From Methanomassiliicoccales archaeon LGM-RCC1 (GTDB lineage: Archaea; Thermoplasmatota; Thermoplasmata; Methanomassiliicoccales; Methanomethylophilaceae), in assembly GCA_030168575.1 (NCBI GenBank), contig CP115555.1:372001-436000 (forward strand): DNA of 64,000 nt, given 5' to 3'. Positions 1 through 64,000 of this stretch are shown here, in pieces; within the stretch, counting starts at the first letter, position 1, and each line of letters starts with the position of its first letter. Position numbers and translations under genes: made by a program. Under the pieces are notes generated by a model. That model was not told the DNA's origin and did no database searches. It saw only the letters and a list, made by a program, of their open reading frames with translations.

Positions 1-2
1 TT

Positions 3-506
3 ACTCCCATCGCATTCGCGATCTCCGCCTTCATAGACGGCTTTTGGGAATTCGACTTGAACACGCTCTCCGACCTCGGCATATCGCACTCGGCTCTTGC
101 GGCCAACATATTCAACTACACCTGCATGATCGCAGGTTTGTTTATCGTCATCCATTCGATTGGAAAAATCAAGGCCTATGAAGGGGCTGCATGCGGAGGA
201 GCGGTCGTACTGTTCTTCTGTGGAATTCTGCTCGCAGCTATCGGCTTGTTCACCAAGGACACGGCTTACCACATCCCCATTGCCTGCACATACTTCTTCC
301 TGATCCTCATCACGGTCATCATCAGTGCAATAACTGATTATCGCTCAGGAAAAGTCGTCAGCGCTGCAGCAACCGGAGCTCTCGTGGTCATCGTCTTCGC
401 CTCGATGCCTGGATTCCAGCTCGGCGGAATTGAGGTAATAGCAGTCTTGGCCATGTGCATCTGGATGATCACCCAGAGCCTCTCGCTGGCTTTCAGTAAG
501 GGTTAA
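3..506 (+). CDS. DUF998-like membrane protein, 5' partial
   Basis: The frame is open from the first bases of the window (reading T-P-I-A-F-A-I-S), so the start lies upstream; an internal TTG at 57 is not a convincing start. The product is strongly hydrophobic, with at least four membrane segments in the visible part. The early motif L-N-T-L-S-D-L-G followed by an N-x-F-N stretch is typical of DUF998 integral membrane proteins. Function is unknown for the family. It is followed after 32 bp by another small membrane protein on the same strand, so the two may be co-transcribed. Confidence 0.6.
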   Translation, partial: TPIAFAISAFIDGFWEFDLNTLSDLGISHSALAANIFNYTCMIAGLFIVIHSIGKIKAYEGAACGGAVVLFFCGILLAAIGLFTKDTAYHIPIACTYFFLILITVIISAITDYRSGKVVSAAATGALVVIVFASMPGFQLGGIEVIAVLAMCIWMITQSLSLAFSKG

Positions 507-538
507 AATAGGTAACCCGATAACAGGACGGTAATAAA

Positions 539-907
539 ATGAGCGCAATGCCCAACACAATGAAGATTGGAATGGGAGTAGCATTCGTAGGTGCTATCAT
601 CGCGTTCGCTTCCATGGCATACGCCTGGGACGGAACGGTTGAGTGCACCCCCTTCGTCGGAATCAACATGGTTGTCTCCATGGTGTTCTTCGCCGTTGCA
701 GGATGCTTCTCCTCCTACAGCCCTGTGAAGGGATCCACAGTCGTCGTGCTCTCCGCACTGACAGTGGCCTTCACGGTCATCGCAGCCATCTACGGTGCGA
801 TGATGCCCATCTTGGCTATCATTCTCGTAATTCTCGGAATCCTCTGCGTCGCCATCGGCAGCATGGGATCCACCAAGAGCTACGTGGACACCAACAGGGT
901 CATCTGA
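539..907 (+). CDS. small four-helix membrane protein
   Basis: A 122-residue protein that is almost entirely hydrophobic, with about four predicted membrane helices (near residues 9-29, 43-60, 70-90 and 92-110) and a short polar C-terminus. I do not recognise a family. It follows the DUF998-like gene by 32 bp on the same strand and is closed by a GNRA-loop hairpin with a T-run, so it probably ends a short membrane-protein operon. An integral membrane location is clear; function is unknown. Confidence 0.6.
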   Translation: MSAMPNTMKIGMGVAFVGAIIAFASMAYAWDGTVECTPFVGINMVVSMVFFAVAGCFSSYSPVKGSTVVVLSALTVAFTVIAAIYGAMMPILAIILVILGILCVAIGSMGSTKSYVDTNRVI

Positions 908-916
908 GAAACTTCA

Positions 917-939
917 AAAGGCCCGAAAGGGCCCTTTTT
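917..939 (+). terminator. intrinsic-type terminator hairpin
   Basis: GGCCC-GAAA-GGGCC stem-loop (920-933) followed by TTTTT (935-939), ten bases after the stop codon of the small membrane protein gene. Confidence 0.6.
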
Positions 940-1007
940 CCTACATCTAATTTTGTTAGATTAAGCTCATCAACTTTTTTATTGGTAGAGAATAGTATAC
1001 CGAAAAC

Positions 1008-1664
1008 ATGGATGAGAAGTTTGCGTTCGCCCTCCGCAAGTTGGCTTTGTTGGGAGCACTGGATGATTACATATCCATTTCCTCCAGGGAATTGGGCGAT
1101 TCGCTCGATATGAGTCAGCAATCCGCATCCAAGAGGATCCTCGAACTGATCGATGACGGTTACATCACCAGGGACCTGGGGACCAGAAGACAGCGCATCA
1201 AGATCACTCCCAAAGGTGTCGAGCTCATGAAGAAGGAGTACACCGAATACCGCCGTATCTTCGAGCGCACCGACCACCTCAACATCCATGGGGAGGTCGC
1301 ATCGGGAATGGGCGAGGGCGGCTACTACATCTGTCAGGAAGGCTACCTGAAGCAGTTCAAGGAGAAACTCGGGTTCAGCCCCTTCCAGGGAACCTTCAAC
1401 GTCCGCATCTACCCCGAGGAGATCGGTAAGATCGACATCGTCAGGAACACCGCCGGGATCATGATCGACGGTTTCACCAACGAGGGCAGAAGCTTCGGCA
1501 ACGTGATCGCATACAAGGCATCCATCCACAACATCGAATGCGCCATCATCGTGCCTGAGAGGTCGCATTACGTCGACATCCTGGAGATCATAGCGCCTTG
1601 CAGCGTGAGGAGAACCCTCAGCCTGAGCGACGGCGACAGGATAGACGTGAAAGTAAAACTGTGA
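1008..1664 (+). CDS. rbkR: RbkR: HTH regulator / CTP-dependent riboflavin kinase
   Basis: A 218-residue two-domain protein. Residues 1-85 form a winged helix-turn-helix (MarR-like) domain. Residues 95-218 match the archaeal CTP-dependent riboflavin kinase (DUF120) fold, with a G-E-G-G-Y-Y motif, F-Q-G-T-F-N-V-R and the P-E-R-S-H-Y segment. The kinase makes FMN from riboflavin with CTP as phosphate donor. Fused HTH versions (RbkR) are known in archaea to regulate riboflavin genes as well. A T-rich TATA-like box near 973-985 sits about 25-30 nt before the ATG, so the transcript is probably leaderless. The gene converges on the purine genes downstream. Confidence 0.9.
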   Translation: MDEKFAFALRKLALLGALDDYISISSRELGDSLDMSQQSASKRILELIDDGYITRDLGTRRQRIKITPKGVELMKKEYTEYRRIFERTDHLNIHGEVASGMGEGGYYICQEGYLKQFKEKLGFSPFQGTFNVRIYPEEIGKIDIVRNTAGIMIDGFTNEGRSFGNVIAYKASIHNIECAIIVPERSHYVDILEIIAPCSVRRTLSLSDGDRIDVKVKL

Positions 1665-1686
1665 GACGGGGTCGCCCCCGTCCCGT

Positions 1687-2505
1687 TTAAAGTTTCTCGA
1701 GATACTTCATCACGGACTCGAAGACGCATCTGCCGTCTCCTTCCTCCGTGTCGTATCCCCTTGTCCAGTCAGGGTGAGTGAACCTTGTCATCACACGCTC
1801 CGGATGGGGCATCATTCCCATGACGTTACCGGCAGGGTTGCATATTCCCGCGATGTCCGAGGGGGAACCGTTGGGGTTCCACGGATAATCGGCGTCGGAA
1901 CCGTCGGGACGGACGTACCTGAAGACGATCTGGTCGTTGTCCTCCAGCTTCTGCACGAAATCAGGATCCATGCTCATCAGGTTCCCTTCTCCGTGAGCGG
2001 AGGGGATCATCAGGGTCTTCTTGGCAGGCACCTTGCTTGTGAAGACGCACTTGCCCCTGTTGTCGTTCCTGAGGATCGTGGGACGGCACTCGAACCTTCC
2101 GGAGACGTTGTTGTACAGGGCCGCCTGGGGCTCTGCGGACATGGTCTCCTCGATTGCGGGTAGAAGTCCCATCTCGACGAGGATCTGGAATCCGTTGCAG
2201 ACTCCGAGGACGGGCTTGCCCGACTCCACGAACTTCTTGACGTCGCTGCCGATACCGGCCTTGATCCTGGCTGCGAATATCGCACCTGCACGTACGTAGT
2301 CTCCGGCGGAGAATCCTCCGGGGAATGCGAGTGCGTCGTAGTCCTCCAAACTGCGCCTCATCTCTGCAGGGGCCTGACCGAGCAGCTGCTTCAGATGGAC
2401 CTTCTCCGCCTGGGCTCCGACCATCTTGAAAGCGTTGGCCATCTCATCCTCGCAGTTCGTTCCTTCGATGCGTATGACGCATACCTTGACATCCTCTGCC
2501 TTCAT
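1687..2505 (-). CDS. purQ: FGAM synthase glutaminase subunit PurQ
   Basis: A class I glutamine amidotransferase of 272 residues that supplies ammonia to PurL in the fourth step of purine synthesis (FGAR to FGAM). The nucleophile lies in G-V-C-N-G-F-Q, and the catalytic His-Glu pair in P-H-P-E-R-V-M near the C-terminus. I place the start at the ATG at 2503-2505, which overlaps the purL stop as ATGA and has a GGGAGGTG ribosome-binding site upstream. A start nine codons further upstream would lie inside purL. It is the last gene of the purS-purL-purQ operon. Confidence 0.95.
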   Translation of the reverse strand: MKAEDVKVCVIRIEGTNCEDEMANAFKMVGAQAEKVHLKQLLGQAPAEMRRSLEDYDALAFPGGFSAGDYVRAGAIFAARIKAGIGSDVKKFVESGKPVLGVCNGFQILVEMGLLPAIEETMSAEPQAALYNNVSGRFECRPTILRNDNRGKCVFTSKVPAKKTLMIPSAHGEGNLMSMDPDFVQKLEDNDQIVFRYVRPDGSDADYPWNPNGSPSDIAGICNPAGNVMGMMPHPERVMTRFTHPDWTRGYDTEEGDGRCVFESVMKYLEKL

Positions 2506-4829
2506 TGGGAAGCACCTCCCATGATGTTCCAAATGGGATCGTTCCAGGCCTTCCTCATCTCCTCGACGGTGATGACCGTTCCGTTGTCCTTGATCTTCAA
2601 CTCATCACCCTTGGTGATTCCGATTATCTGGGCATCGTCGCCCATGATCTTGGTGAACTCCGTCGCATCCTTGCCGTCGACCTCGACGATCCAACGGCTG
2701 TTGCTCTCGGAGTAGAGCTTCCTGCTGAGCTCGCCCTCCATGGCTGAAAGGTCGAGTTCCGCTCCGATCTGACCGGAGATGCACATCTCGGCCACGGCCA
2801 CGGCGAGTCCTCCGTCGGAACAGTCGTGGCAGCTGAGGACGAGCCTCTTGTCCATCGCCTTCAGCAGATTGGCCATGTTCCTCTTCAGCGCAGGGATGTC
2901 GACTCCGGGGACCTCTCCCTCCACTCCTCCGAACTTGCGGAAGAGCAGGGATGCCCCCATCTCGTCCTTCGTCTTTCCGACTATGAATATGCAGCTTCCG
3001 GCCCTCTTGAAGTCGGCGGTGACGGCTTTGGTCACGTCGTCGATGATTCCGCATCCCAACAGCATGGGCGTGGGCAGGATGTGCTTTCCTCCAGGAGCCT
3101 CGTTGTAGAGACTGACGTTTCCTGAAGGGATCGGGATGTTGAGCTCCCTGGCGATCTCACCTAATCCCCTGACCGCCTCCCTGAAGACTCCGAGCCTCTC
3201 CGGGATCTCGGGGTTTCCGAAGTTGAGACAGTCCGTGAATGCGTTGGGCATCGCGCCTACGGCGACGATGTTCCTGCACGTCTCATCGATGGCTGCCATT
3301 CCTCCCTTGTAGGGGTCTGCCTCGCAGAACCAAGGGTTGCAGCCGACTGCAGCTGCCAGCCCCCTCTTGCTTCCGGGCACCGGCAGGAGAACGGACGCGT
3401 CTCCGGGACCGGTCTCATTGAGCTTTCCGACCATCGGGTGGATGGCCGTGCTGGCGCGGACCTCGTGGTCATACTGCCTGATGGCCCACTCCTTGGATGC
3501 TACATTGAAATCGGACAACAGTTTGAGGATGACCTCCTTGTCAGAGGGCAGCTTGGGGAACTTCTCGTTCTGCTTGGAGGACACCTTGGGCAGCGTGTAA
3601 GGCCTGTTGTAGACCGGTCCTCCTGTGAGGAACTCCAAGTCCATGTCGAAGATGAGCTCTCCTTCCCAGAACAGGCGGGTGTGCCTAATATCAGTGGTCC
3701 TTGCCACGGGTGTGGCCAGCACATCCCACATATCGAAGATCTCCAGGACCTTCTCCACGTTCTCGGGCTTACAGGTGCACATCATACGCTCCTGCGACTC
3801 CGACACCCATATCTCCCAGGGTGCAAGTCCGGGCTCCTTGATCGGGACCTTCTCCAGGTCCACATCCGCTCCGCATCCGGCTTCCAGCGCCATCTCTCCG
3901 ACGACGCAGCTCAGTCCTCCGCCTCCGAGGTCCTTCATTCCGGTGATGAGATGCTTGGCGTTGACCTCGAAGCATGCGTGCATGACCGGTTCCTTTGTGA
4001 TGGGGTCTCCCAGCTGGACGGCTCCCCTGGAGTCCTCATCCGAGGTGGCTGTAAGGTCCGCGGATGCGAAGTTGACTCCGTGAATTCCGTCACGTCCGGT
4101 GCGTCCTCCGATGAGGATCATTACCTCGCCGGGCCCTCCGGCGAAGTTGTTGGCCAGGTCCTTCCTCTTTACGATTCCGAGGCATGCCACGTTCACGAGG
4201 CAGTTGCCTGTGTACTTCTCATCAAAGAAGAATCCGCCTGTTATCGTAGGGATACCGCAGCGGTTACCGTAGTCCCTGATTCCGGACACGACACCGTTGA
4301 CAAGGTATCTGGGGTGCTTTGTTCCCGGAGGGATCTCCCCGCTGTAGTCTATGGGTCCGAAGCACAGGGGATCCGCCAGACCGATGGGCTGCGCTCCCAT
4401 GCACACGACATCCCTCAGGATTCCTCCGATTCCCGTCGCTGCTCCTCCGTAGGGCTCGACAGCGGAGGGGTGGTTGTGACTCTCTATCCTCAGACAGTAG
4501 CCGTAGTCGTCATCGAAGACCATGACCCCGGCATCTCCCCTGGAGAGGATATCCTCCCTGTCCAGTCCGAATACGAACTCCTTGAGGATGGGTTTGCTGC
4601 TCTTGTAGCAGCAGTGCTCGCTCCATGCCTGTCCGAGGGACTGGAGCTCCACATCTGTGGGATTCCTACCCTCCTTCTTGAAATAATCGCGGACCACCTT
4701 CATCTCGTCCACGGACAATCCCAAGGCCATGTCTGCGGAGACCTGCTTCAGCTGGTCGTCCGTGGCATCTAGGATTGCGACGTCGTAGAGCGGGAAGGGG
4801 ACATCGCGCTTGATCATCAGATCTGCCAT
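2502..4829 (-). CDS. purL: FGAM synthase large subunit PurL
   Basis: A 775-residue 'small' PurL, the ATP-dependent synthetase of the PurSLQ complex. It shows the conserved S-E-H-C-C-Y-K-S segment near residue 70, E-S-H-N-H-P-S followed by G-A-A-T-G-I-G-G, and a second half with D-C-S-D-G-G-L-A-V-A. The length fits the family when PurS and PurQ are separate proteins. The stop overlaps purQ by 4 bp and the start lies 4 bp after purS, so the three genes are translationally coupled. Confidence 0.96.
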   Translation of the reverse strand: MADLMIKRDVPFPLYDVAILDATDDQLKQVSADMALGLSVDEMKVVRDYFKKEGRNPTDVELQSLGQAWSEHCCYKSSKPILKEFVFGLDREDILSRGDAGVMVFDDDYGYCLRIESHNHPSAVEPYGGAATGIGGILRDVVCMGAQPIGLADPLCFGPIDYSGEIPPGTKHPRYLVNGVVSGIRDYGNRCGIPTITGGFFFDEKYTGNCLVNVACLGIVKRKDLANNFAGGPGEVMILIGGRTGRDGIHGVNFASADLTATSDEDSRGAVQLGDPITKEPVMHACFEVNAKHLITGMKDLGGGGLSCVVGEMALEAGCGADVDLEKVPIKEPGLAPWEIWVSESQERMMCTCKPENVEKVLEIFDMWDVLATPVARTTDIRHTRLFWEGELIFDMDLEFLTGGPVYNRPYTLPKVSSKQNEKFPKLPSDKEVILKLLSDFNVASKEWAIRQYDHEVRASTAIHPMVGKLNETGPGDASVLLPVPGSKRGLAAAVGCNPWFCEADPYKGGMAAIDETCRNIVAVGAMPNAFTDCLNFGNPEIPERLGVFREAVRGLGEIARELNIPIPSGNVSLYNEAPGGKHILPTPMLLGCGIIDDVTKAVTADFKRAGSCIFIVGKTKDEMGASLLFRKFGGVEGEVPGVDIPALKRNMANLLKAMDKRLVLSCHDCSDGGLAVAVAEMCISGQIGAELDLSAMEGELSRKLYSESNSRWIVEVDGKDATEFTKIMGDDAQIIGITKGDELKIKDNGTVITVEEMRKAWNDPIWNIMGGASQ

Positions 4830-4833
4830 TGGA

Positions 4834-5073
4834 TCATCTCACTGCGACCTTGTAGTTCTGGATGACAGGGTTCGCCAAGAGCTTCCTGCACATCTCCTCC
4901 CCAGCCTTCTTGGCCTCTTCGGGAGGAAGGTCCACCTCCACCTCGAAGAGCTTGACGAACCTGACCTCGCCGAGCCCCTCGAAACCGAGGGATTCCAATG
5001 TCTTCTTAGTGTTCTTGCCTTCAGGATCGGCAACGCCTTTCTTGAGCTCGATTCTGATCTCTAGTACAGCCAT
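4834..5073 (-). CDS. purS: FGAM synthase subunit PurS
   Basis: A 79-residue PurS, the small bridging subunit that joins PurL and PurQ. The family pattern is clear: a first beta strand (A-V-L-E-I-R-I-E-L), the K-x-G-V-x-D-P-E-G motif, then G-L-x-x-V-R-F-V-K. I chose the ATG at 5073 because family members begin with this strand; the longer reading adds 18 unrelated residues. It is the first gene of the operon and diverges from cdc48. Confidence 0.93.
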   Translation of the reverse strand: MAVLEIRIELKKGVADPEGKNTKKTLESLGFEGLGEVRFVKLFEVEVDLPPEEAKKAGEEMCRKLLANPVIQNYKVAVR

Positions 5074-5145
5074 AAACATCCCTATCGCGTGCGTGGATAA
5101 AAGGGATTGGTGGGTGGCTGTAGCCACATTTATGAGCTAATAAAA

Positions 5146-5162
5146 CATCGGGTTACCCGATG
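5146..5162 (+). promoter_or_regulatory. perfect inverted repeat over the cdc48 start codon
   Basis: CATCGGG-TTA-CCCGATG is a perfect 7-bp inverted repeat whose last three bases are the cdc48 start codon. It lies in the 86-bp divergent purS/cdc48 spacer. It could be an operator or an RNA hairpin hiding the start codon; a ribosome-binding site is not obvious. Confidence 0.45.
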
Positions 5163-7355
5163 GCAGATTCGATTGTTCTCAAGGTGGCGATGCCCGAACG
5201 TCAGACGGAGTCAGGATACGGCCGTGCAAGGATGGATTCAGCATCCCGCCGCAAGCTCGGTCTGGAGCTAGGTGACACCGTTGAGATAATCGGAAAGAGG
5301 TCTGTCGTGGCCAAGGTCTTCCCCTGCGGGATAGATCAGGAAGGCCAGGGCCTGATAGCCATCGACGGACTGGCCAGGACCAACGCCGGGGTGAGCATAG
5401 ACGAGAACGTCACGGTGAAGAAATGCATCCCCGCGGAGGCCGAATCGGTCATGCTGTACCCCAACATCCCCGAAGGGAAGAAGATCCGCTTCGGCAAGGA
5501 CATAGAGGAAATTTTCAAATCTGGTCTGCAGGGCAGACCATTGATGATGGGGACGGACATCATAGTCCCCAACGTGGCGCTGATGGGGAACAGGTCCACA
5601 TTCAATGTCGCATCCACAACCCCCAGAGGTCCGGTTATCGTCACCAAGAAGACGAAGTTCACTGTCAAGGACATGGCCCAGAAGCAGACCGAGAGGACTG
5701 CAAGAGGGAAGGTCACGTACGATGACGTCGGAGGACTGGACGACGAGCTTAAGAGGATCAGGGAGATGGTGGAGCTTCCGTTGAAGCACCCGGAGCTCTT
5801 CGAGAGGCTCGGGATAGGCGCTCCCAAGGGAGTCCTCCTGTACGGTCCCCCGGGGACCGGAAAGACACTCATAGCGGAGGCTGTGGCCAACGAATCCGGG
5901 GCTACCCTGTTCTCGGTCCGCGGACCCGAGATCATCGGACAGTTCTACGGACAGAGCGAGGAAAGGCTGAGGGACATCTTCAAGGAGGCCTCGGACCACA
6001 CCCCCAGCATAATCTTCCTCGATGAGATAGACTCGATAGCCCCCAACAGGGATTCGGTCGCAGGCGAGGTCGAGAGACGCGTCGTAGCACAGCTCCTGAC
6101 CCTGATGGACGGACTCGGTGACAGAGGGAATGTCATAGTCGTTGCAGCCACGAACAGGGAGGATTCGATCGATTCCGCCCTCAGGAGACCAGGAAGGTTC
6201 GACAGGGAGATCGAGATAGGCATACCGGGACGCAAAGCGCGCTGCGACATACTGAATGTCCACCTGAGGGACATGCCGTTGACTGAAGATGTGTCCGTGG
6301 ACGCTCTGGCAGGACTTACGCAGGGATTCGTCGGTGCCGATCTCGCTGCATTGTGCAGAGAGGCCGCGATGAAATGCGTCAGGTCTCACATGAAAGATCT
6401 GGACCTGGACAAGCCCATCCCGATGGACGTCCTCGAGGACATGAAGGTCACGCTGAACGACTTCAAGGATGCACTCACCGAAGTGGAGCCCAGCGGAATG
6501 AGGGAGGTCCTGGTGGAGATCCCCAAGGTAACATGGGAAGACGTGGGCGGACTGGATGATGTCCGCGCCCAGATCGAGGAGGCGTTCATCCCCGAGGAGG
6601 GAAACAAATCCTACGAGAGACTGGGCATAGAGCCTGCCAAGGGAGTCCTGCTGTACGGTCCCCCGGGAACCGGTAAGACTCTGATCGCCAAGGCCATCGC
6701 CAACGAGGCGGGAGCCAATTTCATCACTGTCAACGGACCCGAGGTTGCAAGCAAATGGCTGGGAGAAAGCGAAAGGGCGATCCGCCAGATCTTCAAGAGG
6801 GCCAAACAGATGGCTCCGTGCATCATTTTCTTCGACGAGATAGATTCGATAGCCCCGATACGCGGAGGCGAAGATGGATCCTCGTGGGAGAGGGTCGTAG
6901 CACAGATGCTCACATCAATGGATGGCGTCGAGAGCCTGAACAACGTCATGGTCATGGCCGCCACCAACCGCCCGGACATGATCGATCCCGCACTGCTGAG
7001 GCCTGGAAGATTCGACAAGCTCGTCCTCGTTGGAAAGCCCGATGAGAAAGCACGCTGGCACATCCTCAAGGTCCACACCCGCAAGATGCCTCTGAAGGAT
7101 GTCGATCTAGAATTCGTAGCATCGAAGACCGACGGCTATGTCGGGGCGGATCTCGCAGCGCTCTGCAGGGAAGCGGGATTGGTTGCATATCGCGAGGACC
7201 ATGATTCCGAGTATATCACCATGGACCATTTCATGGCAGCTTTGGAGAAGATTTCACCCTCCGTGGATTCCAATATGTTCGCCAACTACGAGAAGATGGG
7301 CAAGGACATCAAGAAACGCCGTGCATCTTGGGATAACATACCGTTCTACGGCTGA
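5160..7355 (+). CDS. cdc48: Cdc48/VAT (p97) AAA+ ATPase
   Basis: A 731-residue archaeal Cdc48/VAT unfoldase that feeds substrates to the proteasome. The N-terminal double-psi barrel and second N subdomain (about 1-180) are followed by D1 (Walker A G-P-P-G-T-G-K-T near 229, Walker B I-I-F-L-D-E-I-D) and D2 (same Walker A near 499, I-I-F-F-D-E-I-D). Both domains keep the N-R-P/E-D sensor and arginine-finger regions. The last three residues, F-Y-G, fit the HbYX rule for docking to the 20S proteasome. It stands alone on the plus strand. The ATG overlaps a 17-bp palindrome. Confidence 0.96.
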   Translation: MADSIVLKVAMPERQTESGYGRARMDSASRRKLGLELGDTVEIIGKRSVVAKVFPCGIDQEGQGLIAIDGLARTNAGVSIDENVTVKKCIPAEAESVMLYPNIPEGKKIRFGKDIEEIFKSGLQGRPLMMGTDIIVPNVALMGNRSTFNVASTTPRGPVIVTKKTKFTVKDMAQKQTERTARGKVTYDDVGGLDDELKRIREMVELPLKHPELFERLGIGAPKGVLLYGPPGTGKTLIAEAVANESGATLFSVRGPEIIGQFYGQSEERLRDIFKEASDHTPSIIFLDEIDSIAPNRDSVAGEVERRVVAQLLTLMDGLGDRGNVIVVAATNREDSIDSALRRPGRFDREIEIGIPGRKARCDILNVHLRDMPLTEDVSVDALAGLTQGFVGADLAALCREAAMKCVRSHMKDLDLDKPIPMDVLEDMKVTLNDFKDALTEVEPSGMREVLVEIPKVTWEDVGGLDDVRAQIEEAFIPEEGNKSYERLGIEPAKGVLLYGPPGTGKTLIAKAIANEAGANFITVNGPEVASKWLGESERAIRQIFKRAKQMAPCIIFFDEIDSIAPIRGGEDGSSWERVVAQMLTSMDGVESLNNVMVMAATNRPDMIDPALLRPGRFDKLVLVGKPDEKARWHILKVHTRKMPLKDVDLEFVASKTDGYVGADLAALCREAGLVAYREDHDSEYITMDHFMAALEKISPSVDSNMFANYEKMGKDIKKRRASWDNIPFYG

Positions 7356-7422
7356 TATTGAAAGTTAGTCAGCATGACTTCTACATACTGTCTTTATAAT
7401 CTGAACATGACACAAGGCATGC

Positions 7423-8443
7423 ATGTATCAAGAAAATGATAATGCGAAACCATCTCTCACAAGAAGAAACATCCTTGACTCTAACTTCAAGCAGCTGATG
7501 CACAACACCGATGTGCTCTCAAAACTGGTAGGGGATTGGGTTACAGAACTGAAAGACAAGGATCCCGAGTATATTCGCAAATGTCTCTCTCCAGCTAGCG
7601 ATAACATTCCCGGAAGGAATGCTGAACTGATTAACTCTAGAGGGCGCAAGAGCGAATTGGACTCACTGTTCGATATCACGCTACCCGATAACGAGAAGGT
7701 CAAACTCATATTGAACGTTGAAGGACAGGCCGATCCGAATCCAGGGTACAGTCTGGTCGACATGGCCCTATTCTACGCGTCATCCATCATTGCCGATCAG
7801 AGGGGGAAGGACTTCTCAGGGGACCATTATGAGGATCTGAAAAAAAGTGTATTCTGTATGGTGCGTACTTCAGCCTAGGGACAAGGACCGCAATTCAATC
7901 ATCAGATACAGAGTTCAGGGATCAATGGAATGGTCTTCAGATGAACGCACCGACATCCCAATCAGCGATCGCCTGGAAATTCTGGTTGTAAATATCGGAT
8001 GGGCGGATTCCAAGGCACCGAACGCCATGATGGGGATCATGAACACCATGTTTTCCAGCGAATTGTCTGAGAACGAGCGTAATGACGCGCTGTCGATCAA
8101 TTATAATATCCAAATCAATAATATTTTATCCAGGAATCTGGAGGCGATACGCATGACACTTACCCTGGATGAGGAATTGGAGAACTATCGCAATCGCGAA
8201 GCTTACAACAGAGCAATGGAGAAGGCTATCCCTGTTGCTGAGAAAATTGCAATGGAGAAGGCTATGGAGAAAGCTATGGAAGAAGCTTCAGAAACTATTA
8301 TAGAAGAAATCTCCAAAGTGACCTTGAATGTAATGGATTCTTTAGACATCACGATCGATGAGGCTCTTGGTATAATGGATTTAGAAGAACCGATGAGATC
8401 AAAAGTTTATGAAAAGGTGAATGAAAAAAACTCTGAGAGATGA
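7423..8443 (+). pseudogene. Rpn-family nuclease/transposase-like gene, frameshifted
   Basis: Two overlapping frames (7423-7878 and from 7847 to 8443) together encode one Rpn-family (PD-(D/E)XK, 'recombination-promoting nuclease/transposase') protein. The first part has the N-F-K-Q-L start and the D-I-x-L...L-I-L-N-V-E-G-Q core with the catalytic E-x-Q. The second part has V-Y-S-V-W-C, the long middle domain and a C-terminal coiled tail with M-E-K-A repeats. The frames meet at a run of seven A (7840-7846); six A would restore Y-E-D-L-K-K-V-Y-S-V-W. This is a one-base insertion: a pseudogene, a programmed shift or a sequencing error. Confidence 0.7.
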
Positions 8444-8459
8444 ACTCACAGCAAAATCA

Positions 8460-10001
8460 TCAAAGGCCCTTCTGCATATACGGCAATTCCTTGGCGAACC
8501 CCAGCGATGCATAATACTGCCTGACTCCCACACCGCTGGTCACACGTATCCCCGATTTCCCATTATCTTTGGCGATGCGCTCGGCCTCACGTACGAGGGA
8601 TTTGCCGTATCCTCTGTGCTGCCAGTCCTCTCCGTCCTCGCCTATGGATACGATCTTTCCGAATACCTTCAGCTCCCTGATCGTGGCCACAGGATTCGAA
8701 TCTATCCTGACCCTTACATAACCAACTATGGAATCCTCGTATTCCATGGCGACGAAGTACTCCTTTCCTCCGCTGGCGTCATACTCTGTGATCTTGAGCT
8801 GCACTTTGTCAGGATCGTCGAGGGTGATTCCCCTGTGCCCTACCTCCCTGCAGCGTATGCACCTGCACGGTCTTCCGCGCCTCTCCATCTCCTCGGCCAC
8901 CAGCTGGCGGATGTTGCTCTTCAAGATCCCTGCGGTGATCTGAGGAACGGGGATGTCCCTCTGGATGCGCTGAATCCTGACGTACTCCGGTACGGTCTCC
9001 TTCATCCTGCACAGGAGATCGACGGCCTCTTCGGTATCCAGTGGCTTGTACGAGCCTTCCTTCCACCAATCCAGCACCTTGGTCCCCTCGACGACAAGTG
9101 TAGGATAGAACTTCAGCATGTCCGGACGGTAGTCAGACGAATCGAATACCTTACGGAAGCACTCCAGATCGTGCTCCGGCGATGAGCCCGGAAGTCCAGG
9201 CATGAGATGGTAACATACCTTCAGTCCGTGGTCCTTGCACCTCTTGGTGCAGTCGCGGACTGCGTCGGTGCGGTGGCCACGGTCGACATGGTCCAAGATA
9301 TCATCGTCCAGGATCTGCACTCCTAGTTCCACCCTTGTTGCCCCGAGTCTCATGGAACGCTCTATCTGAGCATTGTCGAAGACGTCCGGACGGGTCTCCA
9401 CTGTCAATCCGACGCATCTGTGATCTGAGAGCTCATTTAGAGCCTGAGCCTCGCCTAGAGTGAGTGAATCCACGCCGTTCATGGCATCGAAGCATCTCCT
9501 CACGAACCATTCCTGGTATTCAGGATCCCTGCAGGTGAACGTCCCTCCCATTATGATGAGATCTATCTTGTCGGTCTGGTGGCCGATCTCAGTCAGCTGC
9601 GTTATCCGGTCCATGACCTGTCTGTACGGATCGAAATCGTTCCTTCCAGCACGCCTTGCTGCAGGTTCCTTACCTGTATACGACTGGGGAGAATTGTTCG
9701 CTACCCCTCCGGGACAGTACGCACACTTCCCGTGAGGACAGTCGAACGGTGAGGACATGACAGCGACCACGGCCACTCCGCTCATGGTGCGCATCGGTTT
9801 CTTGATCAGATAGGGTGTGAGAAGCTTGCGGTCTTCCGGTAGGACGTTCGCCAATATCTCGGAGTTCATAGGGACCTGTTCGAGGCCGTACTTCTTGCAG
9901 AGTTTGAGTTTGAAGTTCTGAAGCTCGTCACGATCCTTGACAGTCTGGCTCTTCACCGCTGCGATGATCTCCTCGGACAAAGAGACGATGCGCTCATCCA
10001 T
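8460..10001 (-). CDS. elp3: Elp3, tRNA U34 carboxymethyl synthase
   Basis: A 513-residue archaeal Elp3, which starts the cm5U modification on wobble uridine 34 of tRNA using acetyl-CoA and radical SAM chemistry. The radical SAM cluster sits in C-P-H-G-K-C-A-Y-C-P-G-G. A second zinc-like group, C-R-C-I-R-C-R-E-V, lies in the middle, and the C-terminal part is a GNAT acetyltransferase (R-G-Y-G-K-S-L-V-R-E-A). It overlaps by 8 bp the end of a small upstream gene, so it is probably co-transcribed with that gene and the HTH regulator before it. It converges on the Rpn gene. Confidence 0.95.
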   Translation of the reverse strand: MDERIVSLSEEIIAAVKSQTVKDRDELQNFKLKLCKKYGLEQVPMNSEILANVLPEDRKLLTPYLIKKPMRTMSGVAVVAVMSSPFDCPHGKCAYCPGGVANNSPQSYTGKEPAARRAGRNDFDPYRQVMDRITQLTEIGHQTDKIDLIIMGGTFTCRDPEYQEWFVRRCFDAMNGVDSLTLGEAQALNELSDHRCVGLTVETRPDVFDNAQIERSMRLGATRVELGVQILDDDILDHVDRGHRTDAVRDCTKRCKDHGLKVCYHLMPGLPGSSPEHDLECFRKVFDSSDYRPDMLKFYPTLVVEGTKVLDWWKEGSYKPLDTEEAVDLLCRMKETVPEYVRIQRIQRDIPVPQITAGILKSNIRQLVAEEMERRGRPCRCIRCREVGHRGITLDDPDKVQLKITEYDASGGKEYFVAMEYEDSIVGYVRVRIDSNPVATIRELKVFGKIVSIGEDGEDWQHRGYGKSLVREAERIAKDNGKSGIRVTSGVGVRQYYASLGFAKELPYMQKGL

Positions 10002-10239
10002 AGTACACGCTGCCGGTTTCCTTCTTCTTGGAGGGCTTCTTGGGAGCGGCCTCGAGAAGGTCTAGATAGATGATCTGGGCAAGGTTGATGAATCTGATGA
10101 CGCCGTCGTCGAGCTGGAAGACCATCGCCGTCTCGGATCCAATTGCGGAATAACCTTTGAAAACTCCGACGGTTAGCTCCTCGTCACCGTGGTTGACGCG
10201 ATACTTGGACCCAACAGAAACCGAGAACTCCCCATCCAT
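9994..10239 (-). CDS. small conserved protein upstream of elp3
   Basis: An 81-residue protein, beta-rich for its first 60 residues (a V-S-V-G-S-K-Y-R-V strand, then F-K-G-Y-S and F-I-N-L-A-Q-I), ending in a Lys-rich tail (P-K-K-P-S-K-K-K). I chose the ATG at 10239 because the longer reading would overlap the upstream gene heavily. It ends 8 bp inside elp3. The barrel-like strand pattern with a basic tail suggests a small RNA- or DNA-binding protein, but I cannot name a family. Confidence 0.6.
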   Translation of the reverse strand: MDGEFSVSVGSKYRVNHGDEELTVGVFKGYSAIGSETAMVFQLDDGVIRFINLAQIIYLDLLEAAPKKPSKKKETGSVYYG

Positions 10240-10244
10240 GCGAA

Positions 10245-10694
10245 TCACTTCTGGGCCATGAGTTCCTGGAAGTGAATCACTGTCTTGCGATAGTTCTCCA
10301 TGGCCATGGTGACATTGGCCTCGGTGAAGCTCCATGCCTTGACGATGTCCCCGAACCTTATGCGGTAGCCCTTGCGGATCTGGTCGTTGTATTCCACATC
10401 CATGGCCTCCAGCAGATCCATCGACTTCAGCTTGTTGATGTGCCTGTAGATGGTCGGCTTCGTGGTATCGAGAAGAACCGCCAATTCCTCTACTGTCCAG
10501 GGTTTGGACGGGAAGGCCATCAGATAATCCATGAAAAGACGGTACGGAACGCTCTCGCGTATGGTCACGGCCCCGGTCTTGGGATCGTAGCCCTTAGGCA
10601 GATAGCCTATCTGAACGAGGAAAGTCTCCGCGACGACATTGACGTCGGTAACCCCGCTCATGGGTGTGTTGCTAACCACCTGAAGCTCAAACAT
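10245..10694 (-). CDS. winged-helix transcriptional regulator
   Basis: A 149-residue protein with a central winged HTH (about residues 60-105: W-T-V-E-E-L-A-V-L-L-D-T-T-K-P-T-I-Y-R-H-I-N-K-L). The N-terminal third contains a Y-L-P-K-G-Y-D-P-K segment also seen in archaeal ArsR-like regulators. It is first in a run ending with elp3; the next gene begins 5 bp after its stop. A TATA-like CTTTAAAAT lies about 30 nt upstream and a GGAGG ribosome-binding site precedes the ATG. The target is unknown. Confidence 0.7.
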   Translation of the reverse strand: MFELQVVSNTPMSGVTDVNVVAETFLVQIGYLPKGYDPKTGAVTIRESVPYRLFMDYLMAFPSKPWTVEELAVLLDTTKPTIYRHINKLKSMDLLEAMDVEYNDQIRKGYRIRFGDIVKAWSFTEANVTMAMENYRKTVIHFQELMAQK

Positions 10695-10795
10695 CTGATA
10701 CCAGCCTCCACTATAGCGGTTGATGATTTTAAAGGTTAAGGTAGGACGTTAATTAGCGATGCCAAAGACCTTAAATTCGATGATAAAAATCGTAA

Positions 10796-10818
10796 GAAAA
10801 ACACTGTTAAACGCAGTG
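10796..10818 (-). terminator. terminator after the trx operon
   Basis: Read on the minus strand: CACTG-loop-CAGTG stem (10802-10818) followed by TTTTT, about 20 nt downstream of the stop of the HTH gene that ends the thioredoxin operon. Confidence 0.6.
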
Positions 10819-10835
10819 CTTAAGCCGTGTTATTT

Positions 10836-11348
10836 TCAAAGGTTCTCGGTCAGCCTCTCGATGGCCACCTGCACACTAGAGGTGGGTATCACACGGGAAA
10901 CGGGTATGGATAGGATCTTCTCCACCGTAGGGGCGACGATAGGTGCGCACACGAGACCCAAAGCACCGTCCCTCTCTGCACGGACGGCTGCGATTATGGC
11001 ATCCTCGAGGGTCGCCACGGGGTACTGGTGGACATTGATACGATGGCCGCCTATGATCAGGCTGCTCGGAACGTTCTCCAAAGCAGTGGATGCGGCTATG
11101 ATGGCGATAAAACGTGAATCATCGGTCTTGTTGAGCATCTTGAGAGCCTTGATGACCTGACGCACCGTGCGCAGATTGGGCTCCCTCTCCCCCTCCATGA
11201 CCTTGTAGAGGGTGCTCTGTGATATTCCGGATGCCTGGCAGAACTCGTTTAGGGACATGTGCATCTCGTCCTCCAGGATGTTCCTGAGAGCGATCTGGAA
11301 TCCGCCCTCCTCCCTGAGCATTCCTGTGACCAGGTCGTCAACCGTCAT
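10836..11348 (-). CDS. XRE-type HTH regulator (COG1709-like)
   Basis: A 170-residue archaeal regulator. An XRE-family HTH lies near residues 30-75 (F-C-Q-A-S-G-I-S-Q-S-T-L-Y-K-V), followed by an alpha/beta C-terminal domain of the type seen in COG1709 proteins (A-I-I-A-A-V-R-A-E-R-D-G-A...V-A-P-T-V-E-K-I). Its start overlaps the end of the thioredoxin reductase gene by 11 bp, so it is the third gene of the trxA-trxB operon and may regulate in response to redox state; that role is inference. Confidence 0.75.
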   Translation of the reverse strand: MTVDDLVTGMLREEGGFQIALRNILEDEMHMSLNEFCQASGISQSTLYKVMEGEREPNLRTVRQVIKALKMLNKTDDSRFIAIIAASTALENVPSSLIIGGHRINVHQYPVATLEDAIIAAVRAERDGALGLVCAPIVAPTVEKILSIPVSRVIPTSSVQVAIERLTENL

Positions 11349-12228
11349 TTGAATTACCTTTGGCGAAATCGGCCGCGTTGAGGCCGGCCACGCAACCCTG
11401 GCCGACAGCCTTCGCCACCTGCCACGGCTTACCGGTTATGTCCCCGCAGGCGAAGACCCCGGGAACGGATGTTCTGCACTCTGCATCGACCTTTATGGAA
11501 TCGTCCATCTCCGGCATGACGTCGAGGTCCATCGCTATGTCGGCAGCGGATTTGGCCCCGAGCTCGATAAAGACTCCGTCAGTGGGGATGACCGTCCCGT
11601 CCTGGAGGGTTATGGATTCCACTTTGCCGTTCCCGTCTATGGATTTCGGTCTGGAGGTGTACATCCTGACGCCCGCATCTAATGCTGCCGTAACGACAGC
11701 GTCGTTGGCCGTCAGGTCCCATGCCACCCAGCAGGTCTCCGAGGCATAGGATGTCATGAGCTTTGCGGATACCGCGGCCTCGGATTCGTTGCCTACCAGG
11801 ACGACCCTGCGACCCTTGTAGAAATTGCAGTCGCAGACGGCACAGTAGCTAACGCCCTTGCCGAAAAGCTCCTTCTCTCCAGGTACGCCCAGCTTCTTCC
11901 TGGAGATGCCTGTGGCGATGATGACCGCCTTGGACCTTATCTCGGTACCGTCGTCGGTCGTGAAGACGAAGGAATCCCCGTCCTTACCCGACGTCACGAT
12001 GTTCTGATCGAGGAACTCGGCACCGAACGAACGCGCCTGGCCCACTCCCTCCGACAGGATCGTGTCACCGTCGCTGGATGCACCCAGGTAGTTCTCGATC
12101 TCAGTTCCGTGGACGGAACTGTTGATTACCTTACCCACGACCAGTGTGCTGGCCTTCTTGCGTGAAGAATGGATGGCGGCCTGCAGTCCGGCAGGCCCGC
12201 ATCCTATTATCAGAACGTCAGTCTCCAT
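11338..12228 (-). CDS. trxB: thioredoxin reductase-like flavoprotein
   Basis: A 296-residue thioredoxin reductase family protein: FAD-binding G-C-G-P-A-G-L-Q-A-A at the N-terminus, a redox-active disulfide C-A-V-C-D (canonical C-A-T-C), and the C-terminal FAD motif V-F-A-C-G-D-I-T. The second nucleotide-binding loop reads V-L-V-G-N-E-S-E-A-A instead of the usual G-x-G-x-x-A. This suggests it may not use NADPH; F420H2-dependent thioredoxin reductases are known in methanogens. It begins 2 bp after trxA, its likely substrate. Confidence 0.88.
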   Translation of the reverse strand: METDVLIIGCGPAGLQAAIHSSRKKASTLVVGKVINSSVHGTEIENYLGASSDGDTILSEGVGQARSFGAEFLDQNIVTSGKDGDSFVFTTDDGTEIRSKAVIIATGISRKKLGVPGEKELFGKGVSYCAVCDCNFYKGRRVVLVGNESEAAVSAKLMTSYASETCWVAWDLTANDAVVTAALDAGVRMYTSRPKSIDGNGKVESITLQDGTVIPTDGVFIELGAKSAADIAMDLDVMPEMDDSIKVDAECRTSVPGVFACGDITGKPWQVAKAVGQGCVAGLNAADFAKGNSNDG

Positions 12229-12230
12229 GT

Positions 12231-12542
12231 TCAGAGTCCGTTGACGACCTCGAGGATCGCCTCTTTGGGCCTGAGTCCTACGAGCTCCTGGACGAGGACC
12301 TTGTCCTTGAAGATGAGAAGAGTGGGGATGGCATTGATCTGGAACCTCACAGCGATTCCCTGGTTTTCATCGGTGTTGAGCTTTGCGACTCCGACCTTTC
12401 CGTTGAGCTCTTCTGCGAGCTCCTCGATGATGGGCCCCATCCTCCTGCAGGGTCCGCACCAGGGTGCCCAGCAGTCGATGATAGCGAGCTTGTTGTCATC
12501 CACGAATTTGTCGAAGTTGGTCTCGTTGAGTTCGGTCACCAT
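12231..12542 (-). CDS. trxA: thioredoxin
   Basis: A 103-residue thioredoxin with the active site W-A-P-W-C-G-P-C-R-R-M, the cis-Pro segment I-N-A-I-P-T-L-L-I-F and the usual C-terminal helix. It reduces protein disulfides in the cytoplasm. It is first in the operon with the reductase and the XRE-type regulator. A TTTTTATTAG TATA-like box lies about 35 nt upstream and a GTGATC site precedes the ATG. Confidence 0.95.
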   Translation of the reverse strand: MVTELNETNFDKFVDDNKLAIIDCWAPWCGPCRRMGPIIEELAEELNGKVGVAKLNTDENQGIAVRFQINAIPTLLIFKDKVLVQELVGLRPKEAILEVVNGL

Positions 12543-12647
12543 TTTTGATCACTGGATGCGAGATACCTTCTACTAATAAAAAGCACCACTCAGTCCCATC
12601 GGTGAAGCCGTCCATAGCTGACGCTGCCGGGATGCATTTCGTAACGT

Positions 12648-13226
12648 TCACTCCAGCACGAACTCGTCAACCGTCTTCAGCTTGGGGTACTCACCGATCT
12701 TCTTCGGCATGACGTCGAGGTCCTGGCCGTACAGGTCGGAGAGCTCCATGTGCAGGAACTCTATCCTGTCCGCTCCGCGGAACGCCCCCTTGTTGATCAG
12801 CTTGGACACCGAATGGTTGTGGTTAACCACCCTGTTGTCGCTCACCAGATTATCAGCATGGGCGACGATCTTCTCCTCGATCGTCCTGGGCATGTAATCC
12901 CCTGGCGGAAGGCCCATCTCCTCCACATCCTCGTCGTCCAGACCAGCTCCGGTGTGCTTGCGGACGATGTCCACCAGCTCCTTCGGGAGACCGTATTCCT
13001 CCACCATCTGGGATCCTATGTAGGCATGGAATATCGTGTGATCCTTGGCGCGGCCTATGTCGTGAAGGAGCGCTCCGGCTGTTACCAGGTCCTTGTTGGC
13101 CGAGGTTATCCTGCTTGAGATCTCGTCCGCAACTGCCCTCACTGTGCAGCAGTGGATTATGACCCTCTTCTTACAACCGCTGTCAATGAGGAACTCGATG
13201 CACTCGCGGTCACTCGGAATTGACAA
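12648..13226 (-). CDS. HD-domain phosphohydrolase (TIGR00295-like)
   Basis: A 192-residue HD-domain protein. Metal-binding residues are visible as H (V-I-I-H-C-C-T-V), the H-D pair in A-G-A-L-L-H-D-I-G-R-A, a later F-H-A-Y-I-G and a D in A-H-A-D-N-L-V. This matches the archaeal HDIG proteins of unknown substrate. It overlaps the 3' end of trm56 by 17 bp and is the last gene of the HTH-trm56-HD run, so a link to RNA or nucleotide metabolism is possible. Confidence 0.8.
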   Translation of the reverse strand: MSIPSDRECIEFLIDSGCKKRVIIHCCTVRAVADEISSRITSANKDLVTAGALLHDIGRAKDHTIFHAYIGSQMVEEYGLPKELVDIVRKHTGAGLDDEDVEEMGLPPGDYMPRTIEEKIVAHADNLVSDNRVVNHNHSVSKLINKGAFRGADRIEFLHMELSDLYGQDLDVMPKKIGEYPKLKTVDEFVLE

Positions 13227-13725
13227 CTGTCTTCCCCCTCTCGTTGGGTATCACTGTCATCTTGCCGTGGCGGTCCTCGTAAAGGGCCTTGCCCTCGGTG
13301 TAACGGTCCAGGAATATGGCCAGCGCTGCGATCTCCGAATGGGGCTGGTTGCCGACAGAGACGTTGAAGTCTGCACGCTCATAGACCTCGAAAGGCACCT
13401 TGGATGCGCCGACGATGATCATTATGTCCTCGTCCTTGGGGATCTTGGGGATGGCATCCACTACCTGCTGGCCGTACATGGTCAGATGGACTATCTTTCC
13501 CTTGAAGTCCTTGGTGGCCTCTTTCCAGGTCACGCCGGTCTTGATGGCGTAGTCCCCTCCGAACCTGTCCACGACGCTGCGGATGTTCTCCTCCAGCACC
13601 GGGTCGTACGTGTCGACGTATATGCCCTTGGCTCCCAATGCCCTGGATGACAATGCGACATGGGTGGTCACCCTCTTGTCCCTCTCGGGACGGTGGCCGA
13701 TTCTCATTATCCAAATGTCGGACAT
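13210..13725 (-). CDS. trm56: tRNA (cytidine-56-2'-O)-methyltransferase
   Basis: A 171-residue aTrm56, the archaea-specific SPOUT methyltransferase that adds a 2'-O-methyl group to C56 in the tRNA T-loop. Recognised by I-M-R-I-G-H-R-P-E-R-D near the start, H-L-T-M-Y-G in the middle and the SAM-binding knot region I-I-V-G-A-S-K-V-P...V-G-N-Q-P-H-S-E-I-A-A-L-A. Its start is 1 bp from the stop of the upstream HTH gene. Confidence 0.93.
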   Translation of the reverse strand: MSDIWIMRIGHRPERDKRVTTHVALSSRALGAKGIYVDTYDPVLEENIRSVVDRFGGDYAIKTGVTWKEATKDFKGKIVHLTMYGQQVVDAIPKIPKDEDIMIIVGASKVPFEVYERADFNVSVGNQPHSEIAALAIFLDRYTEGKALYEDRHGKMTVIPNERGKTVVNSE

Positions 13726-13726
13726 C

Positions 13727-14227
13727 TCACTCTTCTTTGATGAGCTCTATCCTGTGCCCGCGGTAATCCATCTTGACGGATCTGCGGACAAGGCTCTTCA
13801 GCATTGTCGAGGACAGACCTAATGTCTCGGCGACATCTCCCGAGAACTTCCCGTCCTTGCCCACCTCAGCGAGGATCTTGGACTCTATGTCGGAGTACTC
13901 CTCATCGCTCATCATGGCGGCCGTGAGGACATCGCTGATCTCGTAGACCGGCCATTGAGCGTTGATATTGAATGAGGTGTAGTATGTGTGATAGGACTTT
14001 GACGGATACCCTCCGTCCTTAGAGAGCCAGCGCATCTCTACGAGCTTCATCTTCTCGAAGAAGATGATAGCATCCCTGCCCTCGCGACCGAACTTCTCCT
14101 CGATCTCGTCGGCAGTCCTCCACTCCAAGGTCACCTCTTTCAACACCTCTCTTTTGATAGGTGTATCAACGGACCTGAGCATGGGAACCAGCTCGGACGG
14201 TTCGTTGATGACCTTTATTCTGTTCAT
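13727..14227 (-). CDS. ArsR-like HTH regulator
   Basis: A 166-residue regulator. A first winged HTH lies near residues 25-60 (I-K-R-E-V-L-K-E-V...T-A-D-E-I-E-E-K-F-G) and a second helical HTH-like unit near the C-terminus (F-S-G-D-V-A-E-T-L-G-L-S-S-T-M-L-K). I chose the ATG at 14227 (M-N-R-I-K-V-I): a TTATTTATAAAC box on the minus strand is about 25 nt upstream, which predicts a leaderless transcript; longer readings run through the promoter. It heads the operon with trm56 and the HD gene. Confidence 0.75.
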   Translation of the reverse strand: MNRIKVINEPSELVPMLRSVDTPIKREVLKEVTLEWRTADEIEEKFGREGRDAIIFFEKMKLVEMRWLSKDGGYPSKSYHTYYTSFNINAQWPVYEISDVLTAAMMSDEEYSDIESKILAEVGKDGKFSGDVAETLGLSSTMLKSLVRRSVKMDYRGHRIELIKEE

Positions 14228-14470
14228 AAACATAGTTAATGGAGTCATGTTTATAAATAAGGTGTGTGCCAAATCGCATATAATCCAGTTTTTCTTACCA
14301 TTATTGGACAAAAATAGACAGCTGTTAACGTGATCCAGCAAAAGACCGGTCGTCAAACGACGTATCGATGGAATTATCGACCGATTCAGTCCCTGAAATC
14401 AACTTTAATGGATAATATGGACAGTCTTCCCATCCAAATCCTTATTAACCGACTTCCTAATCATCAGTGC

Positions 14471-14638
14471 ATGAAACAGACCAAGGAACCCGAGCTCAGG
14501 TGGCAGTGTCTCAACTGCTACAAGGTCTACAAGGGTGCTGAGGGAGAGCAGAAGGCTCTCGACTGCTGCGGATCACTCATCCAGGGATGGTGGACCAACT
14601 ACGGCAAGTGGGGCAAGCAGAACTGGTACGGAAGATGA
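14471..14638 (+). CDS. small zinc-finger-like protein
   Basis: A 55-residue Cys-rich protein. C-L-N-C near residue 14 and a later C-C pair form a possible zinc site, and the C-terminus is rich in Trp/Gly/Lys (G-W-W-T-N-Y-G-K-W). I start it at the ATG at 14471: TTATTAACC lies about 27 nt upstream, consistent with a leaderless mRNA, and the longer in-frame reading is promoter sequence. Function is unknown; a small nucleic-acid- or protein-binding zinc ribbon is likely. Confidence 0.65.
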   Translation: MKQTKEPELRWQCLNCYKVYKGAEGEQKALDCCGSLIQGWWTNYGKWGKQNWYGR

Positions 14639-14707
14639 GTACGTACCTCTACTGAGACCTTTTCAAACCCAATTTCTTATACATTCTAATTGACATTAGG
14701 TTTTCAT

Positions 14708-15013
14708 ATGGCTGAGGAGAAGGAACCGATCGGATCCATTTCAGAGGAGTTTGCGTTGCTTGAGAGGCACATAATGATCCTCAAGACGGTGAAGCTGAAC
14801 CAGCCCATCGGACTGATCAAGCTCTCGGCCATGACAGGGATACCGAAGCACAAGGTGAGGTACTCGCTCAAGCTGCTGGAGAAGGAAGGCATCATAATGG
14901 CCACCCAGGAAGGGGCAATGGTCACCGAGAAGTACGATGAGTTCCTGAAGAACATCTCTGAATACGTCAAGGGCCTGTACTCAAAAGTCGAGGAACTTCT
15001 GTCCCAAATCTGA
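14708..15013 (+). CDS. small winged-helix protein
   Basis: A 101-residue winged HTH protein: helices around L-E-R-H-I-M-I-L-K-T, then the recognition region I-P-K-H-K-V-R-Y-S-L-K-L-L-E-K-E-G-I-I and a beta wing, ending in an amphipathic C-terminal helix likely used for dimerisation. I chose the ATG at 14708; TTATACATT about 30 nt upstream fits a TATA box. This size class is common among archaeal predicted transcription regulators. The target is unknown. Confidence 0.75.
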   Translation: MAEEKEPIGSISEEFALLERHIMILKTVKLNQPIGLIKLSAMTGIPKHKVRYSLKLLEKEGIIMATQEGAMVTEKYDEFLKNISEYVKGLYSKVEELLSQI

Positions 15014-15075
15014 CGTCTGAATGGGCTCTACGAATACTTTTAATATGAGTCCATCATTCCACGCATTACTACCAA

Positions 15076-15151
15076 GCCGCTGTAGCTCAGTAGGTAGAGC
15101 GTGTGACTGTTAATCACAAGGTCCTCGGTTCAAATCCGTGCGGCGGCGCCA
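15076..15151 (+). tRNA. tRNA-Asn (GTT), CCA encoded
   Basis: A cloverleaf can be folded: acceptor 15076-15082 with 15141-15147 (one T-G pair), D-arm GCTC/GAGC, anticodon stem TGTGA/TCACA with loop CTGTTAA (anticodon GTT), and a T-loop TTCAAAT. The T-stem has one T-T mismatch. Discriminator G at 15148 is followed by genomic CCA. A CTTTTAATATG box lies about 35 nt upstream. Confidence 0.93.
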
Positions 15152-15216
15152 TTATCTTTTCCACCACCGACTTCTGTCCTGTTCTTCATCCCATTCATAT
15201 GGGCGGAGCCATCGAT

Positions 15217-16404
15217 TCATTCCTCATGGTCGGAGATCAATCCGCGGACGACGCTCTGCCTGCTCTTCTTGGATTTGTTGTTGACGTAGTTCACGAGATT
15301 TGATCCGGTCAGCATGACACTGGAGGGTCCGGAGCGGACATAGAACTCCTCGGTCTTCCCGTCCTTCAGGAACACAGGCTTCTTGCATTTGGAGCAGTCT
15401 ACGCGGATGATGGCCTTACCATCCTCCATGTCTATCACCCTGAAGGAGATGTAGGGAAAAAACTCGTCACCGATCTTCGACGAGATCATATGCGTAAGGT
15501 GCAAATTCATCTTATCCCTGTTGTCGAACTCCTTCTCATCCACGCCGTAGATCGAACCATCATCGGAGACGCCTATCATCAGGATGCCTCCGGTGGTGTT
15601 AAGGAACGCGACTATGGATTTCAGAACGGCCTTCTCCATCCTCTTGTCGTTCTCTCCAGTCTGAATGTTCGTGGTGATCGTGGACTTGAACTCCAGCTTC
15701 TCGGATTCTCCCGAGGTGATGATCTTCAGCGCCTCCTCCCTCGCAAGCTCGTTGGAGTACACGCTGTCGGAATAGACCTCGAGGCTCCTGTTGATACCGC
15801 TGTTGATTACGACCCTGTCCAGACCGAGCTCGCTGAGAGCGGCGGTTATAGCCGCACCGATGATCGCATAGATGACGTACATCGTCATGTTCCAGAGCTC
15901 GAATCCCGAATACTCCTGGAAGTGATAGTAGACGCTCTCTGCGACGAACATTATCAGCAGAACGGTCATCCCTATGCTGAACCCTGCGGAGTAGATGAAG
16001 AGCTTGTTGTCCTGCTGCTTCTCCGGGGAGGAATGAAGCATCGTGTACACGACGACCTGCCCCATTAGCATGAGGCACACTCCGGTGAGCATGCTCGATG
16101 CAATGTCTATCAGATAGTGCTGGTCCTTGAACGCGCTCGAGATGACGACCAGAAGGAGGGCGATCATCATGATAAGAATCAGGAGAGGGGGCACGTGTGC
16201 GACCTTGCGATCGGTGATTATCGCTATGGCCAGCATAACGGATATCGGGACCGACAGGATCAGCTGGTCTATCCTTCCCAAGAACAGGTCGTTGGCCGAT
16301 ATGCCTATGGCCAAGGCCAGGAACAGAATGTACAGCACTAGCGTCCTGGTGGGGATGTTGTTATAATTGTCACCCAGCAACCCTTCCAGGGTCCCTTTCT
16401 CCAT
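15217..16404 (-). CDS. membrane protein with C-terminal AlbA_2 domain
   Basis: A 395-residue protein with about six membrane helices in the first 200 residues, then a cytoplasmic AlbA_2/Schlafen-type domain: E-S-E-K-L-E-F-K-S near residue 235, F-L-N-T-T-G-G-I-L-M-I-G-V-S-D-D-G, then the V-R-S-G-P-S-S end. AlbA_2 domains bind nucleic acids or nucleotides. The membrane fusion suggests a sensor or a defence-type protein. It lies between tRNA-Asn and tRNA-Met, facing away from the latter. Confidence 0.75.
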   Translation of the reverse strand: MEKGTLEGLLGDNYNNIPTRTLVLYILFLALAIGISANDLFLGRIDQLILSVPISVMLAIAIITDRKVAHVPPLLILIMMIALLLVVISSAFKDQHYLIDIASSMLTGVCLMLMGQVVVYTMLHSSPEKQQDNKLFIYSAGFSIGMTVLLIMFVAESVYYHFQEYSGFELWNMTMYVIYAIIGAAITAALSELGLDRVVINSGINRSLEVYSDSVYSNELAREEALKIITSGESEKLEFKSTITTNIQTGENDKRMEKAVLKSIVAFLNTTGGILMIGVSDDGSIYGVDEKEFDNRDKMNLHLTHMISSKIGDEFFPYISFRVIDMEDGKAIIRVDCSKCKKPVFLKDGKTEEFYVRSGPSSVMLTGSNLVNYVNNKSKKSRQSVVRGLISDHEE

Positions 16405-16498
16405 ATGTGCCGTAAGATGATGCCCGTATTTAGGAAAAACCCCTCTAAGGCGCCCGTTCGATAATTTATTATGTATAATCGGTTTAACGACGTCCGAT

Positions 16499-16575
16499 GG
16501 GCTCTTAGCTTAGTCAGGTAGAGCGCTCGGCTCATAACCGAGTGGTCACTGGTTCGAACCCGGTAGGGCCCACCA
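16499..16575 (+). tRNA. tRNA-Met (CAT), island integration target, CCA encoded
   Basis: Acceptor GGGCTCT (16499-16505) pairs with AGGGCCC (16565-16571); D-stem GCTT/GAGC; anticodon stem CTCGG/CCGAG with loop CTCATAA (anticodon CAT); T-arm ACTGG-TTCGAAC-CCGGT. Discriminator A at 16572 is followed by CCA. The anticodon stem lacks the three G-C pairs of initiators, so it is elongator tRNA-Met (or tRNA-Ile2 with modified C34). Its 3' end is repeated at 59,860 and 62,527. Confidence 0.92.
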
Positions 16576-16579
16576 CTTT
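16561..16579 (+). repeat. attL: tRNA-Met 3' end
   Basis: CGGTAGGGCCCACCACTTT, the last part of tRNA-Met plus a few bases. All 19 bases recur at 62527-62545 and the first 14 at 59860-59873, with the integrase gene starting its 3' end 119 bp inside. This is the layout of an element integrated in a tRNA gene and restoring it. Confidence 0.85.
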
Positions 16580-16651
16580 CCTACCCAGATCTTGTAAAAA
16601 ATTTCTATGGTTTTCGTTATAGCTTCCTTTATCTCGTTCCGACCCACACCA

Positions 16652-16683
16652 GAGTGGGCCAGAATTCTCGTCTGGGCCCACTC
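16652..16683. repeat. strong hairpin between attL and integrase
   Basis: GAGTGGGCC (16652-16660) and GGCCCACTC (16675-16683) form a perfect 9-bp stem. It lies 14 bp past the integrase stop, so it may terminate integrase transcription before the tRNA, or be part of the recombination site. A hairpin in the corresponding place (59978-60003, GGGCTC/GAGCCC) follows the truncated second integrase. Confidence 0.6.
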
Positions 16684-16697
16684 CGGATCACACCTCC

Positions 16698-17645
16698 TCA
16701 GGGCCTCAATGTGAACGGCCTGTTGTTCCTGTTACCATATACCCTCGCCATGGCAAGGGACTCCTTTCCTCTGGCGTAGTAGAGCTCGGTGGTCTTGGTT
16801 GAAGCATGCCCCATCATGACCGAGACATCCTCGACCTGATTACCGCAGTCGAGGAGCCTCTGCCCGAATGCCCTGCGGCCCGAGCGCAGCTCTATCTTTG
16901 TGCCAAGGATCCTCTCGATGGGTGCCTTCAGCTTGCAGAATCCCTGCTGGGTGTAGAACTCCCCTCCCCTCTGCATCGGAGGGAACAGAGAATCGGTCTC
17001 CATTCCGAGCATCGCAAGCCTCTTCTTCCTCTCTTCGACGTACCTGAGGATGATGTCCTCGACGCCGTCCATGACGATGGCGGTACGCTGATGTCCGTAG
17101 CTTCCCTCCCCCTTGACATGGACGATGCGGAGGAACACCTGACCCTGAGGTCCGGTGAGCACATCCGATGCGTACATCTTGCGGGCCTCCTGTGTGCGGA
17201 GACCTGCGCTGGAGCAGAGAAGGATGGCAGTGCACCCCTCGAGGATCTCGAAGCTCTCGGTAGACCTGCCTAACTCTATCACCCTGTCGATGACGGAGTT
17301 GAGCATCGGATCCTTCATGCCGTTGTATGCATGAGGTCTATAGATGGCATCGAAATCCCTGAATTCCTTGACCACTTCATTACCGACCGATTTGCAAAGC
17401 TGATTCAGAAGACAGAGGTCCTTGCTGAGGGTGGCGTCGCTGATGTTGTTGCTGCGCCTGAACCCCACATACGCTTCGATGTCGTCGGTGGTTATCTTCC
17501 TAGGGTTATTGGTTGAGACCTTACCCTCCTCGTAGAGGATCTTGAAGTTATCCGCTATCAGACGGAGCTTCCTCTGCTTGTTGTACACGGTACTGGCGCT
17601 CTGATGCTGCGCGATCTTATCGATGTACTTGTTGACATCGGTCAT
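16698..17645 (-). CDS. int: tyrosine recombinase/integrase
   Basis: A 315-residue site-specific recombinase. The N-terminal SAM-like core-binding domain (1-105) is followed by the catalytic domain with R150 (S-A-G-L-R-T-Q-E-A), a Lys in V-H-V-K-G-E-G (about 178), R-R-A-F-G-Q-R-L (about 257-263), H280 (M-M-G-H-A-S) and the nucleophile Tyr near 289 (T-T-E-L-Y-Y). The box II His is replaced, as is common. I chose the ATG at 17645 because GAGGT sits 8 nt before it; an ATG five codons earlier lacks a site. It probably integrated this island at the adjacent tRNA-Met. Confidence 0.92.
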   Translation of the reverse strand: MTDVNKYIDKIAQHQSASTVYNKQRKLRLIADNFKILYEEGKVSTNNPRKITTDDIEAYVGFRRSNNISDATLSKDLCLLNQLCKSVGNEVVKEFRDFDAIYRPHAYNGMKDPMLNSVIDRVIELGRSTESFEILEGCTAILLCSSAGLRTQEARKMYASDVLTGPQGQVFLRIVHVKGEGSYGHQRTAIVMDGVEDIILRYVEERKKRLAMLGMETDSLFPPMQRGGEFYTQQGFCKLKAPIERILGTKIELRSGRRAFGQRLLDCGNQVEDVSVMMGHASTKTTELYYARGKESLAMARVYGNRNNRPFTLRP

Positions 17646-17659
17646 GAACTGGTACCTCA

Positions 17660-17806
17660 TCAGTATGCCCCCTGGGTGATGGTCGTTCTAATTGCTGGTT
17701 CTGTGGTGCTTCCTTGCATGATACATGCTGTGATCCCGATGGGTTCCGCACCTGTGCATGCATCATGTCCGCGGATTGCGGCTCCGTTCTCAGAACATCT
17801 TTTCAT
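17660..17806 (-). CDS. possible 48-residue leader ORF of the integrase
   Basis: An ATG at 17806 with GGAGACG about 8 nt upstream opens a 48-residue frame whose stop overlaps the first possible ATG of int. It has three Cys and a polar composition, with no family I recognise. The palindromic operator at 17835-17858 lies just upstream, so this ORF and int would share one regulated transcript. It could be an excisionase-like or leader peptide, or chance. Confidence 0.35.
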   Translation of the reverse strand: MKRCSENGAAIRGHDACTGAEPIGITACIMQGSTTEPAIRTTITQGAY

Positions 17807-17834
17807 GTGTTCGTCTCCTATACTGTCAGTCTTT

Positions 17835-17858
17835 GGGAAAATTTTCCCGTAAGGGGAA
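17835..17858. promoter_or_regulatory. GGGAA/TTCCC operator upstream of integrase
   Basis: A perfect 14-bp palindrome GGGAAAATTTTCCC (17835-17848) overlaps TTCCC-N5-GGGAA (17844-17858). The same GGGA...TTCCC...GGGAA series occurs at 18043-18064 before the divergent AbrB-type gene, suggesting one regulator controls both. Confidence 0.6.
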
Positions 17859-18042
17859 TATGCAAGAATGACCGGATCGGATAGGGCTTCTTTTCCGGAA
17901 TTTTGCTTGGAAATTATCGATTTTGATTCAATCAAGCTCAAATTCCGGGTCCAAATACCGTTTTTCTGTTCGGTCAATTTTGCCGTATTTTCCGTATTCG
18001 ACTGTATGGGTACGATTTCCTCAAAACTATTTAATACCTTTG

Positions 18043-18064
18043 GGGATAATTTCCCAATAGGGAA
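18043..18064. promoter_or_regulatory. GGGAA/TTCCC operator of the AbrB-type gene
   Basis: GGGA (18043-18046), then TTTCCC-AATA-GGGAAA as a perfect inverted repeat ending 3 bp before the ATG at 18068. TTTAATACC about 30 nt upstream of the ATG looks like the TATA box, so the operator covers the transcription start. Autoregulation is the likely reading. The rest of 17,807-18,042 shows no convincing gene. Confidence 0.6.
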
Positions 18065-18067
18065 AAT

Positions 18068-18415
18068 ATGGTTCAAGTTGGTAATAAGATCAAAATCGAC
18101 GCATCAGGAAGGATAACCATACCTTCAGAAATAATGAAACTCATGGATCTGGAGAAGAATTCCGATGAGGTCTATTGGGACATCAGTGGAAGGAAGGTCT
18201 GCTTGATGAAGGTCACCACGAAATACAACGGATTCGATTTCGAGACACAGGAGATAGAGGAGAGACTGAGAGATTATGAAGATCAATACCTTGTGAACTT
18301 CGATCCCGAGGTCGTCGACCCCGAGGAGATAGAGAGGCTTTCCAGAGAGCAATACCTCAAGGACAAGAAGAACAAGGAAGAGCTCCGCAGGCTCAAAAAC
18401 AAAGATAATCAGTGA
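18068..18415 (+). CDS. SpoVT/AbrB-type DNA-binding regulator
   Basis: A 115-residue protein whose first 50 residues form a SpoVT-AbrB swapped-hairpin domain (K-I-K-I-D-A-S-G-R-I-T-I-P-S-E-I, then D-I-S-G-R-K-V-C-L). The remainder is a highly charged coiled tail (E-E-L-R-R-L-K-N-K). Such domains occur in antitoxins (MazE) and regulators. The palindromes at its start and near int suggest autoregulation and control of the integrase. The next gene starts inside its stop (GTGA), so the two are coupled. Confidence 0.85.
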   Translation: MVQVGNKIKIDASGRITIPSEIMKLMDLEKNSDEVYWDISGRKVCLMKVTTKYNGFDFETQEIEERLRDYEDQYLVNFDPEVVDPEEIERLSREQYLKDKKNKEELRRLKNKDNQ

Positions 18416-19125
18416 CCGGTGACACTGTGGATACAGATATTCTAATCAGGAATACGATAAAGATAAGGGATGATTTCATCCATATATTGGATGGCGCAAA
18501 TATATCTTACCAGCCTATAGAGAAAAACCTTGGTGGCTTTGTTTTAATAACAGCATGTGGTGATCAGCAGATTATCCAGGTTGATCAAAAGGAACTCGAT
18601 TCGTTAAAAATGAGATGGAACACATGGGTCGATCATGTGAAACCATACTATGGACGCAATGATTGTGTCTATAAAGCAATAGTCCAGATTGATCAAAATA
18701 TAAAATGCGGATGGCGCGTGCATGATAAGGATTTGAACAAATTCAAAGAAAAGGTCAGATTCGCTCTTGATGGAATGCTGGAAATATTAGAAGAAGAACA
18801 GCAATACAAAATAAATGAACACGTTAATCTGATAGATTCAGAGCATATCACGATCAATATAACTACAAAAATTCTAACTTTAAACATAACCGATCTACAG
18901 GCAATATACCAAAAAGTTCGACAAATCGCCATAGATTCTGACATCTCTGAAGAAGATAGACAAGAAATCATCAATATCACTAAAGAAGGGGAGAACCATC
19001 CTGATGATATCAGTGTACTGAAAAGACTTGGTAACAGGATTCATAACAGATTGGAACAATACTCTCCCGAACTAGGAATTGTCAGTCTTTTCTTACAAAC
19101 ATTCGGACCTGCTCTCGGAATCTGA
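18412..19125 (+). CDS. unknown protein coupled to the AbrB-type gene
   Basis: A 237-residue protein translated from a GTG overlapping the stop of the AbrB-type gene. It is AT-rich relative to its neighbours, with a mixed alpha/beta N-terminal half (W-N-T-W-V-D-H-V-K-P-Y-Y) and a mainly helical C-terminal half. It ends in a hydrophobic segment (V-S-L-F-L-Q-T-F-G-P-A-L). No family is recognised. Coupling to an AbrB-type gene could mean a toxin partner, but no toxin motif is visible. Base composition suggests recent transfer. Confidence 0.6.
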   Translation: MTGDTVDTDILIRNTIKIRDDFIHILDGANISYQPIEKNLGGFVLITACGDQQIIQVDQKELDSLKMRWNTWVDHVKPYYGRNDCVYKAIVQIDQNIKCGWRVHDKDLNKFKEKVRFALDGMLEILEEEQQYKINEHVNLIDSEHITINITTKILTLNITDLQAIYQKVRQIAIDSDISEEDRQEIINITKEGENHPDDISVLKRLGNRIHNRLEQYSPELGIVSLFLQTFGPALGI

Positions 19126-19197
19126 CATTAAAATGTTACTAATTCCCAACTAAGGTAAACCTTTTACTCCCTTTTTCTATACTTAATAACGGACAGC

Positions 19198-19590
19198 ATG
19201 AATGAATCGTTCGATCTCGAAGAGATGATCTGGATCGGTGAAGAGGACATCGATGTCGTCACGGACAATGTGAAAAGATCCGGCATCCTGATAGACGAAT
19301 GGGATGAGGATCCTGAAGAGACCGGGGACCCATACACCAGATGCGAGATGTATGAATTCAAGGATATGAAAGTCGAGATGCTGTACATAGGCGAGAATGA
19401 TTATCCATCCGACATCCGTGCTACGATCGTAGTAGGGCACCAGACAAACGGTGTGATGGAGTATATCGTTCCTGAAGAAGAACTAAGGCCTACGCTTGAT
19501 TCGCATTCTGAAGTCACGGATCCATCATCACCTTTCATCAGAAAGAAATACCTCGAACTTTTGAATTACCGCGATGCTGATCGGAACTGA
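19198..19590 (+). CDS. acidic hypothetical protein
   Basis: A 130-residue very acidic protein (many Asp/Glu, e.g. E-W-D-E-D-P-E-E), with a middle segment V-G-H-Q-T-N-G-V and a basic stretch R-K-K-Y near the end. No family is recognised. A TTCTATACTTAATA promoter-like sequence lies just upstream, so it has its own transcript. A strongly acidic profile in a mobile region can mean a DNA-mimic or anti-restriction protein, but nothing specific shows it. Confidence 0.55.
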   Translation: MNESFDLEEMIWIGEEDIDVVTDNVKRSGILIDEWDEDPEETGDPYTRCEMYEFKDMKVEMLYIGENDYPSDIRATIVVGHQTNGVMEYIVPEEELRPTLDSHSEVTDPSSPFIRKKYLELLNYRDADRN

Positions 19591-19762
19591 TTAGATGAAC
19601 ACAATAGCGGAGTATGATGAAATGAATCACACCCCCTGGGATGTTTTCCACCCTTCATTCACTCGCGCAGGCATATCGTCCTTTCCATCTTCAATGTAAA
19701 GTAACGTATTGCTGCGCTTCGAACAGCCATTCCGGGTTTCAAACACCCAGGTTTGTGTTGTT

Positions 19763-20086
19763 ATGATCTATAGATACAAAGATCAGGAAAACAAAATAAA
19801 CTCCTTAAGAAACGACTTGGAAACCGATTACAGGATTTTGACCGGTGAGGTCGTCATCGAAAAGCTGAACGTGGAGGATCTGTACGAAATCGTCCGCTAC
19901 GGATGGGACAGGAACGACCTCCAGAAGATGCTGGACGAGCAGGACTACGCAGGCATCGGAATGGTGGCCGCATGGATAAGGGAATGCGGCAACGGAAGCG
20001 GATTCATGGTCGAGGACGACCCGTACGTGTATCCGCTTGACGAGGACGGCAACTACACCGAGGAAGGCCTTGGGAGGTGCTGCTGA
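19763..20086 (+). CDS. hypothetical protein, first of a plasmid-type operon
   Basis: A 107-residue acidic protein starting at the ATG at 19763; longer readings have no support. It contains L-Y-E-I-V-R-Y-G-W-D-R-N-D and an E-D-D-P-Y-V-Y-P-L-D-E-D-G tail. Its stop overlaps the next ATG as TGATG with GGGAGGTG in front, the first of a series of tight couplings through 21694. No family is recognised. Position and packing suggest a phage or plasmid accessory gene. Confidence 0.6.
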   Translation: MIYRYKDQENKINSLRNDLETDYRILTGEVVIEKLNVEDLYEIVRYGWDRNDLQKMLDEQDYAGIGMVAAWIRECGNGSGFMVEDDPYVYPLDEDGNYTEEGLGRCC

Positions 20087-20382
20087 TGGCGACTAGGCAG
20101 GAGCAGATCCTGATTCACCTGTACGGACAGTTGGGATACGGGAACACCTATGAGATGCCGTATAAGACAACTCAGGACGGCATCGCAGAAGCGATCGGAA
20201 TCTCCAGAAGCCAAGTGTCTGCAGAGATCAAGAAGCTGGAGGAGAAGGGGTTCGTATACCACCTCCAGAGGCACGTGACTTCCAGCCCTAAAAGGGCATA
20301 CGCGCACAGGATGTGCTACAGGCTGAACACGCTCGGCATCCTGACCGTGAAGGACATGCTCGCAAGCGGGGAGGTGGCCTGA
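20086..20382 (+). CDS. small winged-helix (MarR-like) protein
   Basis: A 98-residue wHTH protein: Q-E-Q-I-L-I-H-L-Y-G-Q-L-G-Y near the start, then T-Q-D-G-I-A-E-A-I-G-I-S-R-S-Q-V-S-A-E-I-K-K-L with a wing after it. It starts at the ATG at 20086 coupled (TGATG) to the previous gene. It probably regulates this operon; the ligand is unknown. Confidence 0.75.
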   Translation: MATRQEQILIHLYGQLGYGNTYEMPYKTTQDGIAEAIGISRSQVSAEIKKLEEKGFVYHLQRHVTSSPKRAYAHRMCYRLNTLGILTVKDMLASGEVA

Positions 20383-20679
20383 ATGCAGGATTGGCAGATA
20401 GCCGTGCTGAACTCCGAGGACCTGAGGGTGGACCAGGACCAGTACACTGGATACAGATTGGTCATCAGAAGGACTGACAAGGGCCACAGAATGAGCATCC
20501 CCGCGATTGTCGCGACCGTCAGGAAATCCAAGAGGAAACCGGTCATCATGTGCCCGGACGAGCCCTTCAGGGGGATGTTCGCGGACAGGAAAGAGGTCCT
20601 GGACATCCTGATGAGCACCGATGAATACGAGGAGTACACGGTGTGGATGGCAGAAGCGAAGATGAACGGGGTGATCTGA
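20383..20679 (+). CDS. hypothetical protein of the plasmid-type operon
   Basis: A 98-residue protein starting directly after the stop of the wHTH gene (no spacer) and ending in TGATG with the next. Mixed alpha/beta, with M-C-P-D-E-P-F-R-G-M-F-A-D-R-K-E in the centre and a helical C-terminus. No family is recognised. The tight spacing makes it a real gene. Confidence 0.65.
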   Translation: MQDWQIAVLNSEDLRVDQDQYTGYRLVIRRTDKGHRMSIPAIVATVRKSKRKPVIMCPDEPFRGMFADRKEVLDILMSTDEYEEYTVWMAEAKMNGVI

Positions 20680-21401
20680 TGGGGAACAGAGCCGTCATCA
20701 CGACCGAAGAGAACTTCGAGAAGAGGTCCGGACTCGGGATCTACCTTCACTGGAACGGAGGAAGGGACTCCGTCCAGGGATTCCTGGAGTACTGCAGGCT
20801 AAGGGCCTTCAGAAGACCGGAGAACGACGATTACGGATGGGCCAGGCTGGCCCAGGTTATCGGGAACTTCATGGGAGCCGACGGATGCTCCGTAGGAATA
20901 GACGACGTCAAGTGCCTTGACATGGACAACGGGGACAATGGAGTCTATCTGATGAAGGACTGGAAGATAGTCGGAAGGAGGTTCTACGATTCCACCTGGG
21001 AGCAGAACGAGTACGGACTGTGCGAGTTCTTACACTATCTGGACAAGGAACAGCCTGAGAATCAGCAGCTCGGCGGGGATATGATCGACTGCCTGATGCA
21101 CCACGGGAGGACGATTTCCGACGTCTGTTGGAACTATTCTTACGAGATGAACAAGAGGAAAGAGGAAGGGATGGGATGCACGGGATTCAAGATCGGATCG
21201 TACTACTCTCTGAACGAGAGGCAGCCTGACAAGATCCTCAGAGTTGTCGACAAACCGTTCATGGAACTCATCGTGGAGATGAACGAGGAAGAACTTACTC
21301 TTCCCAGATTCCAGTGGAAGGACGGAAGGGAGTCGATACTGGCCCCGGACGAGATGAGAGGACACATCTCCATCGATTCCACCAAGGAGGTGATCGCATG
21401 A
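20679..21401 (+). CDS. plasmid/phage-associated protein (L-H-W-N-G-G-R-D family)
   Basis: A 240-residue protein starting at the ATG at 20679 (TGATG overlap). The start M-G-N-R-A-V-I-T-T, then Y-L-H-W-N-G-G-R-D-S-V and Y-G-W-A-R-L-A-Q-V-I-G-N-F, match a family I know from Firmicutes plasmids, phages and conjugative elements. Its function is undefined. A bacterial-type element protein in an archaeal chromosome supports horizontal origin of this block. The next gene overlaps by 4 bp. Confidence 0.75.
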   Translation: MGNRAVITTEENFEKRSGLGIYLHWNGGRDSVQGFLEYCRLRAFRRPENDDYGWARLAQVIGNFMGADGCSVGIDDVKCLDMDNGDNGVYLMKDWKIVGRRFYDSTWEQNEYGLCEFLHYLDKEQPENQQLGGDMIDCLMHHGRTISDVCWNYSYEMNKRKEEGMGCTGFKIGSYYSLNERQPDKILRVVDKPFMELIVEMNEEELTLPRFQWKDGRESILAPDEMRGHISIDSTKEVIA

Positions 21402-21694
21402 GCCTGTTCGAGACGGGGACGGTAGTCATGACCTGCGATATCAGAGATCTAGTCTACTCTGACGAGCACGCAGAAGAAGTCGTACAGAATTGTCTGGAAA
21501 GACACTGCAAGGGCGACTGGGGAGACCTCTGTGAGGACGACAAGGCGATGAACAATGAATCTCTTGAAGCAGAGAAGAAAGGGGACTGGGCGGACAGCCT
21601 GTTCAGCAGCTACGAGACCGACGTCGGGAAGATATACGTAATCACGGAATGCGACAGGTCCGCAACAACGATACTTCTTTCAGACGAATATTGA
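21398..21694 (+). CDS. plasmid-related conserved protein
   Basis: A 98-residue protein starting at the ATG at 21398 (ATGA overlap). The pattern R-H-C-K-G-D-W-G-D-L-C-E-D-D, then N-N-E-S-L and I-T-E-C-D-R-S-A-T-T-I-L-L, is that of a small plasmid/ICE protein widespread in bacteria, sometimes mis-annotated as a restriction subunit. Function is unknown. It is the last gene of the 19.8-21.7 kb operon and is followed by a terminator hairpin. Confidence 0.75.
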   Translation: MSLFETGTVVMTCDIRDLVYSDEHAEEVVQNCLERHCKGDWGDLCEDDKAMNNESLEAEKKGDWADSLFSSYETDVGKIYVITECDRSATTILLSDEY

Positions 21695-21698
21695 ATAA

Positions 21699-21717
21699 TA
21701 AGGGGCGAAAGCCCCTT
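21699..21717 (+). terminator. terminator of the plasmid-type operon
   Basis: AAGGGGC-GAAA-GCCCCTT stem-loop (21700-21717) followed by TTA, directly after the last operon gene. The rest of the spacer to 21990 (about 270 bp) shows no gene. Confidence 0.65.
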
Positions 21718-21990
21718 TACATACCATCATGTTCGAATATTATCGGGTTAGGGGGCCTATCCTTGGACCCGATCATTGGAGGTCCCTGATTATTATCCGT
21801 ATCCTCTTTGCGATCATAATCAGAATGCTTGTAGAACGTACACGTCTGTGAAGATCATCTATTGGAAAACGTACAAATTGACATGACAAAACAGATGGAA
21901 GACGTGCAGATACCTCGTATCCGCAGATGGTTACGACAGGAATCATACTCGATGTGAGAATTCACTGGGACGGACCTTACTGATGCCATG

Positions 21991-22977
21991 TCACCGAACA
22001 GAATCGATCCTCTGCAACACCATAGTGCGAACTATGCTATCGATATCATCCCCTGCGGCCGCTTCCACCCCGAACGCATCGCATAGCATGCCTCTGATTA
22101 TTTCCAGGGGTACCCCGTACCCGTCATCCGCCATGGAATCCGCCCTGTGCATCACCGTATATGCGACATCCAGCGCGGCAGCCACGCCCTCATCCGAAAG
22201 GACGGTGTCCAGCCTCTCACTGAACTCCTCTCTGCCGATGCCCATGCCGGAATACCCGTACAGACGATTCCCGGTCAATCCCATCCTCTCCAGGACGTCC
22301 CTCGGCTCGAACGGCATCGGATGCTCGTCCCTCTTCCTCAGGGCCCATCCGACGGCGTCTATGACCGCTCTCGCGGCCGCTATGCCTATGTCCGAACCGG
22401 TACCGGTCCAGTTCTCGCGACCGCTCCCTCTGGGTGAGAACACGGCAACCGAATCGGATGTCGTCCCCGTCTCCAGGAACCCCTGTCTGAACATGGCAAC
22501 CGTCTTCCCTTCAACGATGGGGTTCATGATGTTCACCTTCGCGGCCAGGGTGAGGGGCTTGGGCGATACGACACCGATGTTGATGGTGCCCGGCCTAAGC
22601 GCCCTCATCCTCTTCATGGACGTCTCGGATTTCATCCCGTAGTCGGTCAGCTCCTCTCCGGCGATGACATGGTTCGCGAGGCCTGCGGTAGCGAAGGCGG
22701 TGACCTCGACTCCTCTGCATGCTGAGGACTTCACATTGAAGACCTGGTCCACCTCGGCCGCCGTCATCATGCCCACCGAGTTCTCCGGCAATCCCAGTGA
22801 ATCCCTGACGCCCGCGATCAGGGCCATGAAGTTCTCGCATTTGAAATCCTTCGGGACCTCCATGATGAACACGGCATCGGCCGCCGCCATCCCGCCGTTG
22901 AGAACGGCGCTGCTGAGGACCTCCATGGTCTCGGTGAACCTGATGGCCGCCACGGGCCAGCCTTTCATGTTATGCAT
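21991..22977 (-). CDS. cbiZ: adenosylcobinamide amidohydrolase CbiZ
   Basis: A 328-residue CbiZ, which removes the nucleotide loop from adenosyl-corrinoids to give adenosylcobyric acid, so that imported corrinoids can be rebuilt with the cell's own lower ligand. Family features: M-M-T-A-A-E-V near residue 70, V-T-A-F-A-T-A-G-L-A-N, G-T-I-N-I-G-V, and T-G-T-T-S-D-S-V-A-V-F with W-T-G-T-G-S-D-I-G. A C-terminal extension of about 90 residues follows. It lies at the opposite end of the cargo from the BtuCDF-like operon, in the same orientation. Confidence 0.88.
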   Translation of the reverse strand: MHNMKGWPVAAIRFTETMEVLSSAVLNGGMAAADAVFIMEVPKDFKCENFMALIAGVRDSLGLPENSVGMMTAAEVDQVFNVKSSACRGVEVTAFATAGLANHVIAGEELTDYGMKSETSMKRMRALRPGTINIGVVSPKPLTLAAKVNIMNPIVEGKTVAMFRQGFLETGTTSDSVAVFSPRGSGRENWTGTGSDIGIAAARAVIDAVGWALRKRDEHPMPFEPRDVLERMGLTGNRLYGYSGMGIGREEFSERLDTVLSDEGVAAALDVAYTVMHRADSMADDGYGVPLEIIRGMLCDAFGVEAAAGDDIDSIVRTMVLQRIDSVR

Positions 22978-23041
22978 ATGGATGCTCTTGATGAACGGAG
23001 GGATCGTTCCACCTTCTTCGGGGGAATGGATGTTAAGGTGA

Positions 23042-23065
23042 GGCCGCCCGGAATCCCGGACGGCC
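23042..23065 (-). terminator. 10-bp GC hairpin after the DUF4430/Big_2 gene
   Basis: GGCCGCCCGG-AATC-CCGGACGGCC (one G-T pair) directly downstream of the stop at 23084. No long T-run follows, so it may act as a transcript end or processing signal between this gene and cbiZ. Confidence 0.5.
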
Positions 23066-23083
23066 TTCGTTTACCAAAGGTTC

Positions 23084-25993
23084 TCAGCTTCTGCGCATGT
23101 AGAGGAATCCCGCTACGGCGACGACGGCCAGGATGGTGATGATGGCCACTCCTGCGTACAGCAGGGCGTTATCGTCCCCGGCGTTCGGATCCTCGTCGAT
23201 GACGGCATAGATCGAACAGTGGGTGGTGACTCCGGTCATCTCCTGCCTCTCGGCATCGTAGGACCCTTCTAGCTTCTCCATGTCACCGTTGTCGGCGACA
23301 TAGTACATCGCAGGTACCATTCCCTCCGCGGCGACATGCTTGACGACTATCGTCAGGACGCCGTTGATGCTGTTGCCGAGGCTCTCGCCGCCGGACGACA
23401 CCTTGATCTCGAGGACGCTGGCGTTCTCGCCGATGGCGTCCTTCTGATCCTCCGAGAGGGAGATTTCCTCCGAAGCGGAGAACTGGATGAGTACCTCGTC
23501 CTCGCCGGACAGGTTGCCCAGGACCTCCTTGGATACCTTCAGCGAGCCTTCGGACGATACCAGATTCAGGACGGCCCCGGAATCGGACATGCCCTTCATG
23601 GCCTCGCCTGACAGGGTCAGGGAGATGCTGTCGGTCGTTGATTCCGCGAGCATGACCTTCTCCTGCTGCACATCGGTGATCTCTCCGGAGACCTTCTCCT
23701 GCAGGGACACCGCGAGTTTGACCTGCTCGGAGGATATCGACATCACGCCGCCGGACTGACCGCTTCCGAGGACAGTTACGATCTCCGCGGGGCTACCGTC
23801 CTGCGGGACCTCGACGGATGACCTCACGGAACCGTCCTTGGATTCCGCCACGACCTTCTTCTCGGACGTCTCCTTGCCGGATGCGTCCTTGGATTCGGTC
23901 TGGGTGGAGGTCAGCTTCGACTCGCCGTCCTCGACCACCTTCTCGGTGACCTTCTTGGACGAGGTGCTTCCGTTGGGATCGGTAACTGATTCCTCCCTGG
24001 CCTTCTCCGTCTCCTTTGCGCCGTCGGCGCCCACGGTCTCCTTTACGGATTCCTCGGTGACGGTGGTCTTTCCGGATTCCTTCTCGGTGACTTTCGTGCA
24101 GGACTCGGTCACCGTCTTACCTTCTTCCTCTATGACATTGGTCGGGACGATCTCTTCGACCTTGGAATAGGTCTCGTTGCCGTCCTTGTCCCTCAGTACC
24201 TCGGATTTCTCCGTGATGTTGCCGTCCTTGTCCTTGGTCTCCGACTTCTCTGTCGATCCCTTGACGTTGCCTTCGGCATCCTTCTCGGTCTCCGTGACTG
24301 TCCTGACATCTGATACGCTTCCGTCCTCGTCGGTGACGGACTTGGTGGCGGTGGCCACCTCCTTGTTCTCGATGACGTTGCCGTCCTTGTCCTTGAATAC
24401 GGTGGATACCGTCTCGACGCTGACGTCGTTGCCTGCATCGTCCTTCTCCTTGGTGTAGTCCTTCACCTCTTCCTTGGAGGACAGGACGTTCCCGTCCTTG
24501 TCCATGGATGTCTCCACGGTGCTGTGATGGGTGACGTTGCCGGCCTTGTCCTTGACGGTCTCCTCCTTGACCTCCGACATTCCGGTGACCTTTCCGCTGG
24601 TGTCCTTGGTGGTCACCTTGACGTCCTTGGTCTCGGTGGTGGTTCCGGAGGGATCCTTCTTGGTTTTCGTGGTGGTCTCTGTGAGAGTGGAACCGTTCTC
24701 GTCCTTCTCCTCGGTCTTCTTGGTGACCGATCCGTCAGCATTGGTGGTTGACGATTCGGACACCTGCTTCTCGATGGTCCAGCGGACGGACTTGTCGGTG
24801 AAGGTGGCGTCCTCCCACGCATAGCCGTTGTTGAGCCTAAGGATGGCGGTGTAGCTGCCCACATCCTTTCCTGTTCCTCCGGAGACCACAGTGTACGCAG
24901 ACGTGTTGGACAATCCTGTGATGTCCCTGCCCGTCCAGGTCTGCTTGACCTGGGGGATCTCCACGGCCTGGATCCTCTGAGCGGACGAGTTGTCGCCTGC
25001 GGTCATTCCGTAGACGAGCTCGAAGCTTCCGCCTTCCTTGTAGTAACCGAGGGTCTTGTCGTTGTAGGAACCGTTGTGGTACTGCACCCAGTACATCCAC
25101 ACTCCGTTGTCGAAGTGGGTGTCGCCCATTCCGAAGATGTGGTTGACCCAATGCTGGAGGCTCTCGCCGCCGGAGCTTCCGCTGAAGAAGCTGCATGGGA
25201 TCTTGTTGTCCTTCAGAGCCTTCTCCAATGCCGCTCCTGCATCCTTTCCGGTTGCTGTGAGGGTTATACCCCTCTTGAGAGCGTTCAGGTCGTAGCCGGA
25301 TTGGCCTAGATTGAGCTTATTGGTGTGGAACTCGATCCTGATGTCGAAGGTGTACGAGGGATCGGTAGTAGGGACGTTGAGGACCTTCACTTTAGCGGTG
25401 TCGGTCTTGCCTCCCGCCGTTGCCGTGATCACCGCGTTGCCTGCAGCGTTTGCCTTGATCGCACCGGTCTTCGGATCGACCGATGCGATGTTGGGCTTGT
25501 CTGAACTCCAGATGACGGTCTTATCGGTTGCGTTGGATGGTTTGATCTCGTACCTCAGCGTAGCACTGTCGCCGACATACAGCGATATCTCCTTGTCGAG
25601 CTGGTTTATCTCGATCCCAGTGACATCGACCACAGACTGTTTGATAACGAGATCTATGTTCTTGGTCACCTTGGCCTCGTTGAGCCTCTGAGCCTCCACC
25701 GTGAGGGTGGCGTTGTCCACCAGAGTGCATTTAATCTTCGCGCTGTACGTCCAATTGCTTTCGTCGATGTCTGCGAAAGCAGGTATCTTGACCTCTTCGG
25801 AGACGTTGACGGTCAGGTTGATGACCTTCGTCCCCTCCATGGTGGTACCGGTGACGGTGAGGACACCCTCGGAGTAGGTGTACTCCGACGTCAGTCCTTC
25901 GTCATCCGCGTCAACGGTATCGCCGATGAACAGGAAGGAGACTGCGACCATTGCTGTGATCAGCAAAAGCAGATTCATTGCCTTTCTGTTCAT
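23084..25993 (-). CDS. surface protein: Big_2, DUF4430-like, charged repeat stalk
   Basis: A 969-residue membrane-anchored surface protein. Order: signal peptide/anchor (1-30); N-terminal beta domain; Big_2-like Ig domain (about 125-205, I-K-P-S-N-A-T-D-K); a DUF4430-like domain (about 215-345) with D-N-G-V-W-M-Y-W-V-Q-Y and K-T-L-G-Y-Y; then a long region of D-K-D-G-N-V-type charged repeats (400-700); a C-terminal beta domain; and a final membrane helix ending in R-R-S. DUF4430 is the fold of the C-terminal domain of intrinsic factor/transcobalamin, so corrinoid binding is a fair guess. It overlaps the stop of the 1,892-residue gene (ATGA). Confidence 0.8.
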   Translation of the reverse strand: MNRKAMNLLLLITAMVAVSFLFIGDTVDADDEGLTSEYTYSEGVLTVTGTTMEGTKVINLTVNVSEEVKIPAFADIDESNWTYSAKIKCTLVDNATLTVEAQRLNEAKVTKNIDLVIKQSVVDVTGIEINQLDKEISLYVGDSATLRYEIKPSNATDKTVIWSSDKPNIASVDPKTGAIKANAAGNAVITATAGGKTDTAKVKVLNVPTTDPSYTFDIRIEFHTNKLNLGQSGYDLNALKRGITLTATGKDAGAALEKALKDNKIPCSFFSGSSGGESLQHWVNHIFGMGDTHFDNGVWMYWVQYHNGSYNDKTLGYYKEGGSFELVYGMTAGDNSSAQRIQAVEIPQVKQTWTGRDITGLSNTSAYTVVSGGTGKDVGSYTAILRLNNGYAWEDATFTDKSVRWTIEKQVSESSTTNADGSVTKKTEEKDENGSTLTETTTKTKKDPSGTTTETKDVKVTTKDTSGKVTGMSEVKEETVKDKAGNVTHHSTVETSMDKDGNVLSSKEEVKDYTKEKDDAGNDVSVETVSTVFKDKDGNVIENKEVATATKSVTDEDGSVSDVRTVTETEKDAEGNVKGSTEKSETKDKDGNITEKSEVLRDKDGNETYSKVEEIVPTNVIEEEGKTVTESCTKVTEKESGKTTVTEESVKETVGADGAKETEKAREESVTDPNGSTSSKKVTEKVVEDGESKLTSTQTESKDASGKETSEKKVVAESKDGSVRSSVEVPQDGSPAEIVTVLGSGQSGGVMSISSEQVKLAVSLQEKVSGEITDVQQEKVMLAESTTDSISLTLSGEAMKGMSDSGAVLNLVSSEGSLKVSKEVLGNLSGEDEVLIQFSASEEISLSEDQKDAIGENASVLEIKVSSGGESLGNSINGVLTIVVKHVAAEGMVPAMYYVADNGDMEKLEGSYDAERQEMTGVTTHCSIYAVIDEDPNAGDDNALLYAGVAIITILAVVAVAGFLYMRRS

Positions 25994-28900
25994 GAGGAAC
26001 CACTCTCCGTGAGGTCGATGTATTCGGCAAGGACCAGGATGTTGCCCTTGTATGCCGTAACCAGCGCCTTGACGGGTGCCGATTCACCGGTATTGGTGTA
26101 GACCAGGGTGATCTTTCCGTCTTCTGCGATCTTCGCTTCGATGGGCTCCCTGACGAAAGTCATGTCCGAATAGGCCGCCTGGACCTGGATGTTGAGTCCG
26201 GATTCGTCAGTGGTCTCGATCGTGTACTCCAGCTTCAGGGTGTTGTCCTTGACCTCCGTCTTGGTTACCGAGATCTCGTAGGAATGGATCTTCTCCCAGG
26301 ACAGCTTGTAGACGGTTCCTCCCGAGACGAACTTGGTGCCCTCCAACGAGGTCACTTCGTTACCGGACGAATCCTTCCAAACGGGCAGATATCCATCCTT
26401 GTGGACCCTTGGGAAGTCACCAAGTACGTCGGATCCGACGACTCCGATTATGTAGGAATCGTCGATCTCCTCATCCCCTTCGAAGAACTGTACCAATGAT
26501 GCACTGTTACCGGGGACCATCTGCACTCCGATGAGATTGCGGTCGCCGATATTCTCCTTGAACGAGTATGTCTTGAACGCCGACCCATCCCAATAGGTGT
26601 AAACAGAACCTTTCTGAACAATCGCATCACCTGCGGTTATTATGATGTAGTGATCGGTATCGAAGTGTCTGTTATTGAATGAATCCACAACCGACCAATC
26701 ATACTGCATGATCGTATCAGTTGGTGCGTGGACTGCCATTATCTTCGCGTCGGCTACAGTGTTACCGAACAGCCTAGATGCACTGAACGTACCGTCTATG
26801 GACAGAATCTCATCGCCTAAGGATCTTGCTGCATCGTACATGTTCTTTCCATACGCCTGATACCAGCCCGCCTTCTCTCCATCATCAATGAAGAAAAAGT
26901 ATGGGTTCTTCTCGGGTGTCGTGTATGTGAAGATGTGTCCAGAATCGTTGTACCAAACTATCCTACCATCTATATCCGGACGAACTGTCTGCGAATTCCA
27001 TTGCCTGGGAAGATAGTTGGCATCAGATTTTTCAAGATGCCTCTGCGCTCCGATTCCTGAATCCTTGATGATGCAGAAAGTTGACTGTGTGTAGCCATCG
27101 TAGGGTATCATGTAGATATAGACTGGGGATCCAACCTCGTCCATGTGCGACACATCGACTGACATCGAACCGTGTCCGAAGGATGAGTCGACAGACCTCG
27201 GGGACCTTAATTCTCCCAAGCTCATATCGAAAGCGTACAACTTGCTCTCGCAGTTGACATATCCTATTCCTCCGACCACCAGGAACTGTGAAACGAAACC
27301 GTTGTCTCTGAACTCGTAGTATTTCTCAGTGCCATGATTCAATCCGTCGACAGTGCAGTATGCTATGCGGCTGTTGTTGATCGATCCGACAGCTCCGAAC
27401 AGACCTTCTGAGTAAGCGCTCATGTACAGAACACCGTCGTAGTATGATATCCATCCGTCATCCAGGAACATAGATTCCAGGCTGTCGAAATAGAACCTTT
27501 CCACCTGTTTGGTATCCAGGTCCATCACTCCAATACCGCGTGATGCCCCCTCGGTAACTATACGATACAGGTAATGATCGACGAACACGCTGCTGGTGAA
27601 TCCGTAGGAGCTGAACGACTTTTCTATCGTTCCGATGAATTCCAGCTGCTTTGATTCATCTGATCTTGAAACATCAACATCATCTGGTGTGAATCTATAG
27701 ACTGAAGAGCCTGATGTGTAGAAGTAACCATCATAGTACTCGACGCCTGTGACCTGTCTGTCCAAGACATATAGCTGATTCAGATCCAGATCATAAACCT
27801 TCGATGTAGGATAGTCAACTATGACGCCAGCACCATATCCTACTGAATGGTAGTAAGCTTCCGCTTCCCTTGACGGCACGGACTTCAAGACGTATCCTGT
27901 ATCAGACTCGGCTACGTAAAGGTAGTTACCTGCCCTGAAATAGACGCGATCGTCAACAATCAGTGGAACTGACGAATGCCCTTTCCAGATGTTAGATGAT
28001 GTATCGAGGGGCCCTCCGAGACTGTATGCCTGGACCATCTGCAGTATCTCTTCTGATGTGGGCATACCGCGGTTGCTTACAGCATCGAGACCGGAACTGG
28101 ATGAATGGAATCTATACATCAGACTAACAGTCGTATCATCCTGCACGTTAAGCACCAAAGGCTCATCAATACTGCCGGAAACGATTTCACCGTTTACCAT
28201 CCAGCCCAACACTTCGTATCCATTGTTTACCGATCTGCATGTTAAGGTGTAACTGCCGGGTGTCACCAGATTTCCGGTGATTGACGGACTGACGGATATT
28301 GATGCGGCCGTGCAATCTAGCGTCAATTCTGGATTCCTCTGTGTCCAGCATGCATATAGGATTGTATTCGATGAGAATACTGTGGATTCGCTTACAGGTT
28401 CACCATTAGGCTCTAAAGACCATCCGGACATCATGCATCTGTTCTTGATGAACTGAGGCATGTCCATGCTGGCGATGTCAGAACCTTTCGGTACAACCCT
28501 CGAGACTTTACCGATGCCTTCGAAGAGACCTCCGTTTCCATCGAACAGGATTGTTATTCCCTCTGTGTTGAGGCCGACAGTCACGCGATTCTTGGTGACA
28601 TCTGATATGCAAAGCTTTCCATCCGTTATGCGAACATTGGCATCGTTACATTCTGGAAGAAGGACTCTGCTGATGGTATCATTGATATTGAGTATCAACG
28701 ACATCTCACTTGATTCAGAAACACTGTATGAGATCTCATGGCCCTCCACTTTACTAGGAACGTATACTGTGCTGCTACCAACGTGATATCCTAGATATAA
28801 GTCGCCTAATACCGACAACTGACGGAGAACATCGTTTGAGCTATCGGCATCTGCGAAGTAGTTCACAACACCTCCGCCGTTGAATGCGTCGACCACATCC

Positions 28901-31668
28901 CATGAACCGTCAAGAGGATGGGTGAAAATGATGGTCTCCAACGATGAATCTGCATTGACACAGCTTTCGGCGAATGATATGCCGCCTCCGACTATGAGCG
29001 TCTGAACTATTCCGGGTATCACACCATCCTCGATCACCAATCCGGACCTCATGAGAGTCAAGGTGGTAGAATCCGACATGACCAGGACAAGCTTTGATTT
29101 TCCATTCTTCGTGAGGAATAGGATATCATCCTCATAACTGAAATTGGTATTGTTTCCAGAGCAGTTTACTGAATCGGCTTTCTCCAGCCCTTTCTTATTA
29201 ACGGCCACGGTGTTATCCCTGATTGTAAGGACGGACGATTGTACAGATGCCAATGGTGTCGAGCTATCCACTATGGTCGCGTCGCACTCGAAGACTCCGA
29301 CGGGCAACATGACTTTCTGTCCGTTGACATAATCCAAATGGTCACAATTCCTTAGATCCACAACTACGTTGGATGAGGAACCCATATAGTTCCTAAGATC
29401 GGAACCTTGCTCGAATTTGACCAGACTGACGCAGTCGAATGCCATATCGCCAATATACTGAACCGAAGCAGGAACTGTGATCTGACTTCCGCTCAGTATC
29501 TTCATTCCCGATTTGAAGGCTTCTTTTCCGATTTTGAGCAAGGATTCAGAGAGCTTGATTTGAGAATCTTCAGAAACCGAATACAAGAAGCTACCTCTTC
29601 CGATTTCGACAAGATACTTACACTCGCTCAGGTCAATTGTTGATACATGACTGTATCCGGAGAATGCATAGTCGCCCACTGATCCCAACTGGGAACCTTG
29701 AGCGAATATTATTGAGAATCCTTCCGAGGTCAAGATACGGCGATCTATGGTAGAACCTTTAGCATTCTCAGATATTGTATTCATTCCCGGTTCCTTATTG
29801 CTCCAGGGAACATTATCGACCCAAGAGAATGCGGCAAAACCAATGGAGTTGACTGTTGCCGGAATGACCATACCGCTGTCCGAATTGATGTTGACCGCTA
29901 ATGACCATAGACTTGCGTTTTCAGCATCTGGGTTGATATTGTTGTTCCTCTTTGCAAATGCGAAATCACCGATAGAAACCAGATTGAAACCGCTACCCAC
30001 ATTGACCTTGGTAAAGGACGGGTTCAAGAAGAACGCCCCCCTCAGTATGTCGCATCCATATCCTTTCTGCGAGGATTCGAATGTCACCATTCTCAATTCA
30101 TTATTGCTGCTGAAAGCGTACTGATCGATGGTTGTCAGACGAGAATTTGAGCATACTGTAATGGTTTCTAAGTTATCACAGTGGTAGAATGCCTTGATAC
30201 CTATTGACTCTATACTGGACGGAACAGATAATGAAGTTATTTCCGTTTTAGCAAAGAGATAATCGGGAATGGATGTGACCGAATCTCCAATCGAAATGAC
30301 AGAAATGTTTGCATTCTCCATCGGATATGTTCCATCACTAAGGGAAATCCTCCAATTCACATCGCGGTCATAGACGAAATTGTCAATCGTGCACGAAGCA
30401 AAGGCTCCTGATTCGACCGTGGTGACGGTCGATGGGATTGTAAAAGAATCGAAATGCCCTGTAACGCTTAGCAGAACGGTTCCGTCAATGCTGAGCTGAA
30501 CTGATCCGATGGATGCAGTGACTGTGAAAGATGCTTCATCAGACATATCTGAAGCCGATGCGGTCACAGTGTACGTACCTGCGGCTAGCTGTCCGACACT
30601 GAGCGTATGTCCGAAAGTCGTTCCGGACACCACGCAGGGATCCACGGGCGAGGAGTATGACGGTCCGGTGACTATGACGTTGACCAGACCTGCGGATGAG
30701 GTTCCCGAGAACGTGACCGTTCCGGAATCGCTGTCATAGGACACGCTCGAGATGGTCACGTAGCCTGCAGGCTGGGGTGACGACTGCTGTACCGTGAACG
30801 TCCTGGAATCCTGATGTCCGGAGGCCGATGCGGTCACAGTGTACGTACCTGCGGCTAGCTGTCCGACACTGAGCGTATGTCCGAAAGTCGTTCCGGACAC
30901 CACGCAGGGATCCACGGGCGAGGAGTATGACGGTCCGGTGACTATGACGTTGACCAGACCTGCGGATGAGGTTCCCGAGAACGTGACCGTTCCGGAATCG
31001 CTGTCATAGGACACGCTCGAGATGGTCACGTAGCCTGCAGGCTGGGGTGACGACTGCTGTACCGTGAACGTCCTGGAATCCTGATGTCCGGAGGCCGATG
31101 CGGTCACAGTGTACGTACCTGCGGCTAGCTGTCCGACACTGAGCGTATGTCCGAAAGTCGTTCCGGACACCACGCAGGGATCCACGGGCGAGGAGTATGA
31201 CGGTCCGGTGACTATGACGTTGACCAGACCTGCGGATGAGGTTCCCGAGAACGTGACCGTTCCGGAATCGCTGTCATAGGACACGCTCGAGATGGTCACG
31301 TAGCCTGCAGGCTGGGGTGACGACTGCTGTACCGTGAACGTCCTGGAATCCTGATGTCCGGAGGCCGATGCGGTCACAGTGTACGTACCTGCGGCTAGCT
31401 GTCCGACACTGAGCGTATGTCCGAAAGTCGTTCCGGACACCACGCAGGGATCCACGGGCGAGGAGTATGACGGTCCGGTGACTATGACGTTGACCAGACC
31501 TGCGGATGAGGTTCCCGAGAACGTGACCGTTCCGGAATCGCTGTCATAGGACACTTCCTGTAAAGAGGTTGTTCCCGACCCCTCGAGGCCGGGAAGAGGG
31601 ATTATAGCGATGGAGCACGCCACCACTATTGCAGCCGCGAGAATCATAACAGATGTGTAGCGTGCCAT
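25990..31668 (-). CDS. giant secreted protein with repeats, LRR and propeller
   Basis: A 1,892-residue secreted protein. Signal peptide (1-30), four nearly identical 90-residue Ig-like repeats (about 34-395), a BspA-like LRR_5 region (about 400-830, repeated I-G-x-x-A-F), an InlB-like segment near 1,060-1,110 (F-D-G-N-G-G), then a long beta-propeller-like region with Y-V-x-x-x-x-Y motifs, and a final beta domain. No C-terminal membrane anchor is visible. It is probably bound to the cell surface through partners such as the anchored 969-residue protein encoded by the overlapping next gene. Adhesion or ligand capture is inferred. Confidence 0.8.
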   Translation of the reverse strand: MARYTSVMILAAAIVVACSIAIIPLPGLEGSGTTSLQEVSYDSDSGTVTFSGTSSAGLVNVIVTGPSYSSPVDPCVVSGTTFGHTLSVGQLAAGTYTVTASASGHQDSRTFTVQQSSPQPAGYVTISSVSYDSDSGTVTFSGTSSAGLVNVIVTGPSYSSPVDPCVVSGTTFGHTLSVGQLAAGTYTVTASASGHQDSRTFTVQQSSPQPAGYVTISSVSYDSDSGTVTFSGTSSAGLVNVIVTGPSYSSPVDPCVVSGTTFGHTLSVGQLAAGTYTVTASASGHQDSRTFTVQQSSPQPAGYVTISSVSYDSDSGTVTFSGTSSAGLVNVIVTGPSYSSPVDPCVVSGTTFGHTLSVGQLAAGTYTVTASASDMSDEASFTVTASIGSVQLSIDGTVLLSVTGHFDSFTIPSTVTTVESGAFASCTIDNFVYDRDVNWRISLSDGTYPMENANISVISIGDSVTSIPDYLFAKTEITSLSVPSSIESIGIKAFYHCDNLETITVCSNSRLTTIDQYAFSSNNELRMVTFESSQKGYGCDILRGAFFLNPSFTKVNVGSGFNLVSIGDFAFAKRNNNINPDAENASLWSLAVNINSDSGMVIPATVNSIGFAAFSWVDNVPWSNKEPGMNTISENAKGSTIDRRILTSEGFSIIFAQGSQLGSVGDYAFSGYSHVSTIDLSECKYLVEIGRGSFLYSVSEDSQIKLSESLLKIGKEAFKSGMKILSGSQITVPASVQYIGDMAFDCVSLVKFEQGSDLRNYMGSSSNVVVDLRNCDHLDYVNGQKVMLPVGVFECDATIVDSSTPLASVQSSVLTIRDNTVAVNKKGLEKADSVNCSGNNTNFSYEDDILFLTKNGKSKLVLVMSDSTTLTLMRSGLVIEDGVIPGIVQTLIVGGGISFAESCVNADSSLETIIFTHPLDGSWDVVDAFNGGGVVNYFADADSSNDVLRQLSVLGDLYLGYHVGSSTVYVPSKVEGHEISYSVSESSEMSLILNINDTISRVLLPECNDANVRITDGKLCISDVTKNRVTVGLNTEGITILFDGNGGLFEGIGKVSRVVPKGSDIASMDMPQFIKNRCMMSGWSLEPNGEPVSESTVFSSNTILYACWTQRNPELTLDCTAASISVSPSITGNLVTPGSYTLTCRSVNNGYEVLGWMVNGEIVSGSIDEPLVLNVQDDTTVSLMYRFHSSSSGLDAVSNRGMPTSEEILQMVQAYSLGGPLDTSSNIWKGHSSVPLIVDDRVYFRAGNYLYVAESDTGYVLKSVPSREAEAYYHSVGYGAGVIVDYPTSKVYDLDLNQLYVLDRQVTGVEYYDGYFYTSGSSVYRFTPDDVDVSRSDESKQLEFIGTIEKSFSSYGFTSSVFVDHYLYRIVTEGASRGIGVMDLDTKQVERFYFDSLESMFLDDGWISYYDGVLYMSAYSEGLFGAVGSINNSRIAYCTVDGLNHGTEKYYEFRDNGFVSQFLVVGGIGYVNCESKLYAFDMSLGELRSPRSVDSSFGHGSMSVDVSHMDEVGSPVYIYMIPYDGYTQSTFCIIKDSGIGAQRHLEKSDANYLPRQWNSQTVRPDIDGRIVWYNDSGHIFTYTTPEKNPYFFFIDDGEKAGWYQAYGKNMYDAARSLGDEILSIDGTFSASRLFGNTVADAKIMAVHAPTDTIMQYDWSVVDSFNNRHFDTDHYIIITAGDAIVQKGSVYTYWDGSAFKTYSFKENIGDRNLIGVQMVPGNSASLVQFFEGDEEIDDSYIIGVVGSDVLGDFPRVHKDGYLPVWKDSSGNEVTSLEGTKFVSGGTVYKLSWEKIHSYEISVTKTEVKDNTLKLEYTIETTDESGLNIQVQAAYSDMTFVREPIEAKIAEDGKITLVYTNTGESAPVKALVTAYKGNILVLAEYIDLTESGSS
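30551..31555 (-). repeat. four 270-bp tandem repeats inside the giant gene
   Basis: The unit recurs with a period of 270 bp (for example near 30551, 30822, 31092 and 31362), almost without base changes and in frame (90 codons). Only the outer edges differ. Such identity means recent amplification or frequent gene conversion, and predicts length variation. Confidence 0.9.
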
Positions 31669-31676
31669 CTAATCCC

Positions 31677-33173
31677 TCACGCCGTTGCAGGTTCGTAGTG
31701 GCACCAGCACACATAGGATGCTGGCAAACCGTTAGTCACTCCGTCTACCAGTTGGACGACCACCTGGTTCAGGCCCTCTGCGGAGAAGATCGCCACATCG
31801 GAACCTGAGCCGTTGGTCAGCACAGGCTTCGAATAGTAGTTGATCACCGTCGAACCCTGGTTGCCGTATTTCACAGTGATAAACAGCCTTGGATCCTGCA
31901 TGCTGGTGACATCGCTCTTTCCGTCAATCTGGATGCTGAGGACGATGTTGGAACCGTCCTTGATTCCCGAACAGGTCATCGAACTTGCCTCGGGAACCTG
32001 TGGCTGGTCCTGCACTTTCTCGAAGACTGCCTCGATGGTTACAGCGGATTCGCCCATTGTGAACCTGTTATCGCTGCCTACAGTCACACCGCCGGATGTT
32101 ACGTTCCAATTCTTGAACACATAACCTTCTGCAGGAGTCGGGGTCAGCTCAATGACATCCTGGTTGAAATAATAACCGGATTGCCTAAGCACCTGCATCG
32201 ATGTTTTACTGTATCCGGCACCACCTTGCAATTCACTTTCTCTCACAGGGCCTAAGAAATTTGCAACCAATTTCATGTCAACAGACCCGTGTTCAGCTGA
32301 TATGGAGACAAGCTTTGAATTAAATGTCACTGTAATCGTAACATTCTTGTCAGGCATGGTGAAGAAGTAATACCAGTATTCTGGAGCTGTTAAACCATCT
32401 GTGTCTTGATGGCTTTTCGATGTAACGTCTACAGAGTTATTGTCTGAATCGGTTACTACAATGCTCTGAATCATGCCGTTAGTACTTGGAAATGGGGACA
32501 CCCTTACCAGTTGTCCTGAAGCTGCTGAACTTATCGGGAACCTATTATCGCTATCGGCTACATGAGTATCTACATCGGTTGCGGCGTATGCGTAAGCAAC
32601 TCCTCCGTTACAGACTATTTGTACGTCATTCAGTTTTAGAACGTTGATTGTAGCTGTCTTTTCACCCAACACTGTCGTATTGTTCGTTTTAGTTCCGTTA
32701 ATACTTACTTTCAGAGTAAAACTATCTTGTTCAATTTCACCGTCTTTATGGATTTTCAAATCGATTATTACTTTTTTTTGCGTTACAGCGTTACCTGTCG
32801 AATCTTCGGTTATCGACCAAAGTATCTGTATTCCACCGTTGCTAATTGTGCTGCCTTGAACCGTTGTTACATCTTCACTCTGTTGAGTGATCTCTGCAGA
32901 GGTTACTGTCGAATCCCCCACCGTCAATGTAATAAATGCCCTGAAATTAGCATCACTTAGCCTCTGTGAGGCCGAAGTCATGGCTTTTACATTAGTAAGA
33001 TGTAATTCGTAATCAGACGAGGGATCCCAACTCAATGATGCTGGAAAACTAGTCCAAATATATGATGCTGGATCCCCCTCTACAGAATTTGTATCGTCAT
33101 ATATTGTTTGAAAACAGAATAAACTTAAGGCAATTATCGATAGCAACGCAACAATTCTTTCTTTTTTGCTCAT
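31677..33173 (-). CDS. secreted InlB-repeat protein, copy 1
   Basis: A 498-residue secreted protein. I chose the ATG at 33173, which is preceded by GAGGGAG; then a signal peptide, two beta domains and an InlB/'divergent B-repeat' segment (Y-V-F-K-N-W-N-V-T-S-G-G-V-T-V-G). It ends in a conserved C-terminal domain (Y-V-C-W-C-H-Y-E-P). The gene lies 8 bp before the giant gene and just after the DUF4430-like 328-residue gene. Its last 440 bp are almost identical to those of the gene at 35257, while the N-terminal half is diverged, so the pair is a mosaic. Confidence 0.75.
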   Translation of the reverse strand: MSKKERIVALLSIIALSLFCFQTIYDDTNSVEGDPASYIWTSFPASLSWDPSSDYELHLTNVKAMTSASQRLSDANFRAFITLTVGDSTVTSAEITQQSEDVTTVQGSTISNGGIQILWSITEDSTGNAVTQKKVIIDLKIHKDGEIEQDSFTLKVSINGTKTNNTTVLGEKTATINVLKLNDVQIVCNGGVAYAYAATDVDTHVADSDNRFPISSAASGQLVRVSPFPSTNGMIQSIVVTDSDNNSVDVTSKSHQDTDGLTAPEYWYYFFTMPDKNVTITVTFNSKLVSISAEHGSVDMKLVANFLGPVRESELQGGAGYSKTSMQVLRQSGYYFNQDVIELTPTPAEGYVFKNWNVTSGGVTVGSDNRFTMGESAVTIEAVFEKVQDQPQVPEASSMTCSGIKDGSNIVLSIQIDGKSDVTSMQDPRLFITVKYGNQGSTVINYYSKPVLTNGSGSDVAIFSAEGLNQVVVQLVDGVTNGLPASYVCWCHYEPATA

Positions 33174-33272
33174 ATGACTCCCTCGATAATATGTGTTGAA
33201 AACAATTCTCATGAGCTGCTTTTTTTATTAGAAACCCAAAAAGAAAGGCTGAGTTTCCCCAGCCGTTTGTTT

Positions 33273-34259
33273 TCAACTAAAGGTGTATATCACCCAGAAT
33301 TCATTCAATACCTGATTAGAATCGAAGTGCATAGGGGAATAGTATCCAAGAGTCCATTGTAGATATTCGTCACCTGGCAAAACCGCATTGGGATCTAAAG
33401 ATTCCCAATAATAGTATGTTGTAATACCCGACTCCGTCGTAGAAGTTGTTCCTATCCCAAACAAAGAATTCATCCACGAATAGTATGTATAATAGCCAGT
33501 ATGCGCTATATATGCAGTCATCTGCCCAGAGAGACTGGCACCCACTGCATCCAAAAGTGCAAGATATGCATCAGACCCATATCCATAAACAGTAATTCCG
33601 TTTCTTATATCCTGTGTGGTTATTGTTTGATACTCATAAGTGGTTCCATTGAACACTTTGACCTGTGTTCCTGCAGGAATGTTTACTCTATTTGTCTCAT
33701 CAGCCAAGAAAAAACTACATAGGAAATCAGAGTCGCCCTGCACTTCAGTCAATCCGATCATTCCAGTGATGGTTGTATAATCGTGGTATGCTCCCTGTCC
33801 ATCCTGTGTAACGATAGCAACGTTCGCGTATGCTGCATAATGTCCATCGACGTTGACTGCTGCGTAATCAGCATACGGTCTGAACCATCCGAGAGGATAG
33901 TTAGTTATGTCGTTCCATGCCTCGTCTGCATTGTTGTATGCATAGATCTTGAAATTCGCTGAATTGTTCACCGCGGTGATCAGTCCGTAGTCCTTGTCAG
34001 GATTGTATCCTGATTTCCAGCTGCTGTTGTCTGTGGTTATCGTGTACCCGAGTGTCGAGTCTACGTTGTCCACTGCAATATACAAGTTGTATGCAATCGT
34101 CGTTGCAGAAGCCCACTGCGAGCTGTTTTCGTTGTAATAATACACCTTAACAGATCCGGTTGTTGTTGCATCGGAATCATCCGATACTCCGACAACAGCG
34201 ATCCCTGCCACTGCCAGCATCATGAATGCTGCCATTATGGCAAATGCCTTTGTCTTCAT
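33273..34259 (-). CDS. secreted DUF4430-like protein, copy 1
   Basis: A 328-residue secreted protein with a typical signal peptide (F-A-I-M-A-A-F-M-M-L-A-V-A-G) and two domains that resemble DUF4430. The first has N-A-D-E-A-W-N-D-I-T-N-Y-P-L-G-W-F. The second has Y-G-S-D-A-Y-L-A-L-L-D-A-V, Y-Y-T-Y-Y-S-W-M and W-T-L-G-Y-Y-S. The start has AAAGGAG in front. The long leader (about 200 nt) carries a C13 run. I infer a soluble or surface corrinoid binder; the domain match is by pattern only. Confidence 0.7.
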   Translation of the reverse strand: MKTKAFAIMAAFMMLAVAGIAVVGVSDDSDATTTGSVKVYYYNENSSQWASATTIAYNLYIAVDNVDSTLGYTITTDNSSWKSGYNPDKDYGLITAVNNSANFKIYAYNNADEAWNDITNYPLGWFRPYADYAAVNVDGHYAAYANVAIVTQDGQGAYHDYTTITGMIGLTEVQGDSDFLCSFFLADETNRVNIPAGTQVKVFNGTTYEYQTITTQDIRNGITVYGYGSDAYLALLDAVGASLSGQMTAYIAHTGYYTYYSWMNSLFGIGTTSTTESGITTYYYWESLDPNAVLPGDEYLQWTLGYYSPMHFDSNQVLNEFWVIYTFS

Positions 34260-34362
34260 GTTCTTTACTCCTTTGTATTTTTGATGTGTCTTCTAACCTC
34301 GTTCGAGATCAGTACCGACACTCGGCTTTCCCTTCAGGCCCCATACCGGCTTCGTCCCATTT

Positions 34363-34375
34363 GGGGGGGGGGGGG
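34363..34375 (+). repeat. G13 homopolymer in the leader
   Basis: Thirteen G (C on the transcribed minus strand) followed by TCCCCC, lying between promoter and start codon of the secreted DUF4430-like gene. The tract could vary in length and alter a GGGGA/CCCCC hairpin. The paralogous leader has a shorter G run near 38000. Confidence 0.8.
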
Positions 34376-34467
34376 TCCCCCACAGACCTAGGTCTCCGGT
34401 CCCCCTCTTTCTCGCTTGTAGGAAAGCCCCGCTTTGTTTTACGAGAAAGCCCGCTAACTACACGCTT

Positions 34468-34664
34468 TTACAAAGTATATGAACTTCCGTGCTAACCTTA
34501 AACGATATGCGTTCCAATGCGTTTTTTCGTCGGAAAATCTGACTTTTTGAGAGTTGGAAATATGCTCCGATATGACCCGATCCGGCTACTAAATTTCGGC
34601 TGCGGAAAGGGGTCTAGACATGCGTCGGAGACGCGGAGAAGGATGATCCGTATTTAAGCAACCG
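34468..34664 (-). repeat. about 196-bp non-coding repeat, copy A (promoter)
   Basis: Almost identical to 38151-38346. On the minus strand it contains a CATATACTTTG box (TATA) about 200 nt before the start codon at 34259, a GCGTC-GGA-GACGC hairpin and long stretches without change. A whole non-coding block this conserved, in front of both paralogues, marks a shared promoter with upstream control sites. Confidence 0.8.
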
Positions 34665-34918
34665 AGGATTTCCATATAGACGTCTTTATTATCATATCAT
34701 GTATCATAAATAGGAAGATGTGACCATCCATTGATCATGGCGAGAGGACACGACCGCTATCGTGATTCGATTCGATTGCTTGATCGCATGCGATGCATAA
34801 TCGCCCTCTCATCTTCAAACTTCTTTGATTCGATGATTGCAAACGAACGATGATAAGGCTTCTGCGCGGATGTGGGACGGGGGCTTAATTTTGCATTACA
34901 ATTGTATTACATATCATA

Positions 34919-35128
34919 ATGGCAAGCTGCACAGTCCGTATGAGCGACAGAGACAAGGACCTCATGGAATCGTATGCCGAGTTCTACGGCGTGACCCTCA
35001 GCGAGTTCATCAGGCAATCCGTAATGGAGAGGCTGGAGGATGAGTTCGACATCAGATGCGCCAACGAGGCGTACTCCGAATATCTCGAGGATCCCGAGAA
35101 CGTTACCGTTCCGGAATCGCTGTCGTAG
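34919..35128 (+). pseudogene. truncated RelB/DUF6290-type antitoxin
   Basis: A ribbon-helix-helix antitoxin start (A-S-C-T-V-R-M-S-D-R-D-K-D-L-M-E-S, then T-L-S-E-F-I-R-Q-S-V-M-E-R-L) continues normally for about 60 residues to S-E-Y-L-E-D-P. The last ten residues are instead read from a fragment of the giant surface gene in reverse. The toxin partner is absent. The promoter palindrome TACAATTGTA remains. The rearrangement cut off the 3' end of a former toxin-antitoxin operon. Confidence 0.75.
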
Positions 35129-35250
35129 GATACTTCCTGTAAAGAGGTTGTTCCCGACCCCTCGAGGCCGGGAAGAGGGATTATAGCGATGGGGAACGCA
35201 CCACTATTGCAGCCGCGAGAATCATAACAGATGTGTAGCGTGTGCCATAT
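35098..35250 (-). pseudogene. 5' fragment of a second giant-protein gene
   Basis: Matches about 31,520-31,668, the start and signal-peptide region of the 1,892-residue gene, with small indels that destroy the frame. It ends abruptly where the antitoxin gene begins. It is the edge of the duplicated segment that also carries the 505- and 331-residue genes. Confidence 0.8.
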
Positions 35251-35256
35251 AATCCC

Positions 35257-36774
35257 TCACGCCGTTGCAGGTTCGTAGTGGCACCAGCACACATAGGATG
35301 CTGGCAAACCGTTAGTCACTCCGTCGACCAGTTGGACGACCACCTGGTTCAGGCCCTCTGCGGAGAAGATCGCCACATCGGAACCTGAGCCGTTGGTCAA
35401 CACAGGCTTCGAATAGTAATTGATCACCTTCGAACCCTGGTTGCCGTATTTCACAGTAATGAACAGCCTTGGATCCTGCATGCTGGTGACATCGCCCTTT
35501 CCGTCGATCTGGATGCTGAGGACGATGTTGGAACCGTCCTTGATTCCCGAACAGGTCATCGAACTTGCCTCGGGAACCTGTGGCTGGTCCTGCACTTTCT
35601 CGAAGACTGCCTCGATGGTCACAGCGGTATCCCCCATTGTGAACCTGTTATCGCTTCCAACGGTCACTCCTCCGGAGGTGACATTCCACTGTTTGAACAC
35701 ATACCCTTCTTCCGGTGTCGGAGTCAGTTCGATGACATCCTGATTGAAGTAGTAATCACCACTTCTTTTCACCTGGAATGAATTTACCTGATATCCTGCA
35801 CCACCGGACATATCATTCAATTCCTTGACGGGACCGAGGAAATTTCTAACAAGTTTCTTGGATACAGACCCATGATCAGATACTAATGATAATTGATGCG
35901 AATTGAATTCCACCGTTACCGTAACATCGGAATCTGGCATCGTGAAAAAATAGTACCAATACTCTGGGGCGGTCAGACCTGTAGTCTCTATATGAGATTT
36001 TGTCGTTACATCTAAAACGTTGTTACTTGAATCCTTGACAGATACAGAACTTATCATACCATTTGTACTTGGAAATGGAGATATTCTGACCAACTGTCCT
36101 GAAACCGCAGAGCTTATCTGCCCCTTGCTCTGATTTGCACTATCCATAACAAATGTTTCAACATCATCAGCTGGATAAATGTAAACAGATCCCCCAGTAG
36201 ATACTGTATTGATCCCGTGAGATGTCCCTGCTCCTGCGATGTTAAATGTAAATGTCCTTTCTAGTTCATTCACCACATTCGTATTTGTGTTCAATCCACG
36301 TGCCTTGATCTTAACCAACACCTTATCCACATCTACAGGACCTGTGGAAGATAGTTCGAAATTCATCTTCATGACTTTTGAACTTACTTTGAGTACTTGC
36401 CAATTCAAATTTACAGCGCCAATATTCAAAACAGGGCCGTCCCACGAGACCTGATTTTGTTCAAAAGTTACCGATTCCTCTGATTTAGAAGACTGCCCAA
36501 CGACCAATGTGATGGTCGCATGAGAATCGTCGTTGAACGGACCAGTATCTGAGACGCCTTGTATCTGCATCGACGATATATTAACAACGAAGGACGTTGT
36601 CGGATCCCAATCTTGGGCTGCGGGTTCAGTAGTCTTGAACGTTGGAGCTTTATAGTTTGGTGTTGAATAATCTGGAGTCGCTTCGGCATCCTCGAAGAAA
36701 ACCATCGACATCGATGTAATTGTAAGGATTGCACCGATCAGCAATACACTAAGCATAACTATCTTTGGATTCAT
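35257..36774 (-). CDS. secreted InlB-repeat protein, copy 2
   Basis: A 505-residue paralogue of the protein at 31677: signal peptide/anchor (L-L-I-G-A-I-L-T-I-T-S-M), N-terminal beta domains, the InlB-like segment (Y-V-F-K-Q-W-N-V-T-S-G-G) and the same C-terminal domain ending Y-V-C-W-C-H-Y-E-P-A-T-A. The C-terminal 150 codons are nearly identical at DNA level to copy 1, but the N-terminal half has diverged. The genes look homogenised by conversion at one end. It follows the 331-residue DUF4430-like gene. Confidence 0.75.
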   Translation of the reverse strand: MNPKIVMLSVLLIGAILTITSMSMVFFEDAEATPDYSTPNYKAPTFKTTEPAAQDWDPTTSFVVNISSMQIQGVSDTGPFNDDSHATITLVVGQSSKSEESVTFEQNQVSWDGPVLNIGAVNLNWQVLKVSSKVMKMNFELSSTGPVDVDKVLVKIKARGLNTNTNVVNELERTFTFNIAGAGTSHGINTVSTGGSVYIYPADDVETFVMDSANQSKGQISSAVSGQLVRISPFPSTNGMISSVSVKDSSNNVLDVTTKSHIETTGLTAPEYWYYFFTMPDSDVTVTVEFNSHQLSLVSDHGSVSKKLVRNFLGPVKELNDMSGGAGYQVNSFQVKRSGDYYFNQDVIELTPTPEEGYVFKQWNVTSGGVTVGSDNRFTMGDTAVTIEAVFEKVQDQPQVPEASSMTCSGIKDGSNIVLSIQIDGKGDVTSMQDPRLFITVKYGNQGSKVINYYSKPVLTNGSGSDVAIFSAEGLNQVVVQLVDGVTNGLPASYVCWCHYEPATA

Positions 36775-36855
36775 GCCCCCTCCCTATCCGATTAAGTATC
36801 ACCGATACATCTTTCGGATGAATTAAAGGGGCTGGGAATTTCCCAGCCTTTTACC

Positions 36856-37851
36856 TCAATTATAGCTCTCGACGTATGTCAGGTTGAAAGCAGTCATGTG
36901 CTGTGCCGAATCAGGATGTTCAATGGAATAGTATCCAAGTGTCCAACTGACCCAGTATCCGCTGGTGTCAGTGAGTTCCCAATACTTGTACCCAATAATT
37001 TCACTGCCATCCATAATCGGTTCAGTCCCCATATTATAGAGGGAAGTCATCCACGAGTAGTATGTATAATAGTTGGTATGTGCTATGTATGCGGTCATCT
37101 GTCCAACCAATTCTGCTCCGACTGCATCGATCAATGCTAGGTATGCATCGGATCCAAAGCCGTAAACTGTAACTCCACTACGTACCATCTGAGTTGTGAT
37201 CGGCTGGTAATCATACGTAGATCCAAAAGGCATCTTAGCAACACTTCCCTCAGGAATCTCAATTGTTCCTGAGTCATCCCTTATTGTAAAGCTGTACATG
37301 TTGGACGCTGACTGAACACTGGTCAAATCAATCATTCCTTCGATGGTAGTGTAGTCATGATATCCCCCCTGTCCATCCTGAGTAACGATAGCGACGTTCG
37401 CATATGCTGCATAGTGTCCGTCGACATTGACTGCAGTGTAGTCGACATATGGTCTGAACCATCCGAGAGGGTAGTTGGTAATTTCGTTCCAGGCTTCATC
37501 GGCATTATTGTATCCGTAAATCTTGAAGTTTGTGCTGTTGTTCACCGCAGTAATAAGTCCATAATCCTTGTTGGGATTGTTGTCTATGGGAACCACGCCA
37601 ACAGACCAATTGGCATTATTCGTCGATACAGTGTAACCCAGATTTGAAGCTGCATTATTGACTGCTATGTACAAATTGTATGCAATGACGGATGCGGAAG
37701 CCCACTGCGAGCTGTTTTCATTGTAATAATACACTTTCACTGAACCTGTGCTCGTTGCATCGGAATCGTCCGATATTCCAACGACAGCAATCCCTGCCAC
37801 TGCCAGCATCATGAATGCTGCTGTTATGGCAAACATCTTGCTCTTTTCCAT
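36856..37851 (-). CDS. secreted DUF4430-like protein, copy 2
   Basis: A 331-residue paralogue of the 328-residue protein. The signal peptide and the first 40 codons are nearly the same, and both DUF4430-like parts are kept (A-D-E-A-W-N-E-I-T-N-Y-P-L-G-W-F, and Y-Y-T-Y-Y-S-W-M-T-S-L near the C-terminus with W-T-L-G-Y-Y-S). The N-terminal domain has an eight-residue insertion. GGAG lies 11 nt before the ATG. It is transcribed from repeat copy B with a leader of about 270 nt. Confidence 0.7.
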   Translation of the reverse strand: MEKSKMFAITAAFMMLAVAGIAVVGISDDSDATSTGSVKVYYYNENSSQWASASVIAYNLYIAVNNAASNLGYTVSTNNANWSVGVVPIDNNPNKDYGLITAVNNSTNFKIYGYNNADEAWNEITNYPLGWFRPYVDYTAVNVDGHYAAYANVAIVTQDGQGGYHDYTTIEGMIDLTSVQSASNMYSFTIRDDSGTIEIPEGSVAKMPFGSTYDYQPITTQMVRSGVTVYGFGSDAYLALIDAVGAELVGQMTAYIAHTNYYTYYSWMTSLYNMGTEPIMDGSEIIGYKYWELTDTSGYWVSWTLGYYSIEHPDSAQHMTAFNLTYVESYN

Positions 37852-38150
37852 TTTTAATCATTCTCCTGAAATCGTTTCGCTTAAGTGGTTTCGATTGATA
37901 TTCTTGGTCGAGCGTTGACCGCTCCTAGTCCAATCGGACCGACCCTCGACATTCTCTGCTTTTCCGGGAAGCATATACACGACTTCTGCTTCCTCTAGGA
38001 GGGGGGGCGGTTTCGGCCCCGAGCTTCGTGGACCCGGCAAACGGTTTCGAAATCGATGCCGATTCCCGGATCCGCTCCCGGTCCCTCCCTTTCTCGGTAG
38101 AAGAGGGTCGTCACTCCTCCTCCCGAAAAAGCCTGCTAACATCACACATT

Positions 38151-38346
38151 TACAAAGTATATGAACTTCCGTGCTAACCTTCAGCGATATGTATTCCAAT
38201 GCATTTTTTCGTCGGAAAATCTGACTTTTTGAGAGTTGGAAATATGCTCCGATATGACCCGATCCGGCTACTAAATTTCGGCTGCGGAAAGGAGCCTAGA
38301 AATGCGTCGGAGACGCGGAGAAGGATGATCCGTATTTAAGCAACCG
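38151..38346 (-). repeat. about 196-bp non-coding repeat, copy B (promoter)
   Basis: Near-identical partner of 34468-34664, placed upstream of the second DUF4430-like gene. It shares the TATA-like box (38153-38165 on the plus strand CAAAGTATATGAA), the downstream-facing T-rich stretch and the GCGTC-GGA-GACGC hairpin. Confidence 0.8.
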
Positions 38347-38790
38347 GGAATTCCGGATCCTTTATACTTATTATGATATCATATATCGTAAGTAGGAATA
38401 TCTGATCTGAAGGGCTATCAACAGATTCGGTCTTCGCATCGATTCATTCTAGATTTGCGTTTGATAATCACTCGTCATCACATCGACGAAAGTAATCGTC
38501 TGATGGGACTATATCCCTTTTCTAGCATCATTCAGAAGAATATATGGTCGCTGCAGATTCGAGTATCGGTGATTCCGATTGAACAGTATGTCTGAACGAA
38601 CCGGAGTCTAATGTGGCAATGCAAATCTCCTGTCAATCACTGACGTGTCATCCCTGATATCAAAATCCATGTACCTGACGGAACGTTCTCCCAATATCGA
38701 TAGGAAATATCATGCGAATATGTCATGGCCGTTCCTGAAAACCGTCATTGCATGCTATGCAGGAGGTTCATAAAGCATGATTATTATCTA

Positions 38791-38834
38791 GTGATAAAAT
38801 CGATATAATTATTATATCATAATGATATAATCGA
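38791..38834. repeat. left 43-bp flanking repeat of the AlbA_2 gene
   Basis: An AT-rich block with GATATAATTATTATATC (palindrome) and TGATATAATCG, ending 4 bp before the ATG. It is nearly the same as 40248-40290 on the far side of the gene. It may be a set of operator sites or an insertion boundary. Confidence 0.7.
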
Positions 38835-38838
38835 CACG

Positions 38839-40251
38839 ATGGTCGAATTAAACGTCGTTGACGGCAGAGTCGTCGATAAAGAGACTGAATACCTCGAATT
38901 CAAGAATTGCAGCAGTAAACTCTCGAAGGATTTCTGGCCCACTTATTCATCATTCGCCAATACCTTCGGGGGCACAATATTCCTAGGAATCGATGACGAC
39001 ACCCGTGAGGTGATAGGCATTGACGATCCGGATAAAATCATGAAAGAGATCTGGGACCTCCTTAATGATGATAACAAGGTCAGCGTTAACCTGCTGTCTC
39101 CGAATGATATCAGCAAAATCGCTATCGGTGGGAAGACCGTCATCAAAGTCCATGTGCCCCGTGCGGAGCGCAGGAAACGCCCCGTCTACATCAACAGGTC
39201 CATGGAGAACGGCACGTACAAGAGGAACGGCGAGAGCGATTACCATTGTTCTGTCAGTGAGTTGAAGCAGTTGATCAGGGATTCGGCAGATTCATCCCAG
39301 GATTCTATTCCCATCGAGTCCATGTCCATGGACGATCTGGATATGCGGTCCGTCAAATCCTTCAGGGAAAGGATGTCCGGGAGGAATCCTTCGCATCCCT
39401 GGAATGATAGGGACGATTTGGACTTCCTCAGACTGTTGGGTGCCTGCTCCAGAGATGATTCCGGCAAGTTATATCCGACGCTTGCAGGGCTTCTCATGTT
39501 CGGCTATGACTACAGCATCATGTCCCAGTTCCCGAATTACCATCTCGATTATCTCGAATTGCCCAAGGACGCGGATAATTGGACGTATCGCATAACATCA
39601 GGCACAGGAGAGTTCAACGGGAACATCTATTCGTTCCTCACCGAGGTCAGCAACAGACTGCTCATCATCAACGATCAGGGGAAGGAACTGGACGGCATGG
39701 AGCGCGTAGACGTCAGCAGCATCGTCAGAGCGGAGAGGGAGCTTCTTGTCAATGCGCTCATCCATGCCGATTACAGCGGTTTCAGAGGCATCAGGGCCGA
39801 ATGGAGGTTTGACAGGTTCCTTGTCAGGAACCCAGGCGATCTCAGGATCCCCTATGAAGAGATGGTGGAGGGCGGTATCAGCGACCCTCGCAATCCGCAT
39901 ATCGCCATAATGCTGGGGTTGATCGGATTCTCGGAACGTGCGGGGAGCGGTGTGAGCGACGTCTTCTCCATATGCAGAAAACTGAGCCTACCTCCTCCTG
40001 AATACAAAGAGACTTCGGATCCAGAAACGGTGACTGTCAACCTCATGCTGAGAAGTTGGACGTCATCAGCAGATAAGGAAGCGGTCATACTCAGGATGAT
40101 GGCGGACGACCCCTCCATCTCCATAGATAAGATCTCCAAGGCGACTGGGATGGAGAGAAGTAAGATATCACGTACAATCGGTTCCCTGAAGAAATCCGGA
40201 AGAATAGACCGCATCGGAGGCACACGTGGGAAATGGGTCATCATCGAGTGA
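38839..40251 (+). CDS. AlbA_2 / HATPase_c_4 / wHTH protein (RecG-like)
   Basis: A 470-residue protein of the 'ATP-binding, AlbA_2, putative transcriptional regulator/RecG-like' type. AlbA_2 domain at 1-150 (E-Y-L-E-F-K-N, F-A-N-T-F-G-G-T-I-F-L-G-I-D-D); HATPase_c_4 segment at about 290-400 (R-E-L-L-V-N-A-L-I-H-A-D-Y, then G-F-S-E-R-A-G-S-G-V-S-D); C-terminal wHTH (I-S-K-A-T-G-M-E-R-S-K-I-S-R-T-I). Probably a DNA-binding regulator. It is the only plus-strand gene in the cargo and is framed by two copies of a 43-bp repeat. Confidence 0.85.
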   Translation: MVELNVVDGRVVDKETEYLEFKNCSSKLSKDFWPTYSSFANTFGGTIFLGIDDDTREVIGIDDPDKIMKEIWDLLNDDNKVSVNLLSPNDISKIAIGGKTVIKVHVPRAERRKRPVYINRSMENGTYKRNGESDYHCSVSELKQLIRDSADSSQDSIPIESMSMDDLDMRSVKSFRERMSGRNPSHPWNDRDDLDFLRLLGACSRDDSGKLYPTLAGLLMFGYDYSIMSQFPNYHLDYLELPKDADNWTYRITSGTGEFNGNIYSFLTEVSNRLLIINDQGKELDGMERVDVSSIVRAERELLVNALIHADYSGFRGIRAEWRFDRFLVRNPGDLRIPYEEMVEGGISDPRNPHIAIMLGLIGFSERAGSGVSDVFSICRKLSLPPPEYKETSDPETVTVNLMLRSWTSSADKEAVILRMMADDPSISIDKISKATGMERSKISRTIGSLKKSGRIDRIGGTRGKWVIIE

Positions 40252-40290
40252 TATAATCGATATAATAATTATATCAGAATGATATAATCC
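40248..40290. repeat. right 43-bp flanking repeat of the AlbA_2 gene
   Basis: Begins inside the stop codon of the AlbA_2 gene and matches 38791-38834 with few changes, including GATATAAT-type half sites in the same order and spacing. Confidence 0.7.
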
Positions 40291-40424
40291 CAAGATGATC
40301 CGCTGGCATATATTCTAGATCATTCGCCTTCTGATAATAATCCAATAAACTGGATTTATTATTTGATTTCGAAAATAAATCCATTATAACATATATAACC
40401 AACTACTAGCGAGATCGATGGAAC

Positions 40425-40599
40425 ATGAGAGAAGAGGTCGTACGCAAGGATTATCTTAGAATCCTCAGAAGATAAAAGGACATCAATCTGATAAAGGCGA
40501 TAGCCGGGATGAGGAGGACCAGCAAATCGATACTAATGAGATGATGCATCTCGCTGATCGTCCAGGAAGGCATTCCCAGCGACCGCATCAGTTTCTGTT
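40425..40599 (+). pseudogene. remnant of a DUF4143-type AAA ATPase
   Basis: The translation starts M-R-E-E-V-V-R-K-D-Y-L-R-I-L-R-R-stop-K-D-I-N-L-I-K-A-I-A-G-M-R-R, then T-S-K-S. This is the family's N-terminus with a decayed Walker A (usually G-x-x-R-x-G-K-S). After a frame change I-V-Q-E-G-I-P-S-D-R-I-S-F follows, as in the family. A stop codon and a frameshift show decay; the rest is lost. Confidence 0.7.
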
Positions 40600-40600
40600 A

Positions 40601-40645
40601 ACTCTTCAAATGAAGAGTTTTGAAGAGTTTTGAAGAGTTTTGAAT
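40601..40645. repeat. 10-bp tandem repeat
   Basis: TGAAGAGTTT occurs three times in a row (40611-40640), with the inverted form AACTCTTCA just before it (40600-40608). Together they could form a hairpin ladder or a slippage site. Confidence 0.8.
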
Positions 40646-40812
40646 TAAGATGAAAAGCACGAATTGAAATACAATCGTACCGCGGAACGCTCGATCAGAA
40701 AACACATGATGATTGTTCTGATGGTAAACGTTTCTTTTCGTTAATCGGATCTGACCGGTTGCTAAGTATGATAGGAGTAAGGATCGAACGCGCATGGACG
40801 ATGTCAGCCGAA

Positions 40813-40852
40813 CCGCAAATCACTTAACCAAAATGCCGCAAATTACTTAACC
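40813..40852. repeat. two 17-bp direct repeats
   Basis: CCGCAAATCACTTAACC (40813-40829) and CCGCAAATTACTTAACC (40836-40852), one base different and 23 bp apart, near the left end of the LRR gene's 3' region. Role unknown; binding sites or duplication debris. Confidence 0.6.
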
Positions 40853-41050
40853 GCCATGGGAGAGATTACAGAGTACGGACCTCGGATTGAGGATACGGAG
40901 ATGTTCCCGAACTCCGACATCGACGCCGGATGCGAATCCTTCGGCGATAAGCAGTGTCGGGACATGTGCGGACCGCATCCGGTCTTGAACGTCAAATGAC
41001 CATCGATATCTGATTCGAGGAAACGACGCCACCTCATTCCCCGTGCGGCA

Positions 41051-42529
41051 TCAGCGAATCCTCTTGAGGATGATGTATGCCGCCCCGATCGCTATCAGAG
41101 ACAACGTCACGATGACCGCTGCGACCAATAACGTATGGTCCGTACCCTCGTCCAGATCGCCGACGACCTTCAGGCCGAGGCCGGAGGACTCCCATGAACC
41201 GACCGCTCCCTCTTTGCAATGGACCGTCGCATCCACGTTCAGGAACGAGGTGTCATCGCCCTTCGGCGCCATGCCGAGGGCATCGATCCTCTGCAGCCCT
41301 GTGCAGTCCGCGAACGCGTAGCCCTCTATGAGCCTGACATCCGAAGGGACGGTCAGCGTCCTGAGCGACTCGCAGCCCCTGAAAGCCATCCTGCCGATGC
41401 CCTCGGCCATGTTCAGGTCGATGCTGCTCAGGGAGACGCAGTCGCGGAACGCCTCCCTGCCTATCACCTTCACCCTGTCCGGGATCTCGACGGTCTTCAA
41501 GGATTCGCATTGGTAGAACGACGACGCCCCTATCCCTTCGACTCCGTCGCCGAACTCCACATCCCTCAGCGATACGCAGTATCCGAACATGCGCGGGACC
41601 GCATCGACCCCCAGCCTCAGGGATTCCAGCGATTCGCATATGTAGAACGCCCCGTCGCCTACGAAACCTATTGTACTGGGGACGTCCAGGGCCTCTATGG
41701 AATGGCAGTCGCGGAACGCCTCGAAGCCTATGTACTTCAGATTCCCGGAGAATATCACGGATTCCAGATTGTGGCACGCCCTGAAGGCCTCGTCCTGGAT
41801 GTCTTTGACGGTCTCGGGTATGGGGGCGGCCTTCACATCGTTGTAGTAGAACGCCCTCTGTCCGATGGACAGCAGCCCTTCAGGCATCTCCACCCTGTCG
41901 ATGTCCGACCTCCTGTCGACCGTGCCGTCCTCCCTCATGGCCCCGGCGAAGGAATAATCGTCCACCTTCACAACCTTGACGCCGTCGACCTCTCCCCTGA
42001 TGGACAGCACTCCGTCGACTGGGATGCCTCCGGTCACGACGGCGCCGTCGGGAAGGATCGCGTAATCCACTCCGCCGACGGTGACGACGTCGATGGCCTC
42101 CGTACCGGTCCAACCGGTGGAACCGGGGACCGTATGGACCCTCACCCCTTCCGGGAAGGGATCGCCCATGACCGGACGGTCGCCCATGAAGTACACATCT
42201 GTCAGGAGCGGGCATCCTGCGAAGGCGCCGTTCTCTATCTCCTTGAGATTCTTCGGGATGACCGCCGATACGAACATGCACCCGTCGAATGCATGGGATG
42301 CGAGCGTGCGCACGTCGTATCCTTCCAGAACCGACGGCAGATGGAGTATGCTCTCGTCGGTCTCGGCCGACGTTATGACACAATAGTAGTCGGGATGACT
42401 GCTGCCATGCGTCTCGTACCCGTAGACGGTCCCGTCCGGGCATGTCTCGGATGCTTCTGTCCCGTCCATGAAGGATGGGCAGACCATGAGCAGCAGCGCC
42501 GCCAGGATTATCGCCGGATAGGCTCTCAT
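41051..42529 (-). CDS. BspA-like LRR surface protein with membrane anchor
   Basis: A 492-residue surface protein: signal peptide (1-22), a short N-terminal domain, BspA/LRR_5-type repeats over most of the length (units with I-G-x-x-A-F and C-x-S-L-E-S), and a C-terminal membrane helix followed by L-K-R-I-R. BspA-like proteins of gut microbes mediate adhesion. Its ATG overlaps the stop of the wHTH/DUF4443 gene (ATGA), so a dedicated regulator and a zinc-ribbon protein are co-transcribed with it. Confidence 0.85.
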   Translation of the reverse strand: MRAYPAIILAALLLMVCPSFMDGTEASETCPDGTVYGYETHGSSHPDYYCVITSAETDESILHLPSVLEGYDVRTLASHAFDGCMFVSAVIPKNLKEIENGAFAGCPLLTDVYFMGDRPVMGDPFPEGVRVHTVPGSTGWTGTEAIDVVTVGGVDYAILPDGAVVTGGIPVDGVLSIRGEVDGVKVVKVDDYSFAGAMREDGTVDRRSDIDRVEMPEGLLSIGQRAFYYNDVKAAPIPETVKDIQDEAFRACHNLESVIFSGNLKYIGFEAFRDCHSIEALDVPSTIGFVGDGAFYICESLESLRLGVDAVPRMFGYCVSLRDVEFGDGVEGIGASSFYQCESLKTVEIPDRVKVIGREAFRDCVSLSSIDLNMAEGIGRMAFRGCESLRTLTVPSDVRLIEGYAFADCTGLQRIDALGMAPKGDDTSFLNVDATVHCKEGAVGSWESSGLGLKVVGDLDEGTDHTLLVAAVIVTLSLIAIGAAYIILKRIR

Positions 42530-43107
42530 CTCATCGCCAGTCCGACCGCCGCGGCCACGACCCTGGCCTCGTCGGGATCCTTGGTGTCCACTATCACGAG
42601 AGCATCGCCGTCCTTGATGCCCGTGGCCCTTATCTTCTTGGCGAATTCAGGGTCCTTCTCGTCTATGTCCCATGACTCCGGGAATATGATCCTGCCGCCC
42701 CTCATGACGAATATGGCGGCCCCGTCCGCACCGTTCTTGATGGCCAGATCCCTCTGCGCCATGCCGTTGGTTATGCTGTCTGCGACACCTTCCACGATGA
42801 TCCCCTGCTGGTATCTGCTCACGGCATATTTCTCGTTGTAGATGTCCACGTACCTCAGCCGGAAGCTGTCGAAGCTCTGCTTGCCGAACGCGGTGATGTG
42901 TATCCCGTTCTGCTTGACCTCGACCCATTTCCATTCCTTGAGGACCTTCAGCATGCCCCTGATGCTGCCCTCTCCGAGACCGGTCTCCTCCACGAGGCCC
43001 TTCCTGCTTATGCGTCCCCTCCTCTGGATGATGTCGAGGACCAGGAATATGTGCGCGTCGGTGTACCTCGCCATGGGACCGTAGTTGTTCTCGTTGATCA
43101 GCTCCAT
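42526..43107 (-). CDS. wHTH regulator with DUF4443-like domain
   Basis: A 193-residue regulator starting at the ATG at 43107, with GGGGGTGAGG in front. An N-terminal winged HTH (I-S-R-K-G-L-V-E-E-T-G-L-G-E-G-S-I-R-G-M-L) is followed by a DUF4443-like C-terminal domain (F-R-L-R-Y-V-D, D-G-D-A-L-V-I). Overlaps of 10 bp with the upstream zinc-ribbon gene and 4 bp with the LRR gene show a three-gene operon, so it may control this surface protein. Confidence 0.75.
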   Translation of the reverse strand: MELINENNYGPMARYTDAHIFLVLDIIQRRGRISRKGLVEETGLGEGSIRGMLKVLKEWKWVEVKQNGIHITAFGKQSFDSFRLRYVDIYNEKYAVSRYQQGIIVEGVADSITNGMAQRDLAIKNGADGAAIFVMRGGRIIFPESWDIDEKDPEFAKKIRATGIKDGDALVIVDTKDPDEARVVAAAVGLAMR

Positions 43108-43832
43108 GTCCTCACCCCCATGGATTCGCACAGCCTCATGAACGGAAGGACCACGTCCATGACGGTGGACACCGAGACGGACATGTCCGATGCTATGTCG
43201 GGGACCGATTCCCCGCGGTCGAACTTCACGATGATGTCTGCCTGCACGGATGTCAGGCCGTGCTTCCTCAGACAGACCGACCTGAAGAGGTCCTCGTCGA
43301 TGCCCCACATCTCCTTCAGGATGCTCTCGTCGAGGGAGACCCTGTTGTTCCTGTGCTCGGTGACGTCCCTCAGCGTCTTCTTGTGGATCCTCCCGACCTT
43401 GTATTGCTCGGGTTTCAGGACCCCGCATTTCGGGCAGGTCACCGGGACGCCCTGCTTGAAGGTGTCCTCCCAGGTTGACCCGCATCTGCAGCATTCGAGG
43501 GGCAGGAGCTCGTTCTTCCACCTCCTGCTCTTGCATGAGGGGCACATCATGGGGGATTCGCTGGATGTGATCCATTCGTGACCGCATCTGTAGCACATGA
43601 CCTTCCTGACGTTGGGACGGTCCCACAGCGAGGACCTGCACATCGGGCAGACGTTCGGCCTTTCGCTTTCGCTCTCGGCGTTCCATATGTAACCGCACAG
43701 CTTGCACTCGTTTACGCACCATCTGTCGTCGGCATCGTGAACCGTGCGGTTGCGCTCGACTATGCGCTCGAGACGCAGCATCCCGATCTGGTAATCCTTC
43801 TCATCTATCAACCTAGCACCCCTCGAGGCCAA
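43098..43832 (-). CDS. three-zinc-ribbon protein with C-terminal HTH
   Basis: A 244-residue protein. Three C-x2-C...C-P-x-C zinc ribbons (C-K-L-C-G-Y-I-W, C-Y-R-C-G-H-E-W, C-C-R-C-G-S-T-W) fill residues 38-145. A C-terminal HTH of sigma-70 region 4/LuxR type follows (L-T-S-V-Q-A-D-I-I-V-K-F...V-P-D-I-A-S-D-M-S-V). The start is uncertain: TTG at 43832 or ATG at 43781. It heads the operon with DUF4443 and LRR genes and is a smaller paralogue of the seven-ribbon protein next door. Likely a transcription regulator. Confidence 0.75.
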   Translation of the reverse strand: MASRGARLIDEKDYQIGMLRLERIVERNRTVHDADDRWCVNECKLCGYIWNAESESERPNVCPMCRSSLWDRPNVRKVMCYRCGHEWITSSESPMMCPSCKSRRWKNELLPLECCRCGSTWEDTFKQGVPVTCPKCGVLKPEQYKVGRIHKKTLRDVTEHRNNRVSLDESILKEMWGIDEDLFRSVCLRKHGLTSVQADIIVKFDRGESVPDIASDMSVSVSTVMDVVLPFMRLCESMGVRTWS

Positions 43833-43881
43833 TGGATGATAGTACCAATATGCAGACCATCCAAATAGGTTATGTGTCCAT

Positions 43882-43951
43882 CATGTAACTAAGTGTAGTT
43901 TTTACGATACAATATTCTACATTACAGGGAAAACATGTAACTTCATGTAGT
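43882..43951. promoter_or_regulatory. two 18-bp operator-like repeats
   Basis: CATGTAACT-N4-GTAGT occurs at 43882-43899 and at 43934-43951, the second running into the 3' end of the seven-ribbon gene. They lie upstream of the three-ribbon gene and may bind its product or that of its paralogue. Confidence 0.5.
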
Positions 43952-45196
43952 GTCCCTTTGCTCATCCTCATAGCATGAGATCGGGTCCTCGGTGTAGACG
44001 GAGTCGTTGACGACTATGCCGCCCCTGCTGAAGGCGTTCTGGATCCTGGTGAACTCGGACCTTATGTCCCTCAGGGACCTGCCCAGCCTCAATGCTATGG
44101 TCTCCGGGCTCATCCCTGTGAAGTGCAGGGCCAGTATTTCAGCCTGGCCCTCGTTCAGGCCAAGGCGATCCATGAAGTACGGGATGTTCTCCCTGTACGA
44201 ATCCCTGCGGGACATCATATCCTCCGTCAGGGAATCCCAGAATCTGCCGTACCTCTCGTTGCCTGCGTGCCTGACGATGGTCGCGAACTCCAATCCCTTC
44301 TCGTCCAGGAGCTCGTCCATGTACCTGCATGATATCGGATAGGACCCTTCCCACAGGTACACGCACCCTATCCCGTCCTTGAAGAGATAGACCAGCCTCA
44401 GCCCGTCCTTCTCCCAGAGCACGATCAGCTTCTCCGATTCGTCGTCCGAGAACACCAGGCCGCATGCGGGGCATATCTTCTTGGCATCTGCGGAGGCGAC
44501 CCACTCAGCGCCGCAGAATCCGCACCTGAACTCGCTGTGGTCCTCCCCCTTGCATATGGGGCAGAGGCTGTTCCTCTTGAACTGGATGAACATCCTGCCG
44601 CATCTGAAGCACTCCGACTTGGGCGGCAGCTCATCCCATTTCATCGACCTGCACGAGGGACATGTCTTCACCGCGTTCGGCTCCACGCCTTCCGTGAGTA
44701 TCCATTTGTGGCCGCATCTGAAGCACTTCAGCTTGAACGTGTCCTTATCCCAGGACCTCGACCTGCACTTGGGACACTGCTCCGGATGCTCCATCTTGCT
44801 CTTCCAGACGTATCCGCACTTGCGGCATGTGAATCTCGGGATCTTCGGTTCGTCCCAGTTGCGGGACTTGCACCTGGGGCATTTGACAGGCTTCTCCGAG
44901 CCGCGCGACACCCAGCGGTGGCCGCACTGGTTGCAGGAGAACCCCCTGCTGACCCCGATGTCCGATACGGACGACCCGCATCCGGGACAGATGTCGCTGG
45001 AATGCTTCGGGGCCCATTCCGCGCCGCAGTTGAAGCACTTGTGCTCCTTTGACGGCACGTCGAAGCGCCGGGAACGGCAGGACGGGCACGAGACCGGGCG
45101 CTCGTCCGAGCGGGAGATCCACTGATGGCCGCATCTGAAGCAGCATACCTTCCTGCCCTTCCAAGAATCGGTCTCCCTCGCGAATTCGTTCGACAT
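43943..45196 (-). CDS. seven-zinc-ribbon protein with C-terminal HTH
   Basis: A 417-residue protein with seven consecutive zinc ribbons (residues about 18-245), each C-x2-C-G-x-x-W...C-P-x-C, spaced about 32 residues. A beta region then leads to a C-terminal HTH (L-N-E-G-Q-A-E-I-L-A-L-H...I-A-L-R-L-G-R-S-L-R-D-I). The ATG at 45196 lies about 27 nt after a TATATC box, so the mRNA is probably leaderless. A perfect inverted repeat overlaps that box. It follows the corrinoid operon and may regulate it or the surface genes. Confidence 0.78.
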   Translation of the reverse strand: MSNEFARETDSWKGRKVCCFRCGHQWISRSDERPVSCPSCRSRRFDVPSKEHKCFNCGAEWAPKHSSDICPGCGSSVSDIGVSRGFSCNQCGHRWVSRGSEKPVKCPRCKSRNWDEPKIPRFTCRKCGYVWKSKMEHPEQCPKCRSRSWDKDTFKLKCFRCGHKWILTEGVEPNAVKTCPSCRSMKWDELPPKSECFRCGRMFIQFKRNSLCPICKGEDHSEFRCGFCGAEWVASADAKKICPACGLVFSDDESEKLIVLWEKDGLRLVYLFKDGIGCVYLWEGSYPISCRYMDELLDEKGLEFATIVRHAGNERYGRFWDSLTEDMMSRRDSYRENIPYFMDRLGLNEGQAEILALHFTGMSPETIALRLGRSLRDIRSEFTRIQNAFSRGGIVVNDSVYTEDPISCYEDEQRDTT

Positions 45197-45222
45197 CGTT
45201 TACCATAATGCTTTAGTTGGAT

Positions 45223-45240
45223 ATAACATCCATATGTTAT
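45223..45240. promoter_or_regulatory. inverted repeat over the TATA box
   Basis: ATAACAT-CCAT-ATGTTAT, perfect 7-bp arms, overlapping the TATA element of the seven-ribbon gene and ending 4 bp before the btuD stop. A repressor bound here would block the promoter. Confidence 0.6.
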
Positions 45241-45243
45241 CGG

Positions 45244-46044
45244 TCACAGCGACCCTTCTATGTACCTCTTCGGCAGGACGTAGATCTCCCCGTCGGCATC
45301 GAGGCCGACCCTGGCCTCCACCTCGTACACGTCCTTGATGAGCTGCTCGGTTATGATCTCCTTGGGGTCCCCCACGGCCACGATCTCCCCCTGCTTCATT
45401 ATCACGCACATGTCGCAGTATCTCGCCATCAGGGAGATGTCGTGCTCGGCGACCATGACCGTCATCTCCGAGCGGGCCATCTTCTGGAGGTACTCCATGA
45501 CCTGCAGCTTGTACTTCATGTCCAGATGCGAGGTGGGCTCGTCGACGAGCATGAGCTTGGGCTCCTGGACGTACGCCTTGGCGATGAGCGCGCGCTGCCT
45601 CTCTCCCGACGAGCACAGCGCCACCTGCTTCCTCCTGAGATGGTCTATGCCGAAGGTCCTCAGGGCCTCCCTGGTGATCCTCTCGTCCTCGGGATTCTCC
45701 CACCATATCCTGTCGACGAACGGATACCTTCCGAGCATGACCATGTCCATGACGCTTATGCCGAAGGTCTGTCCGGCTTCCGCGGGGACGTTGGCGACCA
45801 GTTTGGCGACCTCCGCGGCCTTCATCGTGGAGACGTCCTTCCCGGCGACCTCGATGGTGCCCTCGGTCTGCGGGTGGATCCTGGAGATGCACTTCATCAT
45901 CGTGGACTTGCCGCACCCATTGGGGCCTATGAGGCCTATGAGCAAGCCCTTGCCGAACTCCAGGTCAATCCCCTTGAGGGCCCTGAAGCCGTCGAAGTCC
46001 TTGACCAGACCCCTTATCCTGAGCACCGGGGGATCATCCGTCAT
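45244..46044 (-). CDS. btuD: corrinoid-type ABC transporter ATPase (BtuD-like)
   Basis: A 266-residue ABC ATPase of the iron-siderophore/B12 class: Walker A G-P-N-G-C-G-K-S-T, signature C-S-S-G-E-R-Q-R (variant of L-S-G-G-Q), Walker B L-M-L-V-D-E-P-T-S-H-L-D and switch His in V-A-E-H-D. It powers the BtuC-like permease, whose gene overlaps it by 11 bp. The last gene of the operon starting at 54165. The corrinoid substrate is inferred from the DUF4430 partners and cbiZ; heme or siderophores are the alternatives. Confidence 0.88.
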   Translation of the reverse strand: MTDDPPVLRIRGLVKDFDGFRALKGIDLEFGKGLLIGLIGPNGCGKSTMMKCISRIHPQTEGTIEVAGKDVSTMKAAEVAKLVANVPAEAGQTFGISVMDMVMLGRYPFVDRIWWENPEDERITREALRTFGIDHLRRKQVALCSSGERQRALIAKAYVQEPKLMLVDEPTSHLDMKYKLQVMEYLQKMARSEMTVMVAEHDISLMARYCDMCVIMKQGEIVAVGDPKEIITEQLIKDVYEVEARVGLDADGEIYVLPKRYIEGSL

Positions 46045-47167
46045 AGTTGCGCCCCCTCTTCATGAGCATGTAGGCGAACACGGGCGTACCGATCATCGCC
46101 GTTATCGCACCCACAGGCAGCTCCGCCGGGGACATGACCGTCCTGGCTACCAGGTCGGCGAACAGCATGAGCATCGCGCCTATGACTATCGAGGCGGGCA
46201 TGATCAGACGATGGTCGCTTCCCAGCGCCATACGGCAGGCATGCGGCACCACCAATCCTACGAATCCGATGATCCCGACGAATGCCACGCACAGCGACGT
46301 CAGCACGGACGCCACTATCATGGTCAGCCTCTTGAACCTCTTGACATTCAATCCCAGCTGGGCGGCCTGGTCCTCCCCCATGGAATAGAGGTTGAACTCC
46401 CTCGCCCACACCATCGCTATCACGGATATGCCGATGACAGGGATGAAGACTATCCAAGCGTTCTCCCATGTGATGTTCGCGAAGCTGCCGTAGAGCCACC
46501 ACATGACGTCGGTCAGGTTGTCCTTGCCCATGGACATGAATATCGTCTGCACGGACGAGAATGCGAATCCCACTATGGTTCCGGCGAGGATGTAGTTGAC
46601 CGATGACCCTCCGCTGCCTTCGGCGACGGTCATGGTGATGGCGAATGCTATGATGCCTCCGATGATGGCGACGACCGGGATGATGTACAGGGTGTTGTCC
46701 GCCAGGAAGGAGATGCTGAACCCCAGGGCGGTGGCAGCCATGGCCAGGCAGCCGGCACCGGATGACACTCCCGTGATGTACGGGTCGACCAGAGGGTTCC
46801 TGATGATGGCCTGGTACATGCAACCGGCAATCGCCAGGCCCGCGCCGACGGCGATGGACGCTATCGTCCTGGGAAGCCTTGCGTTGAATATGTACAGCTC
46901 GATCATGTCGAGGTTCCTGTCGCCTTCGACCGCCTTCCCGATGGAGGAGAACAGCGCCGCGATGGCGTCGCTCAGCGGTATGATACCGCCCGACGAGATC
47001 GAGATCGAAATCAGGAACGCCACCACCGACATGAACAGGCCGAACAGGACTATCAGCCTGAAACGCCTCTTCTTCAGTTCGATCTCCGATTCATCCGGAT
47101 TCTCCAGATCGGATTTCATTCCCCTGTATCCCTTCTTAAGCTGAGAGAAAAGCCCATCCTTAGACAT
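46034..47167 (-). CDS. btuC: corrinoid-type ABC permease (BtuC-like)
   Basis: A 377-residue FecCD/BtuC-family permease with a cytoplasmic N-terminal extension of about 45 charged residues and nine to ten membrane helices. Family motifs include R-L-P-R-T-I-A-S-I-A-V-G-A-G-L-A-I-A-G, Y-I-T-G-V-S-S-G-A and G-L-V-V-P-H-A-C-R near the C-terminus. It forms the channel for BtuD and the BtuF-like binding protein. Starts inside the end of the propeller gene (8 bp overlap). Confidence 0.88.
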   Translation of the reverse strand: MSKDGLFSQLKKGYRGMKSDLENPDESEIELKKRRFRLIVLFGLFMSVVAFLISISISSGGIIPLSDAIAALFSSIGKAVEGDRNLDMIELYIFNARLPRTIASIAVGAGLAIAGCMYQAIIRNPLVDPYITGVSSGAGCLAMAATALGFSISFLADNTLYIIPVVAIIGGIIAFAITMTVAEGSGGSSVNYILAGTIVGFAFSSVQTIFMSMGKDNLTDVMWWLYGSFANITWENAWIVFIPVIGISVIAMVWAREFNLYSMGEDQAAQLGLNVKRFKRLTMIVASVLTSLCVAFVGIIGFVGLVVPHACRMALGSDHRLIMPASIVIGAMLMLFADLVARTVMSPAELPVGAITAMIGTPVFAYMLMKRGRNYDG

Positions 47168-49022
47168 TCATCGTCCTCCTGTAAAGTATCGCGAACGATA
47201 CCGTGGATAATGCGACCACTATCGCGGCCAGGTACCATGACCAATGCGCGAATCCGACCGTCTCGAGGGCCTGCACCCTCTCCTCGTCGGTACCCTCCCC
47301 CTCGATATCGGAGAGGCAGTATACGGCTCCGAAGTCGTTCCCCGTGTATATCTTGCCGTCGACCACCGTTGGCTGGACCATGGAGTACGAATCCTCCGAA
47401 TAAGGCGAGAGCAGCACCCTCCAGATCTCGCTGCCGTCGCTGGAGTCCCACGCGGTCAGGGCGCCTCCGGTGGGCCAGAACGCTCCCGCGGAGTAATCCG
47501 TTCCGTAGAGGACCCCGTCGGCGTCCAATGTCAGAGCGCCTTTGATCATCTGATAGTCCTGCGATTTCCATACGACCTTCCCGTCCCAGTCGAACTTGTA
47601 GACCGCCGTGGTGGCCTCGACCTCTCCGCCGTCGGCGGTGGCGAAGCTCTGAGATCCTGCCGACAGGGGCGACACATAGGTGAAGAACCCGCTGTCCGTC
47701 ACCACGGGCGACGTGAACAGCGCATCCAGCTTCCAATCCTTTCCGTCCGCCTGAAGCCTCTCACCGGTCCCCGGATCCAACGCCAGAAGGTATCCCTCCA
47801 GGGAGAACAGCGCCCCATCGGTGCATCCGATCAGCAGATGCGACCCGTCCGGGGAGACGGAGACGGATGCCGCCGAACCCGGAGTCCCGGGAGCGGCCCT
47901 GTTGTCGTCCCTCATGTCTATGACCCTCTTCACCCAGATCTCCCTGCCGGTGTCGGCGTCCAGCGCGTACACGTATCCCTCATAGCTTCCTGTGAACAGC
48001 ATCCTCTTCCCATCGACCTTGGCGATGGTCGGGGCATGGAAGTAGAAGCAGCCTCTCGTCCCGATATAGTCGCCGGACTGGTCCCTCTCGCACGGAGGCG
48101 CGTACTCCCAGTCGACGGACATCTTGCCCTCGGGGGACAGCTTCAGGGACATCACCGTTCCCGAGGATGTCCCGAAGTATATCCTTCCGGAATCGTACAC
48201 GGGGGTCGTGCCCCCGGTCTGGAAGACCCTTCCCTCCCAGATGACGTCGCCGTCATCGTCGGTGGGCGGGTTGATATCCACCGTCATCCTGTCCCTGATC
48301 TCCCCTGTGTACCTGTCGAAGCAGATCACATCCCCGCATGTGAAGGTCACCACCAGATAATCTCCCACTATCACAGGGGTGGTGACCTCGTATCCGGCGC
48401 CTTTGATGCCGTGATACTTCCACACGATCCCTCCTGTGAACCTGTCCAGTGCGTACACCCAGGCATCCTCGTCCCCTCCGGTCGCCCCATAGGCCCCTCC
48501 CGTCGTGTGGTAGAGCATGTCCCCTGCGACAACGAGTCCGGAGTCGACGTATCCCGTGGTGTACGTGTTGTACCATTCCACGGGCATCTTCGGTTCCTTC
48601 TGTCCGTGGGACACGGAGACGTTGGATGCCGATGAGGATCCGCTCAGCGTCGTCCATGACGTCGGGTGTTCCGGGGTGGACACCGGTGCGAAGCCGTCCG
48701 GGTAGAATCCGAAAGCTACCGTACCCGAACACGGTGCGTTCAAGTCCGTTCCCCTGTCCGTCCATCCGTCCTCCCATTGGAAGAGATGCCATCCGCAGTC
48801 CGATGCGGATCTCGTCCTGATCTCGTTTATGACTCCGGTATCCTCCACGGAGCTTTCCAGGACGCTCCCGAAGGTCGCGCCTCCGCCGTTCGCGTACCAT
48901 TGGTAGCTGCCGTTCCCGAAATCCACGAGGACCTGGTCCTGCTGATCGGCATCGATCGATGCCACCGAGAACACCGACAGGACCAATACGGCGATCGCCA
49001 GCAAAGGTGCGTAGCGTCTCAT
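47160..49022 (-). CDS. DUF4430-like/PQQ-propeller membrane protein
   Basis: A 620-residue protein starting at the ATG at 49022, which overlaps the btuF-like stop (ATGA). Signal peptide (1-22); a DUF4430-like domain (about 25-125: V-L-V-D-F-G-N-G-S-Y-Q-W-Y, W-H-L-F-Q-W-E-D-G-W); a PQQ-type beta-propeller (about 150-570, repeated Y-A-L-D-x-x-T-G motifs); and a C-terminal membrane helix. It sits between the binding protein and permease genes, so it is probably an outer-face receptor that captures ligand for the transporter. Confidence 0.8.
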   Translation of the reverse strand: MRRYAPLLAIAVLVLSVFSVASIDADQQDQVLVDFGNGSYQWYANGGGATFGSVLESSVEDTGVINEIRTRSASDCGWHLFQWEDGWTDRGTDLNAPCSGTVAFGFYPDGFAPVSTPEHPTSWTTLSGSSSASNVSVSHGQKEPKMPVEWYNTYTTGYVDSGLVVAGDMLYHTTGGAYGATGGDEDAWVYALDRFTGGIVWKYHGIKGAGYEVTTPVIVGDYLVVTFTCGDVICFDRYTGEIRDRMTVDINPPTDDDGDVIWEGRVFQTGGTTPVYDSGRIYFGTSSGTVMSLKLSPEGKMSVDWEYAPPCERDQSGDYIGTRGCFYFHAPTIAKVDGKRMLFTGSYEGYVYALDADTGREIWVKRVIDMRDDNRAAPGTPGSAASVSVSPDGSHLLIGCTDGALFSLEGYLLALDPGTGERLQADGKDWKLDALFTSPVVTDSGFFTYVSPLSAGSQSFATADGGEVEATTAVYKFDWDGKVVWKSQDYQMIKGALTLDADGVLYGTDYSAGAFWPTGGALTAWDSSDGSEIWRVLLSPYSEDSYSMVQPTVVDGKIYTGNDFGAVYCLSDIEGEGTDEERVQALETVGFAHWSWYLAAIVVALSTVSFAILYRRTMNV

Positions 49023-50404
49023 GCCATCCCCCTCTGATATGTAAGGTAATCCCTGTAATCGTCCCCCAGGTACTTCGGTATCGTATCCAGCGGGTCCCTG
49101 AACTCGAACTGGTCCGGATGCAGCGCCTTGCCCAGGAGCTCGGCCGCCTGGCAGAGCCTCGGCCCCGGTCTGGACAGCAGGTCCGCCGCCTGCCCTGTGA
49201 ACAGGTATATGTTCCCGTTCCTGTAGGCCGGGGTCTCCCTCCATACGGGATCTATCCTCTCCAGGAACTCCTCGTACTCCTCCTCGGAGGTTATCTCGCT
49301 GCCGTGGAGGATTATCATGACCTGGGGCTGCTTGGCATGGATCTGCTCCTTGGAGACCATGAACCATGAAGATGACTGCGAATCGAACACGTTGCTGCCC
49401 GAGACCTTCGCGATCGTGTCGGAAGCGAACGTGTTGCTGCCTGATGTCCACGGGGACGGGTCCGCCGACAGGGCGATGAAAGTCCTCACCGCCGCCTGAT
49501 AGCCTATGACGCCCGAGACCGCGTCGATGGTCCCCCTGAATGTCTGGATGACGCTGTTGGCGTTCTCGCTCAATCCCATCGCAGAAGCCACCAGCCAGAT
49601 GTTGTCGTACAGCACCTCTATGTTGGTGACGTCGTAAGTCACGACGCAGTCTATCCCCGACTTCCTCAGCTTGTCTGCCATCGCCACGTGCTCACCCGTG
49701 CCGCCTTCGCAGAATACCACGTCGGGACCGAGCTTCACGATCCATTCGTAATTCGGATCGGAATACCCGCCGACGTTCCTGATCTTCCCTTCGGCCTTGT
49801 TCTCTACGACCCCCTCCGGATAGTTGCTGTAGAGGTCGGTTCCCACGATGTAATCCAATCCCCCGATGGAGCATATGGTCTCCGTGACCGAGGGCGCCAG
49901 CGATACGACCTTGAGCTTCTCGCCGGTCTTCAGGGAGTATCCGGAGTCAGCGTAGCTGTAGTATGTGAACCCGGACTGGTCGGTACCCGGTATGACGTCG
50001 TCCGGACCGGACGCCCTAGCCCATGCCGCTATGTCCCCCGGACCGAGGATGACGGCCGAGGGGTCGTCGCACGGGATCCACTGGCCTTCGGACAGCATGT
50101 ACATCCCCCATTTCTTCCCCTGGAGGTTTGACTGCTCGTTTATCGAATGCACTATGGTGTGCCTGTCATCCTGGTAGACCAGCGGGTAGCCCTTCAGACC
50201 GCACGCCGTCTCCAGCGCCTCGTATCCGTCCATGCCGTCCCCGAAATCCAGGTTCACCCAGACCGTATCCCAGTACCCGAAGTCGATGACCACTCCGCTC
50301 CTGCCCTCGGTCTCCGCATGGGTGAGGCCCATGGCCGGGGTCAGGACGATCACCGCGACAGCGACGACAGCGGTTATGGCCAGCTTCTTACCGGTGGAGT
50401 TCAT
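49019..50404 (-). CDS. btuF: BtuF-like binding protein fused to a DUF4430-like domain
   Basis: A 461-residue secreted protein: signal peptide (1-28); DUF4430-like domain (about 37-130: V-V-I-D-F-G-Y-W-D-T-V-W-V-N, G-K-K-W-G-M-Y-M); then a type III periplasmic-binding domain (about 165-450) with L-A-P-S-V-T-E-T-I-C and D-V-V-F-C-E-G. Such domains bind B12, heme or siderophores. The fusion joins an intrinsic-factor-like domain to an ABC binding protein in one chain, strong support for corrinoid uptake. Genes on both sides touch or overlap it. Confidence 0.87.
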   Translation of the reverse strand: MNSTGKKLAITAVVAVAVIVLTPAMGLTHAETEGRSGVVIDFGYWDTVWVNLDFGDGMDGYEALETACGLKGYPLVYQDDRHTIVHSINEQSNLQGKKWGMYMLSEGQWIPCDDPSAVILGPGDIAAWARASGPDDVIPGTDQSGFTYYSYADSGYSLKTGEKLKVVSLAPSVTETICSIGGLDYIVGTDLYSNYPEGVVENKAEGKIRNVGGYSDPNYEWIVKLGPDVVFCEGGTGEHVAMADKLRKSGIDCVVTYDVTNIEVLYDNIWLVASAMGLSENANSVIQTFRGTIDAVSGVIGYQAAVRTFIALSADPSPWTSGSNTFASDTIAKVSGSNVFDSQSSSWFMVSKEQIHAKQPQVMIILHGSEITSEEEYEEFLERIDPVWRETPAYRNGNIYLFTGQAADLLSRPGPRLCQAAELLGKALHPDQFEFRDPLDTIPKYLGDDYRDYLTYQRGMA

Positions 50405-50405
50405 C

Positions 50406-51455
50406 TCATAGACCTTCGGGTATGGTCGACGGCGTAGGCATGACCATCTCGACTCCGTCGTCCGCCTGCTTCTCAGATGTGGTCTGCAGGACCAGGGCGA
50501 AGTAATGGTACCTGCCCATGTCGTACTTGCCCAATGTGAGGTTGTTGTACGTCCACTGCCTGGTGTCGTCCAAAGACTTGGCGTTGGGGTTGTAGGAGAA
50601 CTGCGACCAGTACGTCCAGTCCCCGTTCTTGAGCTGCGTGTCCGCCCATCCGAAGAATCCGGTGAACCATCCGAACATGTCCTTGCTCATGAGATGGCTG
50701 TGGACCGACTGCCCATCCAACCTGTAATCGAGCACTCCCTTGTCCTCCACCACCTCGACCTCCGCGTCGGGGAACAGCGTGTCCCTCACCGCGTTGACCA
50801 AGGCCTCGTTCACGTTCGTACCGGAGCCTTTGATCCAGAACCCTTCCTCTATGTCCGCCGTGCTGAGACCTGCCTTCTCGAACCATCCCATCATGATGTC
50901 GAACCTCTCAGACGTCGTCAGCCTCTTCCCTTCCGACTTGTCGTCGGGCTTGGAGTTGGGGTCCTTGGCGACCTTCTCGATCTCCGAGAGGTCGGGGACC
51001 TGTATGAAGAAGTACGCCTCGCTGCTTATGCTGAACGCGGGCTGGACGTATCCGGTCCTTCCGTTCTCGACCACCTTCTCTGCATACTCCAGGACCAGCG
51101 TGGAACCGTCCCTCAGGTCGGCATCCTTGGCAGGAACCCAGCCCTTCAGGCTCTGCCATCTGAACACGATCCAGGACCTGTCGTCCGAGTTCTCCTTGCC
51201 CTTGTAGCTCTGGACGTTGCCGTTGCTCTTCAGCACTATGCTGTCCCCCAAGGTGCTCTGCAGCACCTCCTTGACGCTGGACCCCTCTGCGGAGTACTCC
51301 CTGTACGTCCCATCTCCCTGGGAGACCTCCAGGCTTATGCTGTACGTCCCATCGTCGACATCACTGCTGCCGCCGGACATCATGACGAAAACGGCTCCCG
51401 CCCCTGCGGCCGCGATGACCGCTATCAGTATGATAACCAATGTGTTCTTGTTCAT
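50406..51455 (-). CDS. membrane-anchored protein with two DUF4430-like domains
   Basis: A 349-residue protein with an N-terminal anchor (I-I-L-I-A-V-I-A-A-A-G-A-G-A-V-F) and then two DUF4430-like units. The first has D-R-S-W-I-V-F-R-W-Q-S and D-G-S-T-L-V-L-E-Y. The second has F-F-G-W-A-D-T-Q-L-K-N-G-D-W-T-Y-W and L-G-K-Y-D-M-G-R-Y. It lies 1 bp before the btuF-like gene and 4 bp after the propeller gene, so it is firmly in the operon. A corrinoid binder on the cell surface is the likely role. Confidence 0.8.
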   Translation of the reverse strand: MNKNTLVIILIAVIAAAGAGAVFVMMSGGSSDVDDGTYSISLEVSQGDGTYREYSAEGSSVKEVLQSTLGDSIVLKSNGNVQSYKGKENSDDRSWIVFRWQSLKGWVPAKDADLRDGSTLVLEYAEKVVENGRTGYVQPAFSISSEAYFFIQVPDLSEIEKVAKDPNSKPDDKSEGKRLTTSERFDIMMGWFEKAGLSTADIEEGFWIKGSGTNVNEALVNAVRDTLFPDAEVEVVEDKGVLDYRLDGQSVHSHLMSKDMFGWFTGFFGWADTQLKNGDWTYWSQFSYNPNAKSLDDTRQWTYNNLTLGKYDMGRYHYFALVLQTTSEKQADDGVEMVMPTPSTIPEGL

Positions 51456-51459
51456 CCTA

Positions 51460-54165
51460 TCACCACGACCCTTCGCTCATCACGCCCTTCTGGACGCCGA
51501 AGGTCATCTGCACTCCGCCCGAGAATGTGTTGCCGTAGGCCTCGAACGTCAGATATCCGTCCTTGACCTTGCCGGTGGTCTCGATCACCTTGTCCAGGTA
51601 GTAGAACACCTTGACCTCCTTCCCATCGTAGCCCTGGTTCGCCTTCACCTTCACGGTGAGCGGCAGCTCCTTGCTTACCCCGTCCCCCTTCAGGGTGACC
51701 AGGATGCAGTTGGAGTCGCTACCCGTCCTGTCCTTGCACTCGGAATTGATCGCCTTGTAGGTGCTTCCGTTGGTGTTAGAGGCGTTGGCGGACAATGTGG
51801 AGGATGCAGGGAACTTGCCGGTCACCGACAGCCCCTTGCCGTTGTCCACGGTGGCCGAGGCGTTCTCGGACCATTTCGCCTTCAGTGTTATCCCCTGCTC
51901 GAACTTGTAAACGGTCGCCGAGGTGTATTCCTTCCCGTCGTAGAACCATCCCATGAAGGTATGGCCGGCCTTCACCGATACCGGCAGGTCGCCGAGGGGC
52001 CTGTCATAAACCCCGTAGTAGACCTCGGACACGAAGGAGCCTCCGTCCGGATCGAAGTCCAGATAGCTCACCTTTAGCCATCTGGCCGTGAGTGATGCGT
52101 CCTTCGAGACCTTGGTCTTGTTTGGAATGTACTGGGTGGAACCGTCGAACCATCCTCCGAACTGATATCCCTCCTTGGAGGGATCGTGGATGTACGGCAT
52201 CAGATCCCCTTTGGCCAGGGTAATGATGCTGGATCCGCCCCCGTTCTGGGGATCCATGGTGATCTTCACTGCGTCAGCGTACACCGGCGTCAGGACCGTG
52301 TCCTTCGCGACAGGCGTGCTGAACGACGTCCAGTCAGCAGAACCTTCCTTCCATCCCGTGAGCACCTTGCCCGCGGGCACGGCCACATCGGGGAGGTCGA
52401 CGATGGCTCCCTTCGGGACCTTCATCACCAGATCGCCCGAGACGGTTCTCAGCGTCAGGGTGACGCACAACCTGTCCAGGTCCTGGTAGTTGGAGACCTT
52501 CGCCCTATCCTGGTCGGTAAGGCCGGAGTATCTTGCGACGATCCTCTGGTAATCCCTGTAGTTGACGTTGCCGTCATCGTACATGTCCAGGAACCTGTCT
52601 ATCGATGAGGATACGTCATCCGGTCCGTACCTGTTCTCCTTGCCGAAGCAGAACAGGGTGGTGTCGTTCCTCAGGAGAACGTATCCGTCCTCCGATATCA
52701 CGAAGCTCTGGTAGCAGAACTGTGCCGGATCGGGCCTGAGCTTGAACTCTATCGACGTGCCCCTGTCCTTGCTGTCCTTGATGACGAAGATGTCCGCATA
52801 GCCGTTGATGCTGTCAGCCGCCTCCCCCTCGTTGACATGGCCGTACTCCATCACGTAGATGTACACGGCATAGCCGTTGTCCTTCGTGGAATAGGCGGTG
52901 GAGATCGCCATGGTGCCCTTGGTGCAGACATCCTTCAGGTAGCCGCGGGCCTTCATGTCCCCGTCCTTGCCGATATCGATTATCCAAAGGGGCTCGTTGC
53001 TTCCCAGGGTCTTCCCTCCGCCTCCGATATATATTGTGTCGTTCCATATCACCGGGATGGACTGGGTGCCTCCCCATACCGCCCCCTTGTAATTCTTCTG
53101 CCAGAAGCTGTCCTCGGACTCCCAGTACCTCTCGGAGGACCTGTCGAACCCTTCGGGGGTGACCTTGTACGAGCGAATCGCCAGCTTCTCGGACGTGAAC
53201 TCGTTGGGCTCCCAGTCGTTGCGGTCGGCGACCCTGTTGAGCGGGATGTACACCCTTCCCTCGTAGGCGGTGGCGCCCGACGAGGAGTACTCCCTGTCGA
53301 AGTGGATGGAATCGATCACCCTTCCGGTGTCCGCATCCATGAAGAACGCCGTGGCGCCCATGTCGTTGAATCCCCTCTTGACTAGCACTATGTAGTCGTC
53401 AAAGAAGGCGGGGGTGGCGTTGTACCATCCGTCGCACTCCATCAGCCACAGTGGCTCGACCTCCTCGTCCGCCCTCGTCCTGTCCTTGTCTTCGGTGGAG
53501 AAGCACGCGTAATCCCCGTCGTATGTTCCGAAGAACACCTTGCCGTCGTAGTAGGTGACCGTTCCCTGCGTCTCCCCTCCATCGACCGGGACGGATACGA
53601 AGAGCTGCTGCATGGTCTCCGCATCGAAAGCGTAGAGAATGGAGCAGTAGCCTGTAGACGTGACCGCGAACACCTTGCCGTCGCCGTAGGTTATGGCCAT
53701 GTTGTACACGGTCTTCGAGGGACAGCTCGCTTTGGCGATGGTTTTCCCCGTGGCGATGTCCACGCAATAGAACGCGGATTCCTGTCCTTTGTAGTAATAG
53801 GCCTTGTCTCCCACGCACAGCGGCGAGCTGGGCGTCTTCCAATTGGATGCGGAGGCGTCTATCTCCGAGAATACCTTCCAGAGCATCTTCATGTCGCTCT
53901 GATTCAGGGGCGTCTTGGAATCGGTGATGCCGAAGCTCCCGACATCCCCTCCGACGTAAGACCACTGAGACGGGAGTGTCGGCTTTATCTCCCTGGGCTC
54001 AAGAATCTCGCCGCTGTACGGCTCCTCCGGATTCGATGGCGACGGCTTTGGATCCTCATCGTCGATTACCTCGTTCCCGCTTCCGCCGCTCATCATGAAA
54101 TACACTCCGGCACCTGCGACGGCGATCGCGGCTATCAGCACCACTACTATGACTGAAGCCTTCAT
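51460..54165 (-). CDS. propeller/InlB-repeat surface protein, first operon gene
   Basis: A 901-residue surface protein starting at the ATG at 54165, which has GAGAGGG in front. N-terminal anchor (V-V-V-L-I-A-A-I-A-V-A-G-A-G); a PQQ-type propeller (about 60-490); a short dockerin-like helical unit (D-M-Y-D-D-G-N-V-N-Y); three InlB-like repeats (about 570-790, G-Y-Q-F-G-G-W-F and G-H-T-F-M-G-W-F); and a C-terminal beta domain. It heads the six-gene corrinoid operon. Ligand capture or cell-surface display is inferred. Confidence 0.8.
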   Translation of the reverse strand: MKASVIVVVLIAAIAVAGAGVYFMMSGGSGNEVIDDEDPKPSPSNPEEPYSGEILEPREIKPTLPSQWSYVGGDVGSFGITDSKTPLNQSDMKMLWKVFSEIDASASNWKTPSSPLCVGDKAYYYKGQESAFYCVDIATGKTIAKASCPSKTVYNMAITYGDGKVFAVTSTGYCSILYAFDAETMQQLFVSVPVDGGETQGTVTYYDGKVFFGTYDGDYACFSTEDKDRTRADEEVEPLWLMECDGWYNATPAFFDDYIVLVKRGFNDMGATAFFMDADTGRVIDSIHFDREYSSSGATAYEGRVYIPLNRVADRNDWEPNEFTSEKLAIRSYKVTPEGFDRSSERYWESEDSFWQKNYKGAVWGGTQSIPVIWNDTIYIGGGGKTLGSNEPLWIIDIGKDGDMKARGYLKDVCTKGTMAISTAYSTKDNGYAVYIYVMEYGHVNEGEAADSINGYADIFVIKDSKDRGTSIEFKLRPDPAQFCYQSFVISEDGYVLLRNDTTLFCFGKENRYGPDDVSSSIDRFLDMYDDGNVNYRDYQRIVARYSGLTDQDRAKVSNYQDLDRLCVTLTLRTVSGDLVMKVPKGAIVDLPDVAVPAGKVLTGWKEGSADWTSFSTPVAKDTVLTPVYADAVKITMDPQNGGGSSIITLAKGDLMPYIHDPSKEGYQFGGWFDGSTQYIPNKTKVSKDASLTARWLKVSYLDFDPDGGSFVSEVYYGVYDRPLGDLPVSVKAGHTFMGWFYDGKEYTSATVYKFEQGITLKAKWSENASATVDNGKGLSVTGKFPASSTLSANASNTNGSTYKAINSECKDRTGSDSNCILVTLKGDGVSKELPLTVKVKANQGYDGKEVKVFYYLDKVIETTGKVKDGYLTFEAYGNTFSGGVQMTFGVQKGVMSEGSW

Positions 54166-55017
54166 AGCGGTTCCCTCTCTGTACACATGGAGATTGTATT
54201 GTTATCCATAGGATTTATTGAGGAGTGCAGATTATCACGCATATAGCATCCAATGCACACTTTTGTACGTATTTCCCTTTCAGCCGTATGGATGAGAGTG
54301 AGGGCGTTACAACTCCATATGACGCCCGCTTACGTAGCCGATTGCACGTCATCTACGATCCATAAATCAACAAACATCAACGGTTCGAAAACCTCATGTA
54401 TACCGACAAAACTGCAGTCCTGACGAATCGTTTTTGTCAAGTAAATGGATATAGAAAAGGCTTCTTCTTTATCACCGGATAGCTACCAGCGGGTCAAGTA
54501 ATCAATCATCAAACCCATTGACATAGGCGAAATACATTCTGGGGATAACACCAGACCGTCTTCGAATATGATAGTTTCTAACTCCTTAGGATTGATAAGA
54601 CCACCGCGTGGCTCGGGATCTGTTTAATTCTACTAAGGACATTGGTCATTATTTCGTGGAGAACATGCAAGAATAATAATCTATCAAATTAACCTATCAG
54701 CCTTTTTCCAAATTAACGAATAATAAATTTGAGACTTGGAATGAAATCGAGTAATGTTCATCGCCTAGTCGCGATTGAATTTATGTCCTGTTTCATTTTT
54801 CACTGAAACGGATAACAAATGGTGGGGTTTACACAGTGAATAATCTTCGGGGTACCTTCACCCCTGCACTCATCGCGAGGGGCAATATTGTGTCCTGCGG
54901 TTCATCTTTCTCTTCTTGAACGATTCTCTTCTGTTCACCGCAGTCCGCATAATCCCCTCGCTCTCAGCTCCGTTCCGGGGTTCAGGTAACCCCTAAGAAA
55001 AAAAGGAGTTGAAGAAG
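54166..55017. other. promoter of the corrinoid operon and non-coding stretch
   Basis: About 850 bp, AT-rich, without a convincing gene. On the minus strand AATAAATCC near 54215-54225 may be the TATA box of the operon. A hairpin GGGCGT (54302-54307)/ACGCCC (54322-54327) lies further upstream. I looked for a cobalamin riboswitch-like fold between promoter and start and found no such conserved box. Confidence 0.55.
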
Positions 55018-55692
55018 ATGGTAACATCGGAAGAACTGAATATGACCTTCCAGAAGGTCGGAAACGATTTCGGAATTGAAACAAAAGCAGAGTTCGCGGC
55101 ATTCCGCGACCTCAAAATCAAATGGATGAGGACCTACAAGTGGGCTGAGTTCACCGTGAGCGATTTCCTCAGAGAGGCTCCGCTGGAGGTCATTGAGGAC
55201 ATCGCAGTGACGATCTTTTCGAAGATCAAAGGGATCGAGCACGAATACTCCGAAGAGACGGTGGAATGGCTGACCTCGGACGAGTTCGTCGAGATCAATC
55301 AGCCTGTGTACATCGCAAGGGATATGAGGATCGGCTCGGATGAAGGAGAGCACAAGAGCATCGAGGATTCACTGAACAGGCTGAAGGACAGGAAGCTTAT
55401 CTCGGAGGATCTGGGAAAGATCAGATTATTCTGGTCGAAGAGGACATCGAATGAACAGAGTGCCTGGTCATCGATGCTGATGAAGGTCATCACAGTCAAT
55501 GCGGGATTGGATTCGGAGGATACTCCGGATAACGTCCTGGATTTCGTCATCCTCCGTCAGATCGCCCATGTGGACAGCGACTTCAGAAAGAACAACGAGG
55601 ATAGGAAGCAGGCAGTTCTGGAAACTGTCCAAATCTATCCGGGATTCGACAGCATCCAAGAGTGGCTTGAAGAACACGGATTCTCTGAATGA
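55018..55692 (+). CDS. metallopeptidase-like protein with a degenerate motif
   Basis: A 224-residue protein starting at the ATG at 55018, 9 nt after AAGGAG; a TTG three codons earlier is less likely. It resembles a family of archaeal zinc-peptidase-like proteins (R-D-L-K-I-K-W-M-R-T-Y-K-W, then D-F-L-R-E-A-P-L-E-V-I). Members I recall carry H-E-L-x-H; here the position reads R-Q-I-A-H, so the catalytic Glu and first His are missing. It is probably not an active peptidase. It stands alone inside the right end of the element. Confidence 0.6.
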   Translation: MVTSEELNMTFQKVGNDFGIETKAEFAAFRDLKIKWMRTYKWAEFTVSDFLREAPLEVIEDIAVTIFSKIKGIEHEYSEETVEWLTSDEFVEINQPVYIARDMRIGSDEGEHKSIEDSLNRLKDRKLISEDLGKIRLFWSKRTSNEQSAWSSMLMKVITVNAGLDSEDTPDNVLDFVILRQIAHVDSDFRKNNEDRKQAVLETVQIYPGFDSIQEWLEEHGFSE

Positions 55693-55698
55693 TAAACT

Positions 55699-55712
55699 GG
55701 GGCATAAGCCCC
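55699..55712. terminator. hairpin between convergent genes
   Basis: GGGGC-ATAA-GCCCC followed by TAATTT, between the convergent genes ending at 55692 and 55717; it can serve both. Confidence 0.55.
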
Positions 55713-55716
55713 TAAT

Positions 55717-55986
55717 TTAAACAGAAATGCCACAATTATAGAGGAAGATAACAGCCGATACGGTTCCCACAATTGATGCAATTAAAGGCAAAGGTTCCTT
55801 TGTTAATAGGAATACAATAAGATCGATGATAGTTAGTATAGAAGATATTCCCATCAGAATTGTTGAAATTAATCCATCCGATACAAATTGGAACGCAAAT
55901 GCAAAAAGAATAAAGATGAAACTTGCCCAGAATGATTTTTCAACATCTATTTTGAAATCCTCTATTGTATCAGTTAAGTTAGTCAT
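55717..55986 (-). CDS. small membrane protein
   Basis: An 89-residue AT-rich gene product with three likely membrane helices (about 20-38, 40-60 and 68-86). No family is recognised. Its upstream region carries repeated GGTAC sites shared with the toxin end. Being small, hydrophobic and next to a toxin-antitoxin pair on a mobile element, it may be an immunity or stability protein, but nothing proves it. Confidence 0.5.
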   Translation of the reverse strand: MTNLTDTIEDFKIDVEKSFWASFIFILFAFAFQFVSDGLISTILMGISSILTIIDLIVFLLTKEPLPLIASIVGTVSAVIFLYNCGISV

Positions 55987-56021
55987 AGTTGGGTCAATTA
56001 AACCAGTTTTATTAACATTAT

Positions 56022-56091
56022 CAGCATGGTACCTCCCTTCCCTTATGTACTAATTAGTTCAATTTTTATGTACCATCTTTCAGCATGGTAC
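56022..56091. promoter_or_regulatory. repeated CAGCATGGTAC sites
   Basis: CAGCATGGTAC occurs at 56022-56032 and 56081-56091, with the inverted half ATGTACCAT at 56068-56076 between them. They lie upstream of the small membrane gene and downstream of the toxin gene; candidate operator of the former. Confidence 0.5.
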
Positions 56092-56112
56092 ATATATGGC
56101 AGGATACAGCGT

Positions 56113-56430
56113 TCAGTCTTTGCTCAGATCCATCCATGAGTATGCGACCTTCAGTATCCTGATGAGGTTGCGATCCTCTAGGATCACATAGAACATGATG
56201 AAGTTCTTACGGAATTGGAACTGTCTTTTAGGATAACCGTCGATCCTTGCGGAATTGGGTCTGACCATGTGGGAATACGGATTGTCCCTGATATTTTCCA
56301 TGGATGCTTCCACATCGTCCAGGAACGACAGGGCCGCTGATACGTTCCCGAGTTCGATAGCGATGTACCTGGCGATGGAATCCACCTGCTGCTTTGCGTC
56401 AGGGGATAGTTCAATGGAAAATTGGGTCAT
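56113..56430 (-). CDS. RelE/ParE-type toxin
   Basis: A 105-residue ParE/RelE-superfamily protein: F-S-I-E-L-S-P-D-A-K-Q-Q-V-D-S-I-A-R-Y-I at the start, D-N-P-Y-S-H-M-V in the middle and R-Q-F-Q-F-R-K-N-F-I-M-F-Y-V-I...I-L-K-V-A-Y-S near the end. It may block gyrase or cut mRNA; the sequence does not decide. Its start overlaps the antitoxin stop by 20 bp. A stability module of the integrated element. Confidence 0.85.
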   Translation of the reverse strand: MTQFSIELSPDAKQQVDSIARYIAIELGNVSAALSFLDDVEASMENIRDNPYSHMVRPNSARIDGYPKRQFQFRKNFIMFYVILEDRNLIRILKVAYSWMDLSKD

Positions 56431-56668
56431 CCCTGAGCTCCTTCAGGAATTCGAAAGCATCCACGTTGCCTCCTTCCTCCTCGGAACGTCTGAACGCTTC
56501 CGCCAGCTCGATGTCCAAAAGGATCTCCTTTATCCTGTCGTAGGTCTCTATATTCATCAGTACTCTTGAACCGAAGCCGTTCTTGGTGATCAACACAGGC
56601 TCTTTTTCCGACATCTCGAGGATCTTGGAGGTGTTCCTGAGTTCTGTGATTGGGACTATGGCAGTCAT
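56411..56668 (-). CDS. Phd/YefM-type antitoxin
   Basis: An 85-residue Phd/YefM-family antitoxin: A-I-V-P-I-T-E-L-R-N-T-S-K-I-L, P-V-L-I-T-K-N-G-F-G-S-R-V-L-M, and an acidic C-terminal helix. I chose the ATG at 56668; a GTG two codons upstream is possible. The palindrome GACATAATTATGTC (56697-56710) about 30 bp upstream is the likely autoregulatory operator. Confidence 0.85.
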   Translation of the reverse strand: MTAIVPITELRNTSKILEMSEKEPVLITKNGFGSRVLMNIETYDRIKEILLDIELAEAFRRSEEEGGNVDAFEFLKELRDDPIFH

Positions 56669-56696
56669 GATCACTTATATATCGTTTGAATATTTA

Positions 56697-56710
56697 GACA
56701 TAATTATGTC
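56697..56710. promoter_or_regulatory. palindrome before the antitoxin gene
   Basis: GACATAATTATGTC, a perfect 14-bp palindrome beside the promoter of the toxin-antitoxin operon; probably bound by the antitoxin. Confidence 0.6.
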
Positions 56711-56764
56711 ATTATGGTGTATAAAATGAGTTGAATCTGGAATCTGTTGCATACATCGGGAAAG

Positions 56765-56890
56765 GCCGGTCGGCGGGCGCCGGTCCACGGCCCGACGCGC
56801 CACGCCGCCACGGCCCCTGTCGCCCGCACCCTCCGCTTCCTGAGGGTCACTCCGGGTGCGCGACGTACGCTCACGCGTCCGTCGGGCGAC
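56765..56890. ncRNA. GC-rich structured segment next to rep
   Basis: About 125 bp of very GC-rich sequence in an otherwise mixed region. Nested stems can be drawn: GTCGCCC (56819-56825) with GGGCGAC (56884-56890), GCACCC (56826-56831) with GGGTGC (56854-56859), or ACCCTC with GAGGGT (56842-56847). No coding frame is credible. It lies between the rep stop and the toxin-antitoxin operon, so it may be a structured RNA or the double-strand origin. Confidence 0.4.
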
Positions 56891-56953
56891 ATAAGATGTT
56901 TGCAAACCGTTTGGAAAGGGTTTGTCGGAGAAGCCTCCGAGGGCCGTGGAATG

Positions 56954-58348
56954 TCAGGCTATCTTCCTTGCAGCGGCATGGCGCTGATACTCCGCCATCG
57001 GATCCTTGGGCCTGGAGGATGCTATGTTATCCATGACCTCCCTGTCGGATACTATCATGGCCACATCCGGCGTCAGATCCCCCATCGTGGATCCATCGAG
57101 GCGGAGACTGTCCTTCAGGTCCGGAAGGACCTCCTTCACGTAAGGGGCATCGCGTGCGAATGCCCTGACCTTGTTCTCGAAGATGTGAGATGCAGCTTCG
57201 CCGCATTGGTCGCATATGCCCGAGTAGACGTTCAGTGTACCTCCGCATTGCGTGCAGGTCCTAGTGACCCTGTAGGATTCCCTGTCGACGGTCTTGATCA
57301 TGTTGTTCGCCAACACTCCGAAGTAATTGTCACTGATCTGCGAGAACTGCGGTTCCATGGCATATCCCAACCAGTCGAAGTTACCTATCTCCCCTACCAT
57401 CCTGCCCTTGCCGAGTACCTCGTTGGCCTGATCCTCCTCGGTGTACCTGAACATCCTCTTCTTCGATCCATTCTGTCCAGTATCGTCGTTGGAGTTCAGG
57501 CCAGGGAGATAGTAGTTCAGGATCTTCGAAGTGTAATCGTCACTCGTGGGATTCCTCTCGTACAGCCCGATGCCTTCGTGTGTGGTAAGATAGGCGAAGG
57601 TGAGCCGTATGGATTGCAGCTCATCCTTGGAATGCACCTTCTTGATCACCCATCCGGGATGGGTATCCAGGAACGCCTTCGTGTCCAGGAATCCTATGAG
57701 CACTCCATGGAAATGGGGGCCGTTCTCCCAGGTACAGTCCTTCATCCTCCAGGGATGGAAGACGAGTCTACCTCCCAGACATCCCACTTTGCAGAGATCC
57801 TGCTGGAGCCTCCTCCTGAACCTGTTGAACCACACATGAGATTGCATGATCCATCTCATTTGGTCCTGGGGAGGGGAGATTATCCAATGCCCCACGTTCC
57901 CGGATTCGATGCCCTGCTTCTCGCACAGCAGACGGTATTCCACGTATCTCATCTCGATGCGTGTTCCCGTTCTAAGACAGGAATCGTTCAGGCATACGGG
58001 GCATTTAGGAGACCAGCAATGGTTGTTCTTCCCTCTGAGATAATGGAATCTGGAGTTTGAGCAGGAGACGAAGAGACGGCCCTTCTCTCCCGTGGATCCC
58101 TTGATCCTCACCGGACCGCAGCGTAGCCTTTTGGGACGCTGGAGGTCGTGACCGGGAGCCACCCATGTCAGCGGTTCGGGGATATCGCAGATGGGGACAT
58201 CATCCGGATTGTAGTATGCATCCTCGAACGGGAACATCTTCACATACTGTATGACGGGATGCTCGTTCCTCTCTGCGATCCTCAGCTCCAGCTCGGCCGA
58301 ATCCATCTCCTCGGTGTATCCCAGATCCAACAGTTCCTGGAGATCCAT
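56954..58348 (-). CDS. rep: HUH rolling-circle replication initiator
   Basis: A 464-residue Rep. The HUH motif is P-H-F-H-G-V-L-I-G (His212/His214). A candidate nucleophile Tyr is Y253 in F-A-Y-L-T-T-H-E-G. A first motif-like strand is G-H-W-I-I-S-P-P (about 153-160). Zinc ribbons flank it: C-W-S-P-K-C-P-V-C near 111-119 and C-T-Q-C...C-D-Q-C near 365-382. HUH Reps nick the plasmid or viral origin. I chose the ATG at 58348 with GGAAGGAG 10 nt upstream; a longer reading overlaps the upstream gene. It marks a rolling-circle ancestry for the element. Confidence 0.82.
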   Translation of the reverse strand: MDLQELLDLGYTEEMDSAELELRIAERNEHPVIQYVKMFPFEDAYYNPDDVPICDIPEPLTWVAPGHDLQRPKRLRCGPVRIKGSTGEKGRLFVSCSNSRFHYLRGKNNHCWSPKCPVCLNDSCLRTGTRIEMRYVEYRLLCEKQGIESGNVGHWIISPPQDQMRWIMQSHVWFNRFRRRLQQDLCKVGCLGGRLVFHPWRMKDCTWENGPHFHGVLIGFLDTKAFLDTHPGWVIKKVHSKDELQSIRLTFAYLTTHEGIGLYERNPTSDDYTSKILNYYLPGLNSNDDTGQNGSKKRMFRYTEEDQANEVLGKGRMVGEIGNFDWLGYAMEPQFSQISDNYFGVLANNMIKTVDRESYRVTRTCTQCGGTLNVYSGICDQCGEAASHIFENKVRAFARDAPYVKEVLPDLKDSLRLDGSTMGDLTPDVAMIVSDREVMDNIASSRPKDPMAEYQRHAAARKIA

Positions 58349-58349
58349 G

Positions 58350-58703
58350 TCAGGGCTCCTTCCCGAAATCGGCAAGACGTTTGCTTGGCCAGTCGGTGGG
58401 ACCGAACACCTCCTCGAATTGCTTCCTGTCCGAGTCGTCGAGACGACCCTGACGGTCGAGTCCCAAGGCCGTCTCCTTCTCTTCGACCAGTAATCCATAG
58501 TACTCTTCGAACTCGTCTTCGTCGTAAAGGTCCCTGAGGGCATCCAGGCCGTAGAGTTCGATGATCACGCTGTCGCGATGTTCGATGTTACCGTTGTCGA
58601 AGACCAGAGGGGTGTAATCCCCGCAGGGTCCGCAGAGCTTGCCTTTGCTGTCCGGACATAGATAGCAAGCGCAGGTTAGGCAGCACTTCTTCTTAAGAAT
58701 CAT
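58350..58703 (-). CDS. Cys-rich protein linked to rep
   Basis: A 117-residue protein. The N-terminal 30 residues carry six Cys (K-C-C-L-T-C-A-C-Y-L-C-P...L-C-G-P-C), a zinc ribbon or cluster. The rest is acidic and helical (D-E-D-E-F-E-E-Y-Y-G). It starts inside the end of the previous gene (11 bp) and ends 1 bp before rep. A truncated homologue remains in the second element at 61511. A DNA-binding helper of replication is a guess. Confidence 0.7.
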   Translation of the reverse strand: MILKKKCCLTCACYLCPDSKGKLCGPCGDYTPLVFDNGNIEHRDSVIIELYGLDALRDLYDEDEFEEYYGLLVEEKETALGLDRQGRLDDSDRKQFEEVFGPTDWPSKRLADFGKEP

Positions 58704-59094
58704 TCAACTTGCACCCCAGCGCTCTCATCTTCTCTCTGATCTCCTCTATGTCCATCTCCTCCTTGGGGAATTCCATATCCTCGATGGATTCTCCGAGCTC
58801 GATGAACGATCTTCCGAGGTCCTTGAACAGCTGTGCATCCACAGGAAGGTACGGGTGCATGTCGCCTACGATGAAGGTCATCTTAGGCTTCGGCACCTTG
58901 TAGTCCTGCTTCTTCTTGTCGTAATCCATAATCATGTTCAGTCCCACGAAGATGTTCCCGTGCCTGAACTTGGTTACAGGTATTCTCAACGGAGGCCTGG
59001 ATACCGGTTGAGGTGCTCCGAGCGCCTCCTGCGCTTCCTTTATGATTGTATCGTTAACCACGTAATCACTGTCCTGCCTTTCGGCGTTATTCAC
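58693..59094 (-). CDS. rep-linked conserved protein A, copy 1
   Basis: A 133-residue protein with no named family. Pattern: K-E-A-Q-E-A-L-G-A-P-Q-P-V-S-R-P-P-L-R-I-P, then K-F-R-H-G-N-I-F-V, P-Y-L-P-V-D-A-Q-L-F-K-D-L-G, and E-F-P-K-E-E. It is homologous to the protein at 61617 in the second element. Its centre also resembles the protein of the neighbouring gene (G-N-I-x-x-F-L...P-L-D/P-V-D). The strand pattern hints at a PC4-like single-stranded DNA-binding fold; unproven. Confidence 0.65.
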   Translation of the reverse strand: MNNAERQDSDYVVNDTIIKEAQEALGAPQPVSRPPLRIPVTKFRHGNIFVGLNMIMDYDKKKQDYKVPKPKMTFIVGDMHPYLPVDAQLFKDLGRSFIELGESIEDMEFPKEEMDIEEIREKMRALGCKLNDS

Positions 59095-59363
59095 CTTGGG
59101 CGCATCCTGGATGCGGGAAACCCGGTGACGGAGCGTCCTCTACGGCCTGTCGGCCGCTGCCCTTCTTTCTCATGCCCTGCTGCCTTTGCATTGTGTAGAA
59201 TTGATGGATCGCGGCGCCTCTTTCACTCGTGGGGTCGTGGTGTTGTTATTCTATGTGTTCCCCCACGGTACGCCGTGTTGTCCTGGATGATATTGATCTT
59301 AGGCAACAGCGCTTGCTTGATTCTCTGTTAATTCCTTGATACCTCTATCGACTCTATCTCGAT

Positions 59364-59687
59364 TCAGACCTTAGTCATTGTATCAGCTATCCTATCCTGA
59401 CATTCGGATTCGAAATCGGTACCGACCTTCTGGACGAAGGCTCCCCATTCCTTAAGGAGACCGGGGTCGAGAGGCACTCTGACGTACTTCCCATCGACGA
59501 GGGTCACCAGTCTTAAGAGAGGCTCCTCGTAGCATCCCGTCTCCTTGTTGTAGGGGACCACTGACCTGAGGAACATCCTGATATTCCCCTTGTCGAAGGC
59601 AGCTATGTTCCTGACCTTGGTCTTCCTGTTCCTCTTTGTGTTCCTTGCCTTGTCGGATCTCTGATTATCAACTGTTGTTGTATCCAT
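59364..59687 (-). CDS. rep-linked conserved protein B, copy 1
   Basis: A 107-residue protein starting at the ATG at 59687, with a GGGGGATG site in front. A basic N-terminus (R-N-T-K-R-N-R-K-T-K-V-R-N) leads to F-D-K-G-N-I-R-M-F-L-R, L-L-R-L-V-T-L-V-D-G-K-Y-V-R-V-P-L-D and a helix. Homologous to the protein at 61988. The charged start and beta-rich core suggest a small nucleic-acid-binding protein, PC4-like at most. The gene faces away from the right att copy. The 270 bp between it and protein A shows no gene. Confidence 0.65.
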   Translation of the reverse strand: MDTTTVDNQRSDKARNTKRNRKTKVRNIAAFDKGNIRMFLRSVVPYNKETGCYEEPLLRLVTLVDGKYVRVPLDPGLLKEWGAFVQKVGTDFESECQDRIADTMTKV

Positions 59688-59797
59688 CGCATCCCCCCGT
59701 TTTGCTTGAGGTAGAGGTCGTACGGATGGAAGCCAAGACAATTCGGGCCCACAACTGTTTAGAGTAGCATCTGAGCTGTTCCCCACAACAATTGTAT

Positions 59798-59873
59798 CGC
59801 CAGAAATTGGCCCCCTCATAGAAAAAATTACGAAGATCTGGCTATTGTCGAAGTGGACTCGGTAGGGCCCACC
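59798..59873. repeat. middle att copy with arm sites
   Basis: CGGTAGGGCCCACC (59860-59873) repeats the tRNA-Met 3' end. CGCCAGAAATT begins 62 bp and GATCTGGCT 25 bp before it, exactly as at the right copy. It would be the junction between the two tandem elements. Confidence 0.75.
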
Positions 59874-59880
59874 TTTTTTT

Positions 59881-59897
59881 TTATGTCAATGACATAA
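59881..59897. repeat. palindrome beside the middle att copy
   Basis: TTATGTCA-A-TGACATAA, perfect 8-bp arms, 8 bp from the att repeat. GTCATATGAC lies in the same place beside the right copy (62551-62560). Together they may be recombinase or host-factor sites. The 170 bp that follow hold a GGGCTC/GAGCCC hairpin (59978-60003) and no gene. Confidence 0.55.
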
Positions 59898-60046
59898 TTT
59901 AAAATGGGCTCAACTAAGATGCTGTCCGTGTTTTTTCGGATGGAAAGTGACGGTTTTCGGCCGAGTTGGACTGTTGCGGGCTCGATTTCTGGAATCTGAG
60001 CCCAACAACAGTTGTCGCCCGGCCGGTGTGCCCGCACTACTATGGA

Positions 60047-60349
60047 TCAGGGCATGCTCTCAGACCTGCCCCTCATGACGTCATAGATGTTGTCTAGGAT
60101 GGATTCCTCGCGGTAGTTCGCGTAGTACTTCTGCGTGGTCTTGATCGAGTCGTGCCCCATTGCATAGGATACGCTCTCGATGGGTACCCCGCGGTCGAAC
60201 ATCCTCTGCCCGTAGGCGCGGCGGGCGTCCTTGAGAGCGAGCCTCTCGCCGATGATCTTCTCGACGCTCCTCTTCCTCTTGTTGATGGTCTCCATCGTGA
60301 CGAATCCCGACTTGACCATCAGAGGAGGGAACAGCGCCAGGGAAGGGTA
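60047..60349 (-). pseudogene. 3' remnant of a second tyrosine integrase
   Basis: About 100 codons homologous to the C-terminus of the integrase at 16698: A-L-F-P-P, E-K-I-I-G-E-R-L-A-L, D-A-R-R-A-Y-G-Q-R-M-F-D, Y-A-M-G-H-D-S-I-K-T-T-Q-K-Y-Y. The homology begins just after an in-frame stop near 60350, so the N-terminal two thirds are lost. The orientation and distance to the middle att copy match those of the intact integrase. Confidence 0.85.
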
Positions 60350-60381
60350 TTAATTTCTATGCTGAAGCCCATACCGTGCCC

Positions 60382-61443
60382 ATGAGCACAAGAACGAGGG
60401 GCATCATAGCCCTTGCCATCCTGATCGCCTTGGCGGTCGTTGCGCTGGTATTGTCCACCGCTGTACCGGACGACGACCAGACCGTCATCTTCGAAGTGAA
60501 GGTGGATGCCGATGGCAAACTGGCCTACATAGACATGACAGGGGATTACGGATTCGAGGACTACCTCAGGCACGGCTCGTCCGATCTGGATCTGACGGAC
60601 TTCTACGAATATCTCAAGGACAACGTGACGTGCGGGCGGTACATCAACGGCGTCATCCCCGGGAACTGTTCCGTCTTCGAGGCGACCGATGCCGACGGCT
60701 CCGGATACCTCGTGGGCAGGAACTTCGATTACAGATACAGCATGCCCGCGGTGGTCTACACCCATGCGGACGGCTGCTACCGGTCCATGAGCCTCGTCGA
60801 CATGAGGATGTTCGTGGACACCGACGAGGACTATCGCAAGCTGCCCGCCGATGTCAGGCTGAACGCGGCCCCGTACATCCCTCTGGACGGTGTCAACGAG
60901 AAGGGCGTCTTCGTTTGCGTCAACATGGTGCACAACGTCAGTGAGATGGACATGTCGGGTAAGACGCCAATCTTCACGACCTGCGCCCTGAGGATCATAC
61001 TCGACCATGCGGACTCCGCCGAGAAGGCCGTGGATCTCCTGCAGGATTACAGCCTGAGGGCCGAGGGATGCTACCATCTGTTAGTCACCGACACATCTGG
61101 CGATTCCAGGGCGATCGAGGTCATCGACGGGAGGATCAAGGCGACACCCACCGAACTGATGACTAACCATTACATCTACCCCGGCACTGGAGTTCCCATA
61201 TCCGAGAGCAGCCAACAAAGGTACGATATCATAAGGGATGCCCTGGACGCATCGGACGTCATGGACGAGGACCGGGTCAAGGACGTGCTGGTATCTGTCA
61301 AGCAGGATAGCTCCGACCTTTCCCATTACACCAGATGGTCGATCGTCTACGACACCGAGGACCTGACGGCCACCCTCTACCTCCGCACCGGCCAGACGAT
61401 GGACTATGATCATCCTATCAGACTAGAGCTCGCAGCGGCCTGA
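60382..61443 (+). CDS. membrane-anchored Ntn-hydrolase (acylase/BSH-like)
   Basis: A 353-residue protein with an N-terminal membrane helix (I-I-A-L-A-I-L-I-A-L-A-V-V-A-L-V-L) and a cholylglycine hydrolase/penicillin-V acylase-like domain. Evidence: G-N-C-S-V-F-E-A with the probable nucleophile Cys, G-R-N-F-D-Y, then G-V-N-E-K-G-V-F-V and later T-N-H-Y. Such enzymes cut amide bonds, including bile salt conjugates and acyl-homoserine lactones. The Cys is internal (near residue 90), so self-processing would be needed. A TATTAAT box lies about 30 nt upstream; GTG at 60376 is an alternative start. Confidence 0.75.
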   Translation: MSTRTRGIIALAILIALAVVALVLSTAVPDDDQTVIFEVKVDADGKLAYIDMTGDYGFEDYLRHGSSDLDLTDFYEYLKDNVTCGRYINGVIPGNCSVFEATDADGSGYLVGRNFDYRYSMPAVVYTHADGCYRSMSLVDMRMFVDTDEDYRKLPADVRLNAAPYIPLDGVNEKGVFVCVNMVHNVSEMDMSGKTPIFTTCALRIILDHADSAEKAVDLLQDYSLRAEGCYHLLVTDTSGDSRAIEVIDGRIKATPTELMTNHYIYPGTGVPISESSQQRYDIIRDALDASDVMDEDRVKDVLVSVKQDSSDLSHYTRWSIVYDTEDLTATLYLRTGQTMDYDHPIRLELAAA

Positions 61444-61510
61444 GCCTATGGAGTTCATCCCGAAGAGGGTCCCGACAAGTACTGTCTTTCGAAGGGGACC
61501 AAGAAGATCG

Positions 61511-61627
61511 TCATTGATCGCCTTGGGACCCTTGGAGAGAATCCGCGACTATGAACCGCATGTAGAATCCGTCCTCGTTGAATCCTGGGAAGTATGCGCA
61601 AGTCAGGCAGCATCTCTTAATTCCCAT
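61511..61627 (-). pseudogene. truncated Cys-rich gene of the second element
   Basis: A 38-codon frame whose start reads M-G-I-K-R-C-C-L-T-C-A-Y, like M-I-L-K-K-K-C-C-L-T-C-A-C of the gene at 58350. The similarity stops after about 12 residues and a stop follows soon. Its ATG lies inside the end of protein A copy 2, exactly as in the large element. The break probably marks where the acylase segment came in. Confidence 0.7.
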
Positions 61628-61991
61628 CCTTCACCACACACCCGCATGACATCAGGATCCTCCTGATCTCCTCGATATAGACTTCCTTGGTAGGGAACTT
61701 GAGATCCTCCATCGTCTTTCCGACTGTGATGAAGTACTCGCCCAAAAGCCTGATGACCTCCGGATCTGTGGGAAGCCAAATGCGCTTCTCCCCCATAGAT
61801 GTGTTCAGTCTGGGCTCCGGAGGGTTGTACTCCTGATTCTTGATGTCATAGTCTGCCACCAATGTGAAATTGGCGAAGAGGCGGCCGTAATGAAACTTGT
61901 TCAACGGCAGCCTCATGGGAGGTTTCGATACCGGCTGTGGGACCCCAAGCTTCTCTTGAGCTTCCTGGATGAATTCCTCCTCTGAGCTCAT
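61617..61991 (-). CDS. rep-linked conserved protein A, copy 2
   Basis: A 124-residue homologue of the protein at 58693: E-A-Q-E-K-L-G-V-P-Q-P-V-S-K-P-P-M-R-L-P, K-F-H-Y-G-R-L-F-A, W-L-P-T-D-P-E-V-I-R-L-L-G and a C-terminal C-G-C. No named family. It overlaps protein B copy 2 by 4 bp (ATGA), so in this element the two are directly coupled; in the large element 270 bp separate them. Confidence 0.65.
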   Translation of the reverse strand: MSSEEEFIQEAQEKLGVPQPVSKPPMRLPLNKFHYGRLFANFTLVADYDIKNQEYNPPEPRLNTSMGEKRIWLPTDPEVIRLLGEYFITVGKTMEDLKFPTKEVYIEEIRRILMSCGCVVKDGN

Positions 61992-62332
61992 TCGCTCGCC
62001 TCCTGGATAGCTTCCGGTTTCAAAGGGGCTGAGTACTCCAATCCTGAATCCTCCTTCATCGACAGTCCGGAACCGATCGATTGAAGGAATCCTCCCAACT
62101 CGATCAGAATCTCCTTGTCTAAAGGAATCCTCGCATACTTGCCGTCAACCAAAGAGACCAACCTTAGGAAGGGCTGGACGTACTCCTCAGAAACCTCGTC
62201 GAATGGCGTTATCTGTCTGAGAAATATCCTGATGTTCCCCTTCTCGAAGGACACAAGATTCCTGACCTTGGTCCTCTTGTTCTTCCTGCTGCTCCCGGCC
62301 TTGTAGGGCCCATACCTAGCTTTCGCTTTCAT
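61988..62332 (-). CDS. rep-linked conserved protein B, copy 2
   Basis: A 114-residue homologue of the protein at 59364: basic start (S-S-R-K-N-K-R-T-K-V-R-N), F-E-K-G-N-I-R-I-F-L-R, F-L-R-L-V-S-L-V-D-G-K-Y-A-R-I-P-L-D. The C-terminus is longer. It starts about 195 bp from the right att copy, the same relation as copy 1 to the middle att. Retention of both genes in a decayed element suggests they are still useful or the decay is recent. Confidence 0.65.
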   Translation of the reverse strand: MKAKARYGPYKAGSSRKNKRTKVRNLVSFEKGNIRIFLRQITPFDEVSEEYVQPFLRLVSLVDGKYARIPLDKEILIELGGFLQSIGSGLSMKEDSGLEYSAPLKPEAIQEASE

Positions 62333-62464
62333 ATTGATTACCTCGCTCTGAGTGCAATGTTGAGGGAACGGCTGTACGGCCGTCGTTGTTCTCAGATCGA
62401 GCGCTTAAAACCGGACCCACGCTACAAGGAATTCTTCCCTCTGTGTTCCCCACGGCATTTTTAT

Positions 62465-62545
62465 CGCCAGAAATTCGACTCTTTATAGAATATTTTTCTG
62501 TGATCTGGCTCAGTGAGATTTGGTTTCGGTAGGGCCCACCACTTT
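62465..62545. repeat. attR copy with arm sites
   Basis: CGGTAGGGCCCACCACTTT (62527-62545) equals 19 bp at the tRNA-Met 3' end. CGCCAGAAATT begins 62 bp and GATCTGGCT 25 bp upstream, as at the middle copy. This is the outer right boundary of the island; chromosome resumes to the right. Confidence 0.8.
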
Positions 62546-62606
62546 TTCATGTCATATGACTTACTCTCATGGACACAAAATAAGAGACGACCTTACAACG
62601 GTTAAC

Positions 62607-63034
62607 TCATTCCTGACCATTGTGCTTCAGCTTGATCTTCTGCTCGGATTCGTCAATGGTAATGACGAATTTATCAAAGAAACCCTGTCTGCCCAAGAGC
62701 GTAGGGGCGAAGAATTCCGTTTCTGAGAAAAGCACACGGAGGGGGATCTCATAAACGTAATGCTCATGACCCTTGGAGATCTCCACATGAATCCTGGTGA
62801 CGACGGACTCGACCGGACCAGATACGCCGAATGTCTTCACCTTTTTCCTGTTAGGTCAAGCCCTAATTTCGTGGCGTACCTGTAATCCATAGCGCTCATG
62901 TCAGCACCGCTATCGATCAGAGCATACTGCTCCAATTCCTTGTCGTTGTGAAAGAATCTGACGAGGACGTATGGACGCTTACTGATAGTCCCATTAGGGC
63001 TGGATGAATCCAGGTATCTGAAGTTCATCGTCAT
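62607..63034 (-). pseudogene. retropepsin-like aspartic protease, frameshifted
   Basis: Two frames (63034-62837 and 62840-62607) join into one 140-residue retropepsin-like protein. The first has the active-site strand Y-A-L-I-D-S-G-A-D-M-S-A-M-D and T-K-L-G-L-D-L. The second continues K-T-F-G-V-S-G-P and L-G-R-Q-G-F-F-D-K-F. The join is a run of five A on the minus strand (G-K-R-stop); a sixth A would give G-K-K-V-K-T-F. One-base deletion or sequencing error. The partner upstream is the DUF5678-like gene. Confidence 0.7.
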
Positions 63035-63038
63035 GCTA

Positions 63039-63236
63039 TCACAAAAGCATGCATTCCGCAGGTAGAACCTGAGTCACAAAAGGAACATATTTGTTGCCGC
63101 AAGCTTTGACGGTTTCATCATAGACCTCGTCGAACGACCTGGAGTGCGCTACGATAACACCTTCACACATGCCGACGAACTCGCCCTCGTAAAGGGTCTT
63201 ATCAAGCTTCATGAATGCATCGCCTGACTTACTCAT
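63039..63236 (-). CDS. DUF5678-like small protein
   Basis: A 65-residue protein with the pattern Y-E-G-E-F-V-G-M-C-E-G-V-I-V-A-H-S-R-S-F-D-E-V-Y, as in DUF5678 proteins that often precede retropepsin-like genes in archaea. It ends 4 bp before the frameshifted retropepsin-like gene, so the two are one transcript. Function unknown. Confidence 0.7.
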   Translation of the reverse strand: MSKSGDAFMKLDKTLYEGEFVGMCEGVIVAHSRSFDEVYDETVKACGNKYVPFVTQVLPAECMLL

Positions 63237-63473
63237 GATGATACGATATCATTCGACTTAAATAAAGAAGGTAGTTGTGGGGTCAGAATTTTACAAAAAA
63301 AACTTGTCCAAGGGGGTTGTTAAGCCGAGACTCACGCGTCCACCATTAGACTAAAACAATGCCGTTCTGATGGTGCAGTCGAGAATTAACACAAAAACAC
63401 GTTTTCCGTACTTCAAAACAACAGTTTGATATAATCCCAATAACTGCATGCATAATTATAGCGGGGGATAACC
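63237..63473. other. spacer between divergent genes
   Basis: About 240 bp with A/T runs. TTATAGCGGGGG before the leader-peptide gene at 63474 provides a TATA-like box and ribosome-binding site. No RNA gene could be confirmed. Confidence 0.5.
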
Positions 63474-63752
63474 GTGAGGGAAGAGCTATTGAAAGGTCTG
63501 ACCGAGGAACAGAAAGAGATGATCAAGGACTGCAGGAGTATGGAAGAGCTGCTGTCCATTGCCAAAAGAGAGGGCGTGGAGCTCTCGGAAGAGCAGTTGG
63601 GCGCAGTGACCGGCGGCTGTGGTACGGAAGTCAATCCTGTCTGTCCCAATTGCGGATGTACCGAGTTCACTGAGACCATGAGCGGTGGCGTAGGATACTA
63701 CGAATGTCAGGGCTGCGGTACCAAGTACAACGGCATGCTCCAATACAAATGA
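63474..63752 (+). CDS. Nif11-type leader peptide with Cys-rich tail
   Basis: A 92-residue protein starting with GTG, a GGGGG site in front. Residues 1-47 fit the Nif11-like leader of ribosomal peptide precursors (L-T-E-E-Q-K-E-M-I, M-E-E-L-L-S-I-A-K-R-E-G-V-E-L-S-E-E-Q-L), ending in V-T-G-G, the usual double-Gly cleavage site. The tail (49-92) has C-P-N-C-G-C and Y-E-C-Q-G-C-G, a zinc-ribbon-like set of Cys. It is either a modified-peptide precursor or a small zinc protein with this leader. A tandem copy follows; maturation genes may lie past the window. Confidence 0.78.
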   Translation: MREELLKGLTEEQKEMIKDCRSMEELLSIAKREGVELSEEQLGAVTGGCGTEVNPVCPNCGCTEFTETMSGGVGYYECQGCGTKYNGMLQYK

Positions 63753-63774
63753 TGATTCTGTCAGGTGATTCTAA

Positions 63775-64000
63775 ATGAAATCGGAATTGCTGAAAGGTCT
63801 GACCGAGGAACAGCTCGAACTGGCCAAGAAATGTGAATCCACGGAGGAGTTGTTGGCATTGGCCAAGGCGGAAGGCGTAGAGCTCACCGATGAACAGATG
63901 GCGGCCGTTACCGGCAGCTGTGACACAAGAGTCCTCCCTGTCTGTCCCAAATGCGGATGCACCGAATACATCGAGACCATGAACGACGGTATCGGTTACT
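63775..64000 (+). CDS. second Nif11-type leader peptide, 3' partial
   Basis: A paralogue of the preceding gene, 22 bp further on: L-L-K-G-L-T-E-E-Q-L-E-L-A, E-E-L-L-A-L-A-K-A-E-G-V-E-L-T-D-E-Q, V-T-G-S in place of V-T-G-G, then C-P-K-C-G-C-T-E-Y-I-E-T-M. It runs off the window. Leader and tail are both conserved, so the pair arose by duplication and is under selection at both ends. Confidence 0.75.
   Translation, partial: MKSELLKGLTEEQLELAKKCESTEELLALAKAEGVELTDEQMAAVTGSCDTRVLPVCPKCGCTEYIETMNDGIGY

Follow-up and report, generated by a model that had tools for sequence, protein, structure and literature searches.

The six genes at positions 54165–45244 on the minus strand most likely encode an accessory corrinoid (cobamide) importer that resides on an integrated mobile element, a reading to which we assign a probability of roughly three in four. 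The window, i.e., the whole 64,000-nucleotide stretch of DNA that was analyzed (G000:C1:372001-436000), lies in a genome of 1.66 Mb on one contig from the order Methanomassiliicoccales. The original prediction of a packed six-gene operon was borne out, as all six ORFs were found:

51460–54165, minus strand: P0001, 901 aa, cell-surface protein with an N-terminal TM anchor, a weak PQQ-like propeller, and InlB/List_Bact repeats
50406–51455, minus strand: P0002, 349 aa, anchored protein; domain 1 is DUF4430/transcobalamin-beta-like, domain 2 is possibly related (unproven)
49019–50404, minus strand: P0003, 461 aa, transcobalamin-beta-like N-domain (residues ~30–155) and BtuF-type protein (PF01497, residues 166–403)
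47160–49022, minus strand: P0004, 620 aa, signal/anchor, DUF4430-like domain (residues ~26–115), PQQ/BamB-type beta-propeller, and C-terminal TM
46034–47167, minus strand: P0005, 377 aa, BtuC-type FecCD permease
45244–46044, minus strand: P0006, 266 aa, BtuD-type ATPase

The successive intergenic gaps from P0001 to P0006 are +4, +1, −4, −8, and −11 bases. Orthologous operons with an identical layout are present in other genomes, and therefore the packing is not due to chance. In Pfam searches, P0005 matched FecCD (E 4e-87) and P0006 matched ABC_tran (E 5e-27), in agreement with the BtuC- and BtuD-like genes that had been predicted. The proposed HMM check of the BtuF-like protein against PF01497 (Peripla_BP_2) was positive for residues 166–403 of P0003 (E 3e-29). 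P0004 contained a PQQ_2 propeller (E 2.5e-18), and the predicted propeller/InlB protein was recognized in P0001 by its InlB-type repeats (E 1.2e-14), with the propeller being weak. P0002 had no Pfam matches. One operon thus combines an FecCD permease, an ABC ATPase, and a PF01497 binding protein, the combination by which a type II importer is recognized. Judged by these homologies, its description as a predicted BtuCDF-type importer with three surface proteins holds. No cobalamin riboswitch was detected at the Rfam gathering score.

On the basis of profile comparisons and modeled folds, the Trp/Tyr-rich domains are predicted DUF4430/transcobalamin beta-domains, with domain 2 of P0002 uncertain. 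The suggested HMM check against PF14478 failed in the literal sense, because this model had no match anywhere in this genome. PF14478 scored above the Pfam cut-off in orthologues, namely in the N-domain of the binding protein (G055) and in the upstream surface gene (G061 and G067). A profile of the P0003 N-domain was built from 60 sequences and compared with DUF4430 members of the order using hhalign, with 100 column shuffles (gap columns removed) as decoys. The P0003 N-domain matched DUF4430 with a probability of 92 and a score of 41.4 (best of 100 decoys, 18.8), and the P0004 N-domain with a probability of 82 and a score of 33.6 (best of 100 decoys, 18.6). The latter match, together with the PQQ_2 propeller, identifies P0004 as the anticipated DUF4430-propeller protein. 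Domain 1 of P0002 matched the P0003 and P0004 domains with probabilities of 92 and 96, respectively (decoys ≤15), whereas the comparison of domain 2 with the DUF4430 profile was not significant. The DUF4430 identity of domain 2 was therefore dropped, and of the predicted two-domain DUF4430-like architecture only domain 1 stood.

When PDB sequences were searched using the profile of the N-domain, no match was returned at E up to 1. The AlphaFold2 model of the P0003 N-domain (pLDDT 84.7) was compared with the PDB using Foldseek, where the first 17 matches were exclusively transcobalamin, haptocorrin, or 3u7z, a DUF4430-type protein from R. gnavus; intrinsic factor ranked 20th. These fold matches had E of about 1e-3, a probability of 1.0, and TM of about 0.5 to the query. 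The P0002 model (pLDDT 79.9, from 8 sequences) had transcobalamin as its first PDB match, the aligned part being a single domain of about 99 residues, again with E of about 1e-3. Sequence identity in the structural alignments with the transcobalamin family was about 10–24%. Because the E-values are all about 1e-3, the fold match is consistent, but not overwhelming; the agreement among the top-ranked PDB matches of the predicted models is a stronger point than their E-values. The structural match to DUF4430 on which the original prediction depended was thus found, and the fusion of a BtuF-like protein with a DUF4430-like domain in P0003 is backed by Pfam, profile comparison, and predicted fold. 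The label intrinsic-factor-like applies to the predicted beta-domain fold, but not to the alpha-toroid of intrinsic factor, for which Pfam gave no match among the six proteins.

The genome holds a second copy of the system, the core operon L031, encoding a small secreted protein, a binding protein that shares the P0003-type N-domain, a 992-aa protein consisting of a propeller and an FecCD permease, and an ATPase. More than 450 residues precede the BtuC match in 50 BtuC ORFs, and P0004 matches 41 of these 50; the numbers refer to loci examined, some of which represent the same genome twice, so that the counts are not independent. The fused proteins are arranged as signal, DUF4430-like domain, propeller, TM, and BtuC, which corresponds to P0004 and P0005 placed end to end. 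Therefore, the propeller protein is physically tied to the permease family. The P0004 propeller did not match BtuG by sequence, but BamB/YfgL only, and a BtuG-like identity was dropped on these grounds. The weak sequence similarity of P0004 to BamB-type propellers would fit a complex for envelope assembly or chaperoning, with an ABC transporter as its base, rather than an importer. We consider this very improbable, since FecCD permeases that work with PF01497 proteins act in import and the operon is linked to corrinoid salvage. Moreover, BamB acts in the outer membrane, which this archaeon does not have.

For the importer reading, the ligand is the next point. That it is a corrinoid was an inference of the original prediction itself; this putative assignment is well supported by context, namely by the propeller-BtuC fusion, the linkage to CobD-CbiB-CbiZ, the nesting of BtuC, and the CbiZ gene of the element. 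P0003 scored 74 bits with the BtuF model, 51 bits with IsdE, and ≤19 bits with siderophore models. The NCBIfam equivalog cut-offs, which are of the E. coli type, were not reached (BtuF 74 of 234 bits, BtuC 218 of 334 bits). The aromatic residues of the BtuF cavity are Y50, W66, W85, F162, F168, and W196 (PMC5269720). In the alignment with P0003, four of these six positions are aromatic (Y50 to Y192, W66 to Y214, F168 to W319, and W196 to W347), while W85 is opposite a gap and L312 takes the place of F162. Y214 and W347 are invariant in 22 homologues. In BtuF, the exchange W66Y preserved binding of cobalamin but lowered that of cobinamide 3- to 4-fold (PMC5269720); Y214, at the W66 position, would accordingly be predicted to prefer complete cobamides to cobinamide. 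The acidic E220 and E353 of P0003, which align with Glu residues of BtuF, are nearly invariant.

In many relatives across the order, genes for an aminotransferase (CobD-like) and for CbiB and CbiZ come after the homologous operon. The same genes follow the fused operon in G056, and CbiB and CbiZ follow it in G072. In some relatives, further genes after the operon resemble CobS and CobY in sequence. The core-type substrate-binding protein, a class that takes in forms without the N-domain as well as DUF4430-/propeller-fused forms (e.g., G056 and G072), lies ≤10 kb from CbiB in 43 of 58 same-contig cases. None of the seven window-type operons with CbiB on the same contig is within 40 kb of CbiB; the ligand of the window-type importer is therefore read from homology, from G057, where about 3 kb separate a window-type operon from cbi genes, and from the CbiZ of the element. 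In a tree, the BtuC of the window falls inside the clade of CobD-CbiB-CbiZ-linked permeases with support of 100/100.

The FecCD/PF01497 family covers many ligands, and the importer might take up a different metal chelate, be it heme, a siderophore, a precursor of F420, or a complex of cobalt; the transcobalamin-like domains would then be beta-grasp modules that serve generally in ligand binding or adhesion. In the PDB, P0003 is matched best by 4m7o, deposited as "iron-binding", and the F420-0 ATPase model is narrowly first in the list for P0006. For the binding protein of the core operon in the same genome, heme-binding proteins scored slightly above BtuF. Burroughs 2007 questioned whether B12 is the ligand in archaea, since the archaea concerned often make B12, and suggested that the archaeal members might scavenge another, distinct metabolite (PMC1796856). 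Still, we regard this explanation as quite unlikely: siderophore and heme models fall below BtuF on P0003, the homologous operon stands beside CobD-CbiB-CbiZ across the order, CbiZ is present on this element, and the structural matches of the domain are corrinoid carriers. The own genome contains CbiC, CbiD, and a corrin methylase gene, and can probably make corrinoids itself. Import therefore need not be essential, which makes the putative corrinoid importer an accessory system; the idea that the host depends strictly on imported corrinoid was dropped for the same reason.

The operon is missing from the same-species genome G077, where positions 12301–16574 and 59857–60400 of the window are contiguous with 99–100% identity. 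The junction in G077 is the 3′ end of tRNA-Met. The features of the element are as follows:

16575–59873: integrated element of 43.3 kb that carries the operon; empty site in G077
16499–16575, plus strand: tRNA-Met, the integration target, with attachment repeat CGGTAGGGCCCACC at 16561–16574
59860–59873, plus strand: second copy of the 14-bp attachment repeat CGGTAGGGCCCACC, right end of the element
16698–17660, minus strand: tyrosine integrase of the element (PF00589 E 2.5e-6; phrog_1 E 1.7e-12)
21991–22977, minus strand: CbiZ, adenosylcobinamide amidohydrolase (corrinoid salvage; E 6e-45), on the same element
23084–25993, minus strand: 969-aa Ig-like surface protein with a domain of the P0002-domain-2 type; adjoins CbiZ
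25990–31668, minus strand: 1892-aa surface protein with sequence repeats, BspA-type LRRs, and a C-terminal propeller-like stretch (by eye only)
33273–34259, minus strand: 328-aa secreted protein with a C-terminal domain of the P0002-domain-2 type
36856–37851, minus strand: 331-aa secreted protein, paralogue of the 33273–34259 protein

The empty site in G077, the junction at tRNA-Met, the CGGTAGGGCCCACC direct repeats at both ends, and the integrase at one end together define the 43.3 kb as an integrated element. In G037, two such operons reside on two tandem elements, which are bounded by three copies of ATCAGGGAGTGGGGACCAT and have a tyrosine recombinase at the end of each. In G081, the operon and the surface genes are kept in the same order. 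A DUF4430 identity was also considered for the N-domains of the 33273–34259 and 36856–37851 proteins and for the C-terminal stretch of the 1892-aa protein, and was dropped in each case because the comparison was not significant. Of note, the original prediction did not mention the element, the link to CbiZ, the propeller-BtuC fusion, or the probable own corrinoid synthesis.

The element encodes many LRR/Ig/InlB surface proteins and P0001 carries InlB repeats; neighbors of this kind were called adhesin-like proteins in a 2024 survey (PMC10804542). It is thus conceivable that the BtuCDF core imports corrinoid while P0001, P0002, and the propellers are mainly adhesins or sheath proteins without a role in capture. 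P0004-type propellers are, however, fused to BtuC in many genomes, the transcobalamin-like domain also occurs within P0003, and P0002 stands beside P0003 in unchanged order in the orthologous operons, so that we judge this division of roles rather unlikely.

On the basis of what was observed, namely the arrangement of the genes, the homology of their domains, the fusion, the linkage to CbiB/CbiZ in relatives, and the element, we infer a mechanism of corrinoid import that includes tethering, a hand-over order, and a use for CbiZ. P0005 and P0006 would form the ATP-driven channel. P0003, the binding protein, would be tethered to the membrane; its BtuF half would dock on BtuC, and its other, transcobalamin-beta-like half may offer a second corrinoid-binding face. 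P0004 would place a propeller, with its own transcobalamin-beta-like domain, on the outside of the permease, presumably above the mouth of BtuC; it is taken as a standing partner because its homologue in the core operon forms a single polypeptide with BtuC. As anchored outer proteins, P0001 and P0002 may serve in capture. Corrinoid captured outside would pass to P0003 and then be pumped in, and the CbiZ of the element could remove foreign lower ligands, after which the host would rebuild its own cobamide. The surface relay of DUF4430 domains feeding the importer, as originally proposed, is put forward here as a hypothesis.

Because the operon is on integrated mobile DNA, scavenging of B12-like cofactors may spread between gut archaea. 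We hold it about an even bet that the element is a mobile cobamide-acquisition island, with a transcobalamin-like/propeller capture machine, the importer, and CbiZ as cargo, which is exchanged among gut methanogens. If true, gut methanogens swap the capacity to take and remodel B12-like cofactors of other microbes. Methyl-reducing gut methanogens require corrinoid methyltransferases, and the source of cobamide therefore matters for gut methane and for the competition over B12. To our knowledge, the ligands of prokaryotic transcobalamin-like domains are predicted and have been little tested; the operon, its fused permease relatives, and its CbiZ neighbor would provide a compact test case.

Parts of the system were predicted earlier. 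Burroughs 2007 had reported prokaryotic members of the transcobalamin clade, among them propeller fusions and operons with CbiQ/CbiO (PMC1796856). As in those SLBB/DUF4430 operons, the window encodes surface DUF4430 and DUF4430-propeller proteins of the kind predicted to scavenge B12. Unlike in the CbiQ/CbiO operons, these proteins are here paired with a BtuCDF importer, whose binding protein and permease take part in direct fusions; an operon resembling the CbiQ/CbiO type was found in another family of the order (L103). The 2024 survey reported expanded BtuC clades in the order and BtuFCD beside adhesin-like proteins in strain LGM-RCC1, for which its authors proposed a specialized capture mechanism for exogenous B12 (PMC10804542). 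In a text search of that paper, DUF4430, transcobalamin, beta-propeller, and fusion were all absent. In the literature searched, coverage of which is incomplete, no report was found of the BtuF-DUF4430 fusion, the propeller-BtuC fusion, or the island, and these three appear to be unreported.

Like BtuG/BtuB of Bacteroides (PMC6143338), the system has a cell-surface beta-propeller beside a predicted B12 importer. Here, however, the propeller is of the PQQ/BamB type without a sequence match to BtuG, there is no outer membrane, and the corrinoid role is putative. With BtuCDF of E. coli, it shares the FecCD permease, the ATPase, the PF01497 binding protein, and the nearly invariant acidic E220 and E353; of the six cavity positions, four carry an aromatic residue. 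It differs from E. coli BtuCDF in the transcobalamin-like domain and N-terminal hydrophobic anchor that are added to the binding protein, in the propeller fused or adjacent to the permease, in the three extra surface proteins, and in scores below the equivalog cut-offs. With the beta-domain of transcobalamin, intrinsic factor, and haptocorrin (DUF4430, SLBB transcobalamin clade), it shares the predicted fold and profile similarity. In contrast to these carriers, it has no alpha-toroid, and the fusion partners of the domain are an ABC binding protein and a propeller. The human beta-domain alone binds cobalamin and cobinamide (PMC5599065). The domain with which the human carriers grip B12 in blood and gut would here be wired into an archaeal importer on mobile DNA and, if this is true, would form a prokaryotic counterpart of intrinsic factor that is directly joined to an ABC importer.

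The propeller-fused BtuC of the relative G016 is sister to the separate-gene BtuC clade of the window. This position suggests that the separate propeller and BtuC genes of the window clade arose by fission of an ancestral fusion. In the shorter core operons of two further relatives, BtuC lacks the propeller fusion and the binding protein retains the N-domain (its transcobalamin-beta-like part). Both operons are followed by CobD-like and CbiB genes.

L038 (G016) 6002-8839: propeller-fused BtuC
L087, L088 (G054, G055): shorter core operons
L031 (own genome) 16797-18991: additional FecCD transporter near the core operon

Downstream of the window operon, and near or just past the right end of the integrated element, the following features were noted:

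Window 41051-45196: downstream of the operon, a pair of proteins with zinc ribbons, one winged-helix protein (DUF4443) and one LRR protein of the BspA type
Window 56113-56674: two small overlapping genes within the element, seen on inspection of the sequence
Window 56954-58543: protein of 529 aa containing the sequence GPHFHGV
Window 60047-60319: 90-aa ORF just beyond the element, similar to tyrosine integrases in their C-terminal portion

The gene order of the downstream group is identical in genome G081 (L037), and its proteins are possibly regulators or members of the module. The window element may be an integrated plasmid. The GPHFHGV stretch looks like an HUH motif of the kind found in proteins for rolling-circle replication; searches of the 529-aa protein against Pfam and PHROG gave no matches. 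The overlapping gene pair looks like a ParE/RelE-type toxin and a Phd-type antitoxin. The stretch holding the integrase-like ORF is common to the window and G077, the same-species genome with the empty site, and this site is likely an integration hot spot.

Tandem elements occur in the relative G037, each with one putative corrinoid operon and one terminal recombinase; a 19-bp repeat that resembles tRNA sequence, present three times, marks their boundaries.

G037:C1:1610367-1687550 (L209-L213): two tandem elements of ~38 and ~40 kb
L103 (G005) 5542-10121: DUF4430-propeller protein, small DUF4430-like protein and CbiQ/CbiO-like ECF components

In L103, from a different family of the same order, the predicted CbiQ/CbiO-like ECF components stand in place of BtuCDF.
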